Positions 1-64,000 of a stretch of 64,000 nt of DNA are shown in pieces. The stretch lies in contig NZ_LGAP01000027.1 in assembly GCF_001270265.1 (NCBI RefSeq), forward strand, positions 1-64,000, in the 5' to 3' direction. Source of the stretch: Ensifer adhaerens (GTDB taxonomy: Bacteria; Pseudomonadota; Alphaproteobacteria; Rhizobiales; Rhizobiaceae). The notes under the pieces were generated by a model that was given only the letters and a program-made list of their open reading frames with translations, searched no databases and was not told the DNA's origin. The position numbers were made by a program, and so were the translations under genes. How positions within the stretch are numbered: position 1 is the first letter of the stretch; each line of letters starts with the position of its first letter.

Positions 1-1450
1 GTCCAGATAGGTCGTTGCGACGGACATTTGTTGCAGGATAGGCGGCTCAGGCGGGCTTTGCGAGGGTGAACAGCTTGAGGAGGTTGTGGGCGGTGCAGAT
101 CATGGCCCACTCGGCACGCACTTTTTCGACGCCCCGCAACAGGAACTGTCGGAAGCCGCGTGCCTGTTTGATCTGTCCGAACACCGGTTCCACCACTTGC
201 TTCCTCAATCGGTAGGGGGTTTCAAAGCCGCCGTCATCGATCTTCTTTCGCATTCGTTGGGTCAGCGGTCCGCCGGCCTTTCCGTTCGCGGTGGTCGGGT
301 GCTTGGCGCGTCCGGGCGCGACATAGCCGTCGATACCGTGTGCGTCGAGCGCTTCGAGATTGGCTTCGCTGCAGTAGCCGGAATCGGCCGAGGCCTGCTT
401 GGGCTTGGCGCCGAGATTGTTCTCGATGGCCTCGATCAGCGGCACCAGCTGGCCCTGGTCGTTGCCGCACTGCGTCAGGTCGTGGGCGACAATGACCTGG
501 GCATGGGCGTCCACGGCGGCCTGGGCGTTATAGGCCTGCACGAAGCCATCCTTCGACTTCATGATGCGGCTTTCCGGATCGGTGAAGTTGCGTTGCGCCT
601 TGGGATCGGGCTCCTCCGATGGCGCCGCCGCCGGTTTGCCCGGCTTCTTGCGGCCTTCGGCCTGGCGCTGCTTTTCTTTTTCGGCCTCGATCCGGCGCTC
701 TTCTTGCGCCGCCAACCTGGCCTCGGCTTCCAGCGACGCCATCGCCTGCTGGATCTTCGCCAGCCGCTTCTGCTTGTCGGCGGCCCAATCCGGCATCTCG
801 TCGCCGCGCTTGTCCTTGCCGAAAGTCGCGTCCTCCTCGGCATCCGCCGCCTCGGCCGCCGCCAGCATGCGGGCGACCTCGGCCTTCAATTCCGCCTCGC
901 GCTTCTTCATGCGCTCATAACTCATCGCCTTGTGTTTCGACGCGTTCGCCTTGATTTTCGTGCCATCCAGCGCGACATGGCCGAGCTTGACCAATCCCGC
1001 CGTCTCGCACAGCTTCAGAACCTGCACGAACAGCGCCTCGAGCGCCGTCAAATGCCGCTTGCGGAAGTCGCTGATCGTGCGGAAATCCGGCGCATCGAGC
1101 GCTACGATCATCACGAAATCGTTGCGCTCGCGGCAGGCCTTGGCAATCCGCCGCGACGAATACAGCCCGCTCGCATAACCGTGCAGCAGAAGCGCCACCA
1201 TCATCCGCGGGTCGAACGGCGGCTGACCGAGCCCGCTCACATAGCTGCCCGTGATCTCCTTGAGATCAAGGTTCTCACGCACCAGTTCAACGATGAACCG
1301 CGACACATGGTCCTTCGGCACGAAGTCCTGCACGCTCGGCGGAAGAAGCAGTGTCTGATCGATATTCCAGGGGCGAAAATATTTGCTCATGGCAAAAGAT
1401 TGAATCAGACTCGCACGCAATTGAACAGTGACTACTCGGACAGGCTCCTA
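1..1450 (-). mobile_element. IS1182-type insertion sequence (left end at or beyond window edge)
   Basis: The element is defined by an intact IS1182-family transposase. Its right end is placed near 1434-1450, where the minus strand reads a GAGCCTGTCCGAG-like terminus just upstream of the transposase start. I could not find the matching inverted repeat in the 46 bases left of the transposase stop, so the left end is either diverged or outside the window. No target duplication could be confirmed. Confidence 0.55.
47..1390 (-). CDS. IS1182-family transposase
   Basis: This DDE transposase moves its insertion sequence by cut-and-paste. The protein (447 aa from the MSKYFRPW start, ten codons inside the longest frame) begins with the N-terminal domain usual for IS1182 transposases. 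It continues with LDGTKIKANASKH (first catalytic Asp, about residue 142), a charged Lys/Glu-rich insertion, ADSGYCSE (second Asp), and VEPVFGQIKQARGFRQF, which supplies the catalytic Glu. Length is normal and no frameshift is visible, so it could be active. A long open frame on the opposite strand is a coding shadow. It marks the left edge of the window as mobile DNA. Confidence 0.93.
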   Translation of the reverse strand: MSKYFRPWNIDQTLLLPPSVQDFVPKDHVSRFIVELVRENLDLKEITGSYVSGLGQPPFDPRMMVALLLHGYASGLYSSRRIAKACRERNDFVMIVALDAPDFRTISDFRKRHLTALEALFVQVLKLCETAGLVKLGHVALDGTKIKANASKHKAMSYERMKKREAELKAEVARMLAAAEAADAEEDATFGKDKRGDEMPDWAADKQKRLAKIQQAMASLEAEARLAAQEERRIEAEKEKQRQAEGRKKPGKPAAAPSEEPDPKAQRNFTDPESRIMKSKDGFVQAYNAQAAVDAHAQVIVAHDLTQCGNDQGQLVPLIEAIENNLGAKPKQASADSGYCSEANLEALDAHGIDGYVAPGRAKHPTTANGKAGGPLTQRMRKKIDDGGFETPYRLRKQVVEPVFGQIKQARGFRQFLLRGVEKVRAEWAMICTAHNLLKLFTLAKPA

Positions 1451-1813
1451 GTCTAGCGTATGGTCCGGTTCGTCCGCCACAGCGTTCAAGAATAATCTGA
1501 TCCGCCGACTTCACTCGGATTTCAAGCTGTGGGCCCGCATGCTCCATCACGTCGATCGCCTTGAAGGCGGCCAGGTCAAGCCCTGTGTCTATCTAGCTTC
1601 ATGCCTCGCCCGCAGCGGTCTCGCTTTGTCTTCGGCGACTTCGAGGACACACTTCGATCGCCTCCGGCTGTCACGCCTGCGTTTTAGCTTCGGAGCGCCG
1701 GTATCGACAGCGGACATCGAGTACCCAAAATGCTTATCATACTCTGGCGTGAGACTGGAGAGATCATCGCCCACCAGTCTCCTTCGCCCGAAAGCCTTGA
1801 CCGGGCGCCACTC
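1451..1813. other. Gene-free stretch beside the IS, possible coding remnant
   Basis: No convincing intact gene lies here. On the minus strand, about 1455-1595 reads as a short protein-like stretch (LAAFKAIDVMEHAGPQ then LEIRVKSADQIIL) that starts after an in-frame stop and runs into the IS end. It may be the tail of a gene cut by the element. I do not recognise the family. Longer frames on both strands lack a sensible start and ribosome binding site. Confidence 0.35.
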
Positions 1814-2647
1814 TTAACGGAAGTGCGCGGCGTTATCGGCGATATAGTCAACAAATCGGCGAGGCGGGCGCCCTGTGAGGCGTGCGGTGTCCCCGCTATC
1901 GGCGCTTGTCCAGCCTTGGGCCACAGGGTAAAAGATCGACGCAAGCATCTGTGCATGCCCTTCCGAAAGCCCCAACTTTGCAGCAAAGTCGACGAAGGCT
2001 GCGGTGTCGACGGCTTCATAGCGGATGGTCCGGCCCAGCACTGCGGAAAGTATTTCGGCGGCCTCACTATAGGTGACGCTTTCGGCGCCCGTGAGCGTAA
2101 ACGCCTGTCCGTCATGGTCCGAAGTGGTCAAAGCGGCGACCGCAGCGTCTGCGATATCGCGTGCGTCGATCAAGCTCGTCCTGGCATCGCCAGCGGGTAA
2201 GGCAATCAACCCGTGACCGAGGATACCCTTGAGCCAATAGTGATGGAAATTGTCGAAGAACCAGTTCGGGCGCAGCAAGACATAGGGCGTGCCGGACTTT
2301 TCGACGAGCCTCTCAAGCTTGCGATAGGGTATGTCCTCGCTGGCATCGACGCCGATAGCCGTCTGCACAACGAGCTTTACACTGGCAGCAGCAGCGGCGT
2401 CGATGAAGCCAGCGAGCGCCAAGGGATCCGCTGTTCCGGTGGGAATCACGAGGTAGGCGGCGTCGACGCCGGCCAAAGCACCTTCAAAGGTTTCCGGCCT
2501 TGCGAAGTCGAGCGGGACTGAATTGTCCTGGCCGGTTGAGCCGCTCCGCGACGCCGCTTTTACACTGTGCCCCAGGGCCAGCAGTCGCGGGACCAGGTGC
2601 TGGCCCACTGTACCAGTCGCTGCAGTTACCAAAATCGTCTTTGTCAT
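1814..2647 (-). CDS. NmrA-like NAD(P)-binding oxidoreductase
   Basis: An atypical short-chain dehydrogenase of the NmrA/QorB type (277 aa), cytoplasmic. It either reduces quinone-like substrates with NAD(P)H or senses the dinucleotide. The N-terminus shows the glycine-rich Rossmann motif VTAATGTVGQHL at residues 6-17, followed by the ASRSG cofactor-binding turn. The YRKLERLVEKSGTPYVLLRPNWFFDN region is typical of NmrA-like proteins. The start at 2647 was chosen because GGAGG lies about 8 bases upstream, and the eight extra upstream codons have no such signal. It diverges from an AraC regulator across about 100 bp, which is the probable controller. The exact substrate is unknown. Confidence 0.85.
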   Translation of the reverse strand: MTKTILVTAATGTVGQHLVPRLLALGHSVKAASRSGSTGQDNSVPLDFARPETFEGALAGVDAAYLVIPTGTADPLALAGFIDAAAAASVKLVVQTAIGVDASEDIPYRKLERLVEKSGTPYVLLRPNWFFDNFHHYWLKGILGHGLIALPAGDARTSLIDARDIADAAVAALTTSDHDGQAFTLTGAESVTYSEAAEILSAVLGRTIRYEAVDTAAFVDFAAKLGLSEGHAQMLASIFYPVAQGWTSADSGDTARLTGRPPRRFVDYIADNAAHFR

Positions 2648-2748
2648 GATGGCCTCCATGTTGCGGTTCATATTTGCACTGGAGCTGGAAGACGAGCAAT
2701 GATAGAGGCGCTCGATAAGATTGCCGATCGTCTCACGAGGAGGACGCT

Positions 2749-3648
2749 GTGGACGTGCTCGATGACTGGCTGCGTATGTTCGCCCATCCTAAATATCGCC
2801 TGGCACGGAGCGTGACCTGCGGCCGCTGGGGCTTTCGACTCGAAGCCGGCTCGGCACTGGCCTTCCATTTGATCCGGCGAGGCAGAGCCTGGCTACGGAT
2901 CGACGGGCGTCCCACTACGCAGCTCAACGAGGGCGACCTGGTTGTCCTGAGCGATGGCGTTGCCCACGAAGTCGTCGACAGTCCGCAGACGTTGGCCGAA
3001 CCTGTCGAACAGTTCGCGCGCCGTAGCTTCGATGCGGCCGCGACTGGTGGAGCGACGGAAATCTTTTGCGGACAGTTTCGGCCTGATGCGATCCGCGCCC
3101 AGATCGGTGCGGCGGCCTTGCCGCCCTTTGTGCATCTCAAGGCAGCCGACATTGAGCACGACCGCGGAATCGTAGCGGTCTCGGCACTTCTGACAGCCGA
3201 ACTGGATAGCGATCGCCAGGGCAACGAAATGTTGGTCGAAAGACTGGCCGACGGCTTGCTGATTTACGTGCTGCGCAACGCCGCGGCACAGGCAGGGCAC
3301 GGCCCCGGCTGGCTGTCTGCGATGCATGACCCGCAACTGGCGCGGGTTTTCCGCGCCATTCACACCGCCCCACAGTCCGATTGGACAGTCGAGGCGATGG
3401 CTGGGCAAGCCGGACTATCTCGGGCGGCCTTTGCACGGCGCTTCACCGAACGGGTTGGCGACACGCCGCGGGGCTATCTTACAGCTTGGCGCATGACTTT
3501 GGCTGCACGGCGTTTCGAGGGCGGCAAGCTGCCACTCGGGCTCGTGGCGTCGGAGGTCGGATATCAGTCAGAGGCCGCGTTCAGCCGAGCCTTCAGGAAG
3601 TATCATGGCGTGCCACCCAGCAAATATCGCATCATTGCGGCCGCCTAA
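2749..3648 (+). CDS. AraC-family transcriptional regulator (cupin type)
   Basis: A 299-aa regulator with an N-terminal cupin-like sensor domain (residues 1-180, including HLIRRGRAWLRIDGRP and LNEGDLVVLSDGVAHEV) and a C-terminal double helix-turn-helix. The second helix-turn-helix shows LVASEVGYQSEAAFSRAFRK followed by the family tail GVPPSKYR. The GTG start has a GGAGG ribosome site eight bases upstream. It is transcribed divergently from the NmrA-like oxidoreductase gene and most likely controls it. This arrangement is common for members that respond to small electrophiles, but the ligand cannot be told here. The pair lies outside the operator-defined regulon further right. Confidence 0.9.
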   Translation: MDVLDDWLRMFAHPKYRLARSVTCGRWGFRLEAGSALAFHLIRRGRAWLRIDGRPTTQLNEGDLVVLSDGVAHEVVDSPQTLAEPVEQFARRSFDAAATGGATEIFCGQFRPDAIRAQIGAAALPPFVHLKAADIEHDRGIVAVSALLTAELDSDRQGNEMLVERLADGLLIYVLRNAAAQAGHGPGWLSAMHDPQLARVFRAIHTAPQSDWTVEAMAGQAGLSRAAFARRFTERVGDTPRGYLTAWRMTLAARRFEGGKLPLGLVASEVGYQSEAAFSRAFRKYHGVPPSKYRIIAAA

Positions 3649-3809
3649 CAGCCGGTTTCAAAACAACAGGTCGAGTTGCTCGGCCGCAACGCCGAGATCG
3701 TGACCCCGATCAAACGCACATTTCTGATGGGGATCAGCGCATCAAGCAGGGTCATGCACATCGTCTCGAATTCATCACGGCAGCGGGTCGGAAGCTGCCG
3801 TAAAACTGG
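3645..3809 (-). pseudogene. Possible C-terminal remnant of a Y-family DNA polymerase
   Basis: On the minus strand one frame reads LPTRCRDEFETMCM then TLLDALIPIRNVRLIGVTISAL before a stop that overlaps the end of the AraC gene. The VRLIGVTISAL segment resembles the end of the little-finger domain of DinB-type polymerases, where VRLLGVxLSxL is usual. No catalytic palm is present, and the frame has no start signal. This is a short, weak resemblance and may be chance. Confidence 0.3.
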
Positions 3810-3865
3810 TCAAAAGGGGAGCCTTGGGCACGAAGATTGTCGCTGCAACAACATGGAGCACAAGA

Positions 3866-4392
3866 ATGGAAATATCCGACCAGACAACATGCCTCGATCC
3901 CTACTTCGTTTCGTTCGAGGATAGCCTTTCGTCTCGGAACTACAAACCCGAGACCCTGTCGAACTATCGCTACCTGCTGCGTCGCTTCGGTCGCTTGCTC
4001 GACGCCGAGGGCATTGCGCCGTCGGTATTGACGCCGGGCCTTGCTGTCGAGTTAGGACGTCAGTTGCCGACCACGCCGAAGAGCCAGATCAAGATCCCTA
4101 ATCTTGCCAGGCTGTTCGGCGCGCATCTTATTGAAATCGGGGTGGCGACACGACCACCCCTGACGCCTACGCAAGCCGAACGCCAGGAACTGCTGGGCAA
4201 CGAATCCTATCTTCTGCGGCAGCGCGGCCTCAGTCCGCGCTCGGTCTATCATGGGCTCCGGTTCGCGGAACATTTCTCGATCATCGCTTCGGCGACAACA
4301 TGCACGACCCGCCGGCGCTGAACGCGCGGTATGTCGTGGCGTTCATTGAGCACCTACTCGCGCGCAAGCGCCCGTTCCGCGAAACAGTAAGA
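3866..4392 (+). pseudogene. Frameshifted, truncated tyrosine recombinase (integrase)
   Basis: The first 135 or so residues from the ATG at 3866 (GGAG about 8 bases upstream) match the N-terminal core-binding part of phage-type integrases: a SAM-like domain with YKPETLSNYRYLLRRF, then GLSPRSVYHGLRFAEHF. Near 4272-4280 the reading frame shifts. The continuation in the next frame is FLDHRFGDNMHDPP and ARYVVAFIEHLLARKRPFRE, as expected for this family, so a single-base indel explains it. The match ends at about 4390. The catalytic domain with the RHRH residues and the tyrosine is absent. The gene is dead, and it sits exactly at the left border of the catabolic region. Confidence 0.75.
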
Positions 4393-4498
4393 ATAGCTGG
4401 CCTCCGAGGGCGAGATTCAAGCGAATTTTGCTGCCAGTTTTTCCAGCCCATACACCGATCGGCGCGAAACTCAAGCTTCGGGCTTGTGGCAAGTTAGA

Positions 4499-4951
4499 CT
4501 AATCTGCCGCGGCCTTTAGTGGGATCGGTTGAACTTCGCCAGCGTCATCCAGGATCTCAAACCTGTAGCGACCGACAGCGTCGACACTGACGGAATACGT
4601 GAGGCGACTGCTGATATTGTTGTCGTCGTCGAAGGTCAGGATACGCGGCTTCAGTGCCGTTAGCTGGTTGTCATCCAAATATACCGAATTGCAGATGATC
4701 ACCTGATCGCCTGGCTGGCACGTGCGCGCGGCAGCGCCGTTGAGAATGCAGCACCTTGAGCCTCGTTCACCAAGAATGACATAGGTCGATATGCGAGCTC
4801 CCGAGTTCTTGTTCCAGATCTCGACAAACTCCATGGGAAGGAGACCAGCCTCTTCGCAGTGATCCGGGTCCAAGGTGATGGAGCCGTGATAGTTCAGATT
4901 GGCATCGGTTACCCGTATGCCGTGAAGCTTGCCGGCGACCAGCTTTCTCAT
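4499..4951 (-). CDS. panD: PanD-like aspartate 1-decarboxylase
   Basis: A pyruvoyl enzyme that decarboxylates L-aspartate to beta-alanine, normally for pantothenate synthesis. The self-cleavage site is visible as NYHGSIT with Gly23-Ser24, where Ser24 would become the pyruvoyl group. Lys8, Arg53, Tyr57 and Asn71 (in LNGAAAR) stand one residue earlier than the corresponding E. coli residues K9, R54, Y58 and N72. At 150 aa it is longer than the usual 126, with an extra acidic C-terminal tail. It lies 40 bp behind an alpha/beta hydrolase gene in one operon, under the island operator at 5912-5944. A role in a catabolic regulon rather than in vitamin synthesis is therefore likely, and the substrate could be a relative of aspartate. 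Confidence 0.85.
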   Translation of the reverse strand: MRKLVAGKLHGIRVTDANLNYHGSITLDPDHCEEAGLLPMEFVEIWNKNSGARISTYVILGERGSRCCILNGAAARTCQPGDQVIICNSVYLDDNQLTALKPRILTFDDDNNISSRLTYSVSVDAVGRYRFEILDDAGEVQPIPLKAAAD

Positions 4952-4991
4952 TTTCCCCTTCTCCTCTCGAAGTTCGGTCCGCTACCGCGAT

Positions 4992-5798
4992 TCATCGCTT
5001 TAAGAAGGCAAGGAGTTCCGCGTTGAATGCCTCTGCGTCGTACCAAGCGGGGTCGTGCCCGCTGTTCTCATAACATGTCAAATATGCGTTCGGCAGTTGT
5101 TGCGCATACCATTGCATTCCCTCTAAATGATAGTAGGGGGTGTGTCGGCCCGTCACGATCCACGAGGGGACTCTGATCTGAGGCAGAATGTCTCTCCAAT
5201 CGGTCACAAAATGGTCCACTAGGAGCTGGGCCACATGGCGATGATCGTAGCCGTCAAACGGATCTTCCGTCTCCTCTCCAAAAACTTCGCGTACATGAGG
5301 AGGACGCGCGGGTTCAAGATCTTGCCCAAAAGGGGTTCTGAAGGTGACTTGATCCCAAAATGTCGCCCAAGAGACGCCTTTGATCCCCCATTGCCAAGTC
5401 TCGTCGTTCATGATTTTCGGTGATTGATCGACTGCGACGAAGCGTGAAACGCCGTCAAATCCGGCCAGGCTGAACATAGCGAGAATAGCGTTCACACCGA
5501 ACGAATGGCCAATCAGGGTTACACCGTCCAACTTGAGCCCAACAATGAGCTCCTTGATGTCTAAGCCATGACGAGACATCCGTTGACCAAACAGGGGGCG
5601 ATCCGAACGACCATGATTTCGCTGGTCGATGGCGATGATCCGATATCCCGACTGAACGAGAAAATCCTTCTGGAAGTGCCAGTAGTTCTTGTCGGCGCTG
5701 TAGCCGTGAACCAGCATGATCACAGGTCCGGTGCCTTCATCGTCGTAAACGATGCGGACGCCATCAGAGGCGATGAATGTTTGGTTTTTGCCTGCCAT
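4992..5798 (-). CDS. Alpha/beta-hydrolase
   Basis: A 268-aa alpha/beta-hydrolase of the haloperoxidase/esterase type, probably cytoplasmic. The oxyanion region HGYSADKNYW (residue 31 on), the nucleophile elbow GHSFG with Ser99, and the late SGHDPAWY histidine complete a catalytic triad; the acid is probably the Asp/Glu near the VTGRHTPYYH strand. The start MAGKNQ at 5798 was preferred over the longer frame because homology begins there and a GGGA-like ribosome site precedes it. It is first in an operon with panD, and the operator pair 5912-5944 lies upstream. The bond attacked (ester, amide or lactone) cannot be told. Confidence 0.85.
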   Translation of the reverse strand: MAGKNQTFIASDGVRIVYDDEGTGPVIMLVHGYSADKNYWHFQKDFLVQSGYRIIAIDQRNHGRSDRPLFGQRMSRHGLDIKELIVGLKLDGVTLIGHSFGVNAILAMFSLAGFDGVSRFVAVDQSPKIMNDETWQWGIKGVSWATFWDQVTFRTPFGQDLEPARPPHVREVFGEETEDPFDGYDHRHVAQLLVDHFVTDWRDILPQIRVPSWIVTGRHTPYYHLEGMQWYAQQLPNAYLTCYENSGHDPAWYDAEAFNAELLAFLKR

Positions 5799-5911
5799 TT
5801 TGATTCCCTGCGTGTTGGCCTGACATGTTCTGCCTGCGTATGCGCGCTTCCCCGTCCTGTCCTTCGCGGTCCCGGAGACGCAAATTACTTCTCCTCCTAA
5901 GTCGTGCATTG

Positions 5912-5944
5912 TTCTTCCCAGTCTATTTATTGTACTTATGCGTA
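5912..5944. promoter_or_regulatory. Island operator pair A (hydrolase-panD promoter)
   Basis: TACTTATGCGTA at 5933-5944 is an imperfect copy of the island palindrome TACY-N4-RGTA. A weaker copy, TTCTTCCCAGTC, starts 21 bp earlier at 5912. The pair lies about 115-145 bp upstream of the hydrolase start. Confidence 0.65.
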
Positions 5945-5990
5945 CCTTTTGCAAGTCACCGATGTCAACGCTGGGGCGTTGCCGATGGGA

Positions 5991-6935
5991 TTAAATCACC
6001 GTCCCGAGACCAATCCGAACCGCGATGCCAACCATGGCACCTGCTATCGCCGGAGGTGTCGAACGAGCGATCTTTGGCCCAGTAGAAAGCAAGATCGCGA
6101 TCGTTACCAGGTTGAGCGAATGGACCAGAAATCCGATCGTAGCGTTGTCGAGGAGGACGCCGGGCATTGGCTTTTCCTGCGCTACCTGATGATAGAAACC
6201 GAGAAGTGCCGTGCTTCCCGCAAGGTAGTTCGTGATGGCGGGTGTGACGATCTCGGGAGACAAGCCCGCACTGCTCAAAATCGGGCGTAGCCAACCCGCC
6301 AGCATTGCAAACATGCCCATGTCCTGCATCCCGTAGACGAACACCAATGAAATCAGCAGCATTGGGATCACTCTGATGACAATGCTGATTGCCTCAACGC
6401 CGCTTGCTTCGATGGTTTTCAGGAACGAAGCAACCTGCGTGGCTTTTCCTTCGGCAGCGGCTGCGTCGCTGCCGGATGCGGCGAGTCGGCGGCCGAACCC
6501 GTAGTAGCAACAACTGGCTGCAACGAGCCCCCCCGCAATCGAGATCAAAAGATTCCCACCTGTATTGACGCCATAAGCTGCCATTGGAAAAATGGCGTTA
6601 GCGGGCGTGACCACGAGTACGGCGGCCAGTGTCGCTGCAACCTGTCTCTCGGGCGTACCTTGCCTTTCCATCCGCGCAAGAGTCGGCAACGGAGCGATGA
6701 AGCTCACTAAACTTGTTTGAATCAGCGCAACGGCGGAAAGTCCCGTCAATCCGAATGGTTTGAGTATTGGAGCTAAGAGGGCGATCAGCCTATCGATCAC
6801 ACCGTAGGTTTCGAGAAACCGCATCAAAACCATCATCACCACCATGATGGGAAGGAGGGTATAAAGCGAAACGTCCACCGCGACGCGCCCGGCGCGCAGA
6901 ACCAGTTCGATCAAATCTTGCATTGTGATTTTCAA
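5991..6935 (-). CDS. Nucleoside-recognition ('gate') domain membrane protein
   Basis: A 314-aa integral membrane protein made of two gate-type halves. The first covers LYTLLPIMVVMMVLMRFL through FGLTGLSAVALIQTSLVSFIAPLPTLARM. The second covers AISIVIRVIPMLLISLVFVY through ITNYLAGSTALLGFYHQVAQ. About eight hydrophobic segments are visible, with a polar stretch near residues 155-180 (GSDAAAAEGKATQ). Gate-domain proteins are found in nucleoside transporters, spore maturation proteins and iron transporters; the cargo here is unknown. It is divergent from the LysR gene at 7245, which probably controls it. No island operator was found in the shared spacer. Confidence 0.8.
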   Translation of the reverse strand: MKITMQDLIELVLRAGRVAVDVSLYTLLPIMVVMMVLMRFLETYGVIDRLIALLAPILKPFGLTGLSAVALIQTSLVSFIAPLPTLARMERQGTPERQVAATLAAVLVVTPANAIFPMAAYGVNTGGNLLISIAGGLVAASCCYYGFGRRLAASGSDAAAAEGKATQVASFLKTIEASGVEAISIVIRVIPMLLISLVFVYGMQDMGMFAMLAGWLRPILSSAGLSPEIVTPAITNYLAGSTALLGFYHQVAQEKPMPGVLLDNATIGFLVHSLNLVTIAILLSTGPKIARSTPPAIAGAMVGIAVRIGLGTVI

Positions 6936-7244
6936 TCTCGCTCGAGGATGTTGGTTCCTCCCTTGATCTGGAATCCTGAAAATACCTGTCGCCCTCGGCT
7001 CATTGGAAACCCTTTTTCGGCGCCTCCACGCCGCTAGGGCCTCTCAGCCAATGGCCGAGATATCCATGAATCTTCGACTTCAGTTACCGAGTGGGTTGTT
7101 GAGAACCTCGACCCAGCGCTCTCTCTGTCCGCTCAGAAGCCGTCTCCGAAATACTTGTCTCTGCGTTCATTTTTAGATTGAAAAGAGACGCAACGAAAAC
7201 GATAACCATTCAACCTCGCGTGAAGCGGAGCTTAACGTAGATCG
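6936..7244. other. Divergent promoter region, gate protein / LysR
   Basis: This 309-bp spacer holds both promoters. It contains a long-range inverted repeat (CTCGGCTCATTGG at 6994-7006 against CCAATGGCCGAG at 7048-7059, one base of slippage). No copy of the TACY-N4-RGTA island operator was seen, so these two genes probably lie outside the main regulon. No RNA gene was recognised. Confidence 0.5.
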
Positions 7245-8159
7245 ATGCCGAGACTATCTGTCCCGCTGAGTACACTTGAGATATTTGCGGAAGCCGGCCG
7301 CCTTCAATCGTTCCGGAAGGCCGGCGAAAGCCTCTCACTTTCGACAAGCGCCGTCAGTCAAGCCGTGCGGAAACTCGAAGGTCGCCTTTCATGCAGGCTG
7401 TTCGATCGCACCGGAAATGCCGTGACACTCAATACCCAAGGGGCGCGCTTGCTTCGTGAGGTCGAGATGGGAATCGAACATATGCGCCTCGGCCTGGACG
7501 CCATAACGGCATCATATGTGGCTCCGTTGTCTATCAGCAGCCCTCCCGGACTTGCTCCCCTGCTCACGCCGGTGATTCAGAGACTGATCGGTCAGGAAGT
7601 CTCGGACGTGCGGTTCGTGTCCGATGAAGTGCAGGACTTCAGCTCTCACCGGGAGTTCGATGTCTCTCTTTTCTACGGACGTCAGGCTGGTCAAAATCCC
7701 GGTGCAATCAGCTTAGGCGCTGACGTATTCACACCTGTATGCCGCCCTGACGTTGCGGCACTACTCGCAAATTCCGATCAACGGATAAGTGTTCCCCTTC
7801 TTGTGAATGAGACCGCCACGGTGACTTGGGACGACTGGTTGCAGGCAAACGGCATATCCGGTCGCAGTGCGAAGCGTCTTTACTTCAACCGCGCAGCGCA
7901 CATAATTTCTGCGCTCATCGATGGCGTGGGGATTGGCCTTGAGTCATTGCGCATCTTGTCGCCACAGCTGCAACGGGGCGAGCTCGTGCGCTGTCCGCTA
8001 GGCCCGGGCATCAACTTGCGTCACAATCTGACGTTTCTCTACGTGACGAATGACCCAGCGAGGAAAGAGCGCGCGGACCAAGCGGCTCAATTAATCCAAG
8101 AGTGTTGTTCGACCGACGAAGACGGTATCCTCAATCGGTTCAGAATACCGTCCTCATAG
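7245..8159 (+). CDS. LysR-family transcriptional regulator
   Basis: A 304-aa regulator of the GcvA-like branch. The winged helix-turn-helix occupies residues 5-65 (ETLEIF-type opening LSTLEIFAEAGRLQSF, recognition helix STSAVSQAVRKLE, wing LFDRTGNAVTLNTQGARLL). The remainder is a periplasmic-binding-protein-like effector domain. It is divergent from the gate-domain membrane protein, the classic LysR arrangement, so that gene is its most likely target. Start and length are normal. A GC-rich hairpin follows the stop. The co-inducer is unknown. Confidence 0.92.
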   Translation: MPRLSVPLSTLEIFAEAGRLQSFRKAGESLSLSTSAVSQAVRKLEGRLSCRLFDRTGNAVTLNTQGARLLREVEMGIEHMRLGLDAITASYVAPLSISSPPGLAPLLTPVIQRLIGQEVSDVRFVSDEVQDFSSHREFDVSLFYGRQAGQNPGAISLGADVFTPVCRPDVAALLANSDQRISVPLLVNETATVTWDDWLQANGISGRSAKRLYFNRAAHIISALIDGVGIGLESLRILSPQLQRGELVRCPLGPGINLRHNLTFLYVTNDPARKERADQAAQLIQECCSTDEDGILNRFRIPSS

Positions 8160-8188
8160 CGTAGCGTGGGCGGGCACTACCGGCGCCC

Positions 8189-8214
8189 GTGGGGCCCTTT
8201 TGGGCAGGCCCCAC
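8189..8214 (+). terminator. Hairpin terminator after the LysR gene
   Basis: An 8-bp perfect stem GTGGGGCC / GGCCCCAC with a 10-base loop lies 30 bp after the LysR stop. There is no long U run after it, so its efficiency is uncertain. Confidence 0.45.
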
Positions 8215-8438
8215 CGGAGCCAGTGGAATTGGCCTCGCGTCTCCACCGGCGTTCAGGCTGATGACGCCGTCGGGCCTGTTTCCGGAACTCGACACCGGGT
8301 TACAAGTTGGCTCAATGAACAGGCTTCCTCACTCCGCCATTGCCGCATTCCGTTGCGATCGGCTCTAGGGGTTCGGTAGTAGCAACCTTCTGCTGGTGAA
8401 ACGGTTTCAACGCCCCCTACCCGCCGGCCTTTTCAACA

Positions 8439-8470
8439 TTCTTTTGCGTATGTTTTTGCTTGACTGCGTA
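8439..8470. promoter_or_regulatory. Island operator pair B (enolase-superfamily gene)
   Basis: TTCTTTTGCGTA at 8439-8450 and CTTGACTGCGTA at 8459-8470 share the TGCGTA half seen in sites A and D1. They start 20 bp apart. Both are weaker than the consensus on their left halves. Confidence 0.5.
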
Positions 8471-8636
8471 TGGATTCAACCACAAGCTCCGTTGGGGATT
8501 TTGGTGGGAACGTCTGCGGAGGGCGGGACAAGCCGCAATTTCGTCCGCTGAGGCAACGCGGCGGGCGGCGCGAATGCACCACCTGCCTTAAAAGACGGAC
8601 TTACCCTGTTTCTTTCTGACGAGCGAGGCGAGGATT

Positions 8637-9740
8637 ATGAAGATATCGGGAATTTCGCTGTATGGGCTGGATCTGCCGCTCGAGACGCCGCAGACCCTCT
8701 CGCGCGGGAGGACATTCGACAAGTTCAAATCCACCTTTATTAAGATCGACACCGATGAGGGTGTCTCAGGCTGGGGGGAGGTTTGCCCTTGGGGATCATC
8801 GTATCTAGCCGCATTTCCAGGCGGCGTGAGAGCGGCCCTGATGGAAATGGCTCCGCAACTGATTGGTCACGATCCGATGCGACCAGACGTCCTGGTACGG
8901 CACATGGATCGCATTTTGGCCGGCCACATTTATGCGAAAGCGGCCGTCGATTTCGCCATATGGGACGTAATGGGCAAGGCAACCTCCCGGCCCATATACG
9001 AACTGCTCGGCGGCAAGGAAGAAAACCCGGTACCGCGACTGGCTTCCGTCCATCTCGATACGAACGATCAGATGAATGCTGAAATCGAGCGGAAGAGGAC
9101 CGCGGGTTTCCGAAACTTCTCGGTCAAGATGGGGCGCGGGATCGACAACGACATCGAGACGATCCGCACCGTGACTGAACAAAGGCGGCCCGGTGAACTG
9201 TTCATCTTCGATGCAAACGGCGGTTGGAGTCCCCACGAAGCATCCCGCGTCATGAACTCTGTAGGTCACCTGGACACGACTTTCGAACAACCGTGCCTGA
9301 CGTATGAAGAATGCATGGTCGTACGAACGAGAACGCGTCAGCCCATCTCGCTCGACGAGTGCATGGTCGAGCTGCGCGATTTTGTGCGCGCGCTGTCCGA
9401 TCGCGGCTGTGAACTCGTTAGCATCAAACTTGCGCGCGTCGGCGGCCTTACCAAGGCAAGAGCAATTCGCGACCTATGCCTTGCGTACGACATCAACATG
9501 TTCATGATGTGCATGGCCGGCACGGTTATTAACGATACCGTCGCTGCCCATTTTGCCCAGACAATTCCTGCCAACCGTTTTTGTGGCGCCTGGTCGTGCC
9601 AGGACTACATCACAGTAGATCCTGCGCCTCAGCGCGGCGCAAGGACGGTCAACGGGCACATGCCGCCACCGAATTTGCCCGGCCTTGGAGTGGAACCTGA
9701 CGTCGAGCTCCTGGGGGAACCGCTGGCAGTCTTCGACTGA
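8637..9740 (+). CDS. Mandelate racemase/muconate lactonizing enzyme family protein
   Basis: An enolase-superfamily enzyme (367 aa) that abstracts a proton alpha to a carboxylate and then racemises, epimerises or dehydrates the substrate. The Mg ligands are Asp192 (FDANGG), Glu217 (FEQP) and Asp240 (SLDE). The candidate acid/base lysines are Lys164 (FSVKMG) and Lys264 (SIKLARVGGLTKAR). The lysine pair and the KLARVGG motif recall the cis-3-hydroxyproline dehydratase / hydroxyproline-betaine epimerase branch, so a proline-betaine-like substrate is possible but unproved. It stands alone behind operator pair B and converges on the Pot-type importer operon with only 26 bp between stops. Confidence 0.88.
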   Translation: MKISGISLYGLDLPLETPQTLSRGRTFDKFKSTFIKIDTDEGVSGWGEVCPWGSSYLAAFPGGVRAALMEMAPQLIGHDPMRPDVLVRHMDRILAGHIYAKAAVDFAIWDVMGKATSRPIYELLGGKEENPVPRLASVHLDTNDQMNAEIERKRTAGFRNFSVKMGRGIDNDIETIRTVTEQRRPGELFIFDANGGWSPHEASRVMNSVGHLDTTFEQPCLTYEECMVVRTRTRQPISLDECMVELRDFVRALSDRGCELVSIKLARVGGLTKARAIRDLCLAYDINMFMMCMAGTVINDTVAAHFAQTIPANRFCGAWSCQDYITVDPAPQRGARTVNGHMPPPNLPGLGVEPDVELLGEPLAVFD

Positions 9741-9766
9741 GGAGTACGCCAAGCCGGATCAAGACG

Positions 9767-10702
9767 TTATGGTCGAAGACCTCGGAGTCGTTCGGAGCGC
9801 CGGCGCAACACCTCAACGGTAGCCAGTAATGCGACCGACACGAGGATGAGAAGGGTTGCCGCAGCCAAGATCGCAGGACTCACCTGCTCGCGCAGGCCGC
9901 CCCACATCTGACGTGGGATGGTTATTTGCTGGGGGCCACCGACAAATAGAACCGTGACAACCTCGTCGAACGATGTGGCGAACGCGAAGAGCGCTCCCGA
10001 TATGATGCCGGGCAGAATAAGCGGCATAATTACTTTGAAGAAGGTCCTGATTGGCGATGCCCCGAGACTTGCGGCAGCGCGCGCAAGTGAACTGTCAAAG
10101 CCAGTTAGGGTGGCCTTGACAGTGATTACGACGAAGGGGACGCCAAGCGCGGTATGAGCGAGTACGAGCCCGGTGAACGTGGACGTAAGTCGACCGCATT
10201 CGAAGCCCACGATCCCGCAGGGGTTCGAATAAAAGAAGAACAAGCCCGTTGCGATTATGACGACCGGAATGATCATCGGAGCCAAAAGGATGGCCGTGAC
10301 AAAACGTTTGTAGGGCATTTCATCACGAACCAGCCCAAGGGCTGCGAGAGTACCGAGAATGGTCGCCAGTATGGTCGAGCAAACTCCTACCAGGATGGAG
10401 TTCTTCGCGGCGTTGAACCATGTCGAATTGCTCCACATGTCGGCCAGCCATTCAATCCCAAAGGGCGCGTCGGGTTGCGCCATCCCGAACTTGACCAGAA
10501 GCTCATACCACCGGAAGGAATACCCTTCGGGATCCAGTGCCAACATCTTGTGGGTGAACGAGAAATAAGGCTCCGCATTAAAACTCAGCGGAATCACGAT
10601 TAGGACCGGGATAACCAGGAACATGAAGATGCACGAGCAGATCGTGAGATAGACCCAGCGCCAAATTCTTTCACTCGGTTCTGCGTGGGCAGGCAACTTC
10701 AT
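9767..10702 (-). CDS. Spermidine/putrescine-type ABC importer permease (PotC-like)
   Basis: An inner-membrane permease of the PotC type (311 aa), last gene of a four-gene importer operon. It has six hydrophobic segments. The EAA loop for ATPase contact is seen as RAAASLGASPIRTFFKVIMPLILPGI near residues 205-230. The ATG at 10702 has GGGAG six bases upstream and begins just after the potB-like stop at 10752. A longer frame would need a TTG start inside potB, which is less likely. Pot-type importers carry polyamines, but relatives carry opines, betaines and other amines, so the cargo is not assured. Confidence 0.9.
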   Translation of the reverse strand: MKLPAHAEPSERIWRWVYLTICSCIFMFLVIPVLIVIPLSFNAEPYFSFTHKMLALDPEGYSFRWYELLVKFGMAQPDAPFGIEWLADMWSNSTWFNAAKNSILVGVCSTILATILGTLAALGLVRDEMPYKRFVTAILLAPMIIPVVIIATGLFFFYSNPCGIVGFECGRLTSTFTGLVLAHTALGVPFVVITVKATLTGFDSSLARAAASLGASPIRTFFKVIMPLILPGIISGALFAFATSFDEVVTVLFVGGPQQITIPRQMWGGLREQVSPAILAAATLLILVSVALLATVEVLRRRSERLRGLRP

Positions 10703-10751
10703 GTTTGTCTCCCGGATTATCAGTGGCGGCTTCGGTTGTGCTGCGAAGTCG

Positions 10752-11996
10752 CTAGCCAAGTTTCAGTTTGTCGACGCCCACCAACCGGTCGTAGATCCAG
10801 TAGAGAACGATGACGCCTGCCAAAAGAATGAAGGCTAGCGCTGCAGCAAGAGACCAGTTCGACGCGCCAAGATGATACTGGATCATGTTGGAGATGAGCT
10901 GGCCGTCCGCGCCACCCACCAGGGCCGGCGTGATGTAGTAGCCGACCGCCAGGATGAAAACGAGCAGCGAGCCGGCCGCGACGCCAGGTAATGTGAGCGG
11001 CAAATAGACCCGACGAAACGCCGTCCAACTCGACGCCCCGAGGCTTCGTGCCGCACGAACGTAGGCCGGATTGATCATGCGCATCACTGAGTAAAGTGGC
11101 AGCACTATAAAAGGCAGCAGGACGTGCGTCATGACGATTATCGTGCCCACATTGTTGTATATGAGCTTCAAACGATGATCGGTGTCGATCAGGCCCATGG
11201 CGACCAGAACATTGTTGACGACGCCCTGTCCCTGCAGCAGCACGATCCAACTTGAGGTTCGGACCAGAAGCGACGTCCAAAAAGGCAGCAGCACCAGAAT
11301 AAGCAGCAGATTGGCGGTCGACTGCCTCACCGTGGCGATCAGGTGCGCGATTGGGAAGGCCAGAGCGAGGCAGAGAAGCGTGATAAACGCCGACTGCCAA
11401 AGCGTCTTGGCGAAAAGCCCCACGTAAAGGCGGCGCTCCGGCGGAACGGATACAATGCGACCGTCGGCATCCCGCTGACGGTCGGCCGCTATGATGTAGT
11501 AGTCTAGCGAGTATCGGTTCGAAGCCGTGCGCATCGCATGCCAGACGCGAGGATCCGCCCACCTGGCGTCCTTCGCCAATACCGCATCCTTGAATGGCGC
11601 CGCGAAATCGGCAGCGGCCCTCGCGGATGAGGTGAATAGCGACCTGGATCCAGGCAGAACGTCGTTGATCCGCGTTCCGGCCGCTCCGGCAGTTCGGTTG
11701 CGTCGCATCAGCTCAAGATCAGCGGCCAACGCCGTATACGCCGTTTCGTCCGGTGCGACGTTCGTGGGGTTCGCATCGAACCACGCGGTGAGGTTTGGCG
11801 CCGTCTGCGCAAACCCTTCGTTGTTGATCGAACGGAACAAAACTTGGCCAATCGGCACAACAAACGTGATGACTATGAAGATCAGCAGCGGAGCGACGAG
11901 CGCCATGGCGCGCAGACGGGCCCTGCCCCGCGCCGCATCCAGCGCTACGCGCAGGGGACGACCGTCGGCAGTCGTGACTTCAAGTAGGGCGGCCAT
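10752..11996 (-). CDS. Spermidine/putrescine-type ABC importer permease (PotB-like)
   Basis: A PotB-type permease of 414 aa. The first transmembrane segment (LRAMALVAPLLIFIVITFVV) is followed by a large soluble insertion at about residues 65-190. The remaining segments follow, with an EAA loop visible as RSLGASSWTAFRRVYLPLTLPGV. The insertion explains the length compared with the usual 280-310 aa and is known in some alphaproteobacterial members. It is in one operon with the binding protein upstream (69 bp) and the PotC-like permease downstream. Confidence 0.9.
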   Translation of the reverse strand: MAALLEVTTADGRPLRVALDAARGRARLRAMALVAPLLIFIVITFVVPIGQVLFRSINNEGFAQTAPNLTAWFDANPTNVAPDETAYTALAADLELMRRNRTAGAAGTRINDVLPGSRSLFTSSARAAADFAAPFKDAVLAKDARWADPRVWHAMRTASNRYSLDYYIIAADRQRDADGRIVSVPPERRLYVGLFAKTLWQSAFITLLCLALAFPIAHLIATVRQSTANLLLILVLLPFWTSLLVRTSSWIVLLQGQGVVNNVLVAMGLIDTDHRLKLIYNNVGTIIVMTHVLLPFIVLPLYSVMRMINPAYVRAARSLGASSWTAFRRVYLPLTLPGVAAGSLLVFILAVGYYITPALVGGADGQLISNMIQYHLGASNWSLAAALAFILLAGVIVLYWIYDRLVGVDKLKLG

Positions 11997-12065
11997 TTTC
12001 CGATCCTCGCGATGAATGACGGCCGGGCGGGTCCAAACGATATCAGACCCGCCTCGACTGCGACG

Positions 12066-13136
12066 TCAGTTTGAGGCGAGCCAGGTGTTGAAACGCTCCG
12101 TCAACTCTGCTTCGTGATCCGCCCAAAACTCCGAAGAGACTGAAAGCGCGTTCTTCAGATTTTCGGGGTTGGTCGGCATGTGGGGACGAATGTCTGTCTT
12201 TCCGTCCTTGAAGAAGTGCACGAGCGGAACGGCGGACTTGCGCGCGGGACCGAACGGAAGCTCGGTCGCCATGCTTGCAAGCTGCTTGGTGTCTGTCGAG
12301 AAGGCCAGGTATTTTTTAGCATCGTCGAGGTGCGGCGCGCCCTTGGGGATGACGAACATCGCGAAGTCGTAGATCTGGCCGTCCCAAACCGTGGAAAACG
12401 GCTTGCCCTCAGAAACAGCCGCATTGAAGAAGCGGTTCGCGGGACCTGTCGACATTACCACTTCGCCGTCGGCGAGGAGACGAGCGGCTTCCGCATTTGC
12501 CTGATACCAAACGAGGTCCCCCTTGATGGAGTCCAGCTTTTTGAAGGCGCGGTCCACACCTTCCGGGGTTGCAAGCACCTTGTATACTTCGGCGGCGGGA
12601 ACGCCGTCCGCCATAAGCGCCATCTCAAGAGCGAACTTGGGTTGCTTGCGGAGGGCGCGCTTGCCCGGGAACTTCTGTGTATCGAAGAACTCTGCCATAG
12701 TGGCGGGGCCTTGCGGGAACTTCTTATTGTCGTAGGCGAACACCCACGAATAGACCACAGTTGCCACGCCGCATTCGGTAATCGCTCCTTCCATGAAATC
12801 GCTCTTGGCCGCAGTACCGTTGGACGCGGCCGGGAGGATTGCCGGATCAATCTGCTCGAGAAGCCCTTCGTCGCATCCGCGGATCGCGTCCGGATACTCG
12901 ACCTCAACGACATCCACCGTCACATTGTTGGCTTCGACCATCGACTTAATCAACGCCGTCGGATTGTCTGAGTCGACCATGCTGGATTTGATGCCGGTCT
13001 GTTCGGTAAACGGCTTGTTGAATGCAGCTACTTGCCCGGCTCCGTAGTCGCCACCCCACGACATCACGACAACATCAGCCTTGGCCGAAGCTGCCAGGAC
13101 CAGGACCATTGCCGTCGTAAGAAAATACGTCTTCAT
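12066..13136 (-). CDS. ABC importer substrate-binding protein (PotD-like)
   Basis: A periplasmic extracellular solute-binding protein (356 aa) that captures the cargo for the PotB/PotC-like permeases. The signal peptide MKTYFLTTAMVLVLAASAKA is followed by the start of the mature domain DVVVMSWGGDYGAGQ, a motif shared by polyamine- and opine-type binding proteins. Mature length fits the family. It is transcribed between the ATPase gene (89 bp upstream) and the PotB-like permease. A weak operator half (TTGCGTATG) lies in the gap before it. Ligand prediction is unsafe: acidic pocket residues of true PotD were not checked structurally. Confidence 0.9.
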   Translation of the reverse strand: MKTYFLTTAMVLVLAASAKADVVVMSWGGDYGAGQVAAFNKPFTEQTGIKSSMVDSDNPTALIKSMVEANNVTVDVVEVEYPDAIRGCDEGLLEQIDPAILPAASNGTAAKSDFMEGAITECGVATVVYSWVFAYDNKKFPQGPATMAEFFDTQKFPGKRALRKQPKFALEMALMADGVPAAEVYKVLATPEGVDRAFKKLDSIKGDLVWYQANAEAARLLADGEVVMSTGPANRFFNAAVSEGKPFSTVWDGQIYDFAMFVIPKGAPHLDDAKKYLAFSTDTKQLASMATELPFGPARKSAVPLVHFFKDGKTDIRPHMPTNPENLKNALSVSSEFWADHEAELTERFNTWLASN

Positions 13137-13225
13137 ACTCGGTTCTCCCGTTAGATTTGACTGTTCCCAGATTGCGTATGCCTTTTCGGCACTCTCTTTA
13201 TTGCCCGGACGCTCCCGTCCGGCAG

Positions 13226-14392
13226 TCAGATAGGATCAAGCGCTCTAGCATCCTCCGGATGCCACCCGATCCTAATGCGTTCACCAGGAGACAACTTGGT
13301 CTGTCCCAGTGTGTTGCGCATCTTCACGATGAAGTTGTCGTTGCCCGCCGCTTTGAGACGGCAGTGCAGAATGTCCCCCATGTAGACAGTGTCGATCACC
13401 GAGGCGTCGATGGTGTGTGCGCCTGCCGGCATCAGTTCAGGCTTGAACTCGACCCTTTCCGGGCGGATCGAGACCGACGTTTCCTGGCCTTTCGCATTAA
13501 CGCCCACCGCCGTTGCGCTGATCAACTCGCCATTCGACAGGCGGACGAGCGCCCTGTCGCCTTTGACTTCCTCCACGAGGCCCCTCAGGCTGTTGTTTGC
13601 ACCAATGAACTGGGCAACAAAGCTGTTTTGAGGACGCTCGTAGAGATCGGCGGGAGTGGCCAATTGCTGGATGCGGCCGTCATTGAATACCGCGATCCGG
13701 TCGGACATGGTCAAAGCTTCGCTCTGATCGTGAGTGACATACACGACCGTAATCCCAATCCGCTCGTGCAGGCTTTTGATCTCAAGTTGCATATGCTCGC
13801 GCAAATGCTTGTCCAACGCGCCCAGTGGCTCATCCATCAGCACAAGCGCGGGGTCAAAGACGAGTGCTCGTGCCAATGCGATGCGCTGTTGCTGACCTCC
13901 CGAAAGCTGAGCTGGCCGACGGTCGGCAAAAGCTCCCATCTTGACCATATCCAACGCGTGTTTGATCTGTGCCTCGCGCTGCGGCTTCGCGATGCCCCTG
14001 ACTTCGAGCGGAAAGGAGAGGTTTTCCGCGACGGTCATATGGGGGAACAGGGCGTAGCTCTGAAATACCATACCGATTCCGCGTTTGTGCGGCGGCACCA
14101 AGTTGATATCGCGTCCCGAAAGTCGAATTTCGCCGTGGGTTGCGGTTTCAAATCCGGCGAGCATCATCAGGCATGTGGTTTTGCCCGAGCCGGACGGCCC
14201 GAGCATGGTCAGGAACTCTCCCTTCGAGACGGCAAGATTGAGATCTTTTACGACGAGCGATAGCCCGTCGTAGCTTTTTTGAACCCGGTCGAAAACAACG
14301 TACTCGGCCGGATCAGGACAGCCGTGAGAGCGGGGCGTGTTTCCCTGTGCCTTCGGGGGTAGAGTGCCGTGGGTTGCAAACGTCGCCTCCAT
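13226..14392 (-). CDS. ABC importer ATPase (PotA-like)
   Basis: The ATPase of the Pot-type importer (388 aa). It shows Walker A GPSGSGKTT, the Q-loop VFQSYALFPHMT, signature LSGGQQQRIALARAL, Walker B LVLMDEPLGALD, and an H-loop in YVTHDQSEA. A C-terminal TOBE domain follows (about residues 285-385). About 30 extra residues precede the usual start (VFDRVQKSYDG), so the true start may lie further in. It is the first gene of the operon, divergent from the enoyl-CoA hydratase homologue across the triple operator at 14406-14459. Confidence 0.92.
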   Translation of the reverse strand: MEATFATHGTLPPKAQGNTPRSHGCPDPAEYVVFDRVQKSYDGLSLVVKDLNLAVSKGEFLTMLGPSGSGKTTCLMMLAGFETATHGEIRLSGRDINLVPPHKRGIGMVFQSYALFPHMTVAENLSFPLEVRGIAKPQREAQIKHALDMVKMGAFADRRPAQLSGGQQQRIALARALVFDPALVLMDEPLGALDKHLREHMQLEIKSLHERIGITVVYVTHDQSEALTMSDRIAVFNDGRIQQLATPADLYERPQNSFVAQFIGANNSLRGLVEEVKGDRALVRLSNGELISATAVGVNAKGQETSVSIRPERVEFKPELMPAGAHTIDASVIDTVYMGDILHCRLKAAGNDNFIVKMRNTLGQTKLSPGERIRIGWHPEDARALDPI

Positions 14393-14405
14393 TCGTCGTC
14401 CTCCA

Positions 14406-14459
14406 TACTCAAGGGTATGATTGCATCACCTGTTAGTTTCTTCAATGGCCTTTCTGGTA
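14406..14459. promoter_or_regulatory. Island operator triplet C (Pot-like importer / hydratase)
   Basis: TACTCAAGGGTA at 14406-14417 fits the consensus fully and is part of the larger palindrome CATACTCAAGGGTATG. CACCTGTTAGTT at 14427 and GCCTTTCTGGTA at 14448 follow at exact 21-bp steps. The array fills the divergent spacer between the importer operon and the enoyl-CoA hydratase homologue. Confidence 0.75.
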
Positions 14460-14535
14460 TATTTTAATTCATTGAAGGACGTCGCGCACGAGAACGGTGA
14501 CTCCGTTCGGTTTCACGAATTACAAGGAGGTGAAT

Positions 14536-15324
14536 GTGCCCGTGGAGACCTTCGAAGACGGAAAGATCGCGCTGACGATCGGGCGCGTGGCGCGCCTAAA
14601 GATCAACAGGCCGGACAAAAGGAACGCGATGAACCGCGCAATGTGGCGCGGCATAACAGAAGCCTGCGGGCGGCTTTCGGAACACCCGGAAGTCCGAGTT
14701 GTTGTTTTTGGCGGTGTAGGTCCGCATTTCTGCAGTGGCGCCGATATCTCGGAATTCGCGGAAACCTACGCGTCCGATGCGACTGCGGAACAGTATAACA
14801 GTGGCTATCGCGCGGCTGAAACGGTCTTGAGAAACCTGAGTGTTCCTGTAATCGCCGAAATCCGGGGAGCCTGTCTGGGGGGCGGGCTTGGACTCGCATT
14901 GTCGGCCGACCTCAGGTTCTCCGATGAAACTGCAAAAATTGCAGTTACTGCGTCGAAGCTCGGCATTTCATACAGCGCCGAAGACTGCGCTCGCCTCATT
15001 GAAAAGATCGGTGTGACGCGGACCAAGGATATGCTCCTGTCAGCAAGAACGATCGCGTCGCAAGAGGCGCTTTCCTGGGGACTGGTCGACCGGGTCGTCG
15101 CCCCTGAGGGCCTAACAGACCTTGTCGATTCCTACGCAGAAGATCTGGCGGCACGGTCGCGCGCTTCTCTACGGGCGATGAAATTCATCATCAATGCAAT
15201 CGCCGAGCCCAATGCGAAGTTATGCGATGAACTCCGCGCTACCTACTCTCAGCTCTTCCGGGGCCCCGATCTCGTCGAAGGCGCGAAGGCGTTCCTGCAG
15301 AAGCGCGAGCCTGTGTTCGACTGA
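14536..15324 (+). CDS. Enoyl-CoA hydratase/isomerase-family protein
   Basis: A crotonase-fold protein (262 aa) acting on CoA thioesters. The CoA/oxyanion features are visible: FCSGADISEF for the first oxyanion loop and GACLGGGLGLALSADLRF for the second. Crotonases that hydrate use two glutamates, one in GGGxE and one in FGxPE. Here the first position is Gly (GGGLGLAL) and the second region reads IAVTASKLGI, so both appear absent. It may isomerise, decarboxylate or hydrolyse instead. The GTG at 14536 is chosen because a perfect AAGGAGGTG Shine-Dalgarno lies just upstream; the longer frame from 14497 has none. It is divergent from the Pot-type operon. Confidence 0.88.
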   Translation: MPVETFEDGKIALTIGRVARLKINRPDKRNAMNRAMWRGITEACGRLSEHPEVRVVVFGGVGPHFCSGADISEFAETYASDATAEQYNSGYRAAETVLRNLSVPVIAEIRGACLGGGLGLALSADLRFSDETAKIAVTASKLGISYSAEDCARLIEKIGVTRTKDMLLSARTIASQEALSWGLVDRVVAPEGLTDLVDSYAEDLAARSRASLRAMKFIINAIAEPNAKLCDELRATYSQLFRGPDLVEGAKAFLQKREPVFD

Positions 15325-15325
15325 A

Positions 15326-15353
15326 ATCAGGTCTCAGACGTCAAGGACCTGAT
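15326..15353 (+). terminator. Hairpin terminator after the hydratase homologue
   Basis: ATCAGGTC and GACCTGAT form an 8-bp perfect stem two bases after the stop. There is no U run. Confidence 0.45.
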
Positions 15354-15435
15354 CACGGCGGTCCGCCACGCGCACAGCGGGTGATCCCGAGGGGCTGCCC
15401 TTGCACGTTCGGAAGCGGACCGCGACGGCAGCCTG

Positions 15436-15867
15436 CTACACACCGGAAGGAGCGTCGTTGTAGAGGTTCACCAAATCGGCGGTAACAATGACAGAACCAC
15501 CCACTTCTTGAAGAACCGCGGCGATTGTGGCGATAATTCGGCTGGGGTCCTTCGACGAGAGGCGGGCCGCCTTGACCGCGAATTCCGCATAGACATGCAT
15601 TTCAGGTCTTAGAGGGCTTCGAAAACGAAGGTTCTCAATCGATAGGCCAGCGATGGCATCTTTGGTGAGAAAGCCTGACTCAACGCCGAGCTTGACCATC
15701 GTGCAGAGCGATTGCAGCCCGCTTCCGATCAGTCCGCCGAACGGCGTTTGTTTGCCCGCGTCGTCCGAAAGATGGAATGGCTGCGGGTCCCAAAGGCTTG
15801 CGAATTCAACTATTTCATCACTCGAGACCTTGAGTGCGGAGGTCTTGAAACAATCTCCAGCTTTCAT
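15436..15867 (-). CDS. MaoC-like hot-dog dehydratase
   Basis: A small MaoC-type hot-dog protein (about 143 aa) of the kind that hydrates enoyl-CoA or dehydrates 3-hydroxyacyl-CoA. SSDEIVEFASLWDPQPFHLSDD contains the family's D-P-x-x-[FV]-H motif in place of GDxNPVH. GGLIGSGLQSLCTMVKLG supplies the helix that carries the CoA-contacting Gly. The ATG at 15867 was selected for its position ahead of homology with GGGA six bases upstream; starts at 15879 or 15876 are also possible. It converges on the crotonase-type gene and has a 413-bp spacer behind it, so its promoter is not clear. Confidence 0.8.
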   Translation of the reverse strand: MKAGDCFKTSALKVSSDEIVEFASLWDPQPFHLSDDAGKQTPFGGLIGSGLQSLCTMVKLGVESGFLTKDAIAGLSIENLRFRSPLRPEMHVYAEFAVKAARLSSKDPSRIIATIAAVLQEVGGSVIVTADLVNLYNDAPSGV

Positions 15868-16280
15868 TTGTCGTCCCATCATCCAGGGTCGCTTACGCGA
15901 CCTCTCACGCAAAGAACTCCACCGTCACATCAGCAACGAGACCGGACCGGCCCCTCCTTGGCGTTCAGCAAGTCCCACGGAGCGTACGCACATGAGGATC
16001 CATCTGAACTTCCGCTTCGGAGCAGTGCGCGAGCCGCTTCACAACCAACGCCTTACCAGACTTCTAAGTTTCGCAATCGGTCCCACACCTTCCGCCGCCT
16101 GAGTGCGTCCAGGTTGAAGGATGCCCTGCTCCTGAGGTCTATATTCATTCGTAGGCGACTGCGGCGACTCGGGCCAAATCAGGATGCAACCTCCGCCCAC
16201 CGCGACGGTGAACCGCTTATTTCCTTCGTCAAGATCGAACATGGCAGTCACCTATTCTCAGAGCCGCTAAACACCGCACG
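15868..16280. other. Intergenic region with an unidentified short frame
   Basis: No recognised gene. A 70-codon minus-strand frame (16039-16251) reads MTAMFDLDEGNKRFTVAV and then GGGCILIWPE; it looks protein-like at its start but has no family I know and no strong ribosome site. No island operator copy was seen, which leaves the MaoC gene at 15436-15867 without one. Confidence 0.35.
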
Positions 16281-17711
16281 TCAGATTTGCGGGATCTTGT
16301 CGAACCAAGGCTGAGCCTCCTCGAGGCGTGCGGACATTCTCAGCAAATCAGCTTCACCGCCGAATGGAGCGATCAGCTGGATACCGATTGGCAGCCCGTT
16401 CTCGGACCAGTGCAACGGAAGGCTGGCGGCCGGTTGTCCCGACGCGTTTATTATGGCGAGGAAAGTCGCGTACCGACTGACCTTGGTTCGAAAGCTGAAA
16501 AAGTCGTCGTCCGTCGTGATTAGGCCTAGCTCCGCGGGAGGCTGCATCAGTGTGGGGGTCAGAATGAAGTCATAGTCGCGGATATAGATCGCAAGTTGTC
16601 GGCCTATGGTATGGAACCGCGTGATTGCCAAAGCGTATGCCTCTGCGCTCAGTCCTTTTCCCCGCTGGTAGGCATCCAGAATGGCTGGTTCCAGTTTCTT
16701 TTCCCACCCAGACGCCAGATCGTTGCGAACCTTGCCATTCACCGTCACCGTCACGTTCGCCGCCATGACGTTTACCTGCGCCTCGACGAACTTGGAAAAC
16801 TGAACAGGCGGAAGCGGCGCATCCACGACCTCATGCCCCATCGCCTCAAGCAGACGCTTGGCGATCTGCAGCGCCTTCACGCATTCCGGATCTACCGGAA
16901 TGTCTTCAAACCCTACGCTCCACATAGCGATGCGTCGCGGCCGTCCAAACGGTTTATCCAGCCAGGCAGCATACTGGGTGGTCTTCGGGGGAGCCGCATA
17001 GGGAGCACCGATTTCCATACCGGCGACCCCGTCCAGTGCCGCGGCCGTATCTCTGACGGAACGAGAAAGGACACCATCTGTTGCGAGACCGCCCCACCCC
17101 TCACCCCGGGCCGGGCCGGCGGGGATTAGCCCCCGGGATGGCTTCAAGCCGTAGATGCCGCAGCAGGAAGCCGGAATGCGTATCGAACCGCCGCCGTCGC
17201 TAGCATGCGCCAAAGGAACAACTCCCGCCGCGACGGCCGCAGCCGCCCCGCCGCTCGATCCACCCGGTGAGCGGTTCCTATCCCAGGGATTTCGCGTGGG
17301 CCCACCGTTCTGAACGGCCTCGGTTGTCGGAGCCATACTAAACTCCGGCACCGTCGTTCGACCAAATGGAAGCAGTCCGTCTTCGAGAAACCTGTCAGTC
17401 AGGGTCGAGTTGAAGTTGATTTTTAGCTCGGCGAAAAGGCGCGAACCGAACGAGTTCAACAAGTTCGGATAGCCAAGTCCCGAATCCTTCAGAAGGAACG
17501 GGAGCGCGCCAAACCGACCTTTCAAAGTGGCGTTGTGAGCAAGCTCGCGCCCATGCTCATAGTTGGTATTGCAAAGTGCGTTTATCTTGGGATTCACCTC
17601 TTCCGCACGGCTGATCGCGCAGTCCATGAGTTCGAGAGGGGTTAGTTCCTTGTTGCGCAGCATCCTCGCAAAATCGAGTGCATCGCGCTTCCTGTATTCG
17701 CTCGTGTTCAT
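16281..17711 (-). CDS. Amidase (amidase-signature family, NylA-like)
   Basis: An amidase-signature hydrolase (476 aa) that cuts carboxamide bonds. The Ser-cisSer-Lys triad is visible: Lys75 (PFLLKDSG), Ser152 (RSPGGSSGG) and Ser176 ([10 protein letters not shown]). The stretch [18 protein letters not shown] then [13 protein letters not shown] resembles the branch containing 6-aminohexanoate-cyclic-dimer hydrolase (NylA), in which the two serines are also 24 residues apart. No signal peptide is present, so it is cytoplasmic. It is the last of three co-directional genes: deacetylase-like hydrolase, CoA ligase, amidase (gaps 22 and 27 bp). The likely order is that an amide is cut and the acid is then activated with CoA. 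The natural amide is unknown. Confidence 0.92.
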
Positions 17712-17738
17712 TGCGCAGTCTCTCGCACTATGTTTTCG

Positions 17739-19259
17739 TCAGGCGGCGACGATGTTCTGCTCGGCGCGCGCCTGGAGCGCCTTCCTATCGATCTTGCCTG
17801 TCTTGCCGTGGGGAAGCTCGGTTTCGAAGTAAATCGTCCGCGGCACTTTGAAGTCTGCCAATTTCTGCTCAAGGAAGGCGATGAGATCGTCAGCCGCCAA
17901 ACTCGCGTTGGCGCGCAGGACGACAAACGCAATTGGAACTTCTCCAAAGATGCGGTCCGCGATTCCAACGACCGCAGTGTCCTGCACAGCCGGATGGCTC
18001 ACGATGGTTTTTTCGACCTCTGCCGGAGAGATGTTGTGGCCGCCGCGGATGATGATGTCCTTGATCCGCCCCACAATGTAATAGAACCCATCCTTGTCAC
18101 GCATTACGAGGTCACCGGTGCGAAATAGGCCGTCTTTCAACGTTGCTGCGGTCAGTTGTTCGTCCTTCGCGTAGCGTTTGACGGTCGCTGCTCCGCGTAC
18201 GAACGCCTCGCCCGGTTCGTCCGGTCCGCAGTCGTAACCATCCGCGTTCAATATTTTCACAGTTGCTCCAGGCGCAGCTTTGCCAATGGCGCCAGGTGGC
18301 AGCGCAGCGGGGTCATCGTGGTAACGACCAAAAACCGGCGTGACTTCAGTCAACGCGTAGTAGTTCTGCAACGGTTTTCCGAACTTGGCGACGAACCGCG
18401 CCGCCACTTCGTCAGGCAGAGGCGCGCCCGAGCAAACCAAGAGGCGGGTCGCGGAAAGATCGAATGTCAGGTCACGTTGTTCACAATACTCCATCATCAT
18501 GGAGAACATCGTCGGCACGCCGTGGTAAACGCTCACGGCATAACGTCCAAAGGCCTCGAGGACGTCACGAGGATGGAAGCGGCGCAGGAGGACAACAGTC
18601 CCTCCCGCCGCCAGCGCCGTAGCCGATGCCGTAGAAAGGCCGAAGAGATAGCCTAGCGGCAATGCGACGAGCGTCGTGTCCGACTCTCCGATACCCCACA
18701 TCGTCGCAAGTGAAGCCGCCACATCGATCTGGGCCCGCTGATCGAGTACCACCGCTTTCTGATTTCCGGTGGTTCCGGACGAGTAGGTGATGATGAAATC
18801 GTCGTCCAAATCGATGTTTGCATGCGGCTCCTCGCCCTCGGAGGGTGCTGCGAGCAGCTCGGATACATGCAAGAGTTTCTCGGCGGGCACGGCTTGCCTC
18901 GCTGTTTCCTCCACATGGTCGTCGAAGAAGAGAACCTTGGCGTCGCTGTGCTTGAAATTGTAGCCCACCTCTGCGGCGGTGAGATTGGGATTGACCGGGA
19001 CGAACACAGAGCCGGTCTTTGAAGCAGCGTAATAGCAGAACAAGTGTTCCGGATGGTTTTGCCCGTAGACGGCAAACACATCTCCTTTGCCTATGCCCAG
19101 CGATTTGAGGCGGCGGATGACCTGTTCAATTCGCTGCAGCAGCGTTGCATAAGTTATCGCGTCCCCTTCGTAGACGATCGCGACCTTGTCCATGCGGTTC
19201 TGTGCTGCGGCGGCGAGTGCATTGAAGACCGACGTTGATGTTGGCCGATGGTGTTCCAT
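17739..19259 (-). CDS. AMP-forming acyl-CoA ligase
   Basis: An ANL-superfamily ligase (506 aa) that converts a carboxylate, ATP and CoA to acyl-CoA, AMP and pyrophosphate. The P-loop is FIITYSSGTTGNQKAVV (about residue 150), followed by a YHGVPTMF segment, the adenylate-binding YYALTEVTP, the hinge GRIKDIIIRGGHNISPAEVE, and the C-terminal catalytic lysine in GKTGKIDRKAL (about residue 489). Specificity resembles malonyl/short-chain or fatty-acid-type ligases, but the pocket cannot be read safely. It is co-transcribed with the amidase and a deacetylase-like hydrolase. AMP made here could be recycled by the adenylate kinase at 36442-37020, which shares the regulon. Confidence 0.92.
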   Translation of the reverse strand: MEHHRPTSTSVFNALAAAAQNRMDKVAIVYEGDAITYATLLQRIEQVIRRLKSLGIGKGDVFAVYGQNHPEHLFCYYAASKTGSVFVPVNPNLTAAEVGYNFKHSDAKVLFFDDHVEETARQAVPAEKLLHVSELLAAPSEGEEPHANIDLDDDFIITYSSGTTGNQKAVVLDQRAQIDVAASLATMWGIGESDTTLVALPLGYLFGLSTASATALAAGGTVVLLRRFHPRDVLEAFGRYAVSVYHGVPTMFSMMMEYCEQRDLTFDLSATRLLVCSGAPLPDEVAARFVAKFGKPLQNYYALTEVTPVFGRYHDDPAALPPGAIGKAAPGATVKILNADGYDCGPDEPGEAFVRGAATVKRYAKDEQLTAATLKDGLFRTGDLVMRDKDGFYYIVGRIKDIIIRGGHNISPAEVEKTIVSHPAVQDTAVVGIADRIFGEVPIAFVVLRANASLAADDLIAFLEQKLADFKVPRTIYFETELPHGKTGKIDRKALQARAEQNIVAA

Positions 19260-19281
19260 GAAAATCTTCCTGCTCAGGCGA

Positions 19282-20145
19282 CTAAGGGTTTGAAAAGTTC
19301 GCCAGCCCGGCTTCCGATCCGATCAGGCTGAGGGATCGCTTGCGCGCTTCCTCGGCCACGGTTCGGAAGACAACGCCCGGCGTTGCACGCATATGGTCGA
19401 TCAGACGAGACAACATCTCGATCCTGGGTCCACGTCCAATGACTTGCGGATGCATCGTCAAGGTGAAAACACCGTCGCCCAACGAATGGCAAAAATCGAA
19501 CTCGTCTTTCCAAAGCCCGAAGACTTCGCCGGGGGTCCTGAGGCCAAGGTACATAGGCTTATTGAGGAAGGCGAAGTGCGGAAAATCGTCCAATTCCCAG
19601 GCGACGGGAATTTCAATCACGTTGCTGGGCGTTCCAGGCTGGTAGTGATCCTCTGTCGCATCGTAGCCCTTCCGCGCGCGGTAAGGTCGGTAGTCGTCGG
19701 CCATCATGCTTGAATCGTAGAGGATGCCTCGTTCCTCGAGCAGTGATATTGAATCCGGCGTCAGATCCCAGGCAGGCGATCTGTAGCCTTGGGGAGAAAA
19801 CTCGTTCCCCAGTACCGCCCGCAGTTTCTCAATGGATCGATCCAGCAGGCGCTCTTCTTCGTCGCGCGAGAGGCCCACCGGCGTCTCGTGACAATATCCG
19901 TGGAGCGCGATCTCGTGTCCTGCCTCTTGTATCGCGACAGCCTGCGATGGAAAGGCTCCCGCAGTGTGGGCTGGAACGAAAAACGTCGCGCTCACCTGCT
20001 TTGTCTTCAGAAGATCCAAAACCCGCGGCAACCCAACGAGCGCGCCATACTCGCCGCGGGAAAGCGGAGTGGCGCTTGTCTGCCGCATTGTGCTGATCCA
20101 CAGCGAGACCGCATCAAAATCGAAGGTGAGACAGACCGTCGTCAT
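19282..20145 (-). CDS. Polysaccharide-deacetylase-family hydrolase (PuuE/imidase-like)
   Basis: A NodB-fold metal hydrolase (287 aa) that cleaves a C-N bond. The first motif TFDFDA carries the metal/base Asp near residue 8. HGYCHETP supplies the HxxxH metal ligands. YRSPAWDLTPDSISLLEERG and the late TLTMHPQVIG histidine complete the motifs. The version without a secretion signal and with LVGLPRVLDLLKTKQVSATFFVP is typical of the cytoplasmic PuuE / HpPgdA / cyclic-imidase group rather than chitin deacetylases. The ATG at 20145 fits the homology start; the long frame from 20499 overlaps the promoter. It is first in the operon with ligase and amidase, behind operator D1. Confidence 0.87.
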   Translation of the reverse strand: MTTVCLTFDFDAVSLWISTMRQTSATPLSRGEYGALVGLPRVLDLLKTKQVSATFFVPAHTAGAFPSQAVAIQEAGHEIALHGYCHETPVGLSRDEEERLLDRSIEKLRAVLGNEFSPQGYRSPAWDLTPDSISLLEERGILYDSSMMADDYRPYRARKGYDATEDHYQPGTPSNVIEIPVAWELDDFPHFAFLNKPMYLGLRTPGEVFGLWKDEFDFCHSLGDGVFTLTMHPQVIGRGPRIEMLSRLIDHMRATPGVVFRTVAEEARKRSLSLIGSEAGLANFSNP

Positions 20146-20211
20146 CGTTCCGTTCTTGGCTCCTCGAACTTTCCAAACCCGTTGGAGGGCACGGCCCGTA
20201 ACGCAGATAGA

Positions 20212-20244
20212 TACTAATGCGTACGGCTGACGTGCGATTACGTA
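20212..20244. promoter_or_regulatory. Island operator pair D1 (deacetylase-ligase-amidase operon)
   Basis: TACTAATGCGTA at 20212-20223 is the exact reverse complement of the site at 39560-39571. A weaker copy with the CGTA half, TGCGATTACGTA, starts 21 bp later at 20233. The strong site is 67 bp upstream of the deacetylase-like start. Confidence 0.7.
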
Positions 20245-20302
20245 TGTGTAGCGAGGTTGGCTTGGGTTTGCAAGCTTTCGCGTGCTCGACGTGGCATTTA
20301 CA

Positions 20303-20335
20303 TTCCATTTAGTACTCTCTAAATACCATTCGGTA
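20303..20335. promoter_or_regulatory. Island operator pair D2 (dehydrogenase promoter)
   Basis: TTCCATTTAGTA at 20303-20314 and TACCATTCGGTA at 20324-20335 start 21 bp apart. The second fits the consensus fully and is symmetric as ATACCATTCGGTAT. The pair lies 65-100 bp upstream of the GTG start at 20401. Confidence 0.75.
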
Positions 20336-20400
20336 TGGAGCGTCTGCGGAATCCGACGCCGATCTGTTCGGATCCGCCCAAATTGTGGAGGTTGGGAGCA

Positions 20401-21450
20401 GTGAGGAATTACACGATCGCGGTCATTCCGGGCGATGGCATCGGCAAGGAAGTGGTGGAAGGCGCACTTATCCCCATTCGTGCCGTCGCCTCGAAACACG
20501 GGGCCCGCTTAATCGAGACGACTTTCGATTGGAGTTGTGAGACTTACCTGCGCTCCGGACGAATGATGCCCGAGGACGGTATTGAAACGCTTCGCGGCTT
20601 CGACGCAATCCTTCTTGGCGCGGTCGGCTGGCCGAAAACGGTGCCGGACAACATATCTCTTCACGGCCTGCTTCTCCCCATCCGAAAGCAGTTCGACCTC
20701 TACGCGAACATTCGTCCGCACCGGCTGCTGCCAGGGATATCCGGCCCGCTGGTGAAATCCAACTTCGACATCCTTTGCATCCGTGAAAACACCGAGGGCG
20801 AGTATTCCGGGGCCGGCGGCCGAGTTCATGTCGGCACCCCACAAGAAGTCGCAGTCGAGACCGCGATCTTCACCCGGCATTCGATTGAGCGAATCCTCCG
20901 ATACGGTTTCGAGCAGGCGCGCCGCCGGCGCGGAAAGCTCGCTTCCACGACAAAGTCCAACGCTCAGAAATTCACCATGGTTCTATGGGACGAAATCACC
21001 GAAGAACTGGCGGCAGAATACTCGGATGTCGAAGTCACGCGCTACCATATCGACGCTTTGTCGGCGCGGATGATCACTCACCCGGAGAGCCTTGACGTGA
21101 TCGTTGCCTCGAATCTCTTCGGGGACATCCTCACCGATATCGGCGCGGCCATCCAAGGAGGGCTTGGCTTTGCGGCCTCTGCCAACATCAATCCTCGAGG
21201 CGGTGTCCCGTCGATGTTCGAACCGGTCCACGGCTCGGCACCTGATATTGCCGGCAGTGGCGCAGCAAATCCCATTGCTACGATCTGGAGCGGATCGATG
21301 ATGCTTGAGCATTTGGGAGAGCGCGAAGCAGCGACGGAATTGGTGGCCGCCGTCTCTCGGGTGACGACCGACACCTCCCTCCTCACGCCAGACTGCGGTG
21401 GAACCGCAAAGACGCTCGCTCTCGGACAACGAATTGCCGACAGGATCTAA
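20401..21450 (+). CDS. Isopropylmalate/tartrate dehydrogenase-like enzyme
   Basis: A beta-decarboxylating NAD(P)-dependent dehydrogenase (349 aa) acting on a 2-hydroxy acid with a 3-carboxylate. It shows VIPGDGIGKEVV at the N-terminus, the substrate-binding YANIRPHRLLPG and RENTEGEYSGAGGR loop, the metal-binding ASNLFGDILTDIGA, and the nucleotide loop EPVHGSAPDIAGSGAANP. The RENTEGEYSG loop is nearer to tartrate/D-malate dehydrogenases than to true LeuB. The GTG at 20401 has GGAGGTTGGGAG upstream and fits the family start. It is divergent from the deacetylase-like gene and has its own operator pair D2. The product would be a 2-keto acid with loss of CO2. Confidence 0.9.
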   Translation: MRNYTIAVIPGDGIGKEVVEGALIPIRAVASKHGARLIETTFDWSCETYLRSGRMMPEDGIETLRGFDAILLGAVGWPKTVPDNISLHGLLLPIRKQFDLYANIRPHRLLPGISGPLVKSNFDILCIRENTEGEYSGAGGRVHVGTPQEVAVETAIFTRHSIERILRYGFEQARRRRGKLASTTKSNAQKFTMVLWDEITEELAAEYSDVEVTRYHIDALSARMITHPESLDVIVASNLFGDILTDIGAAIQGGLGFAASANINPRGGVPSMFEPVHGSAPDIAGSGAANPIATIWSGSMMLEHLGEREAATELVAAVSRVTTDTSLLTPDCGGTAKTLALGQRIADRI

Positions 21451-21468
21451 CGCGGCGTCCAAGATCCG

Positions 21469-21496
21469 GCTGCACGGGCACCTCCGCCCGTGCAGC
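21469..21496. terminator. Bidirectional hairpin terminator
   Basis: An 11-bp perfect stem, GCTGCACGGGC / GCCCGTGCAGC, with a 6-base loop. It lies between the convergent dehydrogenase and RidA genes and is followed by ATTT on the plus strand. Confidence 0.7.
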
Positions 21497-21511
21497 ATTT
21501 CCGCGTGTCCG

Positions 21512-21898
21512 TCACGGAACCACTGCGATCACCTCCACTTCCGCATGGAGGCGCTGGTCGTATAAGCCCGCCTGAACCATAACGCTGGCCGGGGGGCACT
21601 CCTGGTTATAATAGCGGGCTCTGACTTTTTTGATGGTCTTCAGCAGTTCAGGGGAGAATTCCCTGACATAACACGTGGTCCGCGCCACATGCTCGAAACC
21701 GAGACCCGCTTCAGCCAGGGTCCGCTTGAGCCCCTCGAACATGGCCACGATCTGATCTTCGACGGAGGTCGTGACGGGTTCGCCGGCAGGATCAAGCCCG
21801 CAATGGCCCCCGGACACAAAAAAGCCGTTGCCTTTGATGACCACGCCTTGCGAGAGGCCGGGCCATTTGGCCTCGGGCGGGTTAACTGCGGTTAACAT
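21512..21898 (-). CDS. RidA-family enamine/imine deaminase-like protein
   Basis: A small RidA/YjgF-type protein (128 aa), a trimer that hydrolyses reactive enamines and imines produced by amino-acid and amine metabolism. The fold is visible as GVVIKGNGFFVSGGHCGLDPAG, then DQIVAMFEGLKRTLAEAG, and the CPPASVMVQAGLYDQRLHAEVEVIAVV end. The catalytic arginine of RidA (usually R105 in a R[SV]-type motif) is not clearly present; the corresponding region reads CPPASVMVQ. The ATG at 21898, with GGAAGG upstream, was chosen over the longer frame. It fits beside the amine-oxidising enzymes and has operator pair E1 upstream. Confidence 0.88.
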   Translation of the reverse strand: MLTAVNPPEAKWPGLSQGVVIKGNGFFVSGGHCGLDPAGEPVTTSVEDQIVAMFEGLKRTLAEAGLGFEHVARTTCYVREFSPELLKTIKKVRARYYNQECPPASVMVQAGLYDQRLHAEVEVIAVVP

Positions 21899-21963
21899 CT
21901 CTTTTTCCTTCCATAACCTTGCTCTGAGGGGACGCGGCTCCGCCTGTGCTCGTCGCCACAGCG

Positions 21964-21996
21964 TACCAATAGCGCCTTTTTGCGTACCTGTAAGTA
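21964..21996. promoter_or_regulatory. Island operator pair E1 (RidA promoter)
   Basis: TACCAATAGCGC at 21964 (good left half only) and TACCTGTAAGTA at 21985-21996 (full consensus, within TGCGTACCTGTAAGTATGCA) start 21 bp apart, 66-98 bp from the RidA start. Confidence 0.7.
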
Positions 21997-22065
21997 TGCA
22001 GGCCGTCAATTACGCCAAAATTATCTCATCACGTATCGCTGAGAATTTTTTCGGATTGTCATTTG

Positions 22066-22098
22066 TACTCTTGAGTATGTAATTGGTGTTATCTAGTA
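22066..22098. promoter_or_regulatory. Island operator pair E2 (lyase-like gene promoter)
   Basis: TACTCTTGAGTA at 22066-22077 is a perfect palindrome. TGTTATCTAGTA, with one good half, starts 21 bp later at 22087. Together with E1 these sites account for most of the 333-bp divergent spacer 21899-22231, which holds no other recognised feature. Confidence 0.75.
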
Positions 22099-22231
22099 TG
22101 CCGTCAAATGGATCGGACGCCGTGGCGGCTGATTCCCGTTGGAACGCGGCTCTCTTCTTAGACCCGTGGGCCTCGGGCACGACCACTTAGGCGCACCGGA
22201 TCCTCACACACATTCGGCACTCGGGGGCTAT

Positions 22232-23047
22232 ATGACCAAGGGCACACCATCGCATTGGGTTACCGGCGTGAGCGAGATCACGACGCAGGATATCTTCATT
22301 CGCGGGTATGCGATGAGCGAACTCGTCGGGGCGGTGCCCTTTTCCGCGATCACATACCTTTTGATTAGAGGCGAGCTTCCAACGCCGGGACAGTCGCGGA
22401 TGATGGACGTTATCCTCTCATCGATCCTCGACTATGGCCTGCAGAAATCCGGTACTCTAGCCGCCCGCGCCGTGGTTTCGGTTAATCCGTCAATGACCGC
22501 GGGGTTGAGTGCCGCCGTCCTTGCCGCTGGCCAGCACGCGCTCTCTCCTGAGGACACCGGACGCTTCATCGCGACCACGTTCGCCGCGTGGAAGGAAAGC
22601 GGTCGGTCAATGGATGAAGCGGCAGCGGTCCTCGTCCAAGATCTCCGCGCGGCGATGCGTCGCGTTCCCGGTTTCGGCCACCAGGTTTTCAGGCACGTCG
22701 ATCCGCGGGCGGAGCGTCTCAAGTCAATCGCCAAGGCCGAGGGCGTTTGGGGCGAGGCCAACGAGTGGTACGAAGCTGTGCATCGTGCGTTCCAACTGGC
22801 CAGCAACAAACCGGACCTTGTCTTGAACGACGTCGGAATGCTTGCCGCGATCATGGTGCAGATGGGTTTCACGCCTGAAGAAATGTGCGGTTTGGCGATA
22901 TTGTCTACCGTTCCGGGCCTGATTTCTCATATCTCCGAAGAAATGCAATCGGGCATCCGAAATCGCCTGGTCCCGGACAGTCATGTTGAATATGCGAGCC
23001 CCCGCCGTGACTTGGCAAACGACCTTGTCGACGCTGGCTGGCAATGA
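22232..23047 (+). CDS. Citryl-CoA lyase-like (short citrate synthase family) protein
   Basis: A 271-aa citrate-synthase-fold protein of the short type often named citryl-CoA lyase. These enzymes are expected to make or break a C-C bond between an acetyl-CoA-like unit and a keto acid. The N-terminus MTKGTPSHWVTGVSEI and FIRGYAMSELVG are characteristic. GFGHQVFRHVDPRAERL carries the histidine that matches the second catalytic His of citrate synthase, and VLNDVGMLAAIMVQMGF and GLISHISEE follow. The ATG at 22232 has GGGGG four bases upstream; the 31 extra codons of the longer frame overlap the promoter. It precedes the MaoC-ETF operon, with its own operator E2. Confidence 0.83.
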   Translation: MTKGTPSHWVTGVSEITTQDIFIRGYAMSELVGAVPFSAITYLLIRGELPTPGQSRMMDVILSSILDYGLQKSGTLAARAVVSVNPSMTAGLSAAVLAAGQHALSPEDTGRFIATTFAAWKESGRSMDEAAAVLVQDLRAAMRRVPGFGHQVFRHVDPRAERLKSIAKAEGVWGEANEWYEAVHRAFQLASNKPDLVLNDVGMLAAIMVQMGFTPEEMCGLAILSTVPGLISHISEEMQSGIRNRLVPDSHVEYASPRRDLANDLVDAGWQ

Positions 23048-23110
23048 GCGGATTGACGAAGACAAACGCGATCCACGCGCCCGCATGCAGACTGCTCGCT
23101 TGACACTACG

Positions 23111-23143
23111 AACTCGCTAGTAGAAAATGCATTCCAATGAGTA
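23111..23143. promoter_or_regulatory. Island operator pair F (MaoC-ETF operon)
   Basis: AACTCGCTAGTA at 23111 and TTCCAATGAGTA at 23132-23143 start 21 bp apart, 76-108 bp upstream of the MaoC start, in the gap after the lyase-like gene. Confidence 0.7.
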
Positions 23144-23218
23144 TGTAAAACTGAGCGTCGCGGTGAATGCAGCGCCCCAAGAGACAAGCGCCCGCCGAGG
23201 CGCACAAGGAGGATTTTA

Positions 23219-23707
23219 ATGGACGCTACGAACAAACTGGAGGCGCTGGCTGTCGGTTCCAATGCCATGTTCTTCGACGATTTCGAGGTTGGTCAGGAAT
23301 GGGTGACGCCGCGGCGTACAATCACTGAAACCGATATTGTCATGTTCGCTGCGCTCACGGGCGACCACAACCCGGTGCACACAGACGAAATCTACGCCCA
23401 GGCAACGCCCTTCGGTGCTCGTATTCTGCATGGTCCGGCCGTTTTCGCGATCATTACTGGCCTCGAGTTCCGCCTCGGGATCAAGGAAGGGACGGCAATC
23501 GCCTTCTTGGGCATGACTTGGGATCTCAAAGCTCCAGTGAAGATGGGGGATACGATCCACGTTTATCAACGCGTCGAAGAAGTCCGCCGTACCTCAAATC
23601 CCGCACGCGGGATCGTGAACTTCTGGCTCGAGGTTCGAAATCAACGTGGAGAAGTGTGTCAGCAGGGTGTCTGGAAAGTGATGTTCCACTCGCGGCCGGC
23701 TGCCTGA
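23219..23707 (+). CDS. MaoC-type (R)-specific enoyl-CoA hydratase-like protein
   Basis: A single hot-dog-domain hydratase (162 aa) that adds water to enoyl-CoA. The full hydratase-2 motif is present: FAALTGDHNPVHTDEIYAQ holds the catalytic Asp and His, and FGARILHGPAVFAIITG carries the CoA-contact Gly. The ATG at 23219 has AAGGAGGA just upstream. It is the first gene of an operon continuing with EtfB, EtfA and two FAD proteins. It therefore links CoA-ester chemistry with an amine or acyl-CoA dehydrogenation that uses ETF. Compared with the MaoC gene at 15436 this one has the canonical catalytic pair. Confidence 0.9.
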   Translation: MDATNKLEALAVGSNAMFFDDFEVGQEWVTPRRTITETDIVMFAALTGDHNPVHTDEIYAQATPFGARILHGPAVFAIITGLEFRLGIKEGTAIAFLGMTWDLKAPVKMGDTIHVYQRVEEVRRTSNPARGIVNFWLEVRNQRGEVCQQGVWKVMFHSRPAA

Positions 23708-23806
23708 TTGTCGAAATAACCGCCCATCGTAGAGCTGCGATTTCGGGAAGCTCGAACGACACGCCTCACGTGCGGGAACTGCCAGCGGTAGGAGCGCTGA
23801 ATTCGA

Positions 23807-24574
23807 ATGGATATCGTTGTATTGATCAAGAAGGTCCCTGATCCAAACCTCCCGGAGCAATTTGTATCAATCTCCGACGCTCAGGACGAAGTGGTCCTGC
23901 ACGCCTCGTCACAGTATTCGATCAACCTCTACGACTTGAACGCTGTCGAAGCGGCGATCGGCCTCAAAGAATCCGCCGGCGCGACGGTAACTGTCGTGAC
24001 CGCCGACGATGCTTCAGCGGATCAGTATCTTCGCCGCGCCTTGGCTATGGGCGCGGACAATGCAATCCGTGTCGAACTCGACGACAAGTCTCGCCGCGAC
24101 TCGTTCAAGACAGCGCAAGCACTCGTCTCCGCACTCAAGCAGAAGAGCATACCTTCACTGGTTATCGCGGGCCGTCAATCTTCGGACGAGGACGCCGGAT
24201 ACGTCCCGTACCTTGTAGCGCATGGCCTTGGCATTCCGGCTCTCGCTCCGATCGTGTCGATTAAATCGGCCAGCGAGCGAACCATCAACGTCGGCAAACT
24301 CGCGGATGCAAGCATTGACGAATATGAGCTCACCCTGCCTGCGATGCTGCTGGTCTCGAACGAAATCAACAAGCCTAGAACTCCCGGCCTGAAAGGCGTC
24401 ATGGCGGCGAAGAAGGCGACGATTGAAGTAGTCGCCTCCGAACCCGGCGGCGTTGCCGGCGTACCGTCCAAGTACTCGCCGAAGAAGGGACAGCGAGCCA
24501 TAGAGGCAACCAAGTTCATTGAAGGCAGCGACGAAGACAAGGCCGCGGCCCTCCTCGCAGCTCTCGATAAGTGA
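23807..24574 (+). CDS. Electron transfer flavoprotein beta subunit (dedicated type)
   Basis: The small ETF subunit (255 aa), which holds the AMP/FAD domain interface and accepts electrons from flavin dehydrogenases. MDIVVLIKKVPDPNLP, LNAVEAAIGLKESAGATVTVVTAD and YLRRALAMGADNAIRVE are typical. The sequence is clearly different from the housekeeping-like EtfB at 38742-39491, which begins [14 protein letters not shown]. It belongs to the divergent ETF group often found beside specific dehydrogenases. Nine bases separate it from etfA, and an operon with the MaoC gene before it and the FAD enzymes after it is likely. Confidence 0.93.
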   Translation: MDIVVLIKKVPDPNLPEQFVSISDAQDEVVLHASSQYSINLYDLNAVEAAIGLKESAGATVTVVTADDASADQYLRRALAMGADNAIRVELDDKSRRDSFKTAQALVSALKQKSIPSLVIAGRQSSDEDAGYVPYLVAHGLGIPALAPIVSIKSASERTINVGKLADASIDEYELTLPAMLLVSNEINKPRTPGLKGVMAAKKATIEVVASEPGGVAGVPSKYSPKKGQRAIEATKFIEGSDEDKAAALLAALDK

Positions 24575-24583
24575 GGCATCGAC

Positions 24584-25531
24584 ATGAAGAACGCCCTCTT
24601 CGTACTCCATAATTCCGCAGACACAAGGTCATCCGAATTTGCCACTCTCGCTGCTATTGCGACGTCGATCGGCAATGCAGGTTACTCCTCGGATCTCCTT
24701 ATCCTGGACACGACCGGTTCATCGAGTGTCAACGTCAAACACGGCAGCGCTTTTCGCAATGTAACTGCGGTTGCTCCGGACAAGGCCGTGGGCGATGGTG
24801 CCGATTACCTGGTCCACATTGTCGGTAAGGCAGCGTCCGCAGCTGTCTCGCTCGTCGTTGGTTTTGGAACGATTTCGAACAGAAACTGGGCACCCCAAGT
24901 CGCCGCATCCTTTTCGGCCGAGTTTGTGACCGCCTGCGAGCTTATCGAGGTCGCGGACAACGCGCTCCGCGTTACGGGGCCGGTGATGGGGGCTATGGTT
25001 CAGAAGACCCTGTCCCTGGGCGACCGAAACGCAGTCGTGCTGTACAGCGGCGAGAACCTCGCCGCACCTGAAGGCACTGACATCGTTGTTGAAGTCTCCC
25101 GGGAACCCGCAGAGCAAGGGGCTGTCCGCTTTGTCGCCTCCGAAGCCTTGCCAGATAGTGGCGGCATTCCTCTCCGCGGAGCGAGCAAGGTCATTTCGGG
25201 TGGACTGGGAATTGGCTCGGGTGAAAAGTGGCGGCTCATCGAGGAATTCGCAGCAAAGGTCAACGCTGCAGTCGGAGCGAGCCGCGCAGCCGTCGAAATG
25301 GGCTGGGTACCCTCTTCTCGTCAGGTGGGCTTCAGCGGGCAGAAAGTCAGCCCAGACGTGTATGTCGCAGTCGGCATTTCCGGTGCAGTGCATCATCTGG
25401 CAGGCATTGGAGGTGCCAAAAAGATCGTCGCGATCAACAAGGACCCCGAAGCCAGCATCTTCAAAATTGCTGATGTCGGAATCGTCGGCGACTACGAGCA
25501 GATCGTCGCGGCGGCCATGCGCAAGCTTTGA
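24584..25531 (+). CDS. Electron transfer flavoprotein alpha subunit (dedicated type)
   Basis: The large ETF subunit (315 aa). The C-terminal FAD-binding domain shows VISGGLGIGSGEKWRLIEEFA, then [41 protein letters not shown], and HLAGIGGAKKIVAINKDPEA, which is the ETF-alpha signature. It forms a heterodimer with the preceding EtfB and passes electrons to ETF-quinone oxidoreductase. Its immediate followers are the two FAD subunits at 25663-28295, the most likely electron donors. Length is normal. Confidence 0.94.
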   Translation: MKNALFVLHNSADTRSSEFATLAAIATSIGNAGYSSDLLILDTTGSSSVNVKHGSAFRNVTAVAPDKAVGDGADYLVHIVGKAASAAVSLVVGFGTISNRNWAPQVAASFSAEFVTACELIEVADNALRVTGPVMGAMVQKTLSLGDRNAVVLYSGENLAAPEGTDIVVEVSREPAEQGAVRFVASEALPDSGGIPLRGASKVISGGLGIGSGEKWRLIEEFAAKVNAAVGASRAAVEMGWVPSSRQVGFSGQKVSPDVYVAVGISGAVHHLAGIGGAKKIVAINKDPEASIFKIADVGIVGDYEQIVAAAMRKL

Positions 25532-25662
25532 CCGCAAATGCGCGCGAGGCGCGTTCTTCGGTATTCTTTCGGGCTGAGCATGTTCCTCGACGCTGCTCCG
25601 CCCGGAAGAGATAAACTAAACACGATCGGCTACCGCAGCGGGGTCGTAAGGGGTAATTGGAA

Positions 25663-27129
25663 ATGAGCGGCAAGCGTATAGTCGTCGTAGGAGCAAGCAG
25701 ACTGGGATGCGAGTTCGCGTTGGCAGCCCGCGGAGCCGACTACGAAGTGACGCTGATCGATGAGCACCCGCAAGAGCTCAAAAACATGTCATTCGATGCT
25801 CCGTATTTTTACGGATCCGGTCTGCCGGCATCGCTCAGCGATGAAACGGCGGTGTTCGACAACGTGCTAAGCTCAAACGAGCTATTGCTGGAGTGCGTCG
25901 AAAACGAAGTCGACGTGAAGATCGGAGTGGTCGCTTGGGGTGCATTTCACAATGCGCCAAATTCGCAACATATTGGCACCCCGAAAGTGGGTATAGTCTC
26001 CCGCGAAGGCAACGAACTTCTGGAATACGATGCTCTCATCCTCGCGACAGGGTCGCGGGATTTTGTGCCTTCGTTCAAGGGTTGGGAGTTGCCCGGAGTT
26101 CTCGGCGGCAAGGCCGGAGCAAAGCTTCTCACATCCTACCAATGCTTCAACGGCACCCGCTGTCTTGTGCTGGGAACGGCCCCTCTGGCGGTCGAGTTCG
26201 CGCGTGCAGCCTGTGACCGCGGTATCGATATAGCGGGCTTCGTGGAACCGACCTCCAAGTTCCAGGCGGGCGATCAAGAACTTGAATGGGCGCTGAACGC
26301 CGGTATTCCGATCCTGTATGAGAGCGTTATCCTCGAAGCTGGGGGGACCGACAAGGTTTCGTCAGCAACGGTAATCTCGACGGATGGCTCCGGAAAGCAG
26401 GCAGAGGTTGAATGTGACACCATTTGCGTCTCGATCGCGGTTCTTCCAAACGTCGAACTACCTGCAGCGATGGGCTGTGAGATGCAGTTTGCTGAAGAAC
26501 ATCCAGCTTGGGTGCCGAAGGTAGATTCTAACCTGCAGACTAGCGTACAAGACGTATACTGGCTCTCCGCGTTCAACGCGCAAGACGATCAGATCCCGCG
26601 GATCCTCTCGGCGGTCGGCGACGCAGCCAGTGCATCGGAAGCACCGACCGGAACCACTCAGCATGGCGCGCGCGCCGCGGATTACATCAATGTTTGGGTC
26701 GCCAAGCTCCTGGAGATGGGCGGCTCGGACGTGGTGCTTTGCCAGTGCGAGACTGTGACACGCAGTGAATTTCTCGAACTACAACCGCCGCGGTACCTCA
26801 AAGCCGGCATGAGGCATCCGCACGTGGCCGTGACCGGCGGCGACGCCGGACCCAAGATCAGCCAGGATCTGACAAAGCGAATGACCCGTGTCGGCATGGG
26901 ACATTGCCAGGGCAAACGCTGCCGCGACGAGGCTGCCGTTCTGCTGTCTCAGCATTATGGGATACCGCTCAAGGACATCAAACCCGGTAGCTATCGTTTT
27001 CCCGTAAGGCCGATCGACATGTCTCTGATCGCGGCCGAGGACGACGATTATCACACCCGTGAAAAATGGCCGCACTGGATGCACGAGGAAGTGGTGCCAG
27101 AAAGCGTTGCAGGGACTGCAAAGAGGTAG
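25663..27129 (+). CDS. FAD oxidoreductase with BFD-like [2Fe-2S] domain (HcnB/opine oxidase A type)
   Basis: A 488-aa flavoprotein similar in layout to the alpha subunit of opine/nopaline oxidase and hydrogen cyanide synthase HcnB. The N-terminal FAD site is RIVVVGASRLGCEFALAA. ALILATGSRDFVPSFKGWELPGV marks the pyridine-nucleotide-reductase fold, with a second dinucleotide motif CLVLGTAPLAVEF. A BFD-like domain follows, with cysteines in VLCQCETV (CxC) and MGHCQGKRC (CxxxxC). The ATG at 25663 has AAGGGG upstream; a TTG two codons earlier is less likely. It is two bases ahead of the DAO-type partner, so together they probably make a heteromeric amine dehydrogenase that feeds the ETF encoded just upstream. 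Confidence 0.87.
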   Translation: MSGKRIVVVGASRLGCEFALAARGADYEVTLIDEHPQELKNMSFDAPYFYGSGLPASLSDETAVFDNVLSSNELLLECVENEVDVKIGVVAWGAFHNAPNSQHIGTPKVGIVSREGNELLEYDALILATGSRDFVPSFKGWELPGVLGGKAGAKLLTSYQCFNGTRCLVLGTAPLAVEFARAACDRGIDIAGFVEPTSKFQAGDQELEWALNAGIPILYESVILEAGGTDKVSSATVISTDGSGKQAEVECDTICVSIAVLPNVELPAAMGCEMQFAEEHPAWVPKVDSNLQTSVQDVYWLSAFNAQDDQIPRILSAVGDAASASEAPTGTTQHGARAADYINVWVAKLLEMGGSDVVLCQCETVTRSEFLELQPPRYLKAGMRHPHVAVTGGDAGPKISQDLTKRMTRVGMGHCQGKRCRDEAAVLLSQHYGIPLKDIKPGSYRFPVRPIDMSLIAAEDDDYHTREKWPHWMHEEVVPESVAGTAKR

Positions 27130-27131
27130 AA

Positions 27132-28295
27132 ATGATGAATTACGATGTGATCGTCGTCGGGTCGGGCCTCCTCGGACTTTCCACCGCCTATCATGCGCAA
27201 AAAGCCGGTGCGCGTGTGCTCGTCATCGATCGCGGCGCGGTCGCTTACGAGGCCTCCTCCCGAGCAACAGGCTATCTGAGCTTGCGAGCGGATGACCCGG
27301 ACGAAGCTCCCCTCGCCGGCATGGCGGAGAAGCTTTGGGACACGTTGGACGAAGAGCTTGGATACCCGACCGAATGGACCCAGAAGGGCCGATTGTGGGT
27401 GGCGTTCTCCGACAAACAACTCGAAGAGCTCCATCAGACTTACAAGGCTTTCACCAGAGCCGACTTCGGCTTCGAGCTCATTGACGCCCAGGCTTGCCGC
27501 GAGCTCATTCCGATCCTTTCACCGGAAACGCGTGCCGGGCTTTACACCCCCCGATCGGGGCACGCCAATCCTCAGCGGGTTTCGCAAGCTTACGCATGGG
27601 CGTTCCAAGATTATGGCGGGACAATACTCGAGCACACACCCGTGTACTCGGTTATCGCGGAGGGAGGAAAAGCAAAGGGGGTCAAGACCGCCGCCGGCGA
27701 TATACTCGCCGATCGCGTCGTTCTATGTGCTGGCGGATACAACGCGAATCTTCTTGAACCGTTCGGCGTTGTCTTCCCCGTGGCAACCGTCCGGCTCGAG
27801 GCATTGGTAACCACTCCTCTACCTCCGATGTATGAGGTCGGCTTCATTGGCCTGAATGGTCTATCTATCCGGCAGACCAAGCGCGGCAACCTGCATGCCA
27901 ACGGCGGTCCGCACGAATGGGTGGATTTGGACGCCGATATCGAACCGAACAAACCAAATACGCCGATCGTACGGAACCTGGTTCGCCGTATGATCGAAGC
28001 GTTTCCGGTTGCAAAGGGGGCCCAACTACTGCGCACTTGGGCCGGGGTCCTGGACATCACCCGGGACCAGAAGACCATCATTCACCGTTTCGATCACCCG
28101 GAGGGCCTCCTTGTCGCGGCTGGTGCCGGGCATGGGTTTGGGATGGCGCCGGCGATCGGAATAGCGATGGCGGAGCTCGCCTTGAAAGGACACACGAGCG
28201 CGCCCATCGAGGGGCTAAGCCTTGAGCGTTTCGCCGGTCTATCGCCAACCTGGAAAGCGGAAAAGAAGTGGGATGCAGGTTCCTACAACACCTGA
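27132..28295 (+). CDS. DAO-type FAD oxidoreductase (HcnC/opine oxidase B type)
   Basis: A D-amino-acid-oxidase/sarcosine-oxidase-fold flavoprotein (387 aa) that should remove hydride from a C-N bond of an amino acid, N-methyl amine or opine-like adduct. The FAD site is YDVIVVGSGLLGLSTAYHAQ, followed by ASSRATGYLSL and the terminal RTWAGVLDITRDQ and VAAGAGHGFGMAPAIG motifs. Two ATG codons stand in tandem at 27132 and 27135 after AGAGG. The start is two bases after the stop of the BFD-domain partner, implying translational coupling and a complex. The substrate is not known. Confidence 0.9.
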   Translation: MMNYDVIVVGSGLLGLSTAYHAQKAGARVLVIDRGAVAYEASSRATGYLSLRADDPDEAPLAGMAEKLWDTLDEELGYPTEWTQKGRLWVAFSDKQLEELHQTYKAFTRADFGFELIDAQACRELIPILSPETRAGLYTPRSGHANPQRVSQAYAWAFQDYGGTILEHTPVYSVIAEGGKAKGVKTAAGDILADRVVLCAGGYNANLLEPFGVVFPVATVRLEALVTTPLPPMYEVGFIGLNGLSIRQTKRGNLHANGGPHEWVDLDADIEPNKPNTPIVRNLVRRMIEAFPVAKGAQLLRTWAGVLDITRDQKTIIHRFDHPEGLLVAAGAGHGFGMAPAIGIAMAELALKGHTSAPIEGLSLERFAGLSPTWKAEKKWDAGSYNT

Positions 28296-28395
28296 CAAGT
28301 TCGATTTGTACCCATGAAGGATAAGCTCAGGTGCGGCTCATCAATGACTATGAGCCGCCCCATAACGGAGGTTGCGCTTGTGTTTCGGATTTTTA

Positions 28396-28427
28396 TACCG
28401 TAAGGAACGAAAACATACTGAGAAAGG
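28396..28427. promoter_or_regulatory. Island operator pair G (TetR gene promoter)
   Basis: TACCGTAAGGAA at 28396 and TACTGAGAAAGG at 28416 each keep a perfect left half and start 20 bp apart. They lie immediately upstream of the TetR start at 28434, as expected for weak autoregulation. Confidence 0.55.
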
Positions 28428-28433
28428 TGTCGT

Positions 28434-29075
28434 ATGGACATGGAATCGCAGCGCGAGTCACCAAAGCCGAACATTCGTGGCAGGATCAAGCAGCAGAAGA
28501 CCGAGCTTATCCAGGAAGAAATTCTTGACGCCGCTTCTCGGCTCATTGCGGCGCGCGGCTTCCGTGCGGTGACCGTGGACGACATCAGTGCTGAGATGGG
28601 TTTCACCAAGTCCATCGTCTACTACTACATGAAAAACAAGAACGAGATTCTCTGGCGGATCTTCGAGAAAATTGACCAAACCTACGCCAAGGGCATGGAA
28701 GGGGCACTGAGTTCCGGTGGCACCCCCACGGAACTGCTGTCGAAAATCGTCAAAATGCACTCACTGAACGTGATGCTGCACCAGGAATGGTCCACGATCT
28801 ACAACCGCGACGAACACGAACTGACAGAAGACCAGCGCTCCAATGTCACCGCGAACCGCCGGAAGTACAACAAACAAATCCAGGAGCTCTACGCGCAGGG
28901 TATCGCAGCCGGAGAGTTCCGCGACACTGACCCGTTCCTTGCTGTGTCTTGCCTGATTGGCGCATGCAACTGGCCTTACACCTGGTTCAGGCGCTCCTCG
29001 TCCAAATACAGCGCCGAGGAAGTTGCATCGGCGTTCGCCGACCAACTTATCAAGGGTGTTGCGAAGGGGGCATGA
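28434..29075 (+). CDS. TetR-family regulator (candidate master repressor)
   Basis: A 213-aa TetR-type repressor. The helix-turn-helix lies at residues 22-68: IQEEILDAASRLIAARGFRAVTVDD, then SAEMGFTKSIVYYYMKNKNEIL. The C-terminal ligand domain (residues 75-210), with CLIGACNWPYTWFRRS, resembles the KstR2-type group that senses acyl-CoA. It sits 138 bp after the amine-dehydrogenase genes, has an operator pair in its own promoter, and lies centrally in the island. This makes it the best candidate for binding TACY-N4-RGTA throughout. Which ligand releases it is unknown; a CoA thioester made by the pathway would fit the subfamily. The ATG at 28434 has AAGG seven bases upstream. Confidence 0.9.
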   Translation: MDMESQRESPKPNIRGRIKQQKTELIQEEILDAASRLIAARGFRAVTVDDISAEMGFTKSIVYYYMKNKNEILWRIFEKIDQTYAKGMEGALSSGGTPTELLSKIVKMHSLNVMLHQEWSTIYNRDEHELTEDQRSNVTANRRKYNKQIQELYAQGIAAGEFRDTDPFLAVSCLIGACNWPYTWFRRSSSKYSAEEVASAFADQLIKGVAKGA

Positions 29076-29099
29076 GTTGTCCCCTCGCCCTTTGTGACG

Positions 29100-29786
29100 T
29101 CAGCTTACGAATACAACGCTCTCGGAGACTTCCGCGCGCGCCGTGCGGAAGCTGTTTGCCGCGTGGTCCTCTAGTGCGTAGCCGAGTGATACTCCGCAGA
29201 CCACACGAAGATGTGGGGCGATTGGTGCGTACTGGCGAATGATGTCGGCGTAGTGCGCGATTGCGCCCTGCGGGACCGTAGCTATCCCCAGCGCCTGCGC
29301 AGCAAGCAAGAAATGGCCGAGATATATGCCCGTATCGAAAAGCCCTCGCTCCGCCAGATCTTCGTGGACCGTCACTACGGTCAGATGCGGTGCGCCGAAA
29401 AAACGAAAATTTTCGAGAGCCTGCTTCCCTGAGGCTTCGCGGTCGCCGCGCTGAATTCCAATTGCGCTGTACAGCGACCATCCGCAATCCCGCCGGCGCT
29501 CCTGGAAGACTCCGGTATAGGTTCCGATCGGCGGAACGTCCGATGACCTTGCCCGGCCGTGCATCGCCGCCCGATACATTTCTTCGCGCAACCCATCGAG
29601 CGCTCGTCCGCTAATGATGAACACGCTCGCAGGCTGCGTGTTGCAATCGGACGGCGCGGTACGCGCGACCTCGAGAACCCGTTCGATATCGCCCATCGGA
29701 ACAGGCTTGGAAGCGAAAGCCCTGCAGGAGTATCGGGCCTTGGCCAGCGAGAAAAGCGTGTTGTACGTACTGAGTTCTTCGCTCAT
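29100..29786 (-). CDS. Nitroreductase-family flavoprotein
   Basis: An FMN-dependent nitroreductase-fold protein (228 aa). Typical stretches are RYSCRAFASKPV near the start (FMN phosphate-binding arginines), ARTAPSDCNTQP (FMN/substrate loop), DTGIYLGHFLLAAQALGIATVPQG and VVCGVSLGYALEDHAAN at the end. The family reduces nitro groups, quinones, flavins or enones with NAD(P)H. It converges on the TetR gene with 24 bp between stops. No clear island operator precedes it, and it may be expressed independently. The substrate is unknown. Confidence 0.88.
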   Translation of the reverse strand: MSEELSTYNTLFSLAKARYSCRAFASKPVPMGDIERVLEVARTAPSDCNTQPASVFIISGRALDGLREEMYRAAMHGRARSSDVPPIGTYTGVFQERRRDCGWSLYSAIGIQRGDREASGKQALENFRFFGAPHLTVVTVHEDLAERGLFDTGIYLGHFLLAAQALGIATVPQGAIAHYADIIRQYAPIAPHLRVVCGVSLGYALEDHAANSFRTARAEVSESVVFVS

Positions 29787-29886
29787 TTCCAGTCCCGTAT
29801 TCCTTCGCTATTCTCATAGTCTTGTCGCCCGTGGAGCGCTCCGCAACTGTCCCCTCGTTTATGATGGAGCACCTAGCAAGCTACAG

Positions 29887-29913
29887 CGCCTCGGTCCCCG
29901 TGGGACCAAGGCG
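29887..29913. terminator. Hairpin after the SDR gene
   Basis: CGCCTCGGTCCC / GGGACCAAGGCG form a 12-bp stem with one mismatch and a 3-base loop, 40-70 bp past the SDR stop. There is no U run. Confidence 0.45.
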
Positions 29914-29955
29914 TAGGATCGACGCACAACCCGCCAACATGGGCGGATCGCGAGG

Positions 29956-30744
29956 TTATTGAATCGTCCAGCCTCCGTCGATAACGAGCGAATGCCCCGC
30001 CATGTAACCAGCGTGAGGGGAAGCCGCAAACATGATCGCGTTCGCGATATCCAGAGGTACCCCCTTTTTGCCCGCCGGGACTCGCTTCAGCGCATCAGGA
30101 TTTACACCGACGCCGCGAGCCATGTCCGGGGCGTCGTCCCCGAGAATTCGCGCAGAATTCCCCCGCATATCGGTCTGAATCATGCCAGGGCAGACCGCAT
30201 TGATGACCACGCCCGTCTTTGTGAACTCGACAGCCATTTGGCGAGTGAGACCGATCACGCCGAACTTCGAAGTGGTGTATGCCAAGCCGTCCGCACCACC
30301 GAGAATACCGCCAACGGAAGCGACATTAACGATACGGCCTTCTCCCCGAGCCACCATGTCCTTCAGCACTGCACGGCAGAAGTAGAACGTGCCCCGGAGA
30401 TTGGTATTGATCACCCTCTCCCACAATGCGTTCGAAGTCTCGAGCGCTCCCGCAAAACCGTCAAACACGGAAGCGTTGTTAACGAGAACGTCGATCCGAC
30501 CGTGCTTGGCTGTGACCGAAGAGACAACGTTGTCGATCGAACTCTCCTGCTGGACGTCCGTTCTGATGAAATCAACGTGATAGCCTTCTGCCGCAAGCGA
30601 CTGGACCACGTCTTGACCCTGGTCCTCGAGAAAGCCGGCGATGGTCACGTCCGCCCCAGCGCGAGCAAAGGCTTCCACAGTCGCTCTTCCGATACCGGTC
30701 TCGCCACCCGTTATAACGACTACTTTTCCTTTAAAGTCGAACAT
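29956..30744 (-). CDS. Short-chain dehydrogenase/reductase
   Basis: A classical SDR (262 aa) with cofactor motif VVITGGETGIGRATV (TGxxxGxG, residues 10-20), NNASVFDG, the catalytic serine in NVASVGGILGGADG and the YTTSKFG Tyr/Lys pair, then VCPGMIQTDM. It oxidises or reduces an alcohol/ketone with NAD(P); substrates of similar enzymes include 3-hydroxyacyl-CoAs and polyols. It is divergent from the nitronate monooxygenase operon, with the operator cluster H1 in its promoter. It could provide the 3-hydroxyacyl oxidation step after a hydratase, but that is inference. Confidence 0.9.
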   Translation of the reverse strand: MFDFKGKVVVITGGETGIGRATVEAFARAGADVTIAGFLEDQGQDVVQSLAAEGYHVDFIRTDVQQESSIDNVVSSVTAKHGRIDVLVNNASVFDGFAGALETSNALWERVINTNLRGTFYFCRAVLKDMVARGEGRIVNVASVGGILGGADGLAYTTSKFGVIGLTRQMAVEFTKTGVVINAVCPGMIQTDMRGNSARILGDDAPDMARGVGVNPDALKRVPAGKKGVPLDIANAIMFAASPHAGYMAGHSLVIDGGWTIQ

Positions 30745-30869
30745 GCATACGTTCCTTCAGCTTCACGTCACTTATCTCGGTCCAATCGAATGGACAGTGG
30801 AATTAGGGTGCGATCGGATCTTGGCCGGAAAGACGCTCAAGCGAAATTCCTCCTCGAAGTCCGCCAACA

Positions 30870-30901
30870 TACCGGTACGTACAATACAGTACTAATTAGA
30901 T
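30870..30901. promoter_or_regulatory. Island operator cluster H1 (SDR promoter)
   Basis: TACCGGTACGTA (30870), TACAATACAGTA (30880) and TACTAATTAGAT (30890) overlap at 10-bp steps, so the outer two start 20 bp apart. They lie 125-160 bp upstream of the SDR start. Confidence 0.65.
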
Positions 30902-30994
30902 TGCGCAACGGCCCCGCAGGGATGGATGGCGTTTTCTTTCGCCTTGCGGGCTGAGGGAAACCCGCGCCGTTCGCGCAAAACCTCTTTACAAAGA

Positions 30995-31027
30995 TACCCA
31001 CAATAATGTTAATTATACTCATCAGTA
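30995..31027. promoter_or_regulatory. Island operator pair H2 (nitronate monooxygenase operon)
   Basis: TACCCACAATAA at 30995 (good left half) and TACTCATCAGTA at 31016-31027 (full consensus) start 21 bp apart, just upstream of the first gene. With H1 they explain most of the 309-bp divergent spacer 30745-31053. Confidence 0.7.
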
Positions 31028-31053
31028 GCTAAACGAGTGGAGTCGGTAGGCCG

Positions 31054-32211
31054 GTGCTTGCCCATAACCACCTAAGCGTCGGAGGGCCGGAGTTGCAAAC
31101 TGAATTGACAAAAACGCTCGGTATCGAGTTGCCCATTTTTGCATTCTCGCATTGCCGCGATGTCGTGGCAGCCGTGACCAAGGCGGGAGGCATGGGATCG
31201 CTTGGAGCGGCCTGGATGACACCCGAAGAATTCGAGATGTCAATCGACTGGATCGAGGAGCGCGTCGATGGCAGGCCATTTTCGGTGGATCTGGTTTTTC
31301 CGGGTACAGGCGGCGAGGACGCAGAGAAAACCCCGGACGAATATCGCAAGCTCATCCCGAAGGATCATCTAAACTTCGTGAAGCGTCTGCTCGACGATGC
31401 TGGGATCGCCGACATCTCGGAGGCGGACCGTGACGCCTATCTCGCCGAATATGCCGAGAAGATGGCCATGACCAACAAGAAGAGCCGCGAACAGCTCGAG
31501 ATCGCCTTAAGCAAGAAATCTGTGAACTTCATTGTGGGCGCTCTCGGCGTCACGCCGGAATGGGTTGTTAAGGAGGCCCATGCCAAAGGCGTAAAAGTCG
31601 GCGCGTTGGTGGGGAACGGAAAGCACGCGGCCAAGCAGCGGGCTGCAGGTGTTGACGTCCTAATCGCACAGGGCACCGAAGCCGGAGGAAGTGTTGGAAA
31701 CATCGCTTCCATGGTTCTCTGGCCACAGGTCGTGGAGGCGGCTCAAGGCATCCCCGTACTGGCCGCTGGTGGCATCACCCGCGGATCGCATATTCTGGCC
31801 GCGCTCGCACTCGGTTGCCAAGGCGTGTGGATGGGCTCGCTCTGGCTAGGAACAGCGGAAAGCGACCTTAGCCTGGAAATGCGCGAGAAGCTGTTCGCTG
31901 CCGCCTCGGAAGACGCGCGACTGTCCAAGGCCATGACAGGTAAACAGGGCCGCATGCTGTACACCAAGTATGTGGACGCTTGGCACCGTCCGGACGCTCC
32001 CAAACCCCTCGATTGGCCGATGCAGTCGATTATGAACGGCTACCCGTTCAAGCGAGCTGAACGAGGGCGCAACCTCGACTACTGGACCTATTCTGTTGGC
32101 CAGGCCGTCGGAGACATGAACGAGCACACCACCGTGAAGTCCGAGATTGAGCGCATGCTCAACGAATACGTCGAAGCGGTCGACAACCTGCAGAGCGTGA
32201 CCTCGTATTAA
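31054..32211 (+). CDS. Nitronate monooxygenase-like FMN enzyme
   Basis: A TIM-barrel FMN protein (385 aa) of the 2-nitropropane dioxygenase/nitronate monooxygenase family, which oxidises alkyl nitronates and related compounds; the enoyl reductase FabK shares the fold. Motifs are IFAFSHCRDVVAAVTKAGGMGSLGAAWM near the N-terminus, FIVGALGVTPEWVVKEAHAKG, and the FMN phosphate-binding LIAQGTEAGGSVGN and VLAAGGITRGSHILAALALGC. The branch with FAFSHCRD often occurs with CoA enzymes. The start could be the GTG at 31054 or the TTG at 31093, which has GGAGGG at ideal spacing and fits the family's beginning (LQTELT). It heads an operon with ETF-QO and the aminotransferase. Confidence 0.87.
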   Translation: MLAHNHLSVGGPELQTELTKTLGIELPIFAFSHCRDVVAAVTKAGGMGSLGAAWMTPEEFEMSIDWIEERVDGRPFSVDLVFPGTGGEDAEKTPDEYRKLIPKDHLNFVKRLLDDAGIADISEADRDAYLAEYAEKMAMTNKKSREQLEIALSKKSVNFIVGALGVTPEWVVKEAHAKGVKVGALVGNGKHAAKQRAAGVDVLIAQGTEAGGSVGNIASMVLWPQVVEAAQGIPVLAAGGITRGSHILAALALGCQGVWMGSLWLGTAESDLSLEMREKLFAAASEDARLSKAMTGKQGRMLYTKYVDAWHRPDAPKPLDWPMQSIMNGYPFKRAERGRNLDYWTYSVGQAVGDMNEHTTVKSEIERMLNEYVEAVDNLQSVTSY

Positions 32212-32324
32212 TCGAACTCGCGGACACGTCCCTACCGATTTTTCTGACGCGCCTAAGCGCAACGAATTGTTGGTTTGGACGCCAGATCTCCGAGTGCCCG
32301 TCCCTGCAAGTACGACGCTCGGAA

Positions 32325-32357
32325 GGGGCAAGCGACACGTCCGTTGTCGCTTGCCCC
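32325..32357 (+). terminator. Strong hairpin between the monooxygenase and ETF-QO genes
   Basis: GGGGCAAGCGACA and TGTCGCTTGCCCC make a perfect 13-bp stem with a 7-base loop. There is no U run. It may separate expression of ETF-QO from the gene before it, or be a relic carried in with the ETF-QO segment. Confidence 0.5.
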
Positions 32358-32421
32358 GCCCGTTCGTAGGCAAATGCCGGAACGCGTCGCCGGATCCAAT
32401 AACCTTTTGAGGCAACCGAGA

Positions 32422-34083
32422 ATGACCGAGCAAGATCTGCCCGAACGTGAGAGCATGGAGTTCGACGTTGTGATCGTGGGTGCGGGACCGGCGGGTCTTG
32501 CGGCGGCGATCCGGCTGAAGCAGGTCAATCCGGAGCTTTCGGTCGTCGTGCTCGAAAAGGGCGCCGAGGTCGGCGCGCATATCCTCTCGGGTGCGGTCGT
32601 CGATCCGATCGGTATCGACCGGCTGCTGCCGGACTGGCGCGCGGACGCGGACCATCCGTTCAAGACCGAGGTCACGGACGACCATTTCCTGTTCTTGGGC
32701 CCGGCCGGTTCGATCCGTCTGCCGAATTTCATGATGCCGCCGCTGATGAACAATCACGGCAACTATATCGTCTCGCTCGGCAATGTCTGTCGCTGGCTGG
32801 CAAGCCATGCCGAAGCGCTCGGCGTCGAAATCTATCCGGGCTTTGCCGCAGCGCAAGTGCTCTACAACGACGCGGGCGCGGTGATCGGCGTTGCCACCGG
32901 CGACATGGGCGTCGAGCGAGACGGCGAACCGGGCCCGAACTTCGCCCGCGGCATGGCGCTCTTGGGCAAATACACGCTGATCGGCGAGGGCGTGCGCGGC
33001 TCGCTCGCCAAAGAGCTGATCGCCAAATTCGGCCTCTCGAAGGACCGCGATGTGCCGAAGTTCGGCATCGGGCTGAAGGAGCTCTGGCAGGTGAAGCCGG
33101 AGAACCATCGGCCTGGCCTGGTGCAGCACTCCTTCGGCTGGCCGCTCGGCATGAAGACCGGCGGCGGCTCGTTCCTCTACCACCTCGAAGACAATCTCGT
33201 CGCCGTCGGCTTCGTCGTGCACCTCAATTACAAGAACCCCTACCTCGCCCCGTTCGAGGAGTTCCAGCGCTTCAAGACCCATCCGGCGATCCGCGGCACC
33301 TTCGAGGGCGGCAAGCGGCTGTCCTACGGCGCCCGGGCGATCACCGAGGGCGGCTACCAGTCGGTGCCGAAGCTGTCCTTCCCCGGCGGTGCGTTGATCG
33401 GCTGTTCGGCCGGTCTCGTCAACGTGCCGCGCATCAAGGGCAGCCACAATGCCGTCTTGTCGGGCATTCTCGCCGCCGAGAAGCTGGCGGCGGCGATCGA
33501 AGCGGGTCGCGCCAATGACGAGCCGATCGAGATCGAACGCGGCTGGCGCGACAGCGCCATCGGCCAGGACCTGAAGCGGGTCCGCAACGTCAAGCCGCTG
33601 TGGTCGAAGTTCGGCACGGCGATCGGCGTTGCGCTCGGCGGCTTGGACATGTGGACCAACCAGCTGTTCGGCTTCTCGTTCTTCGGCACGCTGAAGCACG
33701 GCAAGACCGATGCGCAGAGCCTCGAGCCGGCAGCGCAGCACCAGAAGATCGACTATCCGAAGCCGGATGGCGTGTTGACCTTCGACCGGCTGTCCTCGGT
33801 GTTCCTGTCGAACACCAACCACGAGGAAGACCAGCCGATCCACCTGCAGGTCAAGGACATGGAGTTGCAGAAGCGCTCCGAGCACGATGTCTATGCCGGT
33901 CCGTCGACGCGCTACTGTCCGGCCGGCGTCTACGAGTGGGTGGAGAAGGACGGCAAGCCGACCTTCGTCATCAACGCGCAGAACTGCGTGCACTGCAAGA
34001 CCTGCGACATCAAGGACCCGAACCAGAACATCAACTGGGTGCCGCCGCAAGGCGGCGAAGGCCCGGTTTATCCGAACATGTGA
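32422..34083 (+). CDS. Electron transfer flavoprotein-ubiquinone oxidoreductase
   Basis: The membrane-associated flavo-iron-sulfur enzyme (553 aa) that takes electrons from ETF and reduces ubiquinone. It has the FAD site FDVVIVGAGPAGLAAAIRL, the ubiquinone/membrane-contact region YHLEDNLVAVGFVVHLNYKN, GGYQSVPKLSFPGGALIGCSAG, and the C-terminal [4Fe-4S] motif INAQNCVHCKTCDIKDP. The ATG at 32422, with GAGG upstream, fits the family start. It is full length. Third codon positions are nearly all G or C, unlike the flanking genes, so it looks like a duplicate of a housekeeping gene brought into the island. It can serve both EtfBA pairs in the window. Confidence 0.95.
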   Translation: MTEQDLPERESMEFDVVIVGAGPAGLAAAIRLKQVNPELSVVVLEKGAEVGAHILSGAVVDPIGIDRLLPDWRADADHPFKTEVTDDHFLFLGPAGSIRLPNFMMPPLMNNHGNYIVSLGNVCRWLASHAEALGVEIYPGFAAAQVLYNDAGAVIGVATGDMGVERDGEPGPNFARGMALLGKYTLIGEGVRGSLAKELIAKFGLSKDRDVPKFGIGLKELWQVKPENHRPGLVQHSFGWPLGMKTGGGSFLYHLEDNLVAVGFVVHLNYKNPYLAPFEEFQRFKTHPAIRGTFEGGKRLSYGARAITEGGYQSVPKLSFPGGALIGCSAGLVNVPRIKGSHNAVLSGILAAEKLAAAIEAGRANDEPIEIERGWRDSAIGQDLKRVRNVKPLWSKFGTAIGVALGGLDMWTNQLFGFSFFGTLKHGKTDAQSLEPAAQHQKIDYPKPDGVLTFDRLSSVFLSNTNHEEDQPIHLQVKDMELQKRSEHDVYAGPSTRYCPAGVYEWVEKDGKPTFVINAQNCVHCKTCDIKDPNQNINWVPPQGGEGPVYPNM

Positions 34084-34112
34084 TCAACGACGTCCCGATT
34101 GAGGAGTTGGAA

Positions 34113-35393
34113 ATGTCGAATGCTGAAGTCGCCACGCGCCGTGCCAGCGCTGTTGCCCGCGGCGTGGGCGTCACCACCCAAGTTTATGCCGATCGCGCGG
34201 AGAACGCAGAGATATGGGATATCGAAGGCCGCCGATATATCGATTTCGCAGCCGGGATTGCCGTCGTCAATACCGGACACCGCCATCCCAAGGTAATCGA
34301 AGCCGCGAAGGCACAGCTTGAGCGCTTCACGCATACCTGTCACCAGGTTGTTCCCTACGAGAACTATGTGCGCCTCGCAGAGAGGTTAAACTCCCTCGTC
34401 CCGGGTGACTTCAAGAAGAAAACCATCTTCGTCACGACGGGCGCGGAGGCAGTCGAAAACGCAGTCAAGATCGCTCGAGCAGCCACCAATCGATCGGCCG
34501 TCATCGCCTTTACCGGTGGTTTTCATGGCCGCACCTTTATGGGCATGGCTCTTACGGGCAAGGTGGCTCCGTATAAAACCGGGTTCGGCGCGATGATGGG
34601 CGACATCTTCCACGTCCCCTTCCCGGTCGAATTACACGGCACTTCAGTCGACGATTCACTATCCCTTCTCGACAAGCTGTTCAAGGCCGACGTCGACCCT
34701 AACCGGGTCGCAGCGTTCATTGTCGAACCGGTTCAAGGTGAAGGCGGTTTCTACGAGGTCCCGCGTGATTTCATGCGGAAGCTTCGTGAGCTTGCGGACA
34801 AGCACGGAATCCTTCTGATCGCTGATGAAGTGCAGACGGGCTTTTCGCGGACAGGCAAGTATTTCGCGATGGAGCATTTCGACGTTGTCGCCGACCTGAC
34901 GACCATGGCTAAAGGACTTGGCGGTGGTTTCCCGATCGCCGCTGTCACCGGCCGCGCCGAAGTCATGGATGCTCCGGGTCCTGGCGGCCTCGGCGGCACC
35001 TACGGCGGCAATCCCGTAGGAGTCGCGGCTGCCAATGCGGTATTGGACGTCATCGAGCAAGAAGACCTGAATGGACGCGCAGACCTACTCGGACGCCGTT
35101 TGAAACAGGGTCTCCGCTCCCTGCAAGATGCCGTACCCCAGATCGCTGACATTCGCGGCATAGGCTTCATGATAGCCGCTGAGTTCAACCTACCAGGCTC
35201 CACGACGCCAAATCCCGAATTTGCGAACGCCGTTCGACAGAAAGCATTGGACAAAGGACTTATCCTTTTGACCTGCGGCGTGCACGGCAATGTTATCCGC
35301 TTCCTCGCTCCCATAACGATATCCGACACCGTCTTCAGCGAAGCTGTCGACATCCTCGACAACGTTTTGCGCGAATGCGCTAAGGATACGTGA
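34113..35393 (+). CDS. gabT: 4-aminobutyrate-type class III aminotransferase
   Basis: A PLP-dependent omega-amino-acid aminotransferase (426 aa), moving the terminal amino group of GABA or a similar omega-amino acid to 2-oxoglutarate. It shows DIEGRRYIDFAAGIAVVNTGHRHP, FVTTGAEAVENAVKIARAAT, FHGRTFMGMALTGK, IADEVQTGFSRTGKYFAMEH, and the PLP lysine in TTMAKGLGGGFPIAAV, followed by GGTYGGNPVGVAAA. All match GabT. The ATG at 34113 follows GAGGAG. It is 29 bp after ETF-QO in the same operon. With beta-alanine from the PanD-like enzyme or an omega-amino acid from the amidase it could make a semialdehyde for the aldehyde dehydrogenase at 41016-42440. Confidence 0.92.
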   Translation: MSNAEVATRRASAVARGVGVTTQVYADRAENAEIWDIEGRRYIDFAAGIAVVNTGHRHPKVIEAAKAQLERFTHTCHQVVPYENYVRLAERLNSLVPGDFKKKTIFVTTGAEAVENAVKIARAATNRSAVIAFTGGFHGRTFMGMALTGKVAPYKTGFGAMMGDIFHVPFPVELHGTSVDDSLSLLDKLFKADVDPNRVAAFIVEPVQGEGGFYEVPRDFMRKLRELADKHGILLIADEVQTGFSRTGKYFAMEHFDVVADLTTMAKGLGGGFPIAAVTGRAEVMDAPGPGGLGGTYGGNPVGVAAANAVLDVIEQEDLNGRADLLGRRLKQGLRSLQDAVPQIADIRGIGFMIAAEFNLPGSTTPNPEFANAVRQKALDKGLILLTCGVHGNVIRFLAPITISDTVFSEAVDILDNVLRECAKDT

Positions 35394-35482
35394 TCGACCG
35401 AGCCCTGGAGCACGAAGCAAATTTCGACTTCTGAAATAGCAGTTCATGGTGGGCACAATGGCAAGCCAACCACTACGAGGGC

Positions 35483-35517
35483 AAAGTCTCCCGATGTATC
35501 GGCTGCCGGGGGACTTT
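35483..35517 (+). terminator. Rho-independent terminator after the aminotransferase operon
   Basis: AAAGTCTCCCG and CGGGGGACTTT form an 11-bp stem (one G-U pair) with a 13-base loop, then TTTT. It lies between convergent operons and may act in both directions. Confidence 0.65.
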
Positions 35518-35524
35518 TGTGCAC

Positions 35525-35830
35525 CTAAGCTGGAGTCGACGCGAGATTGGCGTCCAGAAACCTCAACACCCCCGCACCAGCGAGTTGGTGGGCCGGTTCG
35601 TTAAATCGATCTGTCCTGAAGCGGTTGTAAAAGGCGTGTTCGGCTTCGGGATATGTGTAGAATTCATCACCGTGTCGAGCCCGGCCCACGAGCCACCCGC
35701 GGACGGCTCCGATCGCGTCAATTGGATCGTGGTTATCGTTGTCGCCGTAGTGCAACTGCGCCGGGCAGGTGATCTTCTCGATTTCGTTTTTCAGCTTCTC
35801 GACCTTGACGCCGTACATCGCATTGAGCCA
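35525..35830 (-). pseudogene. C-terminal stub of a dienelactone hydrolase-family protein
   Basis: About 100 codons match the end of dienelactone hydrolases: KNEIEKITCPAQLHYGDNDN holds the catalytic Asp, and YPEAEHAFYNRFRTDRFNEP the catalytic His, followed by LRFLDANL. The N-terminal half with the Cys nucleophile is missing; upstream sequence in the same frame is not homologous. The stub lies behind the thioesterase gene in the same direction, at the end of the EtfBA operon. It looks like an incomplete deletion product rather than a working enzyme. Confidence 0.75.
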
Positions 35831-35950
35831 GCCAGCAAACCGTACCGGCCGCACTCCTGAGGAGTACGGCGCGCGTGGCGAATCGCGAACCCGGAATGCG
35901 CAAATCACTCCGAGACCCGGACGTACAGCAAACGCATTCGCGAAGGGCGG

Positions 35951-36445
35951 TCAGCGCCTGAACGACAATAGTTTCGTCAGCACCGATCCAGTGCCCTCGG
36001 GAACCGGCAAATCTCGCTGGGATTCGAAAATCTTCGCGATCTCTGACAGCATTACCGCAGATGCGGGTTCGACCTTCGTTTTGCGAACATGGATGGACAG
36101 ATGCTCGCCTGTCGCGAGCAGTTCCCCGCCGACATTATACAGCCTGTGCCAAATATGCAGGCGTTTTTCATCATAGCCCAACAGTTGGGTTTCGGTCCAA
36201 AGTTCGGTTCCCACCTTAGACTCGGCGCGATGTCGAATGTGAGTCTCCAGAGTAAAGAACGCGCCCGCCTCGGCGTTGGCGAAGTCAACCCCGATACGTT
36301 CATAAAGAGCGTCCGACGCTTCCCCGAAAACCTGCAGGTATCGATGCTCCGTCATGTGGCCATTGTAATCAAGCCATTCGGGCAGAACGACACCGCGCCA
36401 AAGCCTTAACGGCTGGTTTGTCTCGTGATCGACGGTCGCCGTCAT
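35951..36445 (-). CDS. Hot-dog acyl-CoA thioesterase (betainyl-CoA thioesterase-like)
   Basis: A 164-aa 4HBT-type thioesterase that hydrolyses acyl-CoA. The active-site motif VLPEWLDYNGHMTEHRYLQVF contains the catalytic Asp-x-x-GH segment, followed by FFTLETHIRHRAESKVG and TQLLGYDEKRLHIWHRLYN. These stretches resemble the thioesterase part of carnitine-degradation enzymes (CdhB, betainyl-CoA thioesterase), which suggests a quaternary-amine acyl-CoA. It starts inside the last codons of the adenylate kinase gene (4-bp overlap), so the two are translationally coupled. Confidence 0.83.
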   Translation of the reverse strand: MTATVDHETNQPLRLWRGVVLPEWLDYNGHMTEHRYLQVFGEASDALYERIGVDFANAEAGAFFTLETHIRHRAESKVGTELWTETQLLGYDEKRLHIWHRLYNVGGELLATGEHLSIHVRKTKVEPASAVMLSEIAKIFESQRDLPVPEGTGSVLTKLLSFRR

Positions 36446-37020
36446 GAAAGTGCCTCGAGGATGTCCACGGTTACCTGATCTACGGCACCCATTCCGTTGA
36501 TGGGAATCAGCCGATTCTGATTATGGTAGAAGTTAGAGAGAACAACCGTGTTTTCCCGGTAAGAGGCCATTCTTTTCCGGATCGTTTCGGGCGTGTCGTC
36601 CGAGCGTGGCGACTGTCCGTTGTTCAGGGCGTCCTGGGCGCGTTGCTCAACGCGCTTCACAAGGAGTTCCTCGTCGACAAGCAACTCAATCACCGCCGTC
36701 AGACAAAGCCGGCGTGATAAGAGGAGTTTGTCCAGCGATACGGCCTGCGCAACGGTTCTTGGAAATCCGTCCAGTATGAAGCCATCAACGGCGTCCGATT
36801 GCTGTAGGCGTTCCGCAACGCACCCGACCACGATATCGTCGCCAACCAGCCCCCCGGCATCCATAACGCTCTTAGCCGCGATGCCAACTGGGCTTTCGGC
36901 TTTGACGGCAGCCCTTAGCATGTCCCCGGTCGAGAGCTGTGGCACATTGAAGCGTTCAGAGAGACGTTGTCCCTGGGTTCCCTTGCCGGCTCCCGGTGGA
37001 CCAAGCATTACTAAGCGCAT
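36442..37020 (-). CDS. adk: Adenylate kinase (island copy)
   Basis: Converts ATP plus AMP to two ADP. At 192 aa it is the short type without the zinc LID. Motifs: the P-loop MLGPPGAGKGTQGQRL (residues 5-20), AMP-binding STGDMLRAAV, DGFPRTVAQA, and the LID arginines SDDTPETIRKRMASYRENT. An adenylate kinase in a catabolic operon is unusual; the housekeeping gene normally lies in the ribosomal-protein region. A sensible role is to recycle AMP from the acyl-CoA ligase at 17739-19259, which is in the same regulon. It overlaps the thioesterase by 4 bp and follows the cupin gene by 54 bp. Confidence 0.92.
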   Translation of the reverse strand: MRLVMLGPPGAGKGTQGQRLSERFNVPQLSTGDMLRAAVKAESPVGIAAKSVMDAGGLVGDDIVVGCVAERLQQSDAVDGFILDGFPRTVAQAVSLDKLLLSRRLCLTAVIELLVDEELLVKRVEQRAQDALNNGQSPRSDDTPETIRKRMASYRENTVVLSNFYHNQNRLIPINGMGAVDQVTVDILEALS

Positions 37021-37074
37021 GTCATTTCTCCCCTGGCCAATGTTACTGCACGTTACCGCGTGCGCAGTTGGTAT

Positions 37075-37773
37075 TCATCGGTCACGACCTTCGATCTGGC
37101 ACCAGAGCATGACCAAAGGTTCGCGCGTACAGCGGATAGCGCATTGCCTCCCCGCGGCATTAAAGAGGACGTCGCCAGGGCCTGCGCTGACCCAACGATC
37201 GTTGCCAAAACGATATTCCCCAAATGACAAGGGTATAAAGACCCTGGAATGGAACTGATCGTGGTCTGGAAAACGCGTATACGACCCAAGCACCGTCATC
37301 CCGATACGAACATCCGTCCGATGTTCCACCGCGCCGGGACCAACAAGCAACGCGTGCCTATGGTTCTGCTCAAAGTTTATACTTGCGAACGCCCCCCCTC
37401 TTCCCGTGTACCATTCCAAACGACCAAAGACCGATTGAAGCCCCTCGGAGAACCTCTTGTAACCTTCCGAGTGCAGGGCGACGTTCGAGAGAACTTCCCT
37501 CGCCGCGTCGAGCAAGCATCCATCTGCTGTGGGGAGCGGGTCGACTCTAACGCGGCCCGGTCTCTCAAGCAGATGGATTATCTTTCCGATGTTAAACTTC
37601 GCCATCAACGGGGCTGAATCCGCTAGGAAAAGGTCGCCCATCGCGAGGACGACCTTTTGGAGGTCTGCTGGACGTCCGGCTGCTCGCTTGATGACTCCGG
37701 TACTTTCGAGCTTACCGGCGTCTTCGAGCAGAAGGTCCTCGCTCCGCTTCAATGCTGCATTGGAAGCTGCCAA
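37075..37773 (-). CDS. DMSP-lyase-like cupin protein
   Basis: A 232-aa protein with an N-terminal helical part and a C-terminal cupin resembling the DddQ/DddL-type dimethylsulfoniopropionate lyase family. Visible stretches are GMTVLGSYTRFPDHDQFHSRV, FIPLSFGEYRFGNDRWV, GPGDVLFNAAG and PLVMLWCQIEG. In DddQ the metal is held by two histidines in HxxxH, a tyrosine two residues on, and a later histidine. Here His171 and His175 are kept, but the tyrosine position appears to be Arg177 and the later position Cys211 (GRQCAIR). It may bind metal differently, act on another onium or betaine compound, or be non-enzymatic. It lies 15 bp after etfA in the same operon. Confidence 0.7.
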   Translation of the reverse strand: MAASNAALKRSEDLLLEDAGKLESTGVIKRAAGRPADLQKVVLAMGDLFLADSAPLMAKFNIGKIIHLLERPGRVRVDPLPTADGCLLDAAREVLSNVALHSEGYKRFSEGLQSVFGRLEWYTGRGGAFASINFEQNHRHALLVGPGAVEHRTDVRIGMTVLGSYTRFPDHDQFHSRVFIPLSFGEYRFGNDRWVSAGPGDVLFNAAGRQCAIRCTREPLVMLWCQIEGRDR

Positions 37774-37788
37774 CAGAGCCTCCCAATC

Positions 37789-38721
37789 CTAAAGTGCGCG
37801 CTCGAGTTCCGGGAGGATATCGAACAGATCTCCGACGAGACCGTAGTCGGCAACCTGGAAGATCGGAGCCTCCTCATCCTTGTTGATTGCCACGATGACC
37901 TTCGAGTCCTTCATGCCGGCCAAGTGCTGGATCGCCCCAGAAATGCCAACGGCAATATAGAGCTGAGGAGCGACAACCTTGCCGGTCTGCCCCACCTGCC
38001 AGTCGTTAGGGGCGTAACCGGCGTCGACGGCCGCCCGCGAAGCACCAACGGCCGCACCGAGCTTGTCGGCCACGGGCAAGATGACGGCGTTGAATTTCTC
38101 AGCGGAACCAAGTGCACGGCCGCCGGCGATCACGATCTTGGCAGAATTCAGATCAGGGCGATCTGAGGCCGCGATCGACGTCGACACGACAGCGGAAAGA
38201 CTGGAAGAAAAAGCTGCCGTCGAGATGGCCTCGACGGCAGCAGAGGGGCCCTGGGAGGCCGGGGAAAACGACGCAGTGCGAACGGTAATTACCTTCTTTG
38301 CATCGGTAGCTTGCACTGTCTGGATGGCGTTTCCGGCGTAGATCGGCCGCTTGAAAGTATCTGCCGAGACCACCTCGACTATCTCCGAGACCTGTGCGAC
38401 GTCGAGTAAAGCCGCCACGCGCGGGAGCACGTTCTTGCCGTTCGACGTCGCGGCCGAGATAATTGTTTCGTAGTTGGCTGCGAGGGAAATGACCAGGTCG
38501 GCGAGAGGCTCAGCAAGGCTGTTCTCCAGATCGTCGCTCTCGGCGAGCAAGACCTTGGTTACGCCGGAAAGCTTAGCGGCCTCGTCGGCAACGGATCTTG
38601 CGGCCCTGCCAGCGACGAGCACATGCACGTCGCCGCCGATCATCGTGGCCGCCGTCAGCGCCTTGGAGGTCTGGTCGGAAAGGGTTGAATTGTCGTGGTC
38701 AGCCAGAAGAAGAATGGCCAT
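37789..38721 (-). CDS. etfA: Electron transfer flavoprotein alpha subunit (housekeeping type)
   Basis: Second ETF alpha subunit in the window (310 aa). The FAD domain shows [53 protein letters not shown], and [23 protein letters not shown]. The sequence is the classical type that serves acyl-CoA dehydrogenases, different from the copy at 24584-25531. It pairs with the EtfB gene 20 bp upstream, both under operator pair I. Having its own copy could keep electron flow matched when the island is induced. Confidence 0.94.
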
Positions 38722-38741
38722 TGTTTAATTCCTTCTCGAAC

Positions 38742-39491
38742 CTAGAGAACGCTCGCTTCGGTCTTGAGCTTTTCGACGAGCTCGGTGACCGACTTGACCT
38801 TGATGCCTGCCTTGCGGCCCGACGGCTCCTCGGTCTTCAGTACCTTTAGACGGGCAGCGGTGTTGACGCCGAAGTCGGCCGGCGACTTCTTGTCGAGCGG
38901 CTTCTTCTTCGCCTTCATGATGTTTGGCAGCGAGGCGTAGCGCGGCTCGTTCAGACGCAGGTCGGTGGTGACGACCGCTGGCAGCTTGATGTCGATCGTC
39001 TGCAGACCACCGTCGACTTCGCGCACTACGCGTGCCTTGCCGTTGGATAGCTCGAGGGCAGAGGCGAAGGTTGCCTGCGAGGAACCAAGCAGCGCGGCAA
39101 GCATTTGTCCAGTCTGGTTCGAATCGTCGTCGATAGCCTGTTTGCCCACGAGAATGAGGCCCGGCTGCTCAGAATCGACGATTGCCTTGAGTATTTTGGC
39201 AACGGCGAGCGGTTCGACGTGGTCTTCGGTCTCTACCAGGATAGCGCGGTCGGCTCCCATGGCGAGGGCTGTGCGCAATGTCTCTTCGGCCTTGGCTGGG
39301 CCGATCGAGACAACAATCACCTCGCTGGCTTCCCCGCCTTCCTTGAGCCGCAGGGCCTCCTCGACCGAGATTTCGTCGAACGGGTTCATCGACATTTTCA
39401 CGTTGGCCAGTTCGACCCCCGAGCCGTCAGCCTTCACGCGGATTTTAACGTTGTAATCAACCACCCGTTTGACGGGAACGAGAATCTTCAT
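38742..39491 (-). CDS. etfB: Electron transfer flavoprotein beta subunit (housekeeping type)
   Basis: Second ETF beta subunit (249 aa), starting [17 protein letters not shown] at 39491. It carries the ETF-beta features [48 protein letters not shown] and the C-terminal recognition-loop region [22 protein letters not shown], which contacts dehydrogenases. This is the classical group found with beta-oxidation. The longer frame from 39542 runs into the promoter. It is the first gene of the operon etfB-etfA-cupin-adk-thioesterase, behind operator pair I. Confidence 0.94.
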
Positions 39492-39894
39492 GCTTGTCTC
39501 CATCCGGACTGTTCGGATTTGGCCAACCCCGGCACTCGGCACGTCGTTGGGCAGTCATATACGCATTAGTACAAACACATTCCTATTAGTACAATATTCC
39601 TTCCTGCACAATCTTGTTTTTTTTCTGCAATGTTCGTGCGCTATGAATTCGAACAATCACTGATCCCGCACCCGCCCCTCCTCGCGATTGGAACCCGTCG
39701 TCGTGACGGTTTATACTGGGCGCCGTTTCTCGAGAAATGCTGAGTCAACTCGATGCCTGCAAGGACGTGTTCAATCGAGTGAGTTCCAGTGTCCCTCCTT
39801 GATGAGCCCTTGTTCGATCGGGAGTTCGGAATGGAAGCTGGCCCTAAGGGGTGCCCTTTATCGCGGAGGGACGGCCATCTCCGTTCCTCCTCTG
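39492..39894. other. Promoter and gene-free spacer between etfB and the hydrolase gene
   Basis: This 403-bp stretch holds operator pair I and an A/T-rich promoter for etfB (39590-39640, with a run of eight T on the plus strand). From about 39660 to 39894 I see no gene; a long plus-strand frame that begins here and runs through the hydrolase gene is a shadow. Confidence 0.5.
39560..39591. promoter_or_regulatory. Island operator pair I (etfB promoter)
   Basis: TACGCATTAGTA at 39560-39571 (reverse complement of the D1 site) and TTCCTATTAGTA at 39580-39591 start 20 bp apart. They lie 70-100 bp upstream of etfB, in the A/T-rich promoter. Confidence 0.75.
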
Positions 39895-40740
39895 CTATCG
39901 CGCCAGAAAGCGCAGGATAGCCTTCGCCACTTTTTCCGGGTGCTCCCAGTTCGGGTTGTGACCGGCCCCCTCGATGGTGAGGATCTCCGCGTCAGGATGG
40001 ACGGCCCGAAGAGCTTCCTGGGATCCAAGATCGAAGAGAGGATCCAAGTCGCCCCAAATGATCATGACCTTGGCTTTGATAAGGGACTGGATAGGTGCAA
40101 GATCAGTCGTGCTCAGCGCCCGAAGCACACCTCGCCAGGTCCTTTCATCCGTTCGAGCTGCTTCTTGGATCGAGTAGTGCAGGAAAGTCGGATCTATAGG
40201 GGTAGGATTCCAGAACCACTCGCTCATCAATGCGCCATCGGGATCGAGTGGATAACTCAGGTCCATCACCGTATCCCAGAGAAACTCTCCGGGACCGGCA
40301 TTTACCTTCAGCGTCGAATTCACAAGAACGATACTGTTGACCTTGTCTGGGTAGAATGCCGCGAGGACCTGGGCGGTTATGGATCCGAGCGAGTGTCCGG
40401 CTACGTCTATTTTACCCAAACCGAGCTTATCAATGAACAGCGCGACATCGTTGGCCAGTTCGTCGACACTATAGGTATCAGTGACGGAGCTCTGTCCGTG
40501 TCCTCTGAGATCGATCGCAATCAGGCGACGCCCCCGCAGGTAAGGCCCGTTAAGAGACCAAGCTCTGCTGTTGTCGGTATAGCCGTGGATCAACAAAAGC
40601 GGCGCGCCGGAAGGATCACCGAAATCGGTGTATGCCATAGACATGCCGTTCGGCAGTTCCACTCTCTTCTTGCTGTTCGCCCACGCCTCTTGGGACGGCA
40701 CCCAGAAATCGAGACTTGCGCTGGAGACGGTTGCATCCAT
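39895..40740 (-). CDS. Alpha/beta-hydrolase
   Basis: A 281-aa alpha/beta-hydrolase with oxyanion loop LLLIHGYTDNSRAW, nucleophile Ser117 in DVAGHSLGSITAQ, acid in IIWGDLDPLFD, and His in IEGAGHNPNWEHPEKV. The triad is complete and no signal peptide is seen. The start at 40740 has GGAGGAGG eight bases upstream; longer frames have none. It lies 275 bp downstream of the aldehyde dehydrogenase gene in the same direction, with a terminator between them, so it probably has its own promoter; only a weak operator half (GTTGGTA near 40956) was seen. It could act on esters or lactones; the substrate is unknown. Confidence 0.87.
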   Translation of the reverse strand: MDATVSSASLDFWVPSQEAWANSKKRVELPNGMSMAYTDFGDPSGAPLLLIHGYTDNSRAWSLNGPYLRGRRLIAIDLRGHGQSSVTDTYSVDELANDVALFIDKLGLGKIDVAGHSLGSITAQVLAAFYPDKVNSIVLVNSTLKVNAGPGEFLWDTVMDLSYPLDPDGALMSEWFWNPTPIDPTFLHYSIQEAARTDERTWRGVLRALSTTDLAPIQSLIKAKVMIIWGDLDPLFDLGSQEALRAVHPDAEILTIEGAGHNPNWEHPEKVAKAILRFLAR

Positions 40741-40976
40741 CTGTATCCTCCTCCTCTTATGATTGGATCTCGGCTCGTCTTGGGTGCTGCAGACCATGCG
40801 TGGATGATGTGGAGGATCCTCAAAGGGAATGTCCGCGCACCGTTCAACAGGGTCTAAATCAGCACCGCGGCTGCTTGCTGCGAGACACTTTTTCACAACA
40901 AGGGCGATAGGCTCCCCGCTATGACCCGCTGATGCATTCCAAGTTGTTTCACAGGCAACGTTGGTAGCAAGGAAAC

Positions 40977-41005
40977 AAAAGGGCCGCATCGATCGAATGC
41001 GGCCC
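40977..41005 (-). terminator. Rho-independent terminator of the aldehyde dehydrogenase gene
   Basis: On the minus strand GGGCCGCAT, a 7-base loop and ATGCGGCCC (9-bp stem) are followed directly by TTTTGTTT, 10 bp after the aldehyde dehydrogenase stop. Confidence 0.8.
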
Positions 41006-41015
41006 ATGGTAGGTG

Positions 41016-42440
41016 TCAACCGTGACCGACGACGGCCTTGATCTCGAGAAACTCGGTGAAGCCGTACTCCCCGCACTCGCGTCCGTTGCCCGACTCCCGG
41101 TAACCGCCGAATGGCGCCTTGGGATCCCAGTCCGGCGAATTGACGAACACAGAGCCTGCACGGAGCTCACGTGAGAGCTTTCGGATCGTGTCCATGTTCT
41201 TTCCCGTGATATGGGCCGCAAGGCCATATACGGTGTCGTTAGCGATCCGGACGGCATCATCAAGATCTTCGTAGGCCGTGATGCTCAGTACCGGACCGAA
41301 AATTTCCTCACGGTAGATCGTCATACCCGGCTTCACATCGGAAAAGACCGTTGGCTTGACGTAGTAGCCGGCCTCGATCCCCTCAGGCCGTCCCGTTCCG
41401 CCGGCCACAAGGCGTGCTCCCTCATCGATGCCCGTTTGGATAAGTTCCTGCACGCGCGCGAACTGGTTCGCATTCATCACCGGACCAAGCGTAGTCTTAG
41501 GGTCGGCAGGCGAACCCAACACGTTCGCGTTTGCGGCGGCAGCGGCAAGCTTTGTTGCTTCCTCCAATCGAGTGCGGGGAACCAGCAAGCGGGTACCGGC
41601 ATCGCAGGCCTGCCCGTTAATAAAGAAGCAATTCGCTACCGCACTTTCGATGGCCGTGTCGAAGTCGGCGTCGTCCAGGATGATGTTCGCAGATTTTCCA
41701 CCAAGCTCGCTTACGACGCGTTTGATGGTGTCGGCCGCGGACTTGCTGATCTGGATCCCAGCGCGGGTCGAGCCCGTGAACGAAACCATGTCGATATCAG
41801 GGTGCTGCGAAATCGCTTCGCCGACCACTCGTCCCTCGCCGTTGACAAGATTGAACACGCCTGCGGGGACGCCGGCCTCATCCATGATTTCCGCGAGGAT
41901 GATCGCGTCGAGGGGAGTTAGCTGGCTCGGCTTGAGCACCATGGTGCAACCCGTTGCGAGCGCCGGGAGGATCTTCGTAAAGATCTGACCGATCGGCCAA
42001 TTCCACGGGGTGATCAAGCCGACCACGCCAATCGGCTCCTTGTACACGGTCGTTGTGCCGAGCTTCTCGGCAAACTGAAAGTTCTTGAGTATTTCGATTG
42101 TCGCGGCGGTATGAACTTTGCACCAGTCCAAAAGCCCCGTAGTGCTCAATGAAATGGGCATGCCCATTTCTTGCGTAACCGTCTCGGCGATCTCGCGCTC
42201 GCGTCTGAGGAAGATTGCTTCAATCTTCTGGAGAAGATGGATGCGTTCCTCGACGGAAGACTTCGAAAAAGCGGGGAATGCTCGGCGAGCGGCCTTCACG
42301 GCTTTGTCGACATCCTCCGCGCTTCCCATGGCAATAGTGGCGAAGACTTCTTCGGTAGCCGGATTGATAAGATGCGCTGTCGCGTTGGAGGCGGGTTCGA
42401 CCCACTTTCCGTCGATGTAGAACTTAGTCGCGTGTTCCAT
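41016..42440 (-). CDS. NAD(P)-dependent aldehyde dehydrogenase
   Basis: An aldehyde dehydrogenase of 474 aa that oxidises an aldehyde to the acid. Motifs in order: VGLITPWNWPIGQIFTKILPALATG (cofactor strand), FTGSTRAGIQISKSAADTIKRV, the catalytic glutamate in VSELGGKSANIIL, the catalytic cysteine in FINGQACDAGTRLLVPR, and EEIFGPVLSITAYEDLDDAVRIANDT. Length is normal. It is behind the operator pair 42519-42550 and ends in a good terminator, so it is probably monocistronic. Likely inputs are semialdehydes from the aminotransferase or aldehydes from the GMC-type dehydrogenase; both genes share the regulon. Confidence 0.94.
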   Translation of the reverse strand: MEHATKFYIDGKWVEPASNATAHLINPATEEVFATIAMGSAEDVDKAVKAARRAFPAFSKSSVEERIHLLQKIEAIFLRREREIAETVTQEMGMPISLSTTGLLDWCKVHTAATIEILKNFQFAEKLGTTTVYKEPIGVVGLITPWNWPIGQIFTKILPALATGCTMVLKPSQLTPLDAIILAEIMDEAGVPAGVFNLVNGEGRVVGEAISQHPDIDMVSFTGSTRAGIQISKSAADTIKRVVSELGGKSANIILDDADFDTAIESAVANCFFINGQACDAGTRLLVPRTRLEEATKLAAAAANANVLGSPADPKTTLGPVMNANQFARVQELIQTGIDEGARLVAGGTGRPEGIEAGYYVKPTVFSDVKPGMTIYREEIFGPVLSITAYEDLDDAVRIANDTVYGLAAHITGKNMDTIRKLSRELRAGSVFVNSPDWDPKAPFGGYRESGNGRECGEYGFTEFLEIKAVVGHG

Positions 42441-42518
42441 GATTCTCCCTCTTTCTTCGCATCTGCCGGGCCGTGGTCATCAACAAATCCGGCTTCCAAA
42501 GGCGCCGTTGCGAACACA

Positions 42519-42550
42519 TACTGATTGGTATCAATATATCCTAGTTGGTA
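42519..42550. promoter_or_regulatory. Island operator pair J (aldehyde dehydrogenase promoter)
   Basis: TACTGATTGGTA at 42519-42530 (full consensus) and TCCTAGTTGGTA at 42539-42550 start 20 bp apart. On the minus strand a TATATT -10-like box lies between them, so the pair straddles the likely promoter. Confidence 0.75.
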
Positions 42551-42622
42551 GAATGTCTACATCCGAGACAACGATTTAAGTTTGCCATTTGCCGCTGACC
42601 CAGTTCCGAAAGTCACCAGTGG

Positions 42623-44947
42623 CTACTCATCGAACTTCGGAAGCTCGAAAGCGGTCACTTTCGGGGGCGACTCGAGATAGGATTCGACCTCGACGAGGCA
42701 TGACTGAGCAACCGTCGCCTGGGAGAGTTTCGACGCACCCACGTCAATTGTGAGGACGTTCGGATTGCCGTGTTTCTCAAGACTGTTTGTCGCCGTCCAA
42801 TCCTGTGGATCGAACCACGCCCCCGTCGCGATGATGGCGACGCCCGGAACGACATCTTCGGTAATCTTCGCTGCCGCGAGGCAGGCACCGCGTTCGTTGA
42901 ACACGCGAACGATATCGCCCTCCCGGATCCCGCGAGCTTCGGCGTCGGCAAGATTCAGCAGGATAGGCTCCCTGCTGTCGACCTTACCCGCACGGCTGTG
43001 GGGAGAGTGGTCCAGTTGGCTATGGAGGCGTAGCCGAGGCTCCTGGCTGAGCAGGTGCAACGGAAACCTTGTCGCTTTCGGTGAACCCAGCCACTCAACG
43101 GGCTCCATCCAAGTCGCCTGTCCTGGACAATCGTCGTACCCGAAGCCGGCAATCTTCTCAGAATAGAGCTCGATGCGCCGGGATGGGGTCTTAAGCGGGT
43201 GTGCCTCGGGATCCGTCCTGAATCCCTCGAGCATGACGGTGGGCTTGTTGGATGGCGGAAACTCGATACGTCCGAGTTCCCAGAACGTACCGAAGTCAGG
43301 CAGCGGGACCTGGGCTGCAACTCTTTGCCGGAAGTCCTCGTACATGTGCTCCAGCCAATTTTCCGCGGTTCGTCCTTCCGAGAACTCACGGCCCATGCCC
43401 ATCTTGTCGGCGATGCCACAGAAGATCTCGAAGTCGCTTTTAGCGAGCCCGACCGGGTCCGTCACTTTACGCATCGCGACTAGATGTCCCTCTCGTGAGG
43501 CGAATCCGATGTCGTTGCGCTCCAAGGAGGTGCTGGTAGGCAATACGATGTCTGCCGCTTTAGCGGTGCTTGTCCAATACTGCTCCTGGATGATTATCGT
43601 CTCGGGGCGTTGCCAGGCGGAAATGAAACGATTGAGATCCTGGTGATGATGGAAGGGGTTCCCGCCCGCCCAATAGATAAGCCTGATGTCAGGGTATGTG
43701 TAGGTGCCTCCATCGTACTCGAATTGCGCGCCGGGGTTCAACAGCATGTCCGCAATCCGCGCGACTGGTATGAACTCGTCGACGAGGTTCTTTCCCTGGG
43801 AAAGTCTTGGTCCTGAAACCCTCAACTCGCTGGAGCCGACCGAGTTCAGGGTACCATATCCGATGCCGAATCCGCCTCCCGGCGTCCCTATCTGCCCGAG
43901 GTGCGACGCCAGGGTGACCAATGCCCAATAGGATTGCTCTCCGTGGCTCTGGCGTTGGAGCGACCAGGAGGCGTTGATCATCGTTTTCGACCTGGCCATC
44001 TCGCGCGCCAGTTCGACAATTCTCGGTGCCGGCACCCCGGTGATCATCGATGCCCAGTCCGGTGTCTTGGGGACCCCATCGTTTTCGCCGAAGACATATG
44101 CCCTCACCTCGTCGCCACCCGTGCAATAGCGCGTCAGGAAGCCGGTATCGTGCAGGCCTTCGGATAGGAGGACATGCATCAATCCGAGCATCAAAGCTAC
44201 GTCAGTGTTCGGGCGGACCTGAATCCACTCCGAGGAACCGTCGATGTCTTGGCGAAGCGGCGATATGTTCACGAAGCGCACGCCGCTCGACCTCATGAGA
44301 TCGAGCGATTCGCGGACGCGATGACGGCTGGGACCTCCGGCGGTCATCTGCGTGTTGCGCAGGGGAATACCGCCAAACGCCACGAACAGTTGCGTGTGGC
44401 CGGCGAGCGTATTCCAATCGGTGTGCTGCTCGAGCAATTGCTCCATTGGTGCAACCACGTGCGGCATGATCACCGAGCCGGCGCCGAAACTATAGGAGTC
44501 GCGACCACGGACATAACCGCCGATCGTATTGAGGAAACGGTGGATCTGGCTTTGTGCGTGGTGGAACCGACCGGCGCTGCCCCAGCCATAGGATCCGCCG
44601 AAGATCCCCCGGTTTCCATTTTCGCGTTTCACCCGGGAGAGCTCACCCGCCACAAGTTCAAACGCCTCGTCCCAAGGGACCTCGACGAATCTGTCGCTTC
44701 CGCGTCGCTCGCGGTGTGCGCCCGCCCCTTCCCGGAGCCAGCTTTCCCGGAACGCCGGTCGGCGAACGCGGAGCGATTGAACCTCTTCCGACAGCAAGTC
44801 GAGCCCGATCGGGCTTGGATTGCCGTCGCCTTCCCAAGGCTGGAGACTAGCGTTGCCCGCGGCGTCCCGCGCAACCCGATGCAAGCCCCAGTGGCCGAGC
44901 GCGAACTCGGACGCAGATGCGTCCGAGGAATGTTTGTCGTGAGCCAT
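42623..44947 (-). CDS. Molybdopterin sulfoxide/N-oxide reductase, cytoplasmic BisC-type
   Basis: A DMSO-reductase-family bis-MGD molybdoenzyme (774 aa). The N-terminal ALGHWGLHRVARDAAG and EVPWDEAFELVAGELSRVK are typical, and the molybdenum ligand is expected in the IFGGSYGWGSAGRFHHAQSQ loop, where the group carries serine. Further motifs: AGGNPFHHHQDLNRFISAW, TSTAKAADIVLPTSTSLERND, and HLLSQEPRLRLHSQLDHSP. No Tat signal or N-terminal iron-sulfur cysteines are present, so it resembles cytoplasmic BisC (biotin/methionine sulfoxide) rather than periplasmic TorA. The ATG at 44947 is 14 bp after the RbsC-like permease stop. It is the last gene of the TorT-like importer operon, implying that the imported compound is an S- or N-oxide. 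Confidence 0.88.
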   Translation of the reverse strand: MAHDKHSSDASASEFALGHWGLHRVARDAAGNASLQPWEGDGNPSPIGLDLLSEEVQSLRVRRPAFRESWLREGAGAHRERRGSDRFVEVPWDEAFELVAGELSRVKRENGNRGIFGGSYGWGSAGRFHHAQSQIHRFLNTIGGYVRGRDSYSFGAGSVIMPHVVAPMEQLLEQHTDWNTLAGHTQLFVAFGGIPLRNTQMTAGGPSRHRVRESLDLMRSSGVRFVNISPLRQDIDGSSEWIQVRPNTDVALMLGLMHVLLSEGLHDTGFLTRYCTGGDEVRAYVFGENDGVPKTPDWASMITGVPAPRIVELAREMARSKTMINASWSLQRQSHGEQSYWALVTLASHLGQIGTPGGGFGIGYGTLNSVGSSELRVSGPRLSQGKNLVDEFIPVARIADMLLNPGAQFEYDGGTYTYPDIRLIYWAGGNPFHHHQDLNRFISAWQRPETIIIQEQYWTSTAKAADIVLPTSTSLERNDIGFASREGHLVAMRKVTDPVGLAKSDFEIFCGIADKMGMGREFSEGRTAENWLEHMYEDFRQRVAAQVPLPDFGTFWELGRIEFPPSNKPTVMLEGFRTDPEAHPLKTPSRRIELYSEKIAGFGYDDCPGQATWMEPVEWLGSPKATRFPLHLLSQEPRLRLHSQLDHSPHSRAGKVDSREPILLNLADAEARGIREGDIVRVFNERGACLAAAKITEDVVPGVAIIATGAWFDPQDWTATNSLEKHGNPNVLTIDVGASKLSQATVAQSCLVEVESYLESPPKVTAFELPKFDE

Positions 44948-44961
44948 AACCTGTCTCGTAC

Positions 44962-46044
44962 CTATGCGGCTTGGGGCGCTGCTACCTGCCGCAGCCTTAC
45001 ACGCGTGCGCAGCTTGTCTACGATGATCGCGAGGACCAAGAGGCCTCCAAGCAGGATATCCTGCACGTAGCTTTGGACCCTGATAAGATCCATGCCGTTG
45101 CTCAGGAGGACGATGAAAAGCGCGCCCATAACCGCGCCGGACACCCGCCCTTCGCCGCCGGAGAGCGCTATGCCCCCAATCACGCATGCAATGATCGACT
45201 GCATCGGAAACTCGACTCCGACGTTCGCTTCCCCGGTCGACATTCTCGCGGTCAACAGGAGCCCCACAAGACCAGCGAGCACGCTGCCGGAAATGCACAT
45301 GCACAACAGCGTGCGCCTGACGTTCACGCCAGATTGGAAGGCGGCGCGCTCATTGCCCCCAACCGCAAAGGCATGCCTGCCTATCTTGGTCCAATTCAGC
45401 AACACGTAGGCCGCGCCCACGACAATCCCGAAGACGATCGCAGGAAATGGAACGCCGAATACTGCGTATTCGCCGAAGTACCTCGAGAACTCGGGGGGAA
45501 GACCGTAAACGGGCACCCCTCCCGTAACCAACAACGCGACGCCGACCGCTGCGGAAGCCATGCCCAGGGTCACCATGAACGAGGATACTTTCACTACAGC
45601 GATCAGCACCCCGTTGACGATGCCAATGAAGAGAGAGACCCCAAGCGCCGCCAAACATCCAAGCGCGATCGAAGTCGCCGGATCGCCGCCAGCCGTAGCG
45701 GCCATCACCAAGGCACAACCGATCGATGAAAGCGCCACCGTTGCGCCGTTCGAAAGATCGTAATTGGCGGTTACCAGATAGAGCATCTGTGCGACGACGA
45801 TGATCCCCAGATAGCTGACCTGCCGCGTGACGTTCATCACGTTGGCGTAAGACAGGAATCGCGGCTCAATGATCGCGAACGTCAAGATGAGAGCTACCAG
45901 AAGAAGCGGAAGGATGCCGTAGTTGATGAACTGCCGACGGAAGAATGTGGAGAAATCACTGCCGGCTTGCTGAGAATGACTGGTTGCGTGATGGATTGGC
46001 TGGCCGTGCGGAAGCGCTACGACCTTTGCGGTGTGTTCTGTCAT
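44962..46044 (-). CDS. ABC importer permease (RbsC/branched sugar type)
   Basis: An integral membrane permease (360 aa) of the ribose-type CUT2 family. It has about 8-10 hydrophobic segments, for example GILPLLLVALILTFAII, ISYLG-like IIVVAQMLYLVTANYDLSNGA, SSFMVTLGMASAAVGVALL, and the signature loop VGGNERAAFQSGVNVRRTLLCM. GIALSGGEGRVSGAVMGALFI follows near the C-terminus. The N-terminal 35 residues are polar and His-rich (HGQPIHHATSHSQQ). Its start overlaps the stop of the ATPase gene by 4 bp. The partner binding protein is TorT-like, so the cargo is probably not a sugar. Confidence 0.9.
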   Translation of the reverse strand: MTEHTAKVVALPHGQPIHHATSHSQQAGSDFSTFFRRQFINYGILPLLLVALILTFAIIEPRFLSYANVMNVTRQVSYLGIIVVAQMLYLVTANYDLSNGATVALSSIGCALVMAATAGGDPATSIALGCLAALGVSLFIGIVNGVLIAVVKVSSFMVTLGMASAAVGVALLVTGGVPVYGLPPEFSRYFGEYAVFGVPFPAIVFGIVVGAAYVLLNWTKIGRHAFAVGGNERAAFQSGVNVRRTLLCMCISGSVLAGLVGLLLTARMSTGEANVGVEFPMQSIIACVIGGIALSGGEGRVSGAVMGALFIVLLSNGMDLIRVQSYVQDILLGGLLVLAIIVDKLRTRVRLRQVAAPQAA

Positions 46045-47540
46045 ATTACGGCCCTCGTCGGCTCGTGGAAAAAGAAGGGAAGCAGCGTCTTCTCGCTGAG
46101 TTCTTCGCCGGAGAACTCACCGACGATTTGACCATGTGCGACGACATACGCCCTGTGTGAGAGGTTGACGATTTCCGGCAGGTCCGAGGAGATGACGAGC
46201 ACTGCGGCTCCGCTCTCGGCCAGCTTCATGATCGCGTCGTAGATTTCCGCGCGTGCACCGACGTCGACTCCTGCGGTCGGTTCGTCAAACACGTGAACCG
46301 CATACGACCGGGTGAACCCGCGCCCCAACACGATCTTCTGCTGATTGCCGCCGGAAAATGTCGTCGGCAGCGCGTCCGGGTTGGCCGGCCTCAAATGAAG
46401 CTTGGCAAGGATGTCACTCGCCGCTTTCTTCTCGCTTGCGCGATTGAGGAAACCCCAATTCTGCCATTCGTCCAGCGATGAGAGTGTCACGTTCTCTCGT
46501 GCGGATCTCACACCTATGAGACCATCCCTCTTGCGGTCGCCCGGATAGTAAATGATACCGCGCTTGAGCCGTTTTTCAGGCGACGCCGGGCCGACGTCGC
46601 TGCCGTCGATCAAAATCTCGCCGGATTGTGTCTTGGAAAGACCGAAGCACAGTTTTCCGACTTCGCCCTTTCCGGACCCGACAAGACCCGTCAGGCCAAC
46701 GATCTCGCCCCGCTTTACGTGAAATGTGATGTCTTCGATGGAACCTCCCGAGACTCCCCGAAACTCCAGCCCACCATCTCTGGGCCTGTGAGGAACTTCG
46801 GGGAAAATCGCATCCACGCGTCGTCCCGTCATGAGTTCGACAAGTTCTCGGTCGCTCACGTCGGCGACGCGGGTAGTGCGGACCAGCGCGCCGTCCCGAA
46901 GTATCGAAACCTCGTCGCCGATCCTTCTGATTTCACCCATCCGGTGAGTGATGTAGATCATCGCGATTCCGTCTGCACGGAGCCGTTCAAGGATCGCGAA
47001 GAGACGCTCCGTCTCCTCTTCCGTCAGTGTCGCCGTAGGTTCATCCAAGATCAGCAGGCGCGCCGAGCCCTGAAGGGCACGCGCGATTTCCACGACCTGC
47101 TGGTCCGCGCGGCTCAAATCGCTGGCCAGCGCCGAGACCGAGATTCTGGAGCCGATTCGCTCGAGTGCTTCGACAGCGATCGCGGTTTGACGTCGCCGCT
47201 GAAGAAACCCTCGTTTCAGCGGCTCTCTCCCCAATGTCAGGTTTTCGCAAACCGTAAGCTGGGGAATGAGGGCCGGGTCCTGGAAGACTGTGGATACCCC
47301 GAGTTCGCGTGCTTCACGCGGGCTCGAAATCGTTGTTGCTTCGCCTCCAATGAGGATCTGTCCCTTGTCCGGCTGGTGCACGCCCGAAAGAAGGCCGATC
47401 AAAGTGGACTTTCCCGCGCCGTTTTCGCCAAACAGGACGTGGACCGATCCTGGTTTGAAGTCGATGCTCACATCTCTGAGGGCGGGGGAAGCCTGGAAGC
47501 TTTTCCAGACCCCCCGCGTTGCTGCTACTGGCAGAGTCAA
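46041..47540 (-). CDS. ABC importer ATPase with two nucleotide domains (RbsA-like)
   Basis: A duplicated ATPase (499 aa) of the ribose-type importer group. The first half has Walker A FGENGAGKSTLIGLL, signature-like ASDLSRADQQVVEIARAL and Walker B LLILDEPTATLTEEE. The second half has GLVGSGKGEVGKLCFG in place of a perfect P-loop, signature FSGGNQQKIVLGRGF and Walker-B-like VHVFDEPTAGVDVGARAE. The altered second Walker A is common in RbsA proteins. It lies between the binding protein (15 bp upstream) and the permease (overlap of 4 bp). Confidence 0.92.
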   Translation of the reverse strand: MTLPVAATRGVWKSFQASPALRDVSIDFKPGSVHVLFGENGAGKSTLIGLLSGVHQPDKGQILIGGEATTISSPREARELGVSTVFQDPALIPQLTVCENLTLGREPLKRGFLQRRRQTAIAVEALERIGSRISVSALASDLSRADQQVVEIARALQGSARLLILDEPTATLTEEETERLFAILERLRADGIAMIYITHRMGEIRRIGDEVSILRDGALVRTTRVADVSDRELVELMTGRRVDAIFPEVPHRPRDGGLEFRGVSGGSIEDITFHVKRGEIVGLTGLVGSGKGEVGKLCFGLSKTQSGEILIDGSDVGPASPEKRLKRGIIYYPGDRKRDGLIGVRSARENVTLSSLDEWQNWGFLNRASEKKAASDILAKLHLRPANPDALPTTFSGGNQQKIVLGRGFTRSYAVHVFDEPTAGVDVGARAEIYDAIMKLAESGAAVLVISSDLPEIVNLSHRAYVVAHGQIVGEFSGEELSEKTLLPFFFHEPTRAVI

Positions 47541-47555
47541 AGCGGATCACCTCCC

Positions 47556-48746
47556 TCAGTTTACACTGAAGACCGGGCGGAAGCCCTCGGGCGGAAGGTT
47601 GAGTTCTTTGGACATCGTGTCGACGTTGTTGAACTTCTCGCCTGCCGCCGGGCCGCAGATCACGTTTGCCGTCATGCTGACGTACTTGCCGCCGTTGAAA
47701 GGTTTGCCTTCCAGCGCGCGGACAGCCATGTCGATGGCGATGCGGGACAAGATCATTTCGTTGCCGGCACTGGCGCAGGTAGCCTTGCCTGCCCTGAGCT
47801 GCTCGTAAAGACCGGGGGTCATGTAATAGGACGCGGTTTTGACCTTATCCGAAAGGCCGTTTTGCGCGAGCGGGCTCACGGCGGCTTCAGCCGTAACCGC
47901 GCTTCCAAGGATGTAGTTCATTTCGGGATAGGCATTGATTGCGTTCTCGACGAGCGCGAGCTGCGCGTCCTTGCCGGTATCGCCGTAAAGCTTCGTCAAG
48001 ACCTCGATCTTTTCCCCGGCTTCGTCCGAGAAGCAGGTCATAAGTTTCTCAAGCAAAGCTTGGCCGGATGGGCCTGGCAACCAGACAGCCTTGACCGGCT
48101 CGCCTGCTTCTTTGAGGTATTTGCCCAGGAATTTGCCGATCGTGCAGTGGTCGAACAACGCACGGCCGGTGACCGCCGGAGTGGCGAGGCTGTTGACCAG
48201 GTCGATGACGACGGTGCCGTCGTTCTTGATGCGCTCGACAATCGGTGAAAGCGCCTCGCTGCTCACGGCGCTTACGATTACCGCATCCGCGCCCGCAGCC
48301 ACGCAGTTGTTCAATTGATTGATCTGCTTCGAGATTTCCGTGTAGCCGCCCGCTTCGTAAATCTGAAGCGAGACCCCAGTTCGTTTGGCTTCGGCGACGA
48401 ACCCGGCATCCTGACCCACCCAGTACGGATCCTTGAGATGCGGGATTACCGCGCAAACGTTCCACTTTCCTTTAATCTCATTAGCCGGAAGCGGAGTGTA
48501 GACCGACGGAGTACGAGATCCATCGCAGCCAGGCGTTTCGCAATCCACGACGACCACCGGCACAGCCCAGTCGTCGGCAGTAACTGCCTGTTTCAACGCT
48601 TCGGCGCTGTTTTTGGCAGGGTCCGAAAAAATGCCGTTCGCCTCGTCTACGATCGGCGTTGGGGCAGGCTGCTCCGCGAAGGCCGCGGAGCCGACCGCCA
48701 GAGCCGTCGCGCAACAAAACGACGCGATTAGTTTGGATAGGTTCAT
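47556..48746 (-). CDS. Periplasmic TorT-like binding protein of an ABC importer
   Basis: A 396-aa periplasmic binding protein with signal peptide MNLSKLIASFCCATALAVGSAAFA. The mature part matches TorT, the trimethylamine-N-oxide sensing protein: KWNVCAVIPHLKDPYWVGQD, SLQIYEAGGYTEISKQINQL, NCVAAGADAVIVSAVSSEA, and ELNLPPEGFRP at the end. TorT normally partners the TorS sensor kinase, but here the gene heads an operon with an RbsA-like ATPase, an RbsC-like permease and a BisC-type reductase. A transport role for an N-oxide or S-oxide is therefore likely. Operator pair K lies about 130-160 bp upstream, between it and the divergent TetR gene. Confidence 0.87.
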   Translation of the reverse strand: MNLSKLIASFCCATALAVGSAAFAEQPAPTPIVDEANGIFSDPAKNSAEALKQAVTADDWAVPVVVVDCETPGCDGSRTPSVYTPLPANEIKGKWNVCAVIPHLKDPYWVGQDAGFVAEAKRTGVSLQIYEAGGYTEISKQINQLNNCVAAGADAVIVSAVSSEALSPIVERIKNDGTVVIDLVNSLATPAVTGRALFDHCTIGKFLGKYLKEAGEPVKAVWLPGPSGQALLEKLMTCFSDEAGEKIEVLTKLYGDTGKDAQLALVENAINAYPEMNYILGSAVTAEAAVSPLAQNGLSDKVKTASYYMTPGLYEQLRAGKATCASAGNEMILSRIAIDMAVRALEGKPFNGGKYVSMTANVICGPAAGEKFNNVDTMSKELNLPPEGFRPVFSVN

Positions 48747-48873
48747 TTGTAGTTCCCCTGTTTTTCAACTCGCTAGATGTTTGTCCGCGATCCGACGCGC
48801 CGCTTCGATCTTCAAAGCGACCGAAGCCACGTTTGAAGTCGTTAACGCCCCTACGGGCCGCGGTTTTCCGAGA

Positions 48874-48906
48874 TACTCCTCCGGTCGGTATTTATACCGC
48901 CAAGTA
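48874..48906. promoter_or_regulatory. Island operator pair K (TorT-like operon / second TetR gene)
   Basis: TACTCCTCCGGT at 48874 (good left half) and TACCGCCAAGTA at 48895-48906 (full consensus) start 21 bp apart in the 292-bp divergent spacer. Confidence 0.7.
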
Positions 48907-49038
48907 CGTAGAGTGACATGGACGATTGTCTCAGTCAATTGCCCATGTCCTTTTTACGTCAAATTTGTTACCTTGCTTCGATGCGGTCGATGCCGATACC
49001 TTTCGGCCAACCGCCCGGTACGAACAGGGGAATGTTCA

Positions 49039-49641
49039 GTGCGAATTCCATCAGCGCTTCGGCGCGAACAACTCGTCGACGCCACGATCCAGGTTATGCG
49101 CGAGAACGGTATGCAATCGGTCACCATGCGTGAGGTGGCCAAACGCGCAAATGCGTCACTCGCGGCGGTTCACTACTGCTTCAAGGACAAAGACGACCTA
49201 GTCCACGCCGCTGTTGAACGGTGGCTGAAGGAGATGGTGCCTGATTCCATGCGTTTCCAGACGGGCGGCGGAATGCGAGCAACCGTTCGGAGCATGCTGC
49301 AGGCCTGGTGGGATGCGATCGAGGAAGTACCGCAAAATGCCCAAGCTCAGTTCGAGCTGTTTCTCTGGGCCGTGCGCAACAGCGACCGCATCCGGAGCGT
49401 AATGTACCCGCTCTACTTGACCGAAATTGTTTCCGTCTTGAAGCAGGCGCAGGACGCTTCGGGCGAGTCCTGCGATTGGGACCTCATGACGATCGCCCAA
49501 TCATTGCTCGTTATCGTCGACGGTTGCAGCTTCCAGTATTTTTCCGATCCTGAGTCGAAGAGTGCCAAGGAGCTGAGCTTCGAGATGGCGGAAGCCGTGT
49601 TCAGCCGGGCGAAGGTCTCGCAGATAAAGCGGGCCAGCTAG
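49039..49641 (+). CDS. TetR-family regulator (second)
   Basis: A 200-aa TetR-type regulator. The DNA-binding part (residues 8-55) reads LRREQLVDATIQVMRENGMQ, then VTMREVAKRANASLAAVHYCFKDKDDLV. The ligand domain includes MLQAWWDAIEEVPQNAQAQFELFLWAV. The GTG at 49039, with AGGGG eight bases upstream, matches the family start; the track of open frame before it overlaps the TorT-like gene and the promoter. It is divergent from the TorT-like operon and probably controls that operon locally, or shares operator K with the TetR at 28434. Its stop overlaps the convergent FAD oxidoreductase gene by 4 bp. Confidence 0.87.
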   Translation: MRIPSALRREQLVDATIQVMRENGMQSVTMREVAKRANASLAAVHYCFKDKDDLVHAAVERWLKEMVPDSMRFQTGGGMRATVRSMLQAWWDAIEEVPQNAQAQFELFLWAVRNSDRIRSVMYPLYLTEIVSVLKQAQDASGESCDWDLMTIAQSLLVIVDGCSFQYFSDPESKSAKELSFEMAEAVFSRAKVSQIKRAS

Positions 49642-51086
49642 TAGATTAGGTTGTCGGGCGGAGCGGCCGAGAGCTGTCGAACGACTTTCCCTGGGTTCAT
49701 GTGGCCTTCCGGGTCCAACGCGTGCTTCAGCTTTTTCATCACCGCGATCTTGCCGGGGTCCCCGTATTTCTCGAGCAAATCGAGCTTCACCCGCCCGATG
49801 CCATATTCCGCGCTGAAAGAGCCGCCCATGTCGGCAGCCAAGCTGTAGATCAGCGGCGAGACAATAGTCTCAAACGAAGACTTGAATTCAGACGGAACGG
49901 CCTCTGCCGGAGGAACGACGTTGAAGTGCACATTTCCATCACCGACATGCCCGTAGATCGAGAGAATGGCGCTGGGGCGATGCGATCTTACGATCTGCGA
50001 GGCTTGCTCAATGAACGAAGCGAGTCTCGAAGTCCGAACCGAAACGTCGTGTTTAACCGAGCCCCCATTCAGCACTTCGGCCTCCGGGATGTTCTCCCGC
50101 AGATGCCAGAAGTGACTCCTGTGTTCCTCATTAGCCGCGATCGCACCGTCGATGACCAGACCATCGGTCATCGCTTCCTCCAGAAGCGCCTCAACGGCCC
50201 CTTGAATATCGAGCAGATGTGAAGAGGTTGCCGCTTCAAGCAAGACATAATGTTCGCTTGCCTGCTCCAGCGGATGCCTGAGAGCGGGGCGCTTCCGCAA
50301 CAGAAGTTCGAGAGAACTATTCGAGACGTATTCGAACGAAGTCACCGCGTCTCCGGTGAACCTCTGGGCGCGATCGAGGAGGGTCGAAAGCTCAGAGATA
50401 TCGCTTATCGCCAAAAAGGCTGTCACCGTGGCCCTGGGTTTTCTGGCCAGCTTCAACGACGCGCCCGTGATGATGCCCAGGGTGCCCTCTGCTCCTATGA
50501 ACAACTGCTTCGTATCGTACCCGGAGTTGTTCTTCCTTAGCGGATTAAGGTCGATCAGGAGCGAGCCGTCGGGAAGGACCACTTCCAACCCGAGGACCAA
50601 GTCCCTCGCCATGCCGTGCTTCACGACCGCTATTCCGCCCGCGTTGGTAGATAGGTTTCCACCGATCTGGCAGGACTGTTGCGATCCGAGGCTCAGCGGA
50701 AGCATCAAATCGCAGTCTGAGGCGGCGTCGTGCAGGTCGCTCAGGATGCATCCTGCATCAACGATCATAGACAAGTTGCCGACGTCTATCTCCCGAACCT
50801 TGTTCAAGCGCTCGAGGCTAACAACGACTTCACCTCCACCTCGATCTGGAGTCGCCGCCGTGCAGTAGCTGGTGTTTCCTCCTTGAGGGACGATCGGTAC
50901 GCCGTGGGCGGTGAGTGTCCGAACGACTTGCTGCACTTCCGCGACAGAACGCGGCCTGAGCACCGCCACAGCACGACCGGCGTAAAGATGACGAAAGTCG
51001 GTCGTGTACTTGCTCACGATATCCTGATCGCGGACGACGACCTCAGGGGGCAGACTTGAGAGGGCGTTCTCAACAGCATTCATCAA
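49638..51086 (-). CDS. FAD-linked 2-hydroxyacid dehydrogenase (GlcD/D2HGDH-like)
   Basis: A vanillyl-alcohol-oxidase-fold flavoprotein (482 aa) that oxidises a D-2-hydroxyacid such as D-lactate, glycolate or D-2-hydroxyglutarate. It shows AVLRPRSVAEVQQVVRTLTAHGVPIVPQGGNTSYC (FAD diphosphate loop), LSLGSQQSCQIGGNLSTNAGGIAVVKHGMARDLVLG, and the C-terminal IYGHVGDGNVHFNV metal/substrate motif with SAEYGIGRVK. No iron-sulfur motif is seen. Reduced members often pass electrons to ETF, which fits the two ETF pairs here. It is the last gene of the GMC-MDR-FAD operon, 48 bp after the MDR stop. Confidence 0.9.
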   Translation of the reverse strand: MMNAVENALSSLPPEVVVRDQDIVSKYTTDFRHLYAGRAVAVLRPRSVAEVQQVVRTLTAHGVPIVPQGGNTSYCTAATPDRGGGEVVVSLERLNKVREIDVGNLSMIVDAGCILSDLHDAASDCDLMLPLSLGSQQSCQIGGNLSTNAGGIAVVKHGMARDLVLGLEVVLPDGSLLIDLNPLRKNNSGYDTKQLFIGAEGTLGIITGASLKLARKPRATVTAFLAISDISELSTLLDRAQRFTGDAVTSFEYVSNSSLELLLRKRPALRHPLEQASEHYVLLEAATSSHLLDIQGAVEALLEEAMTDGLVIDGAIAANEEHRSHFWHLRENIPEAEVLNGGSVKHDVSVRTSRLASFIEQASQIVRSHRPSAILSIYGHVGDGNVHFNVVPPAEAVPSEFKSSFETIVSPLIYSLAADMGGSFSAEYGIGRVKLDLLEKYGDPGKIAVMKKLKHALDPEGHMNPGKVVRQLSAAPPDNLIY

Positions 51087-51134
51087 ATGTATCTCGTGTC
51101 ACAGCGTCAGGATTCGCGAGGGTGTGCCCGTTGC

Positions 51135-52262
51135 TTACGGAACCACGACCAACTTGCCCACATGATTGCGTTTAACAAGTTCGGTCTGCGCCAGCGGCAA
51201 GTCCTTAAGCGAGTATGTTTTTTCGATCAGGGGCTTCAAGCGTCCCGAAGCGACGTGGTTGATGACCGACTTGAAGGTGTCAGGGGTTGGGCAAGTGATC
51301 CCGTACATCTCCAGATCCTTGTAGATGAGGTCCCGGAGATCCATCGGTTGGATGGGGCCTGCGATCGCACCTGCAGTGGAGTATCGTCCGCCGCGGCAAA
51401 GCAATTTGAGACTGTCCGTGAAGAAGGGACCGCCGACGACATCGGCGACGACATGCACCGCCCTTTCCCCCTCGATCGCCTCGATCGCCCCGCGAACATC
51501 CGGGTTCTCCCGTGCTACGAAATGGTGCGCGCCGAGAGCCCTCAATCGTTCCTCTTTCGCAGCTCCGGCGATGGCGATCACCGTTGCGCCCCGTATCAAC
51601 GACAGCTGCACGAGTGCGGTACCCACGCCACCGGCAGCGCCGGTGATAACAACGGTCTCACCCCTGGCGAGCCGTGCACGGACGAGCATTTCTTCCGCAG
51701 TGTCATAAGACGTCGGAAAGGTTGCAAGTTCGGCGTCCGAGAGGCTGGACTCGATGGCGTAGGCATTCTCCGCCGGAACGACCACATACTCCGCAAAGCC
51801 GCCGTCGCGCTCCCCGCCAAGGTAGGCGACCAACTGGGCCCGCTCGGGGAGCGAAAGATCCCTGACCTGCGGGTCCACAATGACACGCTCGCCAATCCTC
51901 ACGCTATCGACCGACCCGCCTACTTGCGCGATCGTCCCAACCACGGCCGCGCCTTGGATACGCGGGAAAACGATCGTCTCCTCCTTCCACGTGCCGCTTG
52001 TCTCGGAATCGGATTTCGAGCCTCCGACGCCTTTCAGTCCCACGTCCTCAGAGAGGCTTTCATTGACGTCGCGGTCATACCACCGGGTGCGGAGATTGAT
52101 GTCGGTGTTGTTCATGCCACATGCACCGACGCGAACTAGAACTTCCCCGGCTGCGGGGTGCGGCACAGGGACGTCATCACGGTACTCGAGCTTATCAATC
52201 CCCCCGAAACCGGTTAGGAGGACAGCGCGCATCTTTTCCGGAACTGATTGTTTGGTGTCCAT
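51135..52262 (-). CDS. Zinc-free MDR (quinone oxidoreductase-like) dehydrogenase
   Basis: A medium-chain dehydrogenase/reductase (375 aa). The N-terminal catalytic domain includes EVLVRVGACGMNNTDINLRTRWY, followed by an unusual polar insertion (residues 73-98, DVNESLSEDVGLKGVGGSKS...). The Rossmann site is VVITGAAGGVGTALVQLSLI, and a substrate/cofactor loop KLLCRGGRYSTAGAIAG follows. The cysteine set for structural zinc is not evident. It likely uses NADPH on a ketone, aldehyde or enone. It is transcribed between the GMC-type and GlcD-type genes, 68 bp after the former. Confidence 0.88.
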   Translation of the reverse strand: MDTKQSVPEKMRAVLLTGFGGIDKLEYRDDVPVPHPAAGEVLVRVGACGMNNTDINLRTRWYDRDVNESLSEDVGLKGVGGSKSDSETSGTWKEETIVFPRIQGAAVVGTIAQVGGSVDSVRIGERVIVDPQVRDLSLPERAQLVAYLGGERDGGFAEYVVVPAENAYAIESSLSDAELATFPTSYDTAEEMLVRARLARGETVVITGAAGGVGTALVQLSLIRGATVIAIAGAAKEERLRALGAHHFVARENPDVRGAIEAIEGERAVHVVADVVGGPFFTDSLKLLCRGGRYSTAGAIAGPIQPMDLRDLIYKDLEMYGITCPTPDTFKSVINHVASGRLKPLIEKTYSLKDLPLAQTELVKRNHVGKLVVVP

Positions 52263-52330
52263 AAATGTCTCCTCAATGACCGGCTAGTTCGGTTGCCTGA
52301 TGATTGGAATATGGGTGGTTCATGACCATC

Positions 52331-53995
52331 CTATCGTTGCATCGTCTGCCAATTTGGGTTGATCCAGTAAGGCTCGTTCGAAGGACTGAGTTGCGCACGG
52401 CCGAGGCAAAGGTCCGCGGCCCGCTCACCAATCATCATCGCCGAAGCGTTGAGATTGGAGGTGACGACGACCGGCATGATCGATGCATCGGCAACGCGGA
52501 GGCCCTCGACGCCGCGCACCCTAAGTTCGGAATCAATGACCGCATTCGGGTCGTCGCTGCGCCCCATCGCGCAGGTGCCGGAGATGTGGAATGCGGTTGT
52601 GGCGCGATGCCGGATCCACTCGTCCAGCGCCTCTTTGCTCCTTACAGCCTCTCCAGGCTCGATTTCCGCCCCGCGGAACGGATCAAAGGAGCGTGAGGCG
52701 ACCAATTCCCTGACGAGCGCAATCCCCTCCCGGAACGTTTGCATGTCACGCTCGTCGGAAAGGTAGTTGAACTGAAGCAGCGGTGCCACAGAAGGGTCTG
52801 CCGATCGAAGCCGCAGTGAGCCTCTCGCATAAGACGTCTCCACCGTGCAGTGAATTTGGAACGCTTCCTGTGGATAGGGTTTGAAGTTGGAGTGCGAGAT
52901 GCTCAGCGGAAAGAACTCAAACTTCAAATTGGGCTTGGAAATGCCCGCTCTGGTGCGAATATAGGCACTTACCTCGAACTGATTGCTCGCAGCGACTCCG
53001 CCCTTGAACAGAAACCAGTTGATGCCGACAAAGGCCTTCCGCGGCCATTCCGTGCTGCGCTTGAGGCTTACGGGCTGCTTGCAAGTGTATTGGATCGGGA
53101 GATCGAGATGATCCTGGAGGTTTGCGCCGACCCCCTTCGCATCGTGAACAACCGCGATTCCGTGGCTCTGCAACTCGTCGGCCGGGCCTACACCGGACAG
53201 CTTCAGGATATGCGGCGAGCCCACACCGCCCGCGGAGAGGACGATTTCACGGCGCGACTTGAAGACTTTCGGACCGTTCGCTGTTTGGCATTTGACTCCG
53301 ACTGCACGGCGGCCTTCGAATACGATCTTCTCGACGAGGGTTTTCGCAGAGATCTTCAGGTTGGAGCGGGCCCGCACCGACGGATTGAGAAACGCAGCAG
53401 CGGAGGAGTTGCGCTGACCGTCTACGATCGTCTGCTCGGCGACCGAAAAGCCTTCGTGCTGCGGACCATTAGAATCTTCGGAAATCGGGTAGCCGATTTC
53501 ACGACCCGCGTTTAGAAACGCAGCATTCAGCGGGTTCGTCGGCTTTGGACGTGTAACCCGCAATGGGCCGCTCCTGCCCCGATAGCGGTCATCCCCGGAC
53601 TTGGCGCATTCCATTCGCATGAAGTACGGCAGGACATCCGCGTATCCCCAACCTGCGCATCCGTGGTCGTCGCGCCACTCGTCATAGTCCTGAGGATTTC
53701 CACGAGTGTAGACCATGCCATTAATCGCAGACGACCCGCCAATCACCCGCCCTCGCGGATGGGCCATTACGCGTCCGCCAAGGCCCTCTTCGACCTCGGA
53801 CTCAAAGGCCCAGTTGTAGGTGGTAGACGTGAGAAGGGAATCTACAGCGAGTGGCATTCTCACTTGCCAAGGGCTTGCATCCGGCCCGGCCTCGATCAAC
53901 AGAACCGACACCGCCGGGTCGCCGCTCAAGCGGGCTGCCAATGCGCATCCGGCAGAACCTCCCCCGACTACGATGAAATCGAACTCCCGCTCCAT
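52331..53995 (-). CDS. GMC-family FAD oxidoreductase (choline dehydrogenase-like)
   Basis: A glucose-methanol-choline family flavoprotein (554 aa) that oxidises a primary or secondary alcohol, often passing electrons to the quinone pool. It shows the FAD motif FIVVGGGSAGCALAARLSGDP, the GMC signature HPRGRVIGGSSAINGMVYTRG, the second signature LSAGGVGSPHILKLSGVGP, and the catalytic His in TAFHISGTCAMGRSDDP. The ATG at 53995 is at the family start; the longer frame crosses operator L. It is the first gene of an operon with an MDR and a GlcD-like dehydrogenase. Similarity to choline dehydrogenase (BetA) does not fix the substrate, but an amino alcohol fits the island. Confidence 0.92.
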   Translation of the reverse strand: MEREFDFIVVGGGSAGCALAARLSGDPAVSVLLIEAGPDASPWQVRMPLAVDSLLTSTTYNWAFESEVEEGLGGRVMAHPRGRVIGGSSAINGMVYTRGNPQDYDEWRDDHGCAGWGYADVLPYFMRMECAKSGDDRYRGRSGPLRVTRPKPTNPLNAAFLNAGREIGYPISEDSNGPQHEGFSVAEQTIVDGQRNSSAAAFLNPSVRARSNLKISAKTLVEKIVFEGRRAVGVKCQTANGPKVFKSRREIVLSAGGVGSPHILKLSGVGPADELQSHGIAVVHDAKGVGANLQDHLDLPIQYTCKQPVSLKRSTEWPRKAFVGINWFLFKGGVAASNQFEVSAYIRTRAGISKPNLKFEFFPLSISHSNFKPYPQEAFQIHCTVETSYARGSLRLRSADPSVAPLLQFNYLSDERDMQTFREGIALVRELVASRSFDPFRGAEIEPGEAVRSKEALDEWIRHRATTAFHISGTCAMGRSDDPNAVIDSELRVRGVEGLRVADASIMPVVVTSNLNASAMMIGERAADLCLGRAQLSPSNEPYWINPNWQTMQR

Positions 53996-54067
53996 GGATT
54001 TGCCGCTCCCAGTTATCTGCTCGTAATGTTCTCGTGTGACAGGACGAACCGAAAGGGACGTTCCACA

Positions 54068-54099
54068 AACTAACGAGTATGTTATTAGTCTTTGTAGTA
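54068..54099. promoter_or_regulatory. Island operator pair L (GMC operon promoter)
   Basis: AACTAACGAGTA at 54068-54079 and GTCTTTGTAGTA at 54088-54099 start 20 bp apart, 75-105 bp upstream of the GMC-type start. Confidence 0.7.
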
Positions 54100-54197
54100 C
54101 ACGACGAAAGCCGACGTCAAGACTTCTGCCGATCAGCGTCACCAAAACACCAACCGCTCGCACCTCGGTGCGAGCGGTCTTCGAAGACGAGTGAAGT

Positions 54198-55856
54198 TCA
54201 AGAGGAAACTACGGCCGACGGCGCAGCGGATCGGGCTTCGAGGATCCCGGTTAGCCAGCCCGTTTCCATTTTAGGGACCGACGACAGCAGCAGCTCTGTG
54301 TATGGATGATACGGCGGAGCGAGCACGTCTGTCTTGAGGCCCTGGTCGATGATCCTCCCCGACTTCATGACGATTACTTCGTCGGCGATCGCCTGAACGG
54401 TGTTGATGTCGTGGGTGATGAACATATAAGTGACCCCGAGTTGCCGCTGCAGGTCCGTGAGAAGCTTTAGGATTCCTTCCTGGACAACTTGATCAAGCGC
54501 CGATGTCACCTCGTCACAGATAATCAGTTCTGGATCGGCAGCGAGAGCCCGCGCGATACAGATACGCTGCTTCTGACCGCCCGATAGCTCGGATGGTAGT
54601 CTGTCGTAAAACGTCTCTCCGAGTTCGATACGCTCGAGCAACTGTACCGTCTCGGCCACCAGAGCTGCGCCTCTGAGATTCTTGAATACCTGTACGGCGC
54701 GCGAAAGGATTTCCCCAACAGTATGGCGCGGATTCAACGCTGTATCGGGAATCTGATGGACGAGCTGTATCTTCTTGAGAAGCGCTCGACCACGCTGCTG
54801 CAGATCGCCGGGGAGAGCCTTGCCCTCATAAAGCACCGAGCCGTGCGTCGGAGGCAGCAGGCCCGCGATGGACCGGGCCAGCGTCGACTTGCCCGAGCCG
54901 GATTCGCCCACAACACAGATCGTTCGCCCGCGCGGCAGATCCACGTTGATATCGTCCAGCACTTTGTGTTGGCCATAAGAGGCCGACAGATTTTGCACCC
55001 GAAGCAGCACACTGTCACGCTCCGACGGATCCTTGTAGAGGTTCCGAACCGCCCACAGGGACTTGGTATAATCCTCCTTCGGATCTGCTATCATCTCGCT
55101 CGTTGGCGCTTCCTCAACCGTATTCCCATGCCGAAGTACCTTAATCCGGTCGGCCATTTGCGCGACGACGGCGAGGTCGTGCGTAATGTAAAGGGCAGCT
55201 GTGTGATAATGTTCGACCAGAATACGAACTGATGCGAGAACCTCGACCTGGGTCGTTACGTCCAATGCGGTGGTCGGCTCGTCAAAGATGATAAGATCGG
55301 GTTTGCAGATCATGGCCATGGCCGTCATGATCCGCTGAAGCTGGCCGCCAGACACCTGATGGGGGTAGCGGTAGCCGATCTGCTCTGGATTGGGCAGTTG
55401 AAGCTTGCGATAGAGTTCGATCGCGTCCGCTTCGGCCTCATCGCGGGTCTTCAATCCCTTGCAGACTGCAGCCTCCACCGTCTGGGTAATAAGGCGCTTG
55501 GCCGGGTTGAAAGCCGCCGCGGCACTTTGAGCTACGTAGGCGATCCGATTGCCTCTTAGTTCCCGAAGACGCTTTTCCGAACAGCCGACGAGGTCTTCGC
55601 CATCAAATAAGACTTGCCCGCCGGTAATCTTGCATCCGGGTTTGGCGTAGCCCATGGCTGCCAAACCCAGCGATGACTTGCCCGCTCCCGACTCTCCGAT
55701 CAGGCCGACGACTTCACCGCGATTGACGACGAGGTCGACGCCTTTGACGATCTTGTGCCAGGTATCGTTACTGAAACCGTCGATCCTCAGATCCCGGATC
55801 TCGAGAAGATTGCCGCCCTTCTGGCGAGCTTCGAAGCCGCGTGTGTCAGTGCTCAT
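54198..55856 (-). CDS. Dipeptide-type ABC importer ATPase, two-domain fusion (DppD-DppF)
   Basis: A 552-aa fusion of the two ATPases of an oligopeptide/dipeptide-type importer. The first half has Walker A LIGESGAGKSSL, signature VSGGQLQRIMTAMAM and Walker B LIIFDEPTTALD. The second half, from about residue 270, has [29 protein letters not shown] and LIICDEVTSALD. The start MSTDTRGF at 55856 overlaps the end of the dppC-like gene by 11 bp, so the two are coupled. Fused DppDF proteins are common in rhizobia. It powers the DppB/DppC-like permeases upstream. Confidence 0.93.
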   Translation of the reverse strand: MSTDTRGFEARQKGGNLLEIRDLRIDGFSNDTWHKIVKGVDLVVNRGEVVGLIGESGAGKSSLGLAAMGYAKPGCKITGGQVLFDGEDLVGCSEKRLRELRGNRIAYVAQSAAAAFNPAKRLITQTVEAAVCKGLKTRDEAEADAIELYRKLQLPNPEQIGYRYPHQVSGGQLQRIMTAMAMICKPDLIIFDEPTTALDVTTQVEVLASVRILVEHYHTAALYITHDLAVVAQMADRIKVLRHGNTVEEAPTSEMIADPKEDYTKSLWAVRNLYKDPSERDSVLLRVQNLSASYGQHKVLDDINVDLPRGRTICVVGESGSGKSTLARSIAGLLPPTHGSVLYEGKALPGDLQQRGRALLKKIQLVHQIPDTALNPRHTVGEILSRAVQVFKNLRGAALVAETVQLLERIELGETFYDRLPSELSGGQKQRICIARALAADPELIICDEVTSALDQVVQEGILKLLTDLQRQLGVTYMFITHDINTVQAIADEVIVMKSGRIIDQGLKTDVLAPPYHPYTELLLSSVPKMETGWLTGILEARSAAPSAVVSS

Positions 55857-56739
55857 CTTTAAACCCACTGATATTATGCAAGAACCAATCGACGACGAAA
55901 TTCACAGCCACCGTCAGAAGCCCGATCGCTGCCGCCGGAAGAAGAGGAGTAATGTCGCCGTAGGTGATCAAGGTCGCATTCTCGCGAACCATCGATCCCC
56001 AATCCGCCGTTGGCGGCTGGATCCCGACGCCCAGGAACGACAACGCAGAAATAGTCAGGAATACGAAGCAGAAACGGAGCCCGGCTTCGGCAACAAGTGG
56101 CGGCAAAATGTTCGGCAGGATTTCGCGGAAGACGATCCACGACGGGCGCTCTCCACGGAGTCTCGCAGCTTCGATGAATTCCATCGAGGCGACCGACAGA
56201 CCGCTTGTGCGCGCGAGCCTATAGAAATTAGTCGAGTCCAGAACCGCGATGATCAGGATTAGGCTCCAAATATTGGAGCCGAAGATCGCCAGCAGCATCA
56301 GCGAGAAGATCAGACCCGGAATGGATAGGACGATATCAATGGATCGAGAAAGCACCTGATCGACCCATCCCTTGAACAGAGCGGCGACCAATCCGAGCGA
56401 AACACCGAAGAAGAAAGACAGTGCCGTTGTGATCACCGCAATACCGAGCGTGTTGCGCGCGCCGTAAATCAGCCGCGTAAGAACATCCCGGCCAAGTTGG
56501 TCGGTGCCGAGCATGAACTCGGAACTCCATGGAGCGAAGGCCTCCGGAAACACCTGCGCTTCGCCGTACGGAGCGATCATCGGCGCAAATAGCGCAACCA
56601 CGGCATAGCACGCTACGACGACTACGCCGAACCATGCAGTCAAGGGTGCGCGGGCGAAGGCTTTCCATATTCTGGTGCGACGGCTGCGGCCCGGCTTGAA
56701 CGGTTTCCGCTGCGTAACGGGGTTGATTGTAGTGCTCAT
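55846..56739 (-). CDS. Dipeptide-type ABC importer permease (DppC-like)
   Basis: A 297-aa permease with the N-terminal region RRTRIWKAFARAPLTAWFGVVVVACYAVVALFAPMIAPYG typical of OppC_N, the conserved MLGTDQLGRDVLTRLIYGARNTL and the EAA loop EAARLRGERPSWIVFREILPNILPPL. Six hydrophobic segments are visible. Its start overlaps the DppB-like gene by 4 bp (ATGA). Together they form the channel. Confidence 0.93.
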   Translation of the reverse strand: MSTTINPVTQRKPFKPGRSRRTRIWKAFARAPLTAWFGVVVVACYAVVALFAPMIAPYGEAQVFPEAFAPWSSEFMLGTDQLGRDVLTRLIYGARNTLGIAVITTALSFFFGVSLGLVAALFKGWVDQVLSRSIDIVLSIPGLIFSLMLLAIFGSNIWSLILIIAVLDSTNFYRLARTSGLSVASMEFIEAARLRGERPSWIVFREILPNILPPLVAEAGLRFCFVFLTISALSFLGVGIQPPTADWGSMVRENATLITYGDITPLLPAAAIGLLTVAVNFVVDWFLHNISGFKDEH

Positions 56740-57866
56740 CGGGGGTGCAGCAGCCTCGGGTTGGTTACAATTGTTACGATGTCGGTCACGAGATTAAGCA
56801 GGATGTAGGCGCTCGCGAATATCAGCGTGCACGCCTGGACAACCGGGATGTCGCGAGAGCGCACCGCGTCGACCAGCAACTGTCCTGCGCCTGGATAGAC
56901 AAAGACGACCTCCACGACGACGACGCCAGTGATCAGGTAAGCCAAATTCACCGTGACGACGTAGGCTATGGGTCCCCAGGCGTTCGGCAACGCATGACGC
57001 ACGATGATCGAAAACGGGCTCACGCCTTTGAGATGCGCCATCTCGACATAGGGCGTTGCGAGCAGATTCATGATCGCAGCTCTGGTCATCCGCATCATAT
57101 ACGCCACCGTCACGAGGCCCAGCGTGAGAGCGGGAAGCGTGATCATCCAGAGCCGATCTATAAACCCCATGTCTGGGGCCACGTCCGAGAGGATGGGGAA
57201 TGCTGGGATCGCCGCGAAACCGGTCGCCAACCACTCCGAAAGCCAAGTCGGCAGCGCTTGGGCCCAGCCCGTCATGACGAAGTTGTCGCGCATGATGACG
57301 AAGTACGTGAGAATGTAGGCGACGAAGAACTCTGGAACGGATATCACGGTGAGCGTGGTACTGTTCAGTATCCGGTCCACCCAACCGTTCCGGTAAAAGG
57401 CGCAGATCACTCCAAGAAAAATGGAGAGCGGAACCGCAATAATCGCGACAATGGCGGCCAAAAACATCGTGTTGAAAAGGCGCGGCGCCACCATCGCTGA
57501 GACGTACCGCTTGCTGTCGCCTCGACTTGTGAACGACGCCCCGAAATCACCTTTGACAGCGCCGCTGATCCAAGAGACATAACGCTCAACTGCCGGTCTA
57601 TCCAAGCCAAGTTCACGCTCAAATGCCGCAACAGATTCCGGGGTCGCGGATTGTCCGAGTACGGCGGTCGCATAGTTGCCCGGCAACAGAGTGACCGATC
57701 CGAAAATAATCAACGAAACGACGAAGAGTGACGCGACGGCGAGCGCCAGACGCTGGACTATGATTGATACAAGCCGTCGCACCACGCCTTGGCTTTTACG
57801 ACTTCTCATAACAGTCGTTCCCGGTGGGTTAATGTTCTCGATCGCACCCGCGATATGCTGATCCAT
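56736..57866 (-). CDS. Dipeptide-type ABC importer permease (DppB-like)
   Basis: A 376-aa DppB-type permease. Motifs: LIIFGSVTLLPGNYATAVLG near the start of the periplasmic domain, FELGLDRP-like ERELGLDRPAVERYVSWISG, the VISVPEFFVAYILTYFV segment, ALTLGLVTVAYMMRMTRAAIMN, and the EAA loop MAHLKGVSPFSIIVRHALPNAWGP. The first 20 residues may be untranslated; a second Met (residue 20) is possible. It is first in the dppBCDF-like operon, divergent from the binding-protein gene across operator M. Confidence 0.92.
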   Translation of the reverse strand: MDQHIAGAIENINPPGTTVMRSRKSQGVVRRLVSIIVQRLALAVASLFVVSLIIFGSVTLLPGNYATAVLGQSATPESVAAFERELGLDRPAVERYVSWISGAVKGDFGASFTSRGDSKRYVSAMVAPRLFNTMFLAAIVAIIAVPLSIFLGVICAFYRNGWVDRILNSTTLTVISVPEFFVAYILTYFVIMRDNFVMTGWAQALPTWLSEWLATGFAAIPAFPILSDVAPDMGFIDRLWMITLPALTLGLVTVAYMMRMTRAAIMNLLATPYVEMAHLKGVSPFSIIVRHALPNAWGPIAYVVTVNLAYLITGVVVVEVVFVYPGAGQLLVDAVRSRDIPVVQACTLIFASAYILLNLVTDIVTIVTNPRLLHPR

Positions 57867-57949
57867 GTCCTGTTGCCCCTGTTGGTTCCTTCACCGGGAG
57901 CTAGCGAGATGTCTGCTCTTCGGGGGAGGAGCCCTGCGCGGCTTATGGC

Positions 57950-58010
57950 TTGACACATTGTAGCCGCGATTTATCATGTACTCGTTAGTATAAAAAATAA
58001 CCGCTCGGTA
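57950..58010 (+). promoter_or_regulatory. Promoter with operator pair M (dppA-like gene)
   Basis: A sigma-70-like promoter is visible: TTGACA at 57950-57955, 16 bases, then TATCAT at 57972-57977. TACTCGTTAGTA (57979-57990, full consensus) covers the expected transcription start, and AACCGCTCGGTA (57999-58010) starts 20 bp later. This geometry suits repression by blocking polymerase. The divergent dppB-like operon may share the array. Confidence 0.8.
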
Positions 58011-58027
58011 CAAGGGAAATCTTTCCG

Positions 58028-59575
58028 ATGCTCGACCTTACTCGCAGAACCTTCATTCAGGGCGCGGCGGCGACCGTGCTCGCATCCTCGATCTACCGCC
58101 CTGCAAACGCCGCTCCCAAACGCGGCGGACACCTCCGTATCGGTCTTGCGGGCGGATCGTCCCAGGACAACGTGGATCCCGCCAGCGTCGTTTACGACAC
58201 CGCCTATCTTACGATGGCGACCGCTCGAAACACGCTTGTCAACGTAGAGCCGAACGGGGATCTGTCGCCCGGCCTCGCGGTAAAATGGGAGCCATCGGCC
58301 GACGTAACGCAGTGGACTTTCGAAATTCGCCAAGGAGTGGCATTCCATAGCGGCAAGAAGCTAGAGGCCGAGGACATCATAGCATCGCTGAACCTTCACC
58401 GTGGGGAAGACTCGACATCTCCGGCGAAGTCCCTCATGGAGCCGGTCACCGAAATCGCCGCGGACGGCGGCAACAAAATCGTCGTAAAGCTCAGCGGCCC
58501 AAACGTCGATTTTCCCGCGGTGTTGACGGATCTTCGACTTGTGATCGTTCCCGCCAAGGACGGCAAAGCCGACCGTCAGACTTTGGACGGAACGGGCGCG
58601 TACGTCATCGAGAGCTTCGAGCCAGGCCAGCGTATTCGCTTCAAGCGGAATCCGAACTACTGGGACGCGGAGAATGCGAGTTTCTTCGACACGGCCGAAG
58701 TCATTGTGATCACTGACGCGGCGGCGCGTATGAACGCTTTGCGATCAGGCCAGGTCGACGTCATCAACCTCGCGGACCTGAAGACCCTCAACATGCTCAA
58801 GCGTGTTCCGGGCATCAAGGTGGAAGATGTTCCGAGTGGGCGCTTCTACATATTCGGCATGATGTCGGATGCTGACCCGTACAAGGACAAGAATGTTCGT
58901 CAGGCCCTCAAATACGCCATCAACCGTCAGGAAATGGTCGACAAGATCCTGCTGGGACATGGAACAGTCGGCAACGACCAACCGCTGGACAGGGCCCACA
59001 AGTATTTCGATAAAAGCCTGGTGCAGCGCGAATATGATCCGGACAAGGTTCGCTTCCATCTCAAACAGGCGGGTTTGTCCGAACTCAGGGTATCGCTGAG
59101 CGTCGCCGAGGCAGCGTTCCCAGGTGCCGTCGCCGCCGGTTCGCTTTACGCTGCGTCCGCGGAGCAAGCCGGAGTAACCATCGATGTCACCAGGGAGCCC
59201 GATGACGGCTATTTCGAAAACGTCTGGATGAAGAAACCCTTCACTGCAGACTATTGGACAAAGCTCGCATCGGCGGACGCTCAGTTTACACAGGGCTTCT
59301 TCCCGGGATCGCCGTTCAACGAAACGCACTTCGACAACGCCCGATTCAACGATCTGCTTGTCGAGGCCCGCGCAACGCTGGACGAGAGCAAGCGTTCGGA
59401 AATGTACAACGAGATGCAGCGCCTGGTTCACGAGGAGAGCGGCGCCGTCATTCCGATGTTCGCCAACTACGTCTGGGCCACCAAAGCGAACGTCGCACAC
59501 TCGGCCGAGTTGTCCACAAAGGGCGATCTGGACGGTTTCCGCTGCATCGAACGCTGGTGGTTCGAGAACGCGTAA
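58028..59575 (+). CDS. Dipeptide-type ABC importer substrate-binding protein (DppA-like)
   Basis: A 515-aa periplasmic family-5 solute-binding protein. The N-terminus has a twin-arginine (Tat) signal, LTRRTFIQGAAATVLASS, so it should be exported folded. Mature features: GLAVKWEPSADVTQWTFEIRQGVAFHSGK, the family stretch LKRNPNYW-type IRFKRNPNYWDAENA, DVRQALKYAINRQEMVDKILLGHG-like segment and the C-terminal YNEMQRLVHEESGAVIPMFANYVWA. Members bind peptides, opines or other amphipathic amines. It is divergent from the dppBCDF-like operon and has the clearest promoter-operator arrangement in the window. Confidence 0.93.
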   Translation: MLDLTRRTFIQGAAATVLASSIYRPANAAPKRGGHLRIGLAGGSSQDNVDPASVVYDTAYLTMATARNTLVNVEPNGDLSPGLAVKWEPSADVTQWTFEIRQGVAFHSGKKLEAEDIIASLNLHRGEDSTSPAKSLMEPVTEIAADGGNKIVVKLSGPNVDFPAVLTDLRLVIVPAKDGKADRQTLDGTGAYVIESFEPGQRIRFKRNPNYWDAENASFFDTAEVIVITDAAARMNALRSGQVDVINLADLKTLNMLKRVPGIKVEDVPSGRFYIFGMMSDADPYKDKNVRQALKYAINRQEMVDKILLGHGTVGNDQPLDRAHKYFDKSLVQREYDPDKVRFHLKQAGLSELRVSLSVAEAAFPGAVAAGSLYAASAEQAGVTIDVTREPDDGYFENVWMKKPFTADYWTKLASADAQFTQGFFPGSPFNETHFDNARFNDLLVEARATLDESKRSEMYNEMQRLVHEESGAVIPMFANYVWATKANVAHSAELSTKGDLDGFRCIERWWFENA

Positions 59576-59588
59576 CAACTAGTCCCTG

Positions 59589-59624
59589 CGCTCGGCGGGC
59601 TGTCCGAAACCGGTCCGCCGAGCG
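59589..59624 (+). terminator. Hairpin after the dppA-like gene
   Basis: CGCTCGGCGG and CCGCCGAGCG form a perfect 10-bp stem with a 16-base loop, 13 bp after the stop. There is no strong U run. Confidence 0.55.
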
Positions 59625-59640
59625 TTACCGTCGCTGGAAT

Positions 59641-59674
59641 AGGGCCGACGGGATTCGAACAAGCGACCTCAACG
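59641..59674 (-). tRNA. Degenerate tRNA 3'-end fragment (possible attachment-site scar)
   Basis: The minus strand reads GAGGTCGCTTG then TTCGAATCCCGTCGGCCCT, which looks like a variable loop, T-loop (TTCGAAT) and 3' acceptor strand. The T-stem is broken (two mismatches), no matching 5' acceptor strand or anticodon arm is found upstream, and no CCA follows directly. It is not a working tRNA. It may be the 3' scar left by an element that integrates into tRNA genes, or chance. Confidence 0.3.
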
Positions 59675-59727
59675 TTTATCTCCGGCGGTGTAGGGCTTTC
59701 GCCGGCTTTGGGCTACAAAAATTTAGC

Positions 59728-59759
59728 AGTCAGATCGGCGGTTCGCCGCCGATCTGACT
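59728..59759. terminator. Strong UUCG-loop hairpin between convergent importers
   Basis: A perfect 14-bp stem, AGTCAGATCGGCGG / CCGCCGATCTGACT, closed by TTCG. It lies between the convergent dppA-like and amino-acid binding-protein genes. On the minus strand it is followed by an A/T-rich GCTAAATTTTTG, on the plus by TT, so it can stop transcription from both sides. Confidence 0.75.
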
Positions 59760-59811
59760 TTGGCGCCGTCACGAGCGAGCAAAATCTGCTCGCTCTCACA
59801 CGATCCGCCCG

Positions 59812-60684
59812 TCAGAAATGCACCTCAGAGGGGATGTCCGCTTCCGCTATGCCCGAGTGAGCGAATGCAGCGCGCATCCACGCGCCAATCTTCTTAGAGG
59901 CTGTATTGCTGTATACCCAGACATCGAGAAAATCGCGCCACTCTCGATTTTCTTCCTTTGGGATCACGAGCCCGGCCGGCAGCGTGACTAGCGGATCGTT
60001 GATCACGACAAAACGACCGAGATTCGGCACCTTCTTGATAGCGGTAAGCGCGGGGATCGTGAGGAAAGCCGCACAGTCCAAGCGGCCTGCCTGGAGTGCT
60101 AGAAGGACTTCATCACGCGTCGTAAACCCGGTGGAGGTCGCATTCGGCGCGTTCTGACGGACGGCGGCTTCGTGAGACGATCCGATGTCGAAACCTACGC
60201 GAACTTCCGGCTTGTTGATGTCGGCCCACGTTGCCCCACTGAAGTTGGGTCGCGCGACGATGCCTAGAGGCTGCTGTAGGTAAGGCACGCTGAAGGAAAC
60301 AGAAAGAGCGCGCCCCGGATCGACTGTTGATACCATTCCAAGATCAACTTTGTCCGTTTGAAGCTGGATGATTTGCTGACCCCAGGTCGAATCGACGAAT
60401 TCCACCTCTACCTTCAAGATACTCGCGATATCTTTGGCCATTTCCACGCACGCCCCGACGATCTCGCCGGACTTCAGGTCCTTCATGAAGTAGGGCGGCT
60501 CGCCTACTGGCGCGGCCACACGTAAAACTCCTCGGTCCTTGATCGTCTTTAGCCGGGAGCCGGAGGGTGAGGTTTGCGCTAACGATTGACTTTGACTTGC
60601 TGCCGCCGCCGCGACAGCCATGCCCGAGCCGATGAGGAGCTTCCCGAACGCACGACGGTTCGTGAGTGTTGATTGTTCTAGCAT
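59812..60684 (-). CDS. Polar amino acid ABC importer substrate-binding protein
   Basis: A family-3 binding protein (290 aa). The N-terminus has a Tat-like signal, NRRAFGKLLIGSGMAVAAAAA, ending near SLAQ. The mature part has GVLRVAAPVGEPPYFMKD, GACVEMAKDIASILKVEVEFVDSTWGQ, QTDKVDLGMVSTVDPGRALSVSFSVPY and VRVGFDIGSSHEAAVRQNAP. Ligands of the family are polar amino acids and their derivatives (including ectoine and opines). It is the third gene of a permease-ATPase-binding protein operon, 38 bp after the ATPase. Confidence 0.92.
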   Translation of the reverse strand: MLEQSTLTNRRAFGKLLIGSGMAVAAAAASQSQSLAQTSPSGSRLKTIKDRGVLRVAAPVGEPPYFMKDLKSGEIVGACVEMAKDIASILKVEVEFVDSTWGQQIIQLQTDKVDLGMVSTVDPGRALSVSFSVPYLQQPLGIVARPNFSGATWADINKPEVRVGFDIGSSHEAAVRQNAPNATSTGFTTRDEVLLALQAGRLDCAAFLTIPALTAIKKVPNLGRFVVINDPLVTLPAGLVIPKEENREWRDFLDVWVYSNTASKKIGAWMRAAFAHSGIAEADIPSEVHF

Positions 60685-60722
60685 GCTTGTTCCCCTTTTA
60701 CCTGTCTACTGAGTTGAGGGCA

Positions 60723-61490
60723 TCACGAGTGATGCGAAAGGAATGACTTCGCCTCGGGCGTCACGGGGTTCGCGAAGAAGTTCGAGGAGACATCATTCTC
60801 CAATATTGAGCCGTCCTTCATGAATATGACGCGGTCCGCTACGTTTTTGGCAAAGGCCATTTCATGCGTGACGACCACCATTGTGCGGCCCTCTTTGGCA
60901 AGGTCGCGCATGACCGAGAGGACCTCAGAGACCAGTTCCGGATCGAGAGCCGATGTGGCTTCGTCGAAAAGCATCACATCAGGCTTCATCGCGAGAGCGC
61001 GAGCAATTGCTACTCGCTGCTTCTGCCCACCCGACAATTGATTGGGATAACTTTCGGACTTGTGCGCCATACCTACTTTAGCAAGTAGCTCCAGCGCTTC
61101 CTTTCGAGCGTCCGCCCTCGAACGACCCAGAACCGCAACCGGCCCTTCGGAAACGTTGTCGATAACGGTCCGATGGGGAAACAGATTGAAGTTTTGAAAG
61201 ACCATCCCGATCTGGGACCGATACTTCGATAACAACTTGTCTGACGGAAGTTTTGTCTTGCTTTCGAATTGAAACCGGGTTCCCCCGACAGAAATGCGTC
61301 CCGCGCTTGGAGTTACCAACAGATTTAGACAACGGCAAAGCGTCGATTTTCCGGAGCCGGATGGTCCTATTAGCGCTACGACCTCGCCTCTCTTGACCTT
61401 GAACGACACGTTCTTCAGTACCTGATGGCTGCCGTAAAATTTGTCGACATTGTCGACCTCGATCATGATGTTCTCGCTATTCGAAATCAT
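60723..61490 (-). CDS. Polar amino acid ABC importer ATPase
   Basis: The ATPase of the importer (255 aa). It shows Walker [19 protein letters not shown]-loop [14 protein letters not shown], signature [17 protein letters not shown], Walker [17 protein letters not shown] and H-loop [16 protein letters not shown]. These are typical of GlnQ/HisP-type proteins. Its start overlaps the permease stop by 4 bp, indicating coupling. Confidence 0.94.
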
Positions 61491-62158
61491 GCCGCGGCCT
61501 TTCTATTGCCCGATCCGAGTTCAAGGCGTTTTGCGAAAAACGTTGCTGGAAACAGGACAGCGAAGTAGATCGCCGCCACCGCGGTGTACATCTCAAGTGG
61601 CCTGTAGGTCTCATGCGTTATCAGAGTCGATTGATAGATGAGGTCCGGCAGCGAGAGGACCGATATCAACGACGTGTTTTTCAATTGCAGGATCGATTGG
61701 TTGACCAGCGGGGGAACCATTTTCCTGAGCGCCTGGGGCAGCACGATGCGAAACATGACCGCATTTCTACGCATTCCCAGAGCCCGAGCTGCCTCGGCCT
61801 GGCCTTCTTCTACCGAGAGAATACCTCCGCGTATGATTTCACCATAAAAAGCACCCCCGTACAGCGACAGCGCGATAAACGCGGCCGTCGCCGCGTTGAT
61901 TTCGATACCCATGAGTGCAGGTAGGGCGTAGTAGAACCAAATTAGTGAAACAATGAGCGGCGTGCAGCGGAACAATTCAGTCAGAGCTCCGAAGGGGAGA
62001 CTGATCAAAGAACTTCCGGAGAGGCGAGCAAATGCCGAGCCGAGGCCATAGAGCATGCCGCCGGCAATCGTGATCATGGAAAAAACGACGGTGTAAGCCA
62101 CCCCGCTTATGAGTAGCTGGCGATAGTCCCAGATGACACCCCAATCCCATTGGTACAT
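61487..62158 (-). CDS. Polar amino acid ABC importer permease
   Basis: A single HisM/GlnP-type permease (223 aa), probably acting as a homodimer because no second permease gene is present. Motifs: [48 protein letters not shown] (conserved FRGTPL region), [30 protein letters not shown] with the EAA loop and [17 protein letters not shown]. It is the first gene of the operon, divergent from the gamma-carbonic-anhydrase-like gene across operator pair N. Confidence 0.93.
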
Positions 62159-62400
62159 TTAGATCCCCATGTTCGTACATTTTCAGCGCACGTCACCAGG
62201 AGACTGCTGACCCGGTTTCGTGCATAGGCAGCATTGAGAGCCCGATCTCCGAGAGATCCGGGGTTTTGTGTCACGAAGGGTTTGTCGTGCTAATGACGGA
62301 CGTCGTTCCCGCGCTCACATCTTTGCCCGAACTGCAGAACCACCGTCTGGTCGGATCGCGATCTTCCGGGAAGTCAGCAAGCAAAACTGCCACGCGATTA

Positions 62401-62432
62401 TCTCCATTGGTACTTAAAAATTCTCATTAGTA
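62401..62432. promoter_or_regulatory. Island operator pair N
   Basis: TCTCCATTGGTA at 62401 (good right half) and TTCTCATTAGTA at 62421-62432 start 20 bp apart, separated by A-rich DNA. They are about 245-275 bp upstream of the permease start and 225-255 bp upstream of the gamma-CA-like start. Confidence 0.65.
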
Positions 62433-62597
62433 TTTCACGCTCGACTTTGTTTCGCAAGCCCGGCTAGGGTTCGGTGCCGCAAATGCGCTGACAGCCAACC
62501 CTATCGTCGGGTAAGCGAAGAGTAGCTACTTGCGGGGACGACCTACATCGCCCGATTACCGGCTTGCCATGAAAAGATTATTCTGAGAAGTATCTAA

Positions 62598-62626
62598 ACG
62601 TTCGCGCACGTTCGCGCACGTTCGCG
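62598..62626 (+). repeat. Short tandem repeat, 10-bp unit
   Basis: ACGTTCGCGC is repeated twice and followed by a partial third copy (ACGTTCGCG). It lies about 30 bp upstream of the gamma-CA-like start codon, in the leader region. Confidence 0.8.
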
Positions 62627-62656
62627 ACACAGATCGATCAGGATAAGGATTTGCCG

Positions 62657-63178
62657 ATGTCAGTTCATGCAGTTGGCGGACAATTTCCCAAATTTGATGA
62701 GAGCTCGACTAATTGGGTCGCTCCGAACGCGATCATCGTAGGGGACGTTAGTCTTGGACGTGAAGTGACGGTATGGTTCGGAGCGATCATCCGCGCCGAC
62801 GTTGAAAAGATCACGATAGGCCAAGGCAGCAATATCCAGGACCTCGTCGTGATGCATGCCGACCCAGGCTTTCCGCTAAACGTCGGCGACGGCTGTACGG
62901 TGGGACATCGCGCGCTCCTTCACGGGTGCACGGTGGAAGACAACTGCCTGATCGGAATGGGCGCGATCGTTCTCAATGGAGCTAAGATCGGGAAAAATTC
63001 CCTAGTCGCTGCGGGTGCCTTGGTGACCGAAGGAAAGGAGTTTCCTGAGAACTCCCTGGTAATCGGGAGCCCCGCAAAACTGGTTCGAGTTCTCACCGAC
63101 GCCGAGGTCGAGCGTAACCGTGCGTCAGCTAGGCATTACGTGAAAAACGGTGCAAAATTCCGGACAACTTTCATTTGA
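62657..63178 (+). CDS. Gamma-carbonic-anhydrase-fold protein (PaaY/CaiE-like)
   Basis: A left-handed beta-helix trimer protein (173 aa) with hexapeptide repeats such as NAIIVGDVSLGREVTVWFGAII and IGKNSLVAAGALVTEGKEFP. The three zinc-ligand histidines of gamma-carbonic anhydrases are in place: His67 (VVMHADPG), His84 (VGHRALLHG) and His89. Relatives occur in CoA pathways: PaaY in phenylacetate degradation, which hydrolyses CoA esters, and CaiE with carnitine genes. A helper role in CoA metabolism is therefore as likely as CO2 hydration. The ATG at 62657 is preceded by AAGGAT; a TTG two codons earlier is possible. Confidence 0.87.
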   Translation: MSVHAVGGQFPKFDESSTNWVAPNAIIVGDVSLGREVTVWFGAIIRADVEKITIGQGSNIQDLVVMHADPGFPLNVGDGCTVGHRALLHGCTVEDNCLIGMGAIVLNGAKIGKNSLVAAGALVTEGKEFPENSLVIGSPAKLVRVLTDAEVERNRASARHYVKNGAKFRTTFI

Positions 63179-63310
63179 CATGCCTGTTCGGTCCGTCGCC
63201 TCACTTCTTTTCGATAGCGAGATTGCATAAGGGCCAGAGGTTTACGGCGGTGAAATCGTGGCCTCAATCAAGCGCGAGATGCCTCGCAAGCGAGGCAGGA
63301 TGGTCCGAGC

Positions 63311-64000
63311 ATGAACCTTCACTCCCAACATAAACATGACATCACCCACCTCGATTATCGACCGTCAAAGCCCTACCCCTACGACATAGAGGTTTTTCGC
63401 TTGTCTGACCTAAGGCGCAGGAGCGGCGCTCTGGCAATGCGTCGGACGTATAGCTACGACTTCTTCATCCTGATCCTTGTCACCGAAGGACGCACGATTC
63501 AGTTCGTGGACTTCGAAGCCATTCCTTGTGGCCCCGGGACATTTTTCGTGCTGCGCCCGGGCCAAGCTCACAATTTCGGACAAGAAGATGCATGGGACGG
63601 GTGGATGATTCTGGTTCGCCCCGAGTTCCTGCTGCCTACGCCATCCCAGAGCCTGCCCGCGTGGGATATCGAATTCCTTCCCTCGCGCGTGGACCTTGAT
63701 GAAGGCGAACTGCATCGTGCCGAAGACACGATCCGCCGTATCCGCGACGACGGGCTGATAGACACGGGAAAATTGTCAGCCGTTTCGGCTTCCGACCGGG
63801 TCACCGCTCATGTGGACAACACGACTGCCGACGTCCATGCGCTCCTGCGTTACCAGTTCTATGCACTGGTGGCCTGGATTGGCGTATTACACGGCAAGCG
63901 GCAACAACATACGCACGACGGCCTCCCGAACGGCGTCCTGCAGAGGTTTAATAAATTCCGAAATCTGGTCGAAGAGCGCTTCTCTAGCTGGAACCAGCTG
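63311..64000 (+). CDS. AraC-type regulator, N-terminal part (runs off the window)
   Basis: An open frame of at least 230 codons with no stop before the window end. The N-terminal half is a cupin-like sensor: FFILILVTEGRTIQFVDFEA, then CGPGTFFVLRPGQAHNFGQ, and a linker with RYQFYALVAWIGVLHGKRQ. This is the layout of AraC/XylS regulators; the end of the visible part (RFNKFRNLVEERFSSWNQL) is where the helix-turn-helix domain should begin. The DNA-binding part itself lies outside the window. The ATG at 63311 gives MNLHSQHKHD, with no strong ribosome site; an upstream start cannot be excluded. Confidence 0.8.
   Translation, partial: MNLHSQHKHDITHLDYRPSKPYPYDIEVFRLSDLRRRSGALAMRRTYSYDFFILILVTEGRTIQFVDFEAIPCGPGTFFVLRPGQAHNFGQEDAWDGWMILVRPEFLLPTPSQSLPAWDIEFLPSRVDLDEGELHRAEDTIRRIRDDGLIDTGKLSAVSASDRVTAHVDNTTADVHALLRYQFYALVAWIGVLHGKRQQHTHDGLPNGVLQRFNKFRNLVEERFSSWNQL

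Follow-up and report, generated by a model that had tools for sequence, protein, structure and literature searches.

A TetR-family protein as the probable repressor of a catabolic gene island with tandem operator pairs in Ensifer adhaerens

A catabolic gene island of Ensifer adhaerens carries an array of paired dyads near its promoters, and comparison with related islands indicates that a TetR-family protein encoded among them, here called TetR-1, is very probably the binder and repressor of this array. The island lies in the window, by which we mean the whole stretch of DNA analysed, 64,000 nucleotides long (assembly GCF_001270265.1, contig NZ_LGAP01000027.1, positions 1-64,000, forward strand). 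Because TetR-1 and the pairs are kept together in relatives of the island, while the second TetR protein of the window (TetR-2) is not, it is very probably TetR-1 that switches the island. That these sites are most likely governed by TetR-1 had been the core claim of the initial annotation. Promoters of orthologues, patterns of co-occurrence, an island of a sister clade and a DNA-reading residue now support it; as a whole, the interpretation given in that annotation is partly supported. A literature search, conducted outside full texts, found no description of a TetR-1 regulon.

Results

The features on which the argument turns are collected in Table 1. Within TetR-1, both domains of the family score well above their Pfam cut-offs (PF00440 TetR_N, 1.6e-12, 47.5 bits with the cut-off at 24; PF17932 TetR_C_24, 3.7e-25, 88.8 bits with the cut-off at 26.4), and no named TetR equivalog of NCBIfam is passed, the best reaching 63.4 bits where 250 are required. 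A single-sequence AlphaFold2 model has a mean pLDDT of 61.5, with residues 165-213 mostly below 50, and was left out of the reasoning. The open reading frame, the domains and the predicted operator agree with the earlier description of this gene as a TetR gene with an operator pair in its own promoter. The two dyads of that pair, TACCGTAAGGAA at 28396 and TACTGAGAAAGG at 28416, end 6 nt before the ATG. The pair is among the weakest in the set: when it is left out of the matrix it scores 10.5 bits, and of 4000 AT-rich control stretches taken from the Rhizobium leguminosarum WSM2304 replicon pRLG203, 30 score as high. In alignment, the block is kept in the tetR promoters of both pRLG203 and pRetMIM1e of R. 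etli Mim1. As read from the sequence, the right arm of the second dyad, AAAGG, is the presumed Shine-Dalgarno sequence, and this overlap may be why the second dyad deviates. A scan for sigma-70-type promoters recognised none upstream of tetR-1.

Table 1. Regulator genes, predicted operator pairs and a promoter in the window, with counterparts in related islands (bits, where given, from the window matrix)
Feature	Start	End	Strand	Context or basis	Counterparts
Pair, offset 21	14406	14438		Between ABC ATPase (13226-14392, -) and enoyl-CoA hydratase (14497, +)	pRLG203, 23.6 bits
Pair, offset 21	20303	20335		Between polysaccharide-deacetylase-type gene (-) and isocitrate/isopropylmalate dehydrogenase-type gene (20335, +)	Before deacetylase gene in pRLG203 and Mim1
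Pair, offset 21	22066	22098		Before citryl-CoA-lyase-like gene (22139, +); weaker second pair nearby at 21964	pRLG203 and Mim1
Pair, offset 21	23111	23143		Before MaoC (23219, +) and etf/oxidoreductase run	pRLG203 and Mim1
Tandem operator (predicted), offset 20	28396	28427		tetR-1 promoter, two dyads	
TetR-1, proposed repressor	28434	29075	+	213 aa, ATG start, TetR_N + TetR_C_24	
Pair, offset 20	30870	30901		SDR side (29956-30744, -) of divergent SDR/NMO spacer	Equivalent position occupied in pRLG203 and Mim1
Pair, offset 21	30995	31027		NMO side (31054, +) of divergent SDR/NMO spacer	pRLG203, 28.4 bits; Mim1, 21.3 bits
Pair, offset 20	39560	39591		17 nt upstream of etfB (38742-39542, -)	pRLG203, 31.7 bits; Mim1, 29.3 bits
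Pair, offset 20	42519	42550		Upstream of aldehyde dehydrogenase (41016-42440, -)	pRLG203, 30.8 bits; Mim1, 24.3 bits
Weak operator-like pair, offset 21	48874	48906		Spacer between sugar-type SBP (47556-48746, -) and TetR-2	
TetR-2, rival regulator	49039	49641	+	Homologue search, residue alignment	
Overlapping pairs	54047	54099		54047 offset 21, 54068 offset 20; near GMC oxidoreductase start (-)	Mim1, 27.7 bits; pRLG203, 14.0 bits (23/2000 controls)
Sigma-70-type promoter TTGACA-16-TATCAT	57950	57977	+	11/12 match; promoter scan	
Pair, offset 20	57979	58010		Divergent promoter, permeases (57866, -) / solute-binding protein (SBP; 58028, +)	
Pair, offset 20	62401	62432		Amino-acid ABC permease (61487-62158, -) / hexapeptide-transferase-type gene (62651, +); 27.8 bits	Before Mim1 homologue, no pair of at least 13 bits

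The unit of the array is the dyad TAC[TC]-N4-[AG]GTA, two copies of which stand at an offset of 20 or 21, and the matrix built from 22 window dyads reads A-T-A-C-(T/C)-N4-(A/G)-G-T-A-T. Of the 11 pairs that built it, ten are no more than about 130 nt away from a start codon. Counted with up to two mismatches, the window holds three pairs at offset 20 and five at offset 21, and eight in total at the remaining 34 offsets (14 to 49). We ranked 16,064 models of half-site, gap and offset de novo, with coding sequences masked so that noncoding DNA only was searched; this masked search covered the window, the pRLG203 island, a stretch of Rhizobium sp. NZLR1 and the genomes G064 and G586. In the window, TAC-N6-GTA at offset 20/21 ranked first of the 16,064 both at up to one mismatch (5 seen against 0.05 expected; p 5e-7, or roughly 0.009 once corrected) and at up to two (12 seen against 1.66 expected), and second at up to three, where GTA with gap 8 and offset 20/21 led. 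The masks were set by hand in the window (from the open reading frame and Pfam lists) and in G064 (from the open reading frame list), and the starts of the deacetylase, GMC and molybdopterin genes are therefore guesses. A motif search without masks was discarded, as codon periodicity and overlapping motifs dominated it.

The pRLG203 island is an independent test of the pair pattern. There, the same model again ranked first at one mismatch (p 2e-11) and at two, and at three it fell outside the top five, which were led by GGG with gap 8 and offset 50/51; at up to three mismatches, TAC-N6-GTA at offset 20/21 came first in none of the three islands (window, pRLG203, NZLR1). Across the whole 7.46-Mb genome of the window there are 11 strict pairs, eight of them in the window, and reversed-pattern controls found 4 and 12 places, so the clustering of strict pairs is unusual and their total ordinary. 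The binomial p of 5e-15 for this clustering is an inflated figure that overstates the case, because the pattern was derived from the same window. The array of paired dyads in the window is not a product of chance. TetR-1 had been placed in the middle of the array, which holds only roughly: the pairs span 14406-62401, and more are predicted past its end, on the contig near 67.7 kb (L066:3703) and near 84.8 kb (L067:837 and 858), with scores of 19-23 bits. Since the pair near 67.7 kb immediately precedes the gene for a 59% paralogue of the solute-binding protein encoded at 58028, the regulon may continue beyond the window. At the left edge of the window (47-1420) lies a DDE transposase-type open reading frame.

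Orthologues of TetR-1 are found in pRLG203 (RLEG2_RS32480, 85%), in pRetMIM1e (77.5%) and in a Rubellimicrobium metagenome-assembled genome (L016; 65%), and large gene blocks of the first two are collinear with the window. When the matrix, trained on the 11 window pairs only, was applied to 21 orthologous promoters, p was below 0.01 in 19 of them, the remaining two giving 23/2000 and 35/2000; the 21 exclude site 62401, site 48874 (no orthologous spacer) and the L016 promoters other than those of tetR and the SBP gene. Strict pairs in the 308,747 bp of pRLG203 number nine, eight of which fall in the island, and the ninth stands outside it, directly before the best match (68%) of the SBP at 58028. 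That SBP gene sits at 33.4-34.9 kb, a long way from the permease genes, and separate pairs (34952 and 283508) serve the two places, so that the split is a natural experiment set against the shared promoter at 57979 in the window. If the threshold is relaxed to 13 bits, further matches appear in pRLG203 outside the island, for example at 58172, 181243, 211924 and 303040. In Rubellimicrobium, which belongs to a different order from Rhizobium, a strong pair at 6195 occupies the spacer common to tetR and a divergent SDR gene (0/4000 controls), a weaker one at 6281 lies closer to tetR, and the orthologue adjoins counterparts of the SDR, ADH, GMC, ABC and SBP genes. The top pair of the Mim1 stretch (L019:4011 on pRetMIM1e, 30.5 bits) is located about 90 bp before a gene for a methyl-accepting chemotaxis protein, hinting at chemotaxis towards the substrate.

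The same islands bear on a LysR-type regulator (7245-8159), which might control the island with the dyads acting as sites like the T-N11-A motif of LysR proteins. A 63% relative of it is indeed present in the pRLG203 island, but at E<=1e-10 there are no matches in the Mim1, NZLR1 and L016 stretches, no pair of at least 13 bits precedes the LysR gene in its upstream spacer, and the dyad itself is T-N10-A with a strict spacing to its second copy rather than T-N11-A. We regard control by this protein as scarcely credible.

A sister island, on p5 of Rhizobium sp. NZLR1, encodes a 39% relative of TetR-1, WP_221166899.1, and probably uses a different half-site. In the masked search, GAC-N6-GTC with offset 20/21 led there at one mismatch (p 6e-6) and at two (1e-7), and AAC with gap 10 and offset 20/21 led at three. 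The 50-kb stretch contains six strict GAC-N6-GTC pairs, every one outside annotated genes, and a seventh pair of GAC type with offset 22 before its own tetR; the same stretch has no strict TAC pair, and the window matrix finds one match of at least 13 bits (13.3 bits). Between the TAC and GAC clades the spacing is thus retained and one base of the half-site is altered. The presumed base-reading residues are invariant in all six aligned proteins, from both clades, and so do not explain the change from T to G. For the 42-43% relatives in G064 and G586, the masked search returned no significant model at offset 20/21. With up to two mismatches, G064 has one GAC-type pair, in noncoding DNA, and G586 has two, both within script-called open reading frames, one of which is short, lies upstream of the tetR run and may be spurious; as a shared operator trait these pairs are suggestive at most.

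The shift of operator type along with the TetR-1 clade also argues against an unlinked chromosomal regulator that reads the sites in all strains, as does the Rubellimicrobium orthologue, which has pairs as well although it comes from another order. Such a protein would have to be a global regulator with few other targets, given that eight of the 11 strict pairs of the genome lie in the window. In WSM2304 and Mim1 the search covered plasmid DNA, and the window's own genome holds 14 further TetR-like matches (E<=0.001), which leaves some room for such a regulator, but we consider this explanation very unlikely.

Co-occurrence points back to TetR-1. At E<=1e-40, its homologues are present in three of 397 genomes of the order (the window's own, G064 and G586), and a citryl-CoA-lyase-like marker at the same threshold is present in the identical three; with the own genome left out, the marker accompanies a TetR-1 homologue in 2 of 2 cases among 396 genomes (p 1.3e-5). 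Three of 72,556 plasmid records carry the lyase (E<=1e-60), and the same three rank highest for TetR-1; five weaker TetR-1 matches (28.6-31.7%) are without it. Beyond the own genome, only G064 was matched in 385 genomes of the class (E<=1e-35) and in 101 genomes of relatives and 16 of the genus (E<=1e-30); at most 5-8 candidates per genome were scored in the searches of the class and of the order. A pattern-based scan of genome contigs matched 16 stretches, one of which was a relative. Co-occurrence alone is not proof of regulation, because linked genes move together. Strict TAC pairs are absent from two regions, in pRL12 and WSM1689, where a related ETF/cupin module lies by another TetR gene, and from a Limimaricola region with a 47% SBP relative. 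The initial annotation had asked whether operons with the sites occur where the orthologue is lacking, and none was found, in a small sample of three regions.

TetR-2 had been put forward as the main rival, with an operator in its divergent spacer. It does lie inside the island and the operator-like pair does exist, but the pair is weak (13.1 bits, equalled by 72 of 4000 control stretches) and no homologue turned up in the other island stretches searched, which leaves TetR-2 short of a strong rival. At E<=1e-10, none is found in pRLG203 or in the searched Mim1, NZLR1 and L016 stretches; at E<=1e-25, one of the 397 genomes of the order has it, its own, with at most eight candidates scored per genome; and in the 72,556 plasmid records (E<=1e-20), eight carry 37.6% relatives, all of them from Arthrobacter or Paenarthrobacter. 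At the positions of Lys59 and Ser60 of TetR-1, moreover, TetR-2 has Leu and Ala, so the DNA-reading lysine is missing. A scheme in which TetR-2 acts as master repressor, with TetR-1 just one gene under its control, seems to us slightly less likely even than a chromosomal regulator; more probably TetR-2 regulates locally or is a passenger. Several of the plasmid relatives are of tobacco or nicotine origin. For the sugar-type ABC block beside TetR-2 (44962-48746), the other sequences compared gave no match to its SBP and only 25-33% matches to its ATPase. It is not annotated beside the orthologous genes in pRLG203 and Mim1, and the molybdopterin gene may be transcribed from its promoter.

Discussion

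What the computation shows is where the sites lie, how they are spaced and that they are conserved along with TetR-1; binding, repression, cooperativity and an inducer we infer, in the following form. TetR-1 would act as a dedicated repressor of the catabolic island and of its own gene, with one dimer on each TAC[TC]-N4-[AG]GTA dyad. The distance of 20 or 21 bp from one dyad to the next amounts to two turns of the helix, which would place neighbouring dimers next to each other on the same side of the DNA, perhaps cooperatively. Bound there, they would be expected to block transcription, since the pairs are near start codons and the pair at 57979 directly follows a -10 box; with a gap of one base between that box and the operator, the latter would cover the likely transcription start. 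It is also conceivable that TetR-1 binds the sites as an activator, or requires a co-repressor as DarR does. The TetR-1 operator matches that of DarR, whose binding is enhanced by nucleotides (PMC10636190), and an adenylate kinase gene is located in the island (36442-37020). However, the placement of the 57979 pair is a blocking position and the own pair of TetR-1 stops just short of its start codon, which makes this variant unlikely, if less so than the rival regulators.

As a repressor, TetR-1 would be released by an intermediate of the pathway, for which a CoA thioester is the likeliest candidate. Among the products of the island are an AMP-forming CoA ligase (17739-19259), an enoyl-CoA hydratase, MaoC proteins and a protein of citrate-synthase type, with relatives that carry the annotation citryl-CoA lyase; the pathway thus probably runs through CoA esters. 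MbdR and KstR2 respond to CoA esters (PMC4424350; PMC5380842), but the C-terminal match of TetR-1 to KstR2 is poor and DarR, which shares its operator, binds cyclic nucleotides. We put the chance that the inducer of TetR-1 is a CoA ester at about even. The window also contains, at 23807-28295 and 31054-35393, SoxA/SoxB-like oxidoreductases, ETF-QO and a class III aminotransferase, the island has two ETF pairs, and the islands of relatives are annotated with 4-aminobutyrate transaminase and succinate-semialdehyde dehydrogenase; an amine pathway via GABA is possible on these gene contents. Beside the etf genes lies a cupin of the DMSP-lyase family (37075-37773), which at E<=1e-20 is found in 131 plasmid records, 128 of them from Rhizobium; the two cupin regions that were viewed adjoin formaldehyde-detoxification genes and a different TetR.

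Taken further, TetR-1 may stand for a group of regulators of such islands, so far without description, that recognise two complete dyads spaced by two turns of the helix, that have moved between distant alphaproteobacteria with parts of a large mobile pathway, and that answer to a CoA-ester intermediate. As the spacing is kept while the half-sites drift between TAC and GAC, the tandem arrangement of dimers, and not the base sequence, would be the conserved trait. We offer this wider reading tentatively, at a little less than even chances. The practical value of the proposal for TetR-1 lies in a concrete, testable regulon, with one proposed repressor, a defined operator and about a dozen pairs over 48 kb of the window, and in a likely sensor for a pathway carried on conjugative Rhizobium plasmids. 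The TAC and GAC clades form a pair useful for studying the joint change of a repressor and its operators, and relatives of the island are available for experiments in sequenced Rhizobium strains. TetR-family repressors as such are already known; it is the tandem operator of two full dyads that is worth testing.

Among characterized systems, the initial annotation had likened the C-terminal domain of TetR-1 to the KstR2-type group, a likeness that finds no clear support. The mycobacterial HIP repressor KstR2, with HIP-CoA as its effector, is also a TetR repressor of a catabolic regulon (PMC5380842), and matches the whole protein weakly (6.5e-10). The C-terminal domain of TetR-1 alone (residues 81-213), however, matches KstR2 only at E = 0.15, and on this ground we do not adopt a specific kinship. 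Closer to that domain are 3dcf (4.5e-15), 3vpr (5e-9), 5k7f (2e-6) and DarR (4e-6). Of these, 5k7f is AibR (isovaleryl-CoA), and 3dcf is a TetR-family chain that is the nearest solved one to TetR-1 by sequence, with both domains covered (8.9e-29); to our knowledge, neither an operator nor a ligand is on record for it.

MbdR of Azoarcus sp. CIB, the regulator of 3-methylbenzoate degradation genes with a CoA ester as inducer, is similar in that it is a TetR repressor of a catabolic cluster with TAC/GTA half-sites and with operators that lie over promoters, including its own (PMC4424350). It differs in the pathway and in the distance between half-sites, 10 bp (ATACN10GTAT) as opposed to 6 here (PMC4424350), and its match to TetR-1 is only 3e-12. 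The closest parallel in DNA reading is DarR of mycobacteria and Rhodococcus, which binds c-di-AMP and cAMP and whose targets are efflux, fatty-acid and cold-shock genes (PMC10636190). Its published motif, ATACT(N4)AGTAT, equals the window dyad (PMC10636190), the whole-protein match to TetR-1 is 1.5e-19, and the recognition helix reads T-K-G-x-x-Y-Y in DarR and T-K-S-x-x-Y-Y in TetR-1. Two DarR residues make base contacts, Lys44 with the G that pairs with the C in every TXC half-site and Gly45 with the T, and a residue other than Gly at position 45 was suggested to prevent binding (PMC10636190). Lys44 is conserved as Lys59 in TetR-1, whereas Gly45 is replaced by Ser60, so that the base-contact pair is not fully present. 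The two systems also part in their architecture: two DarR dimers overlap on one 20-bp site (PMC10636190), while the island of TetR-1 presents two whole dyads, 20 or 21 bp apart.
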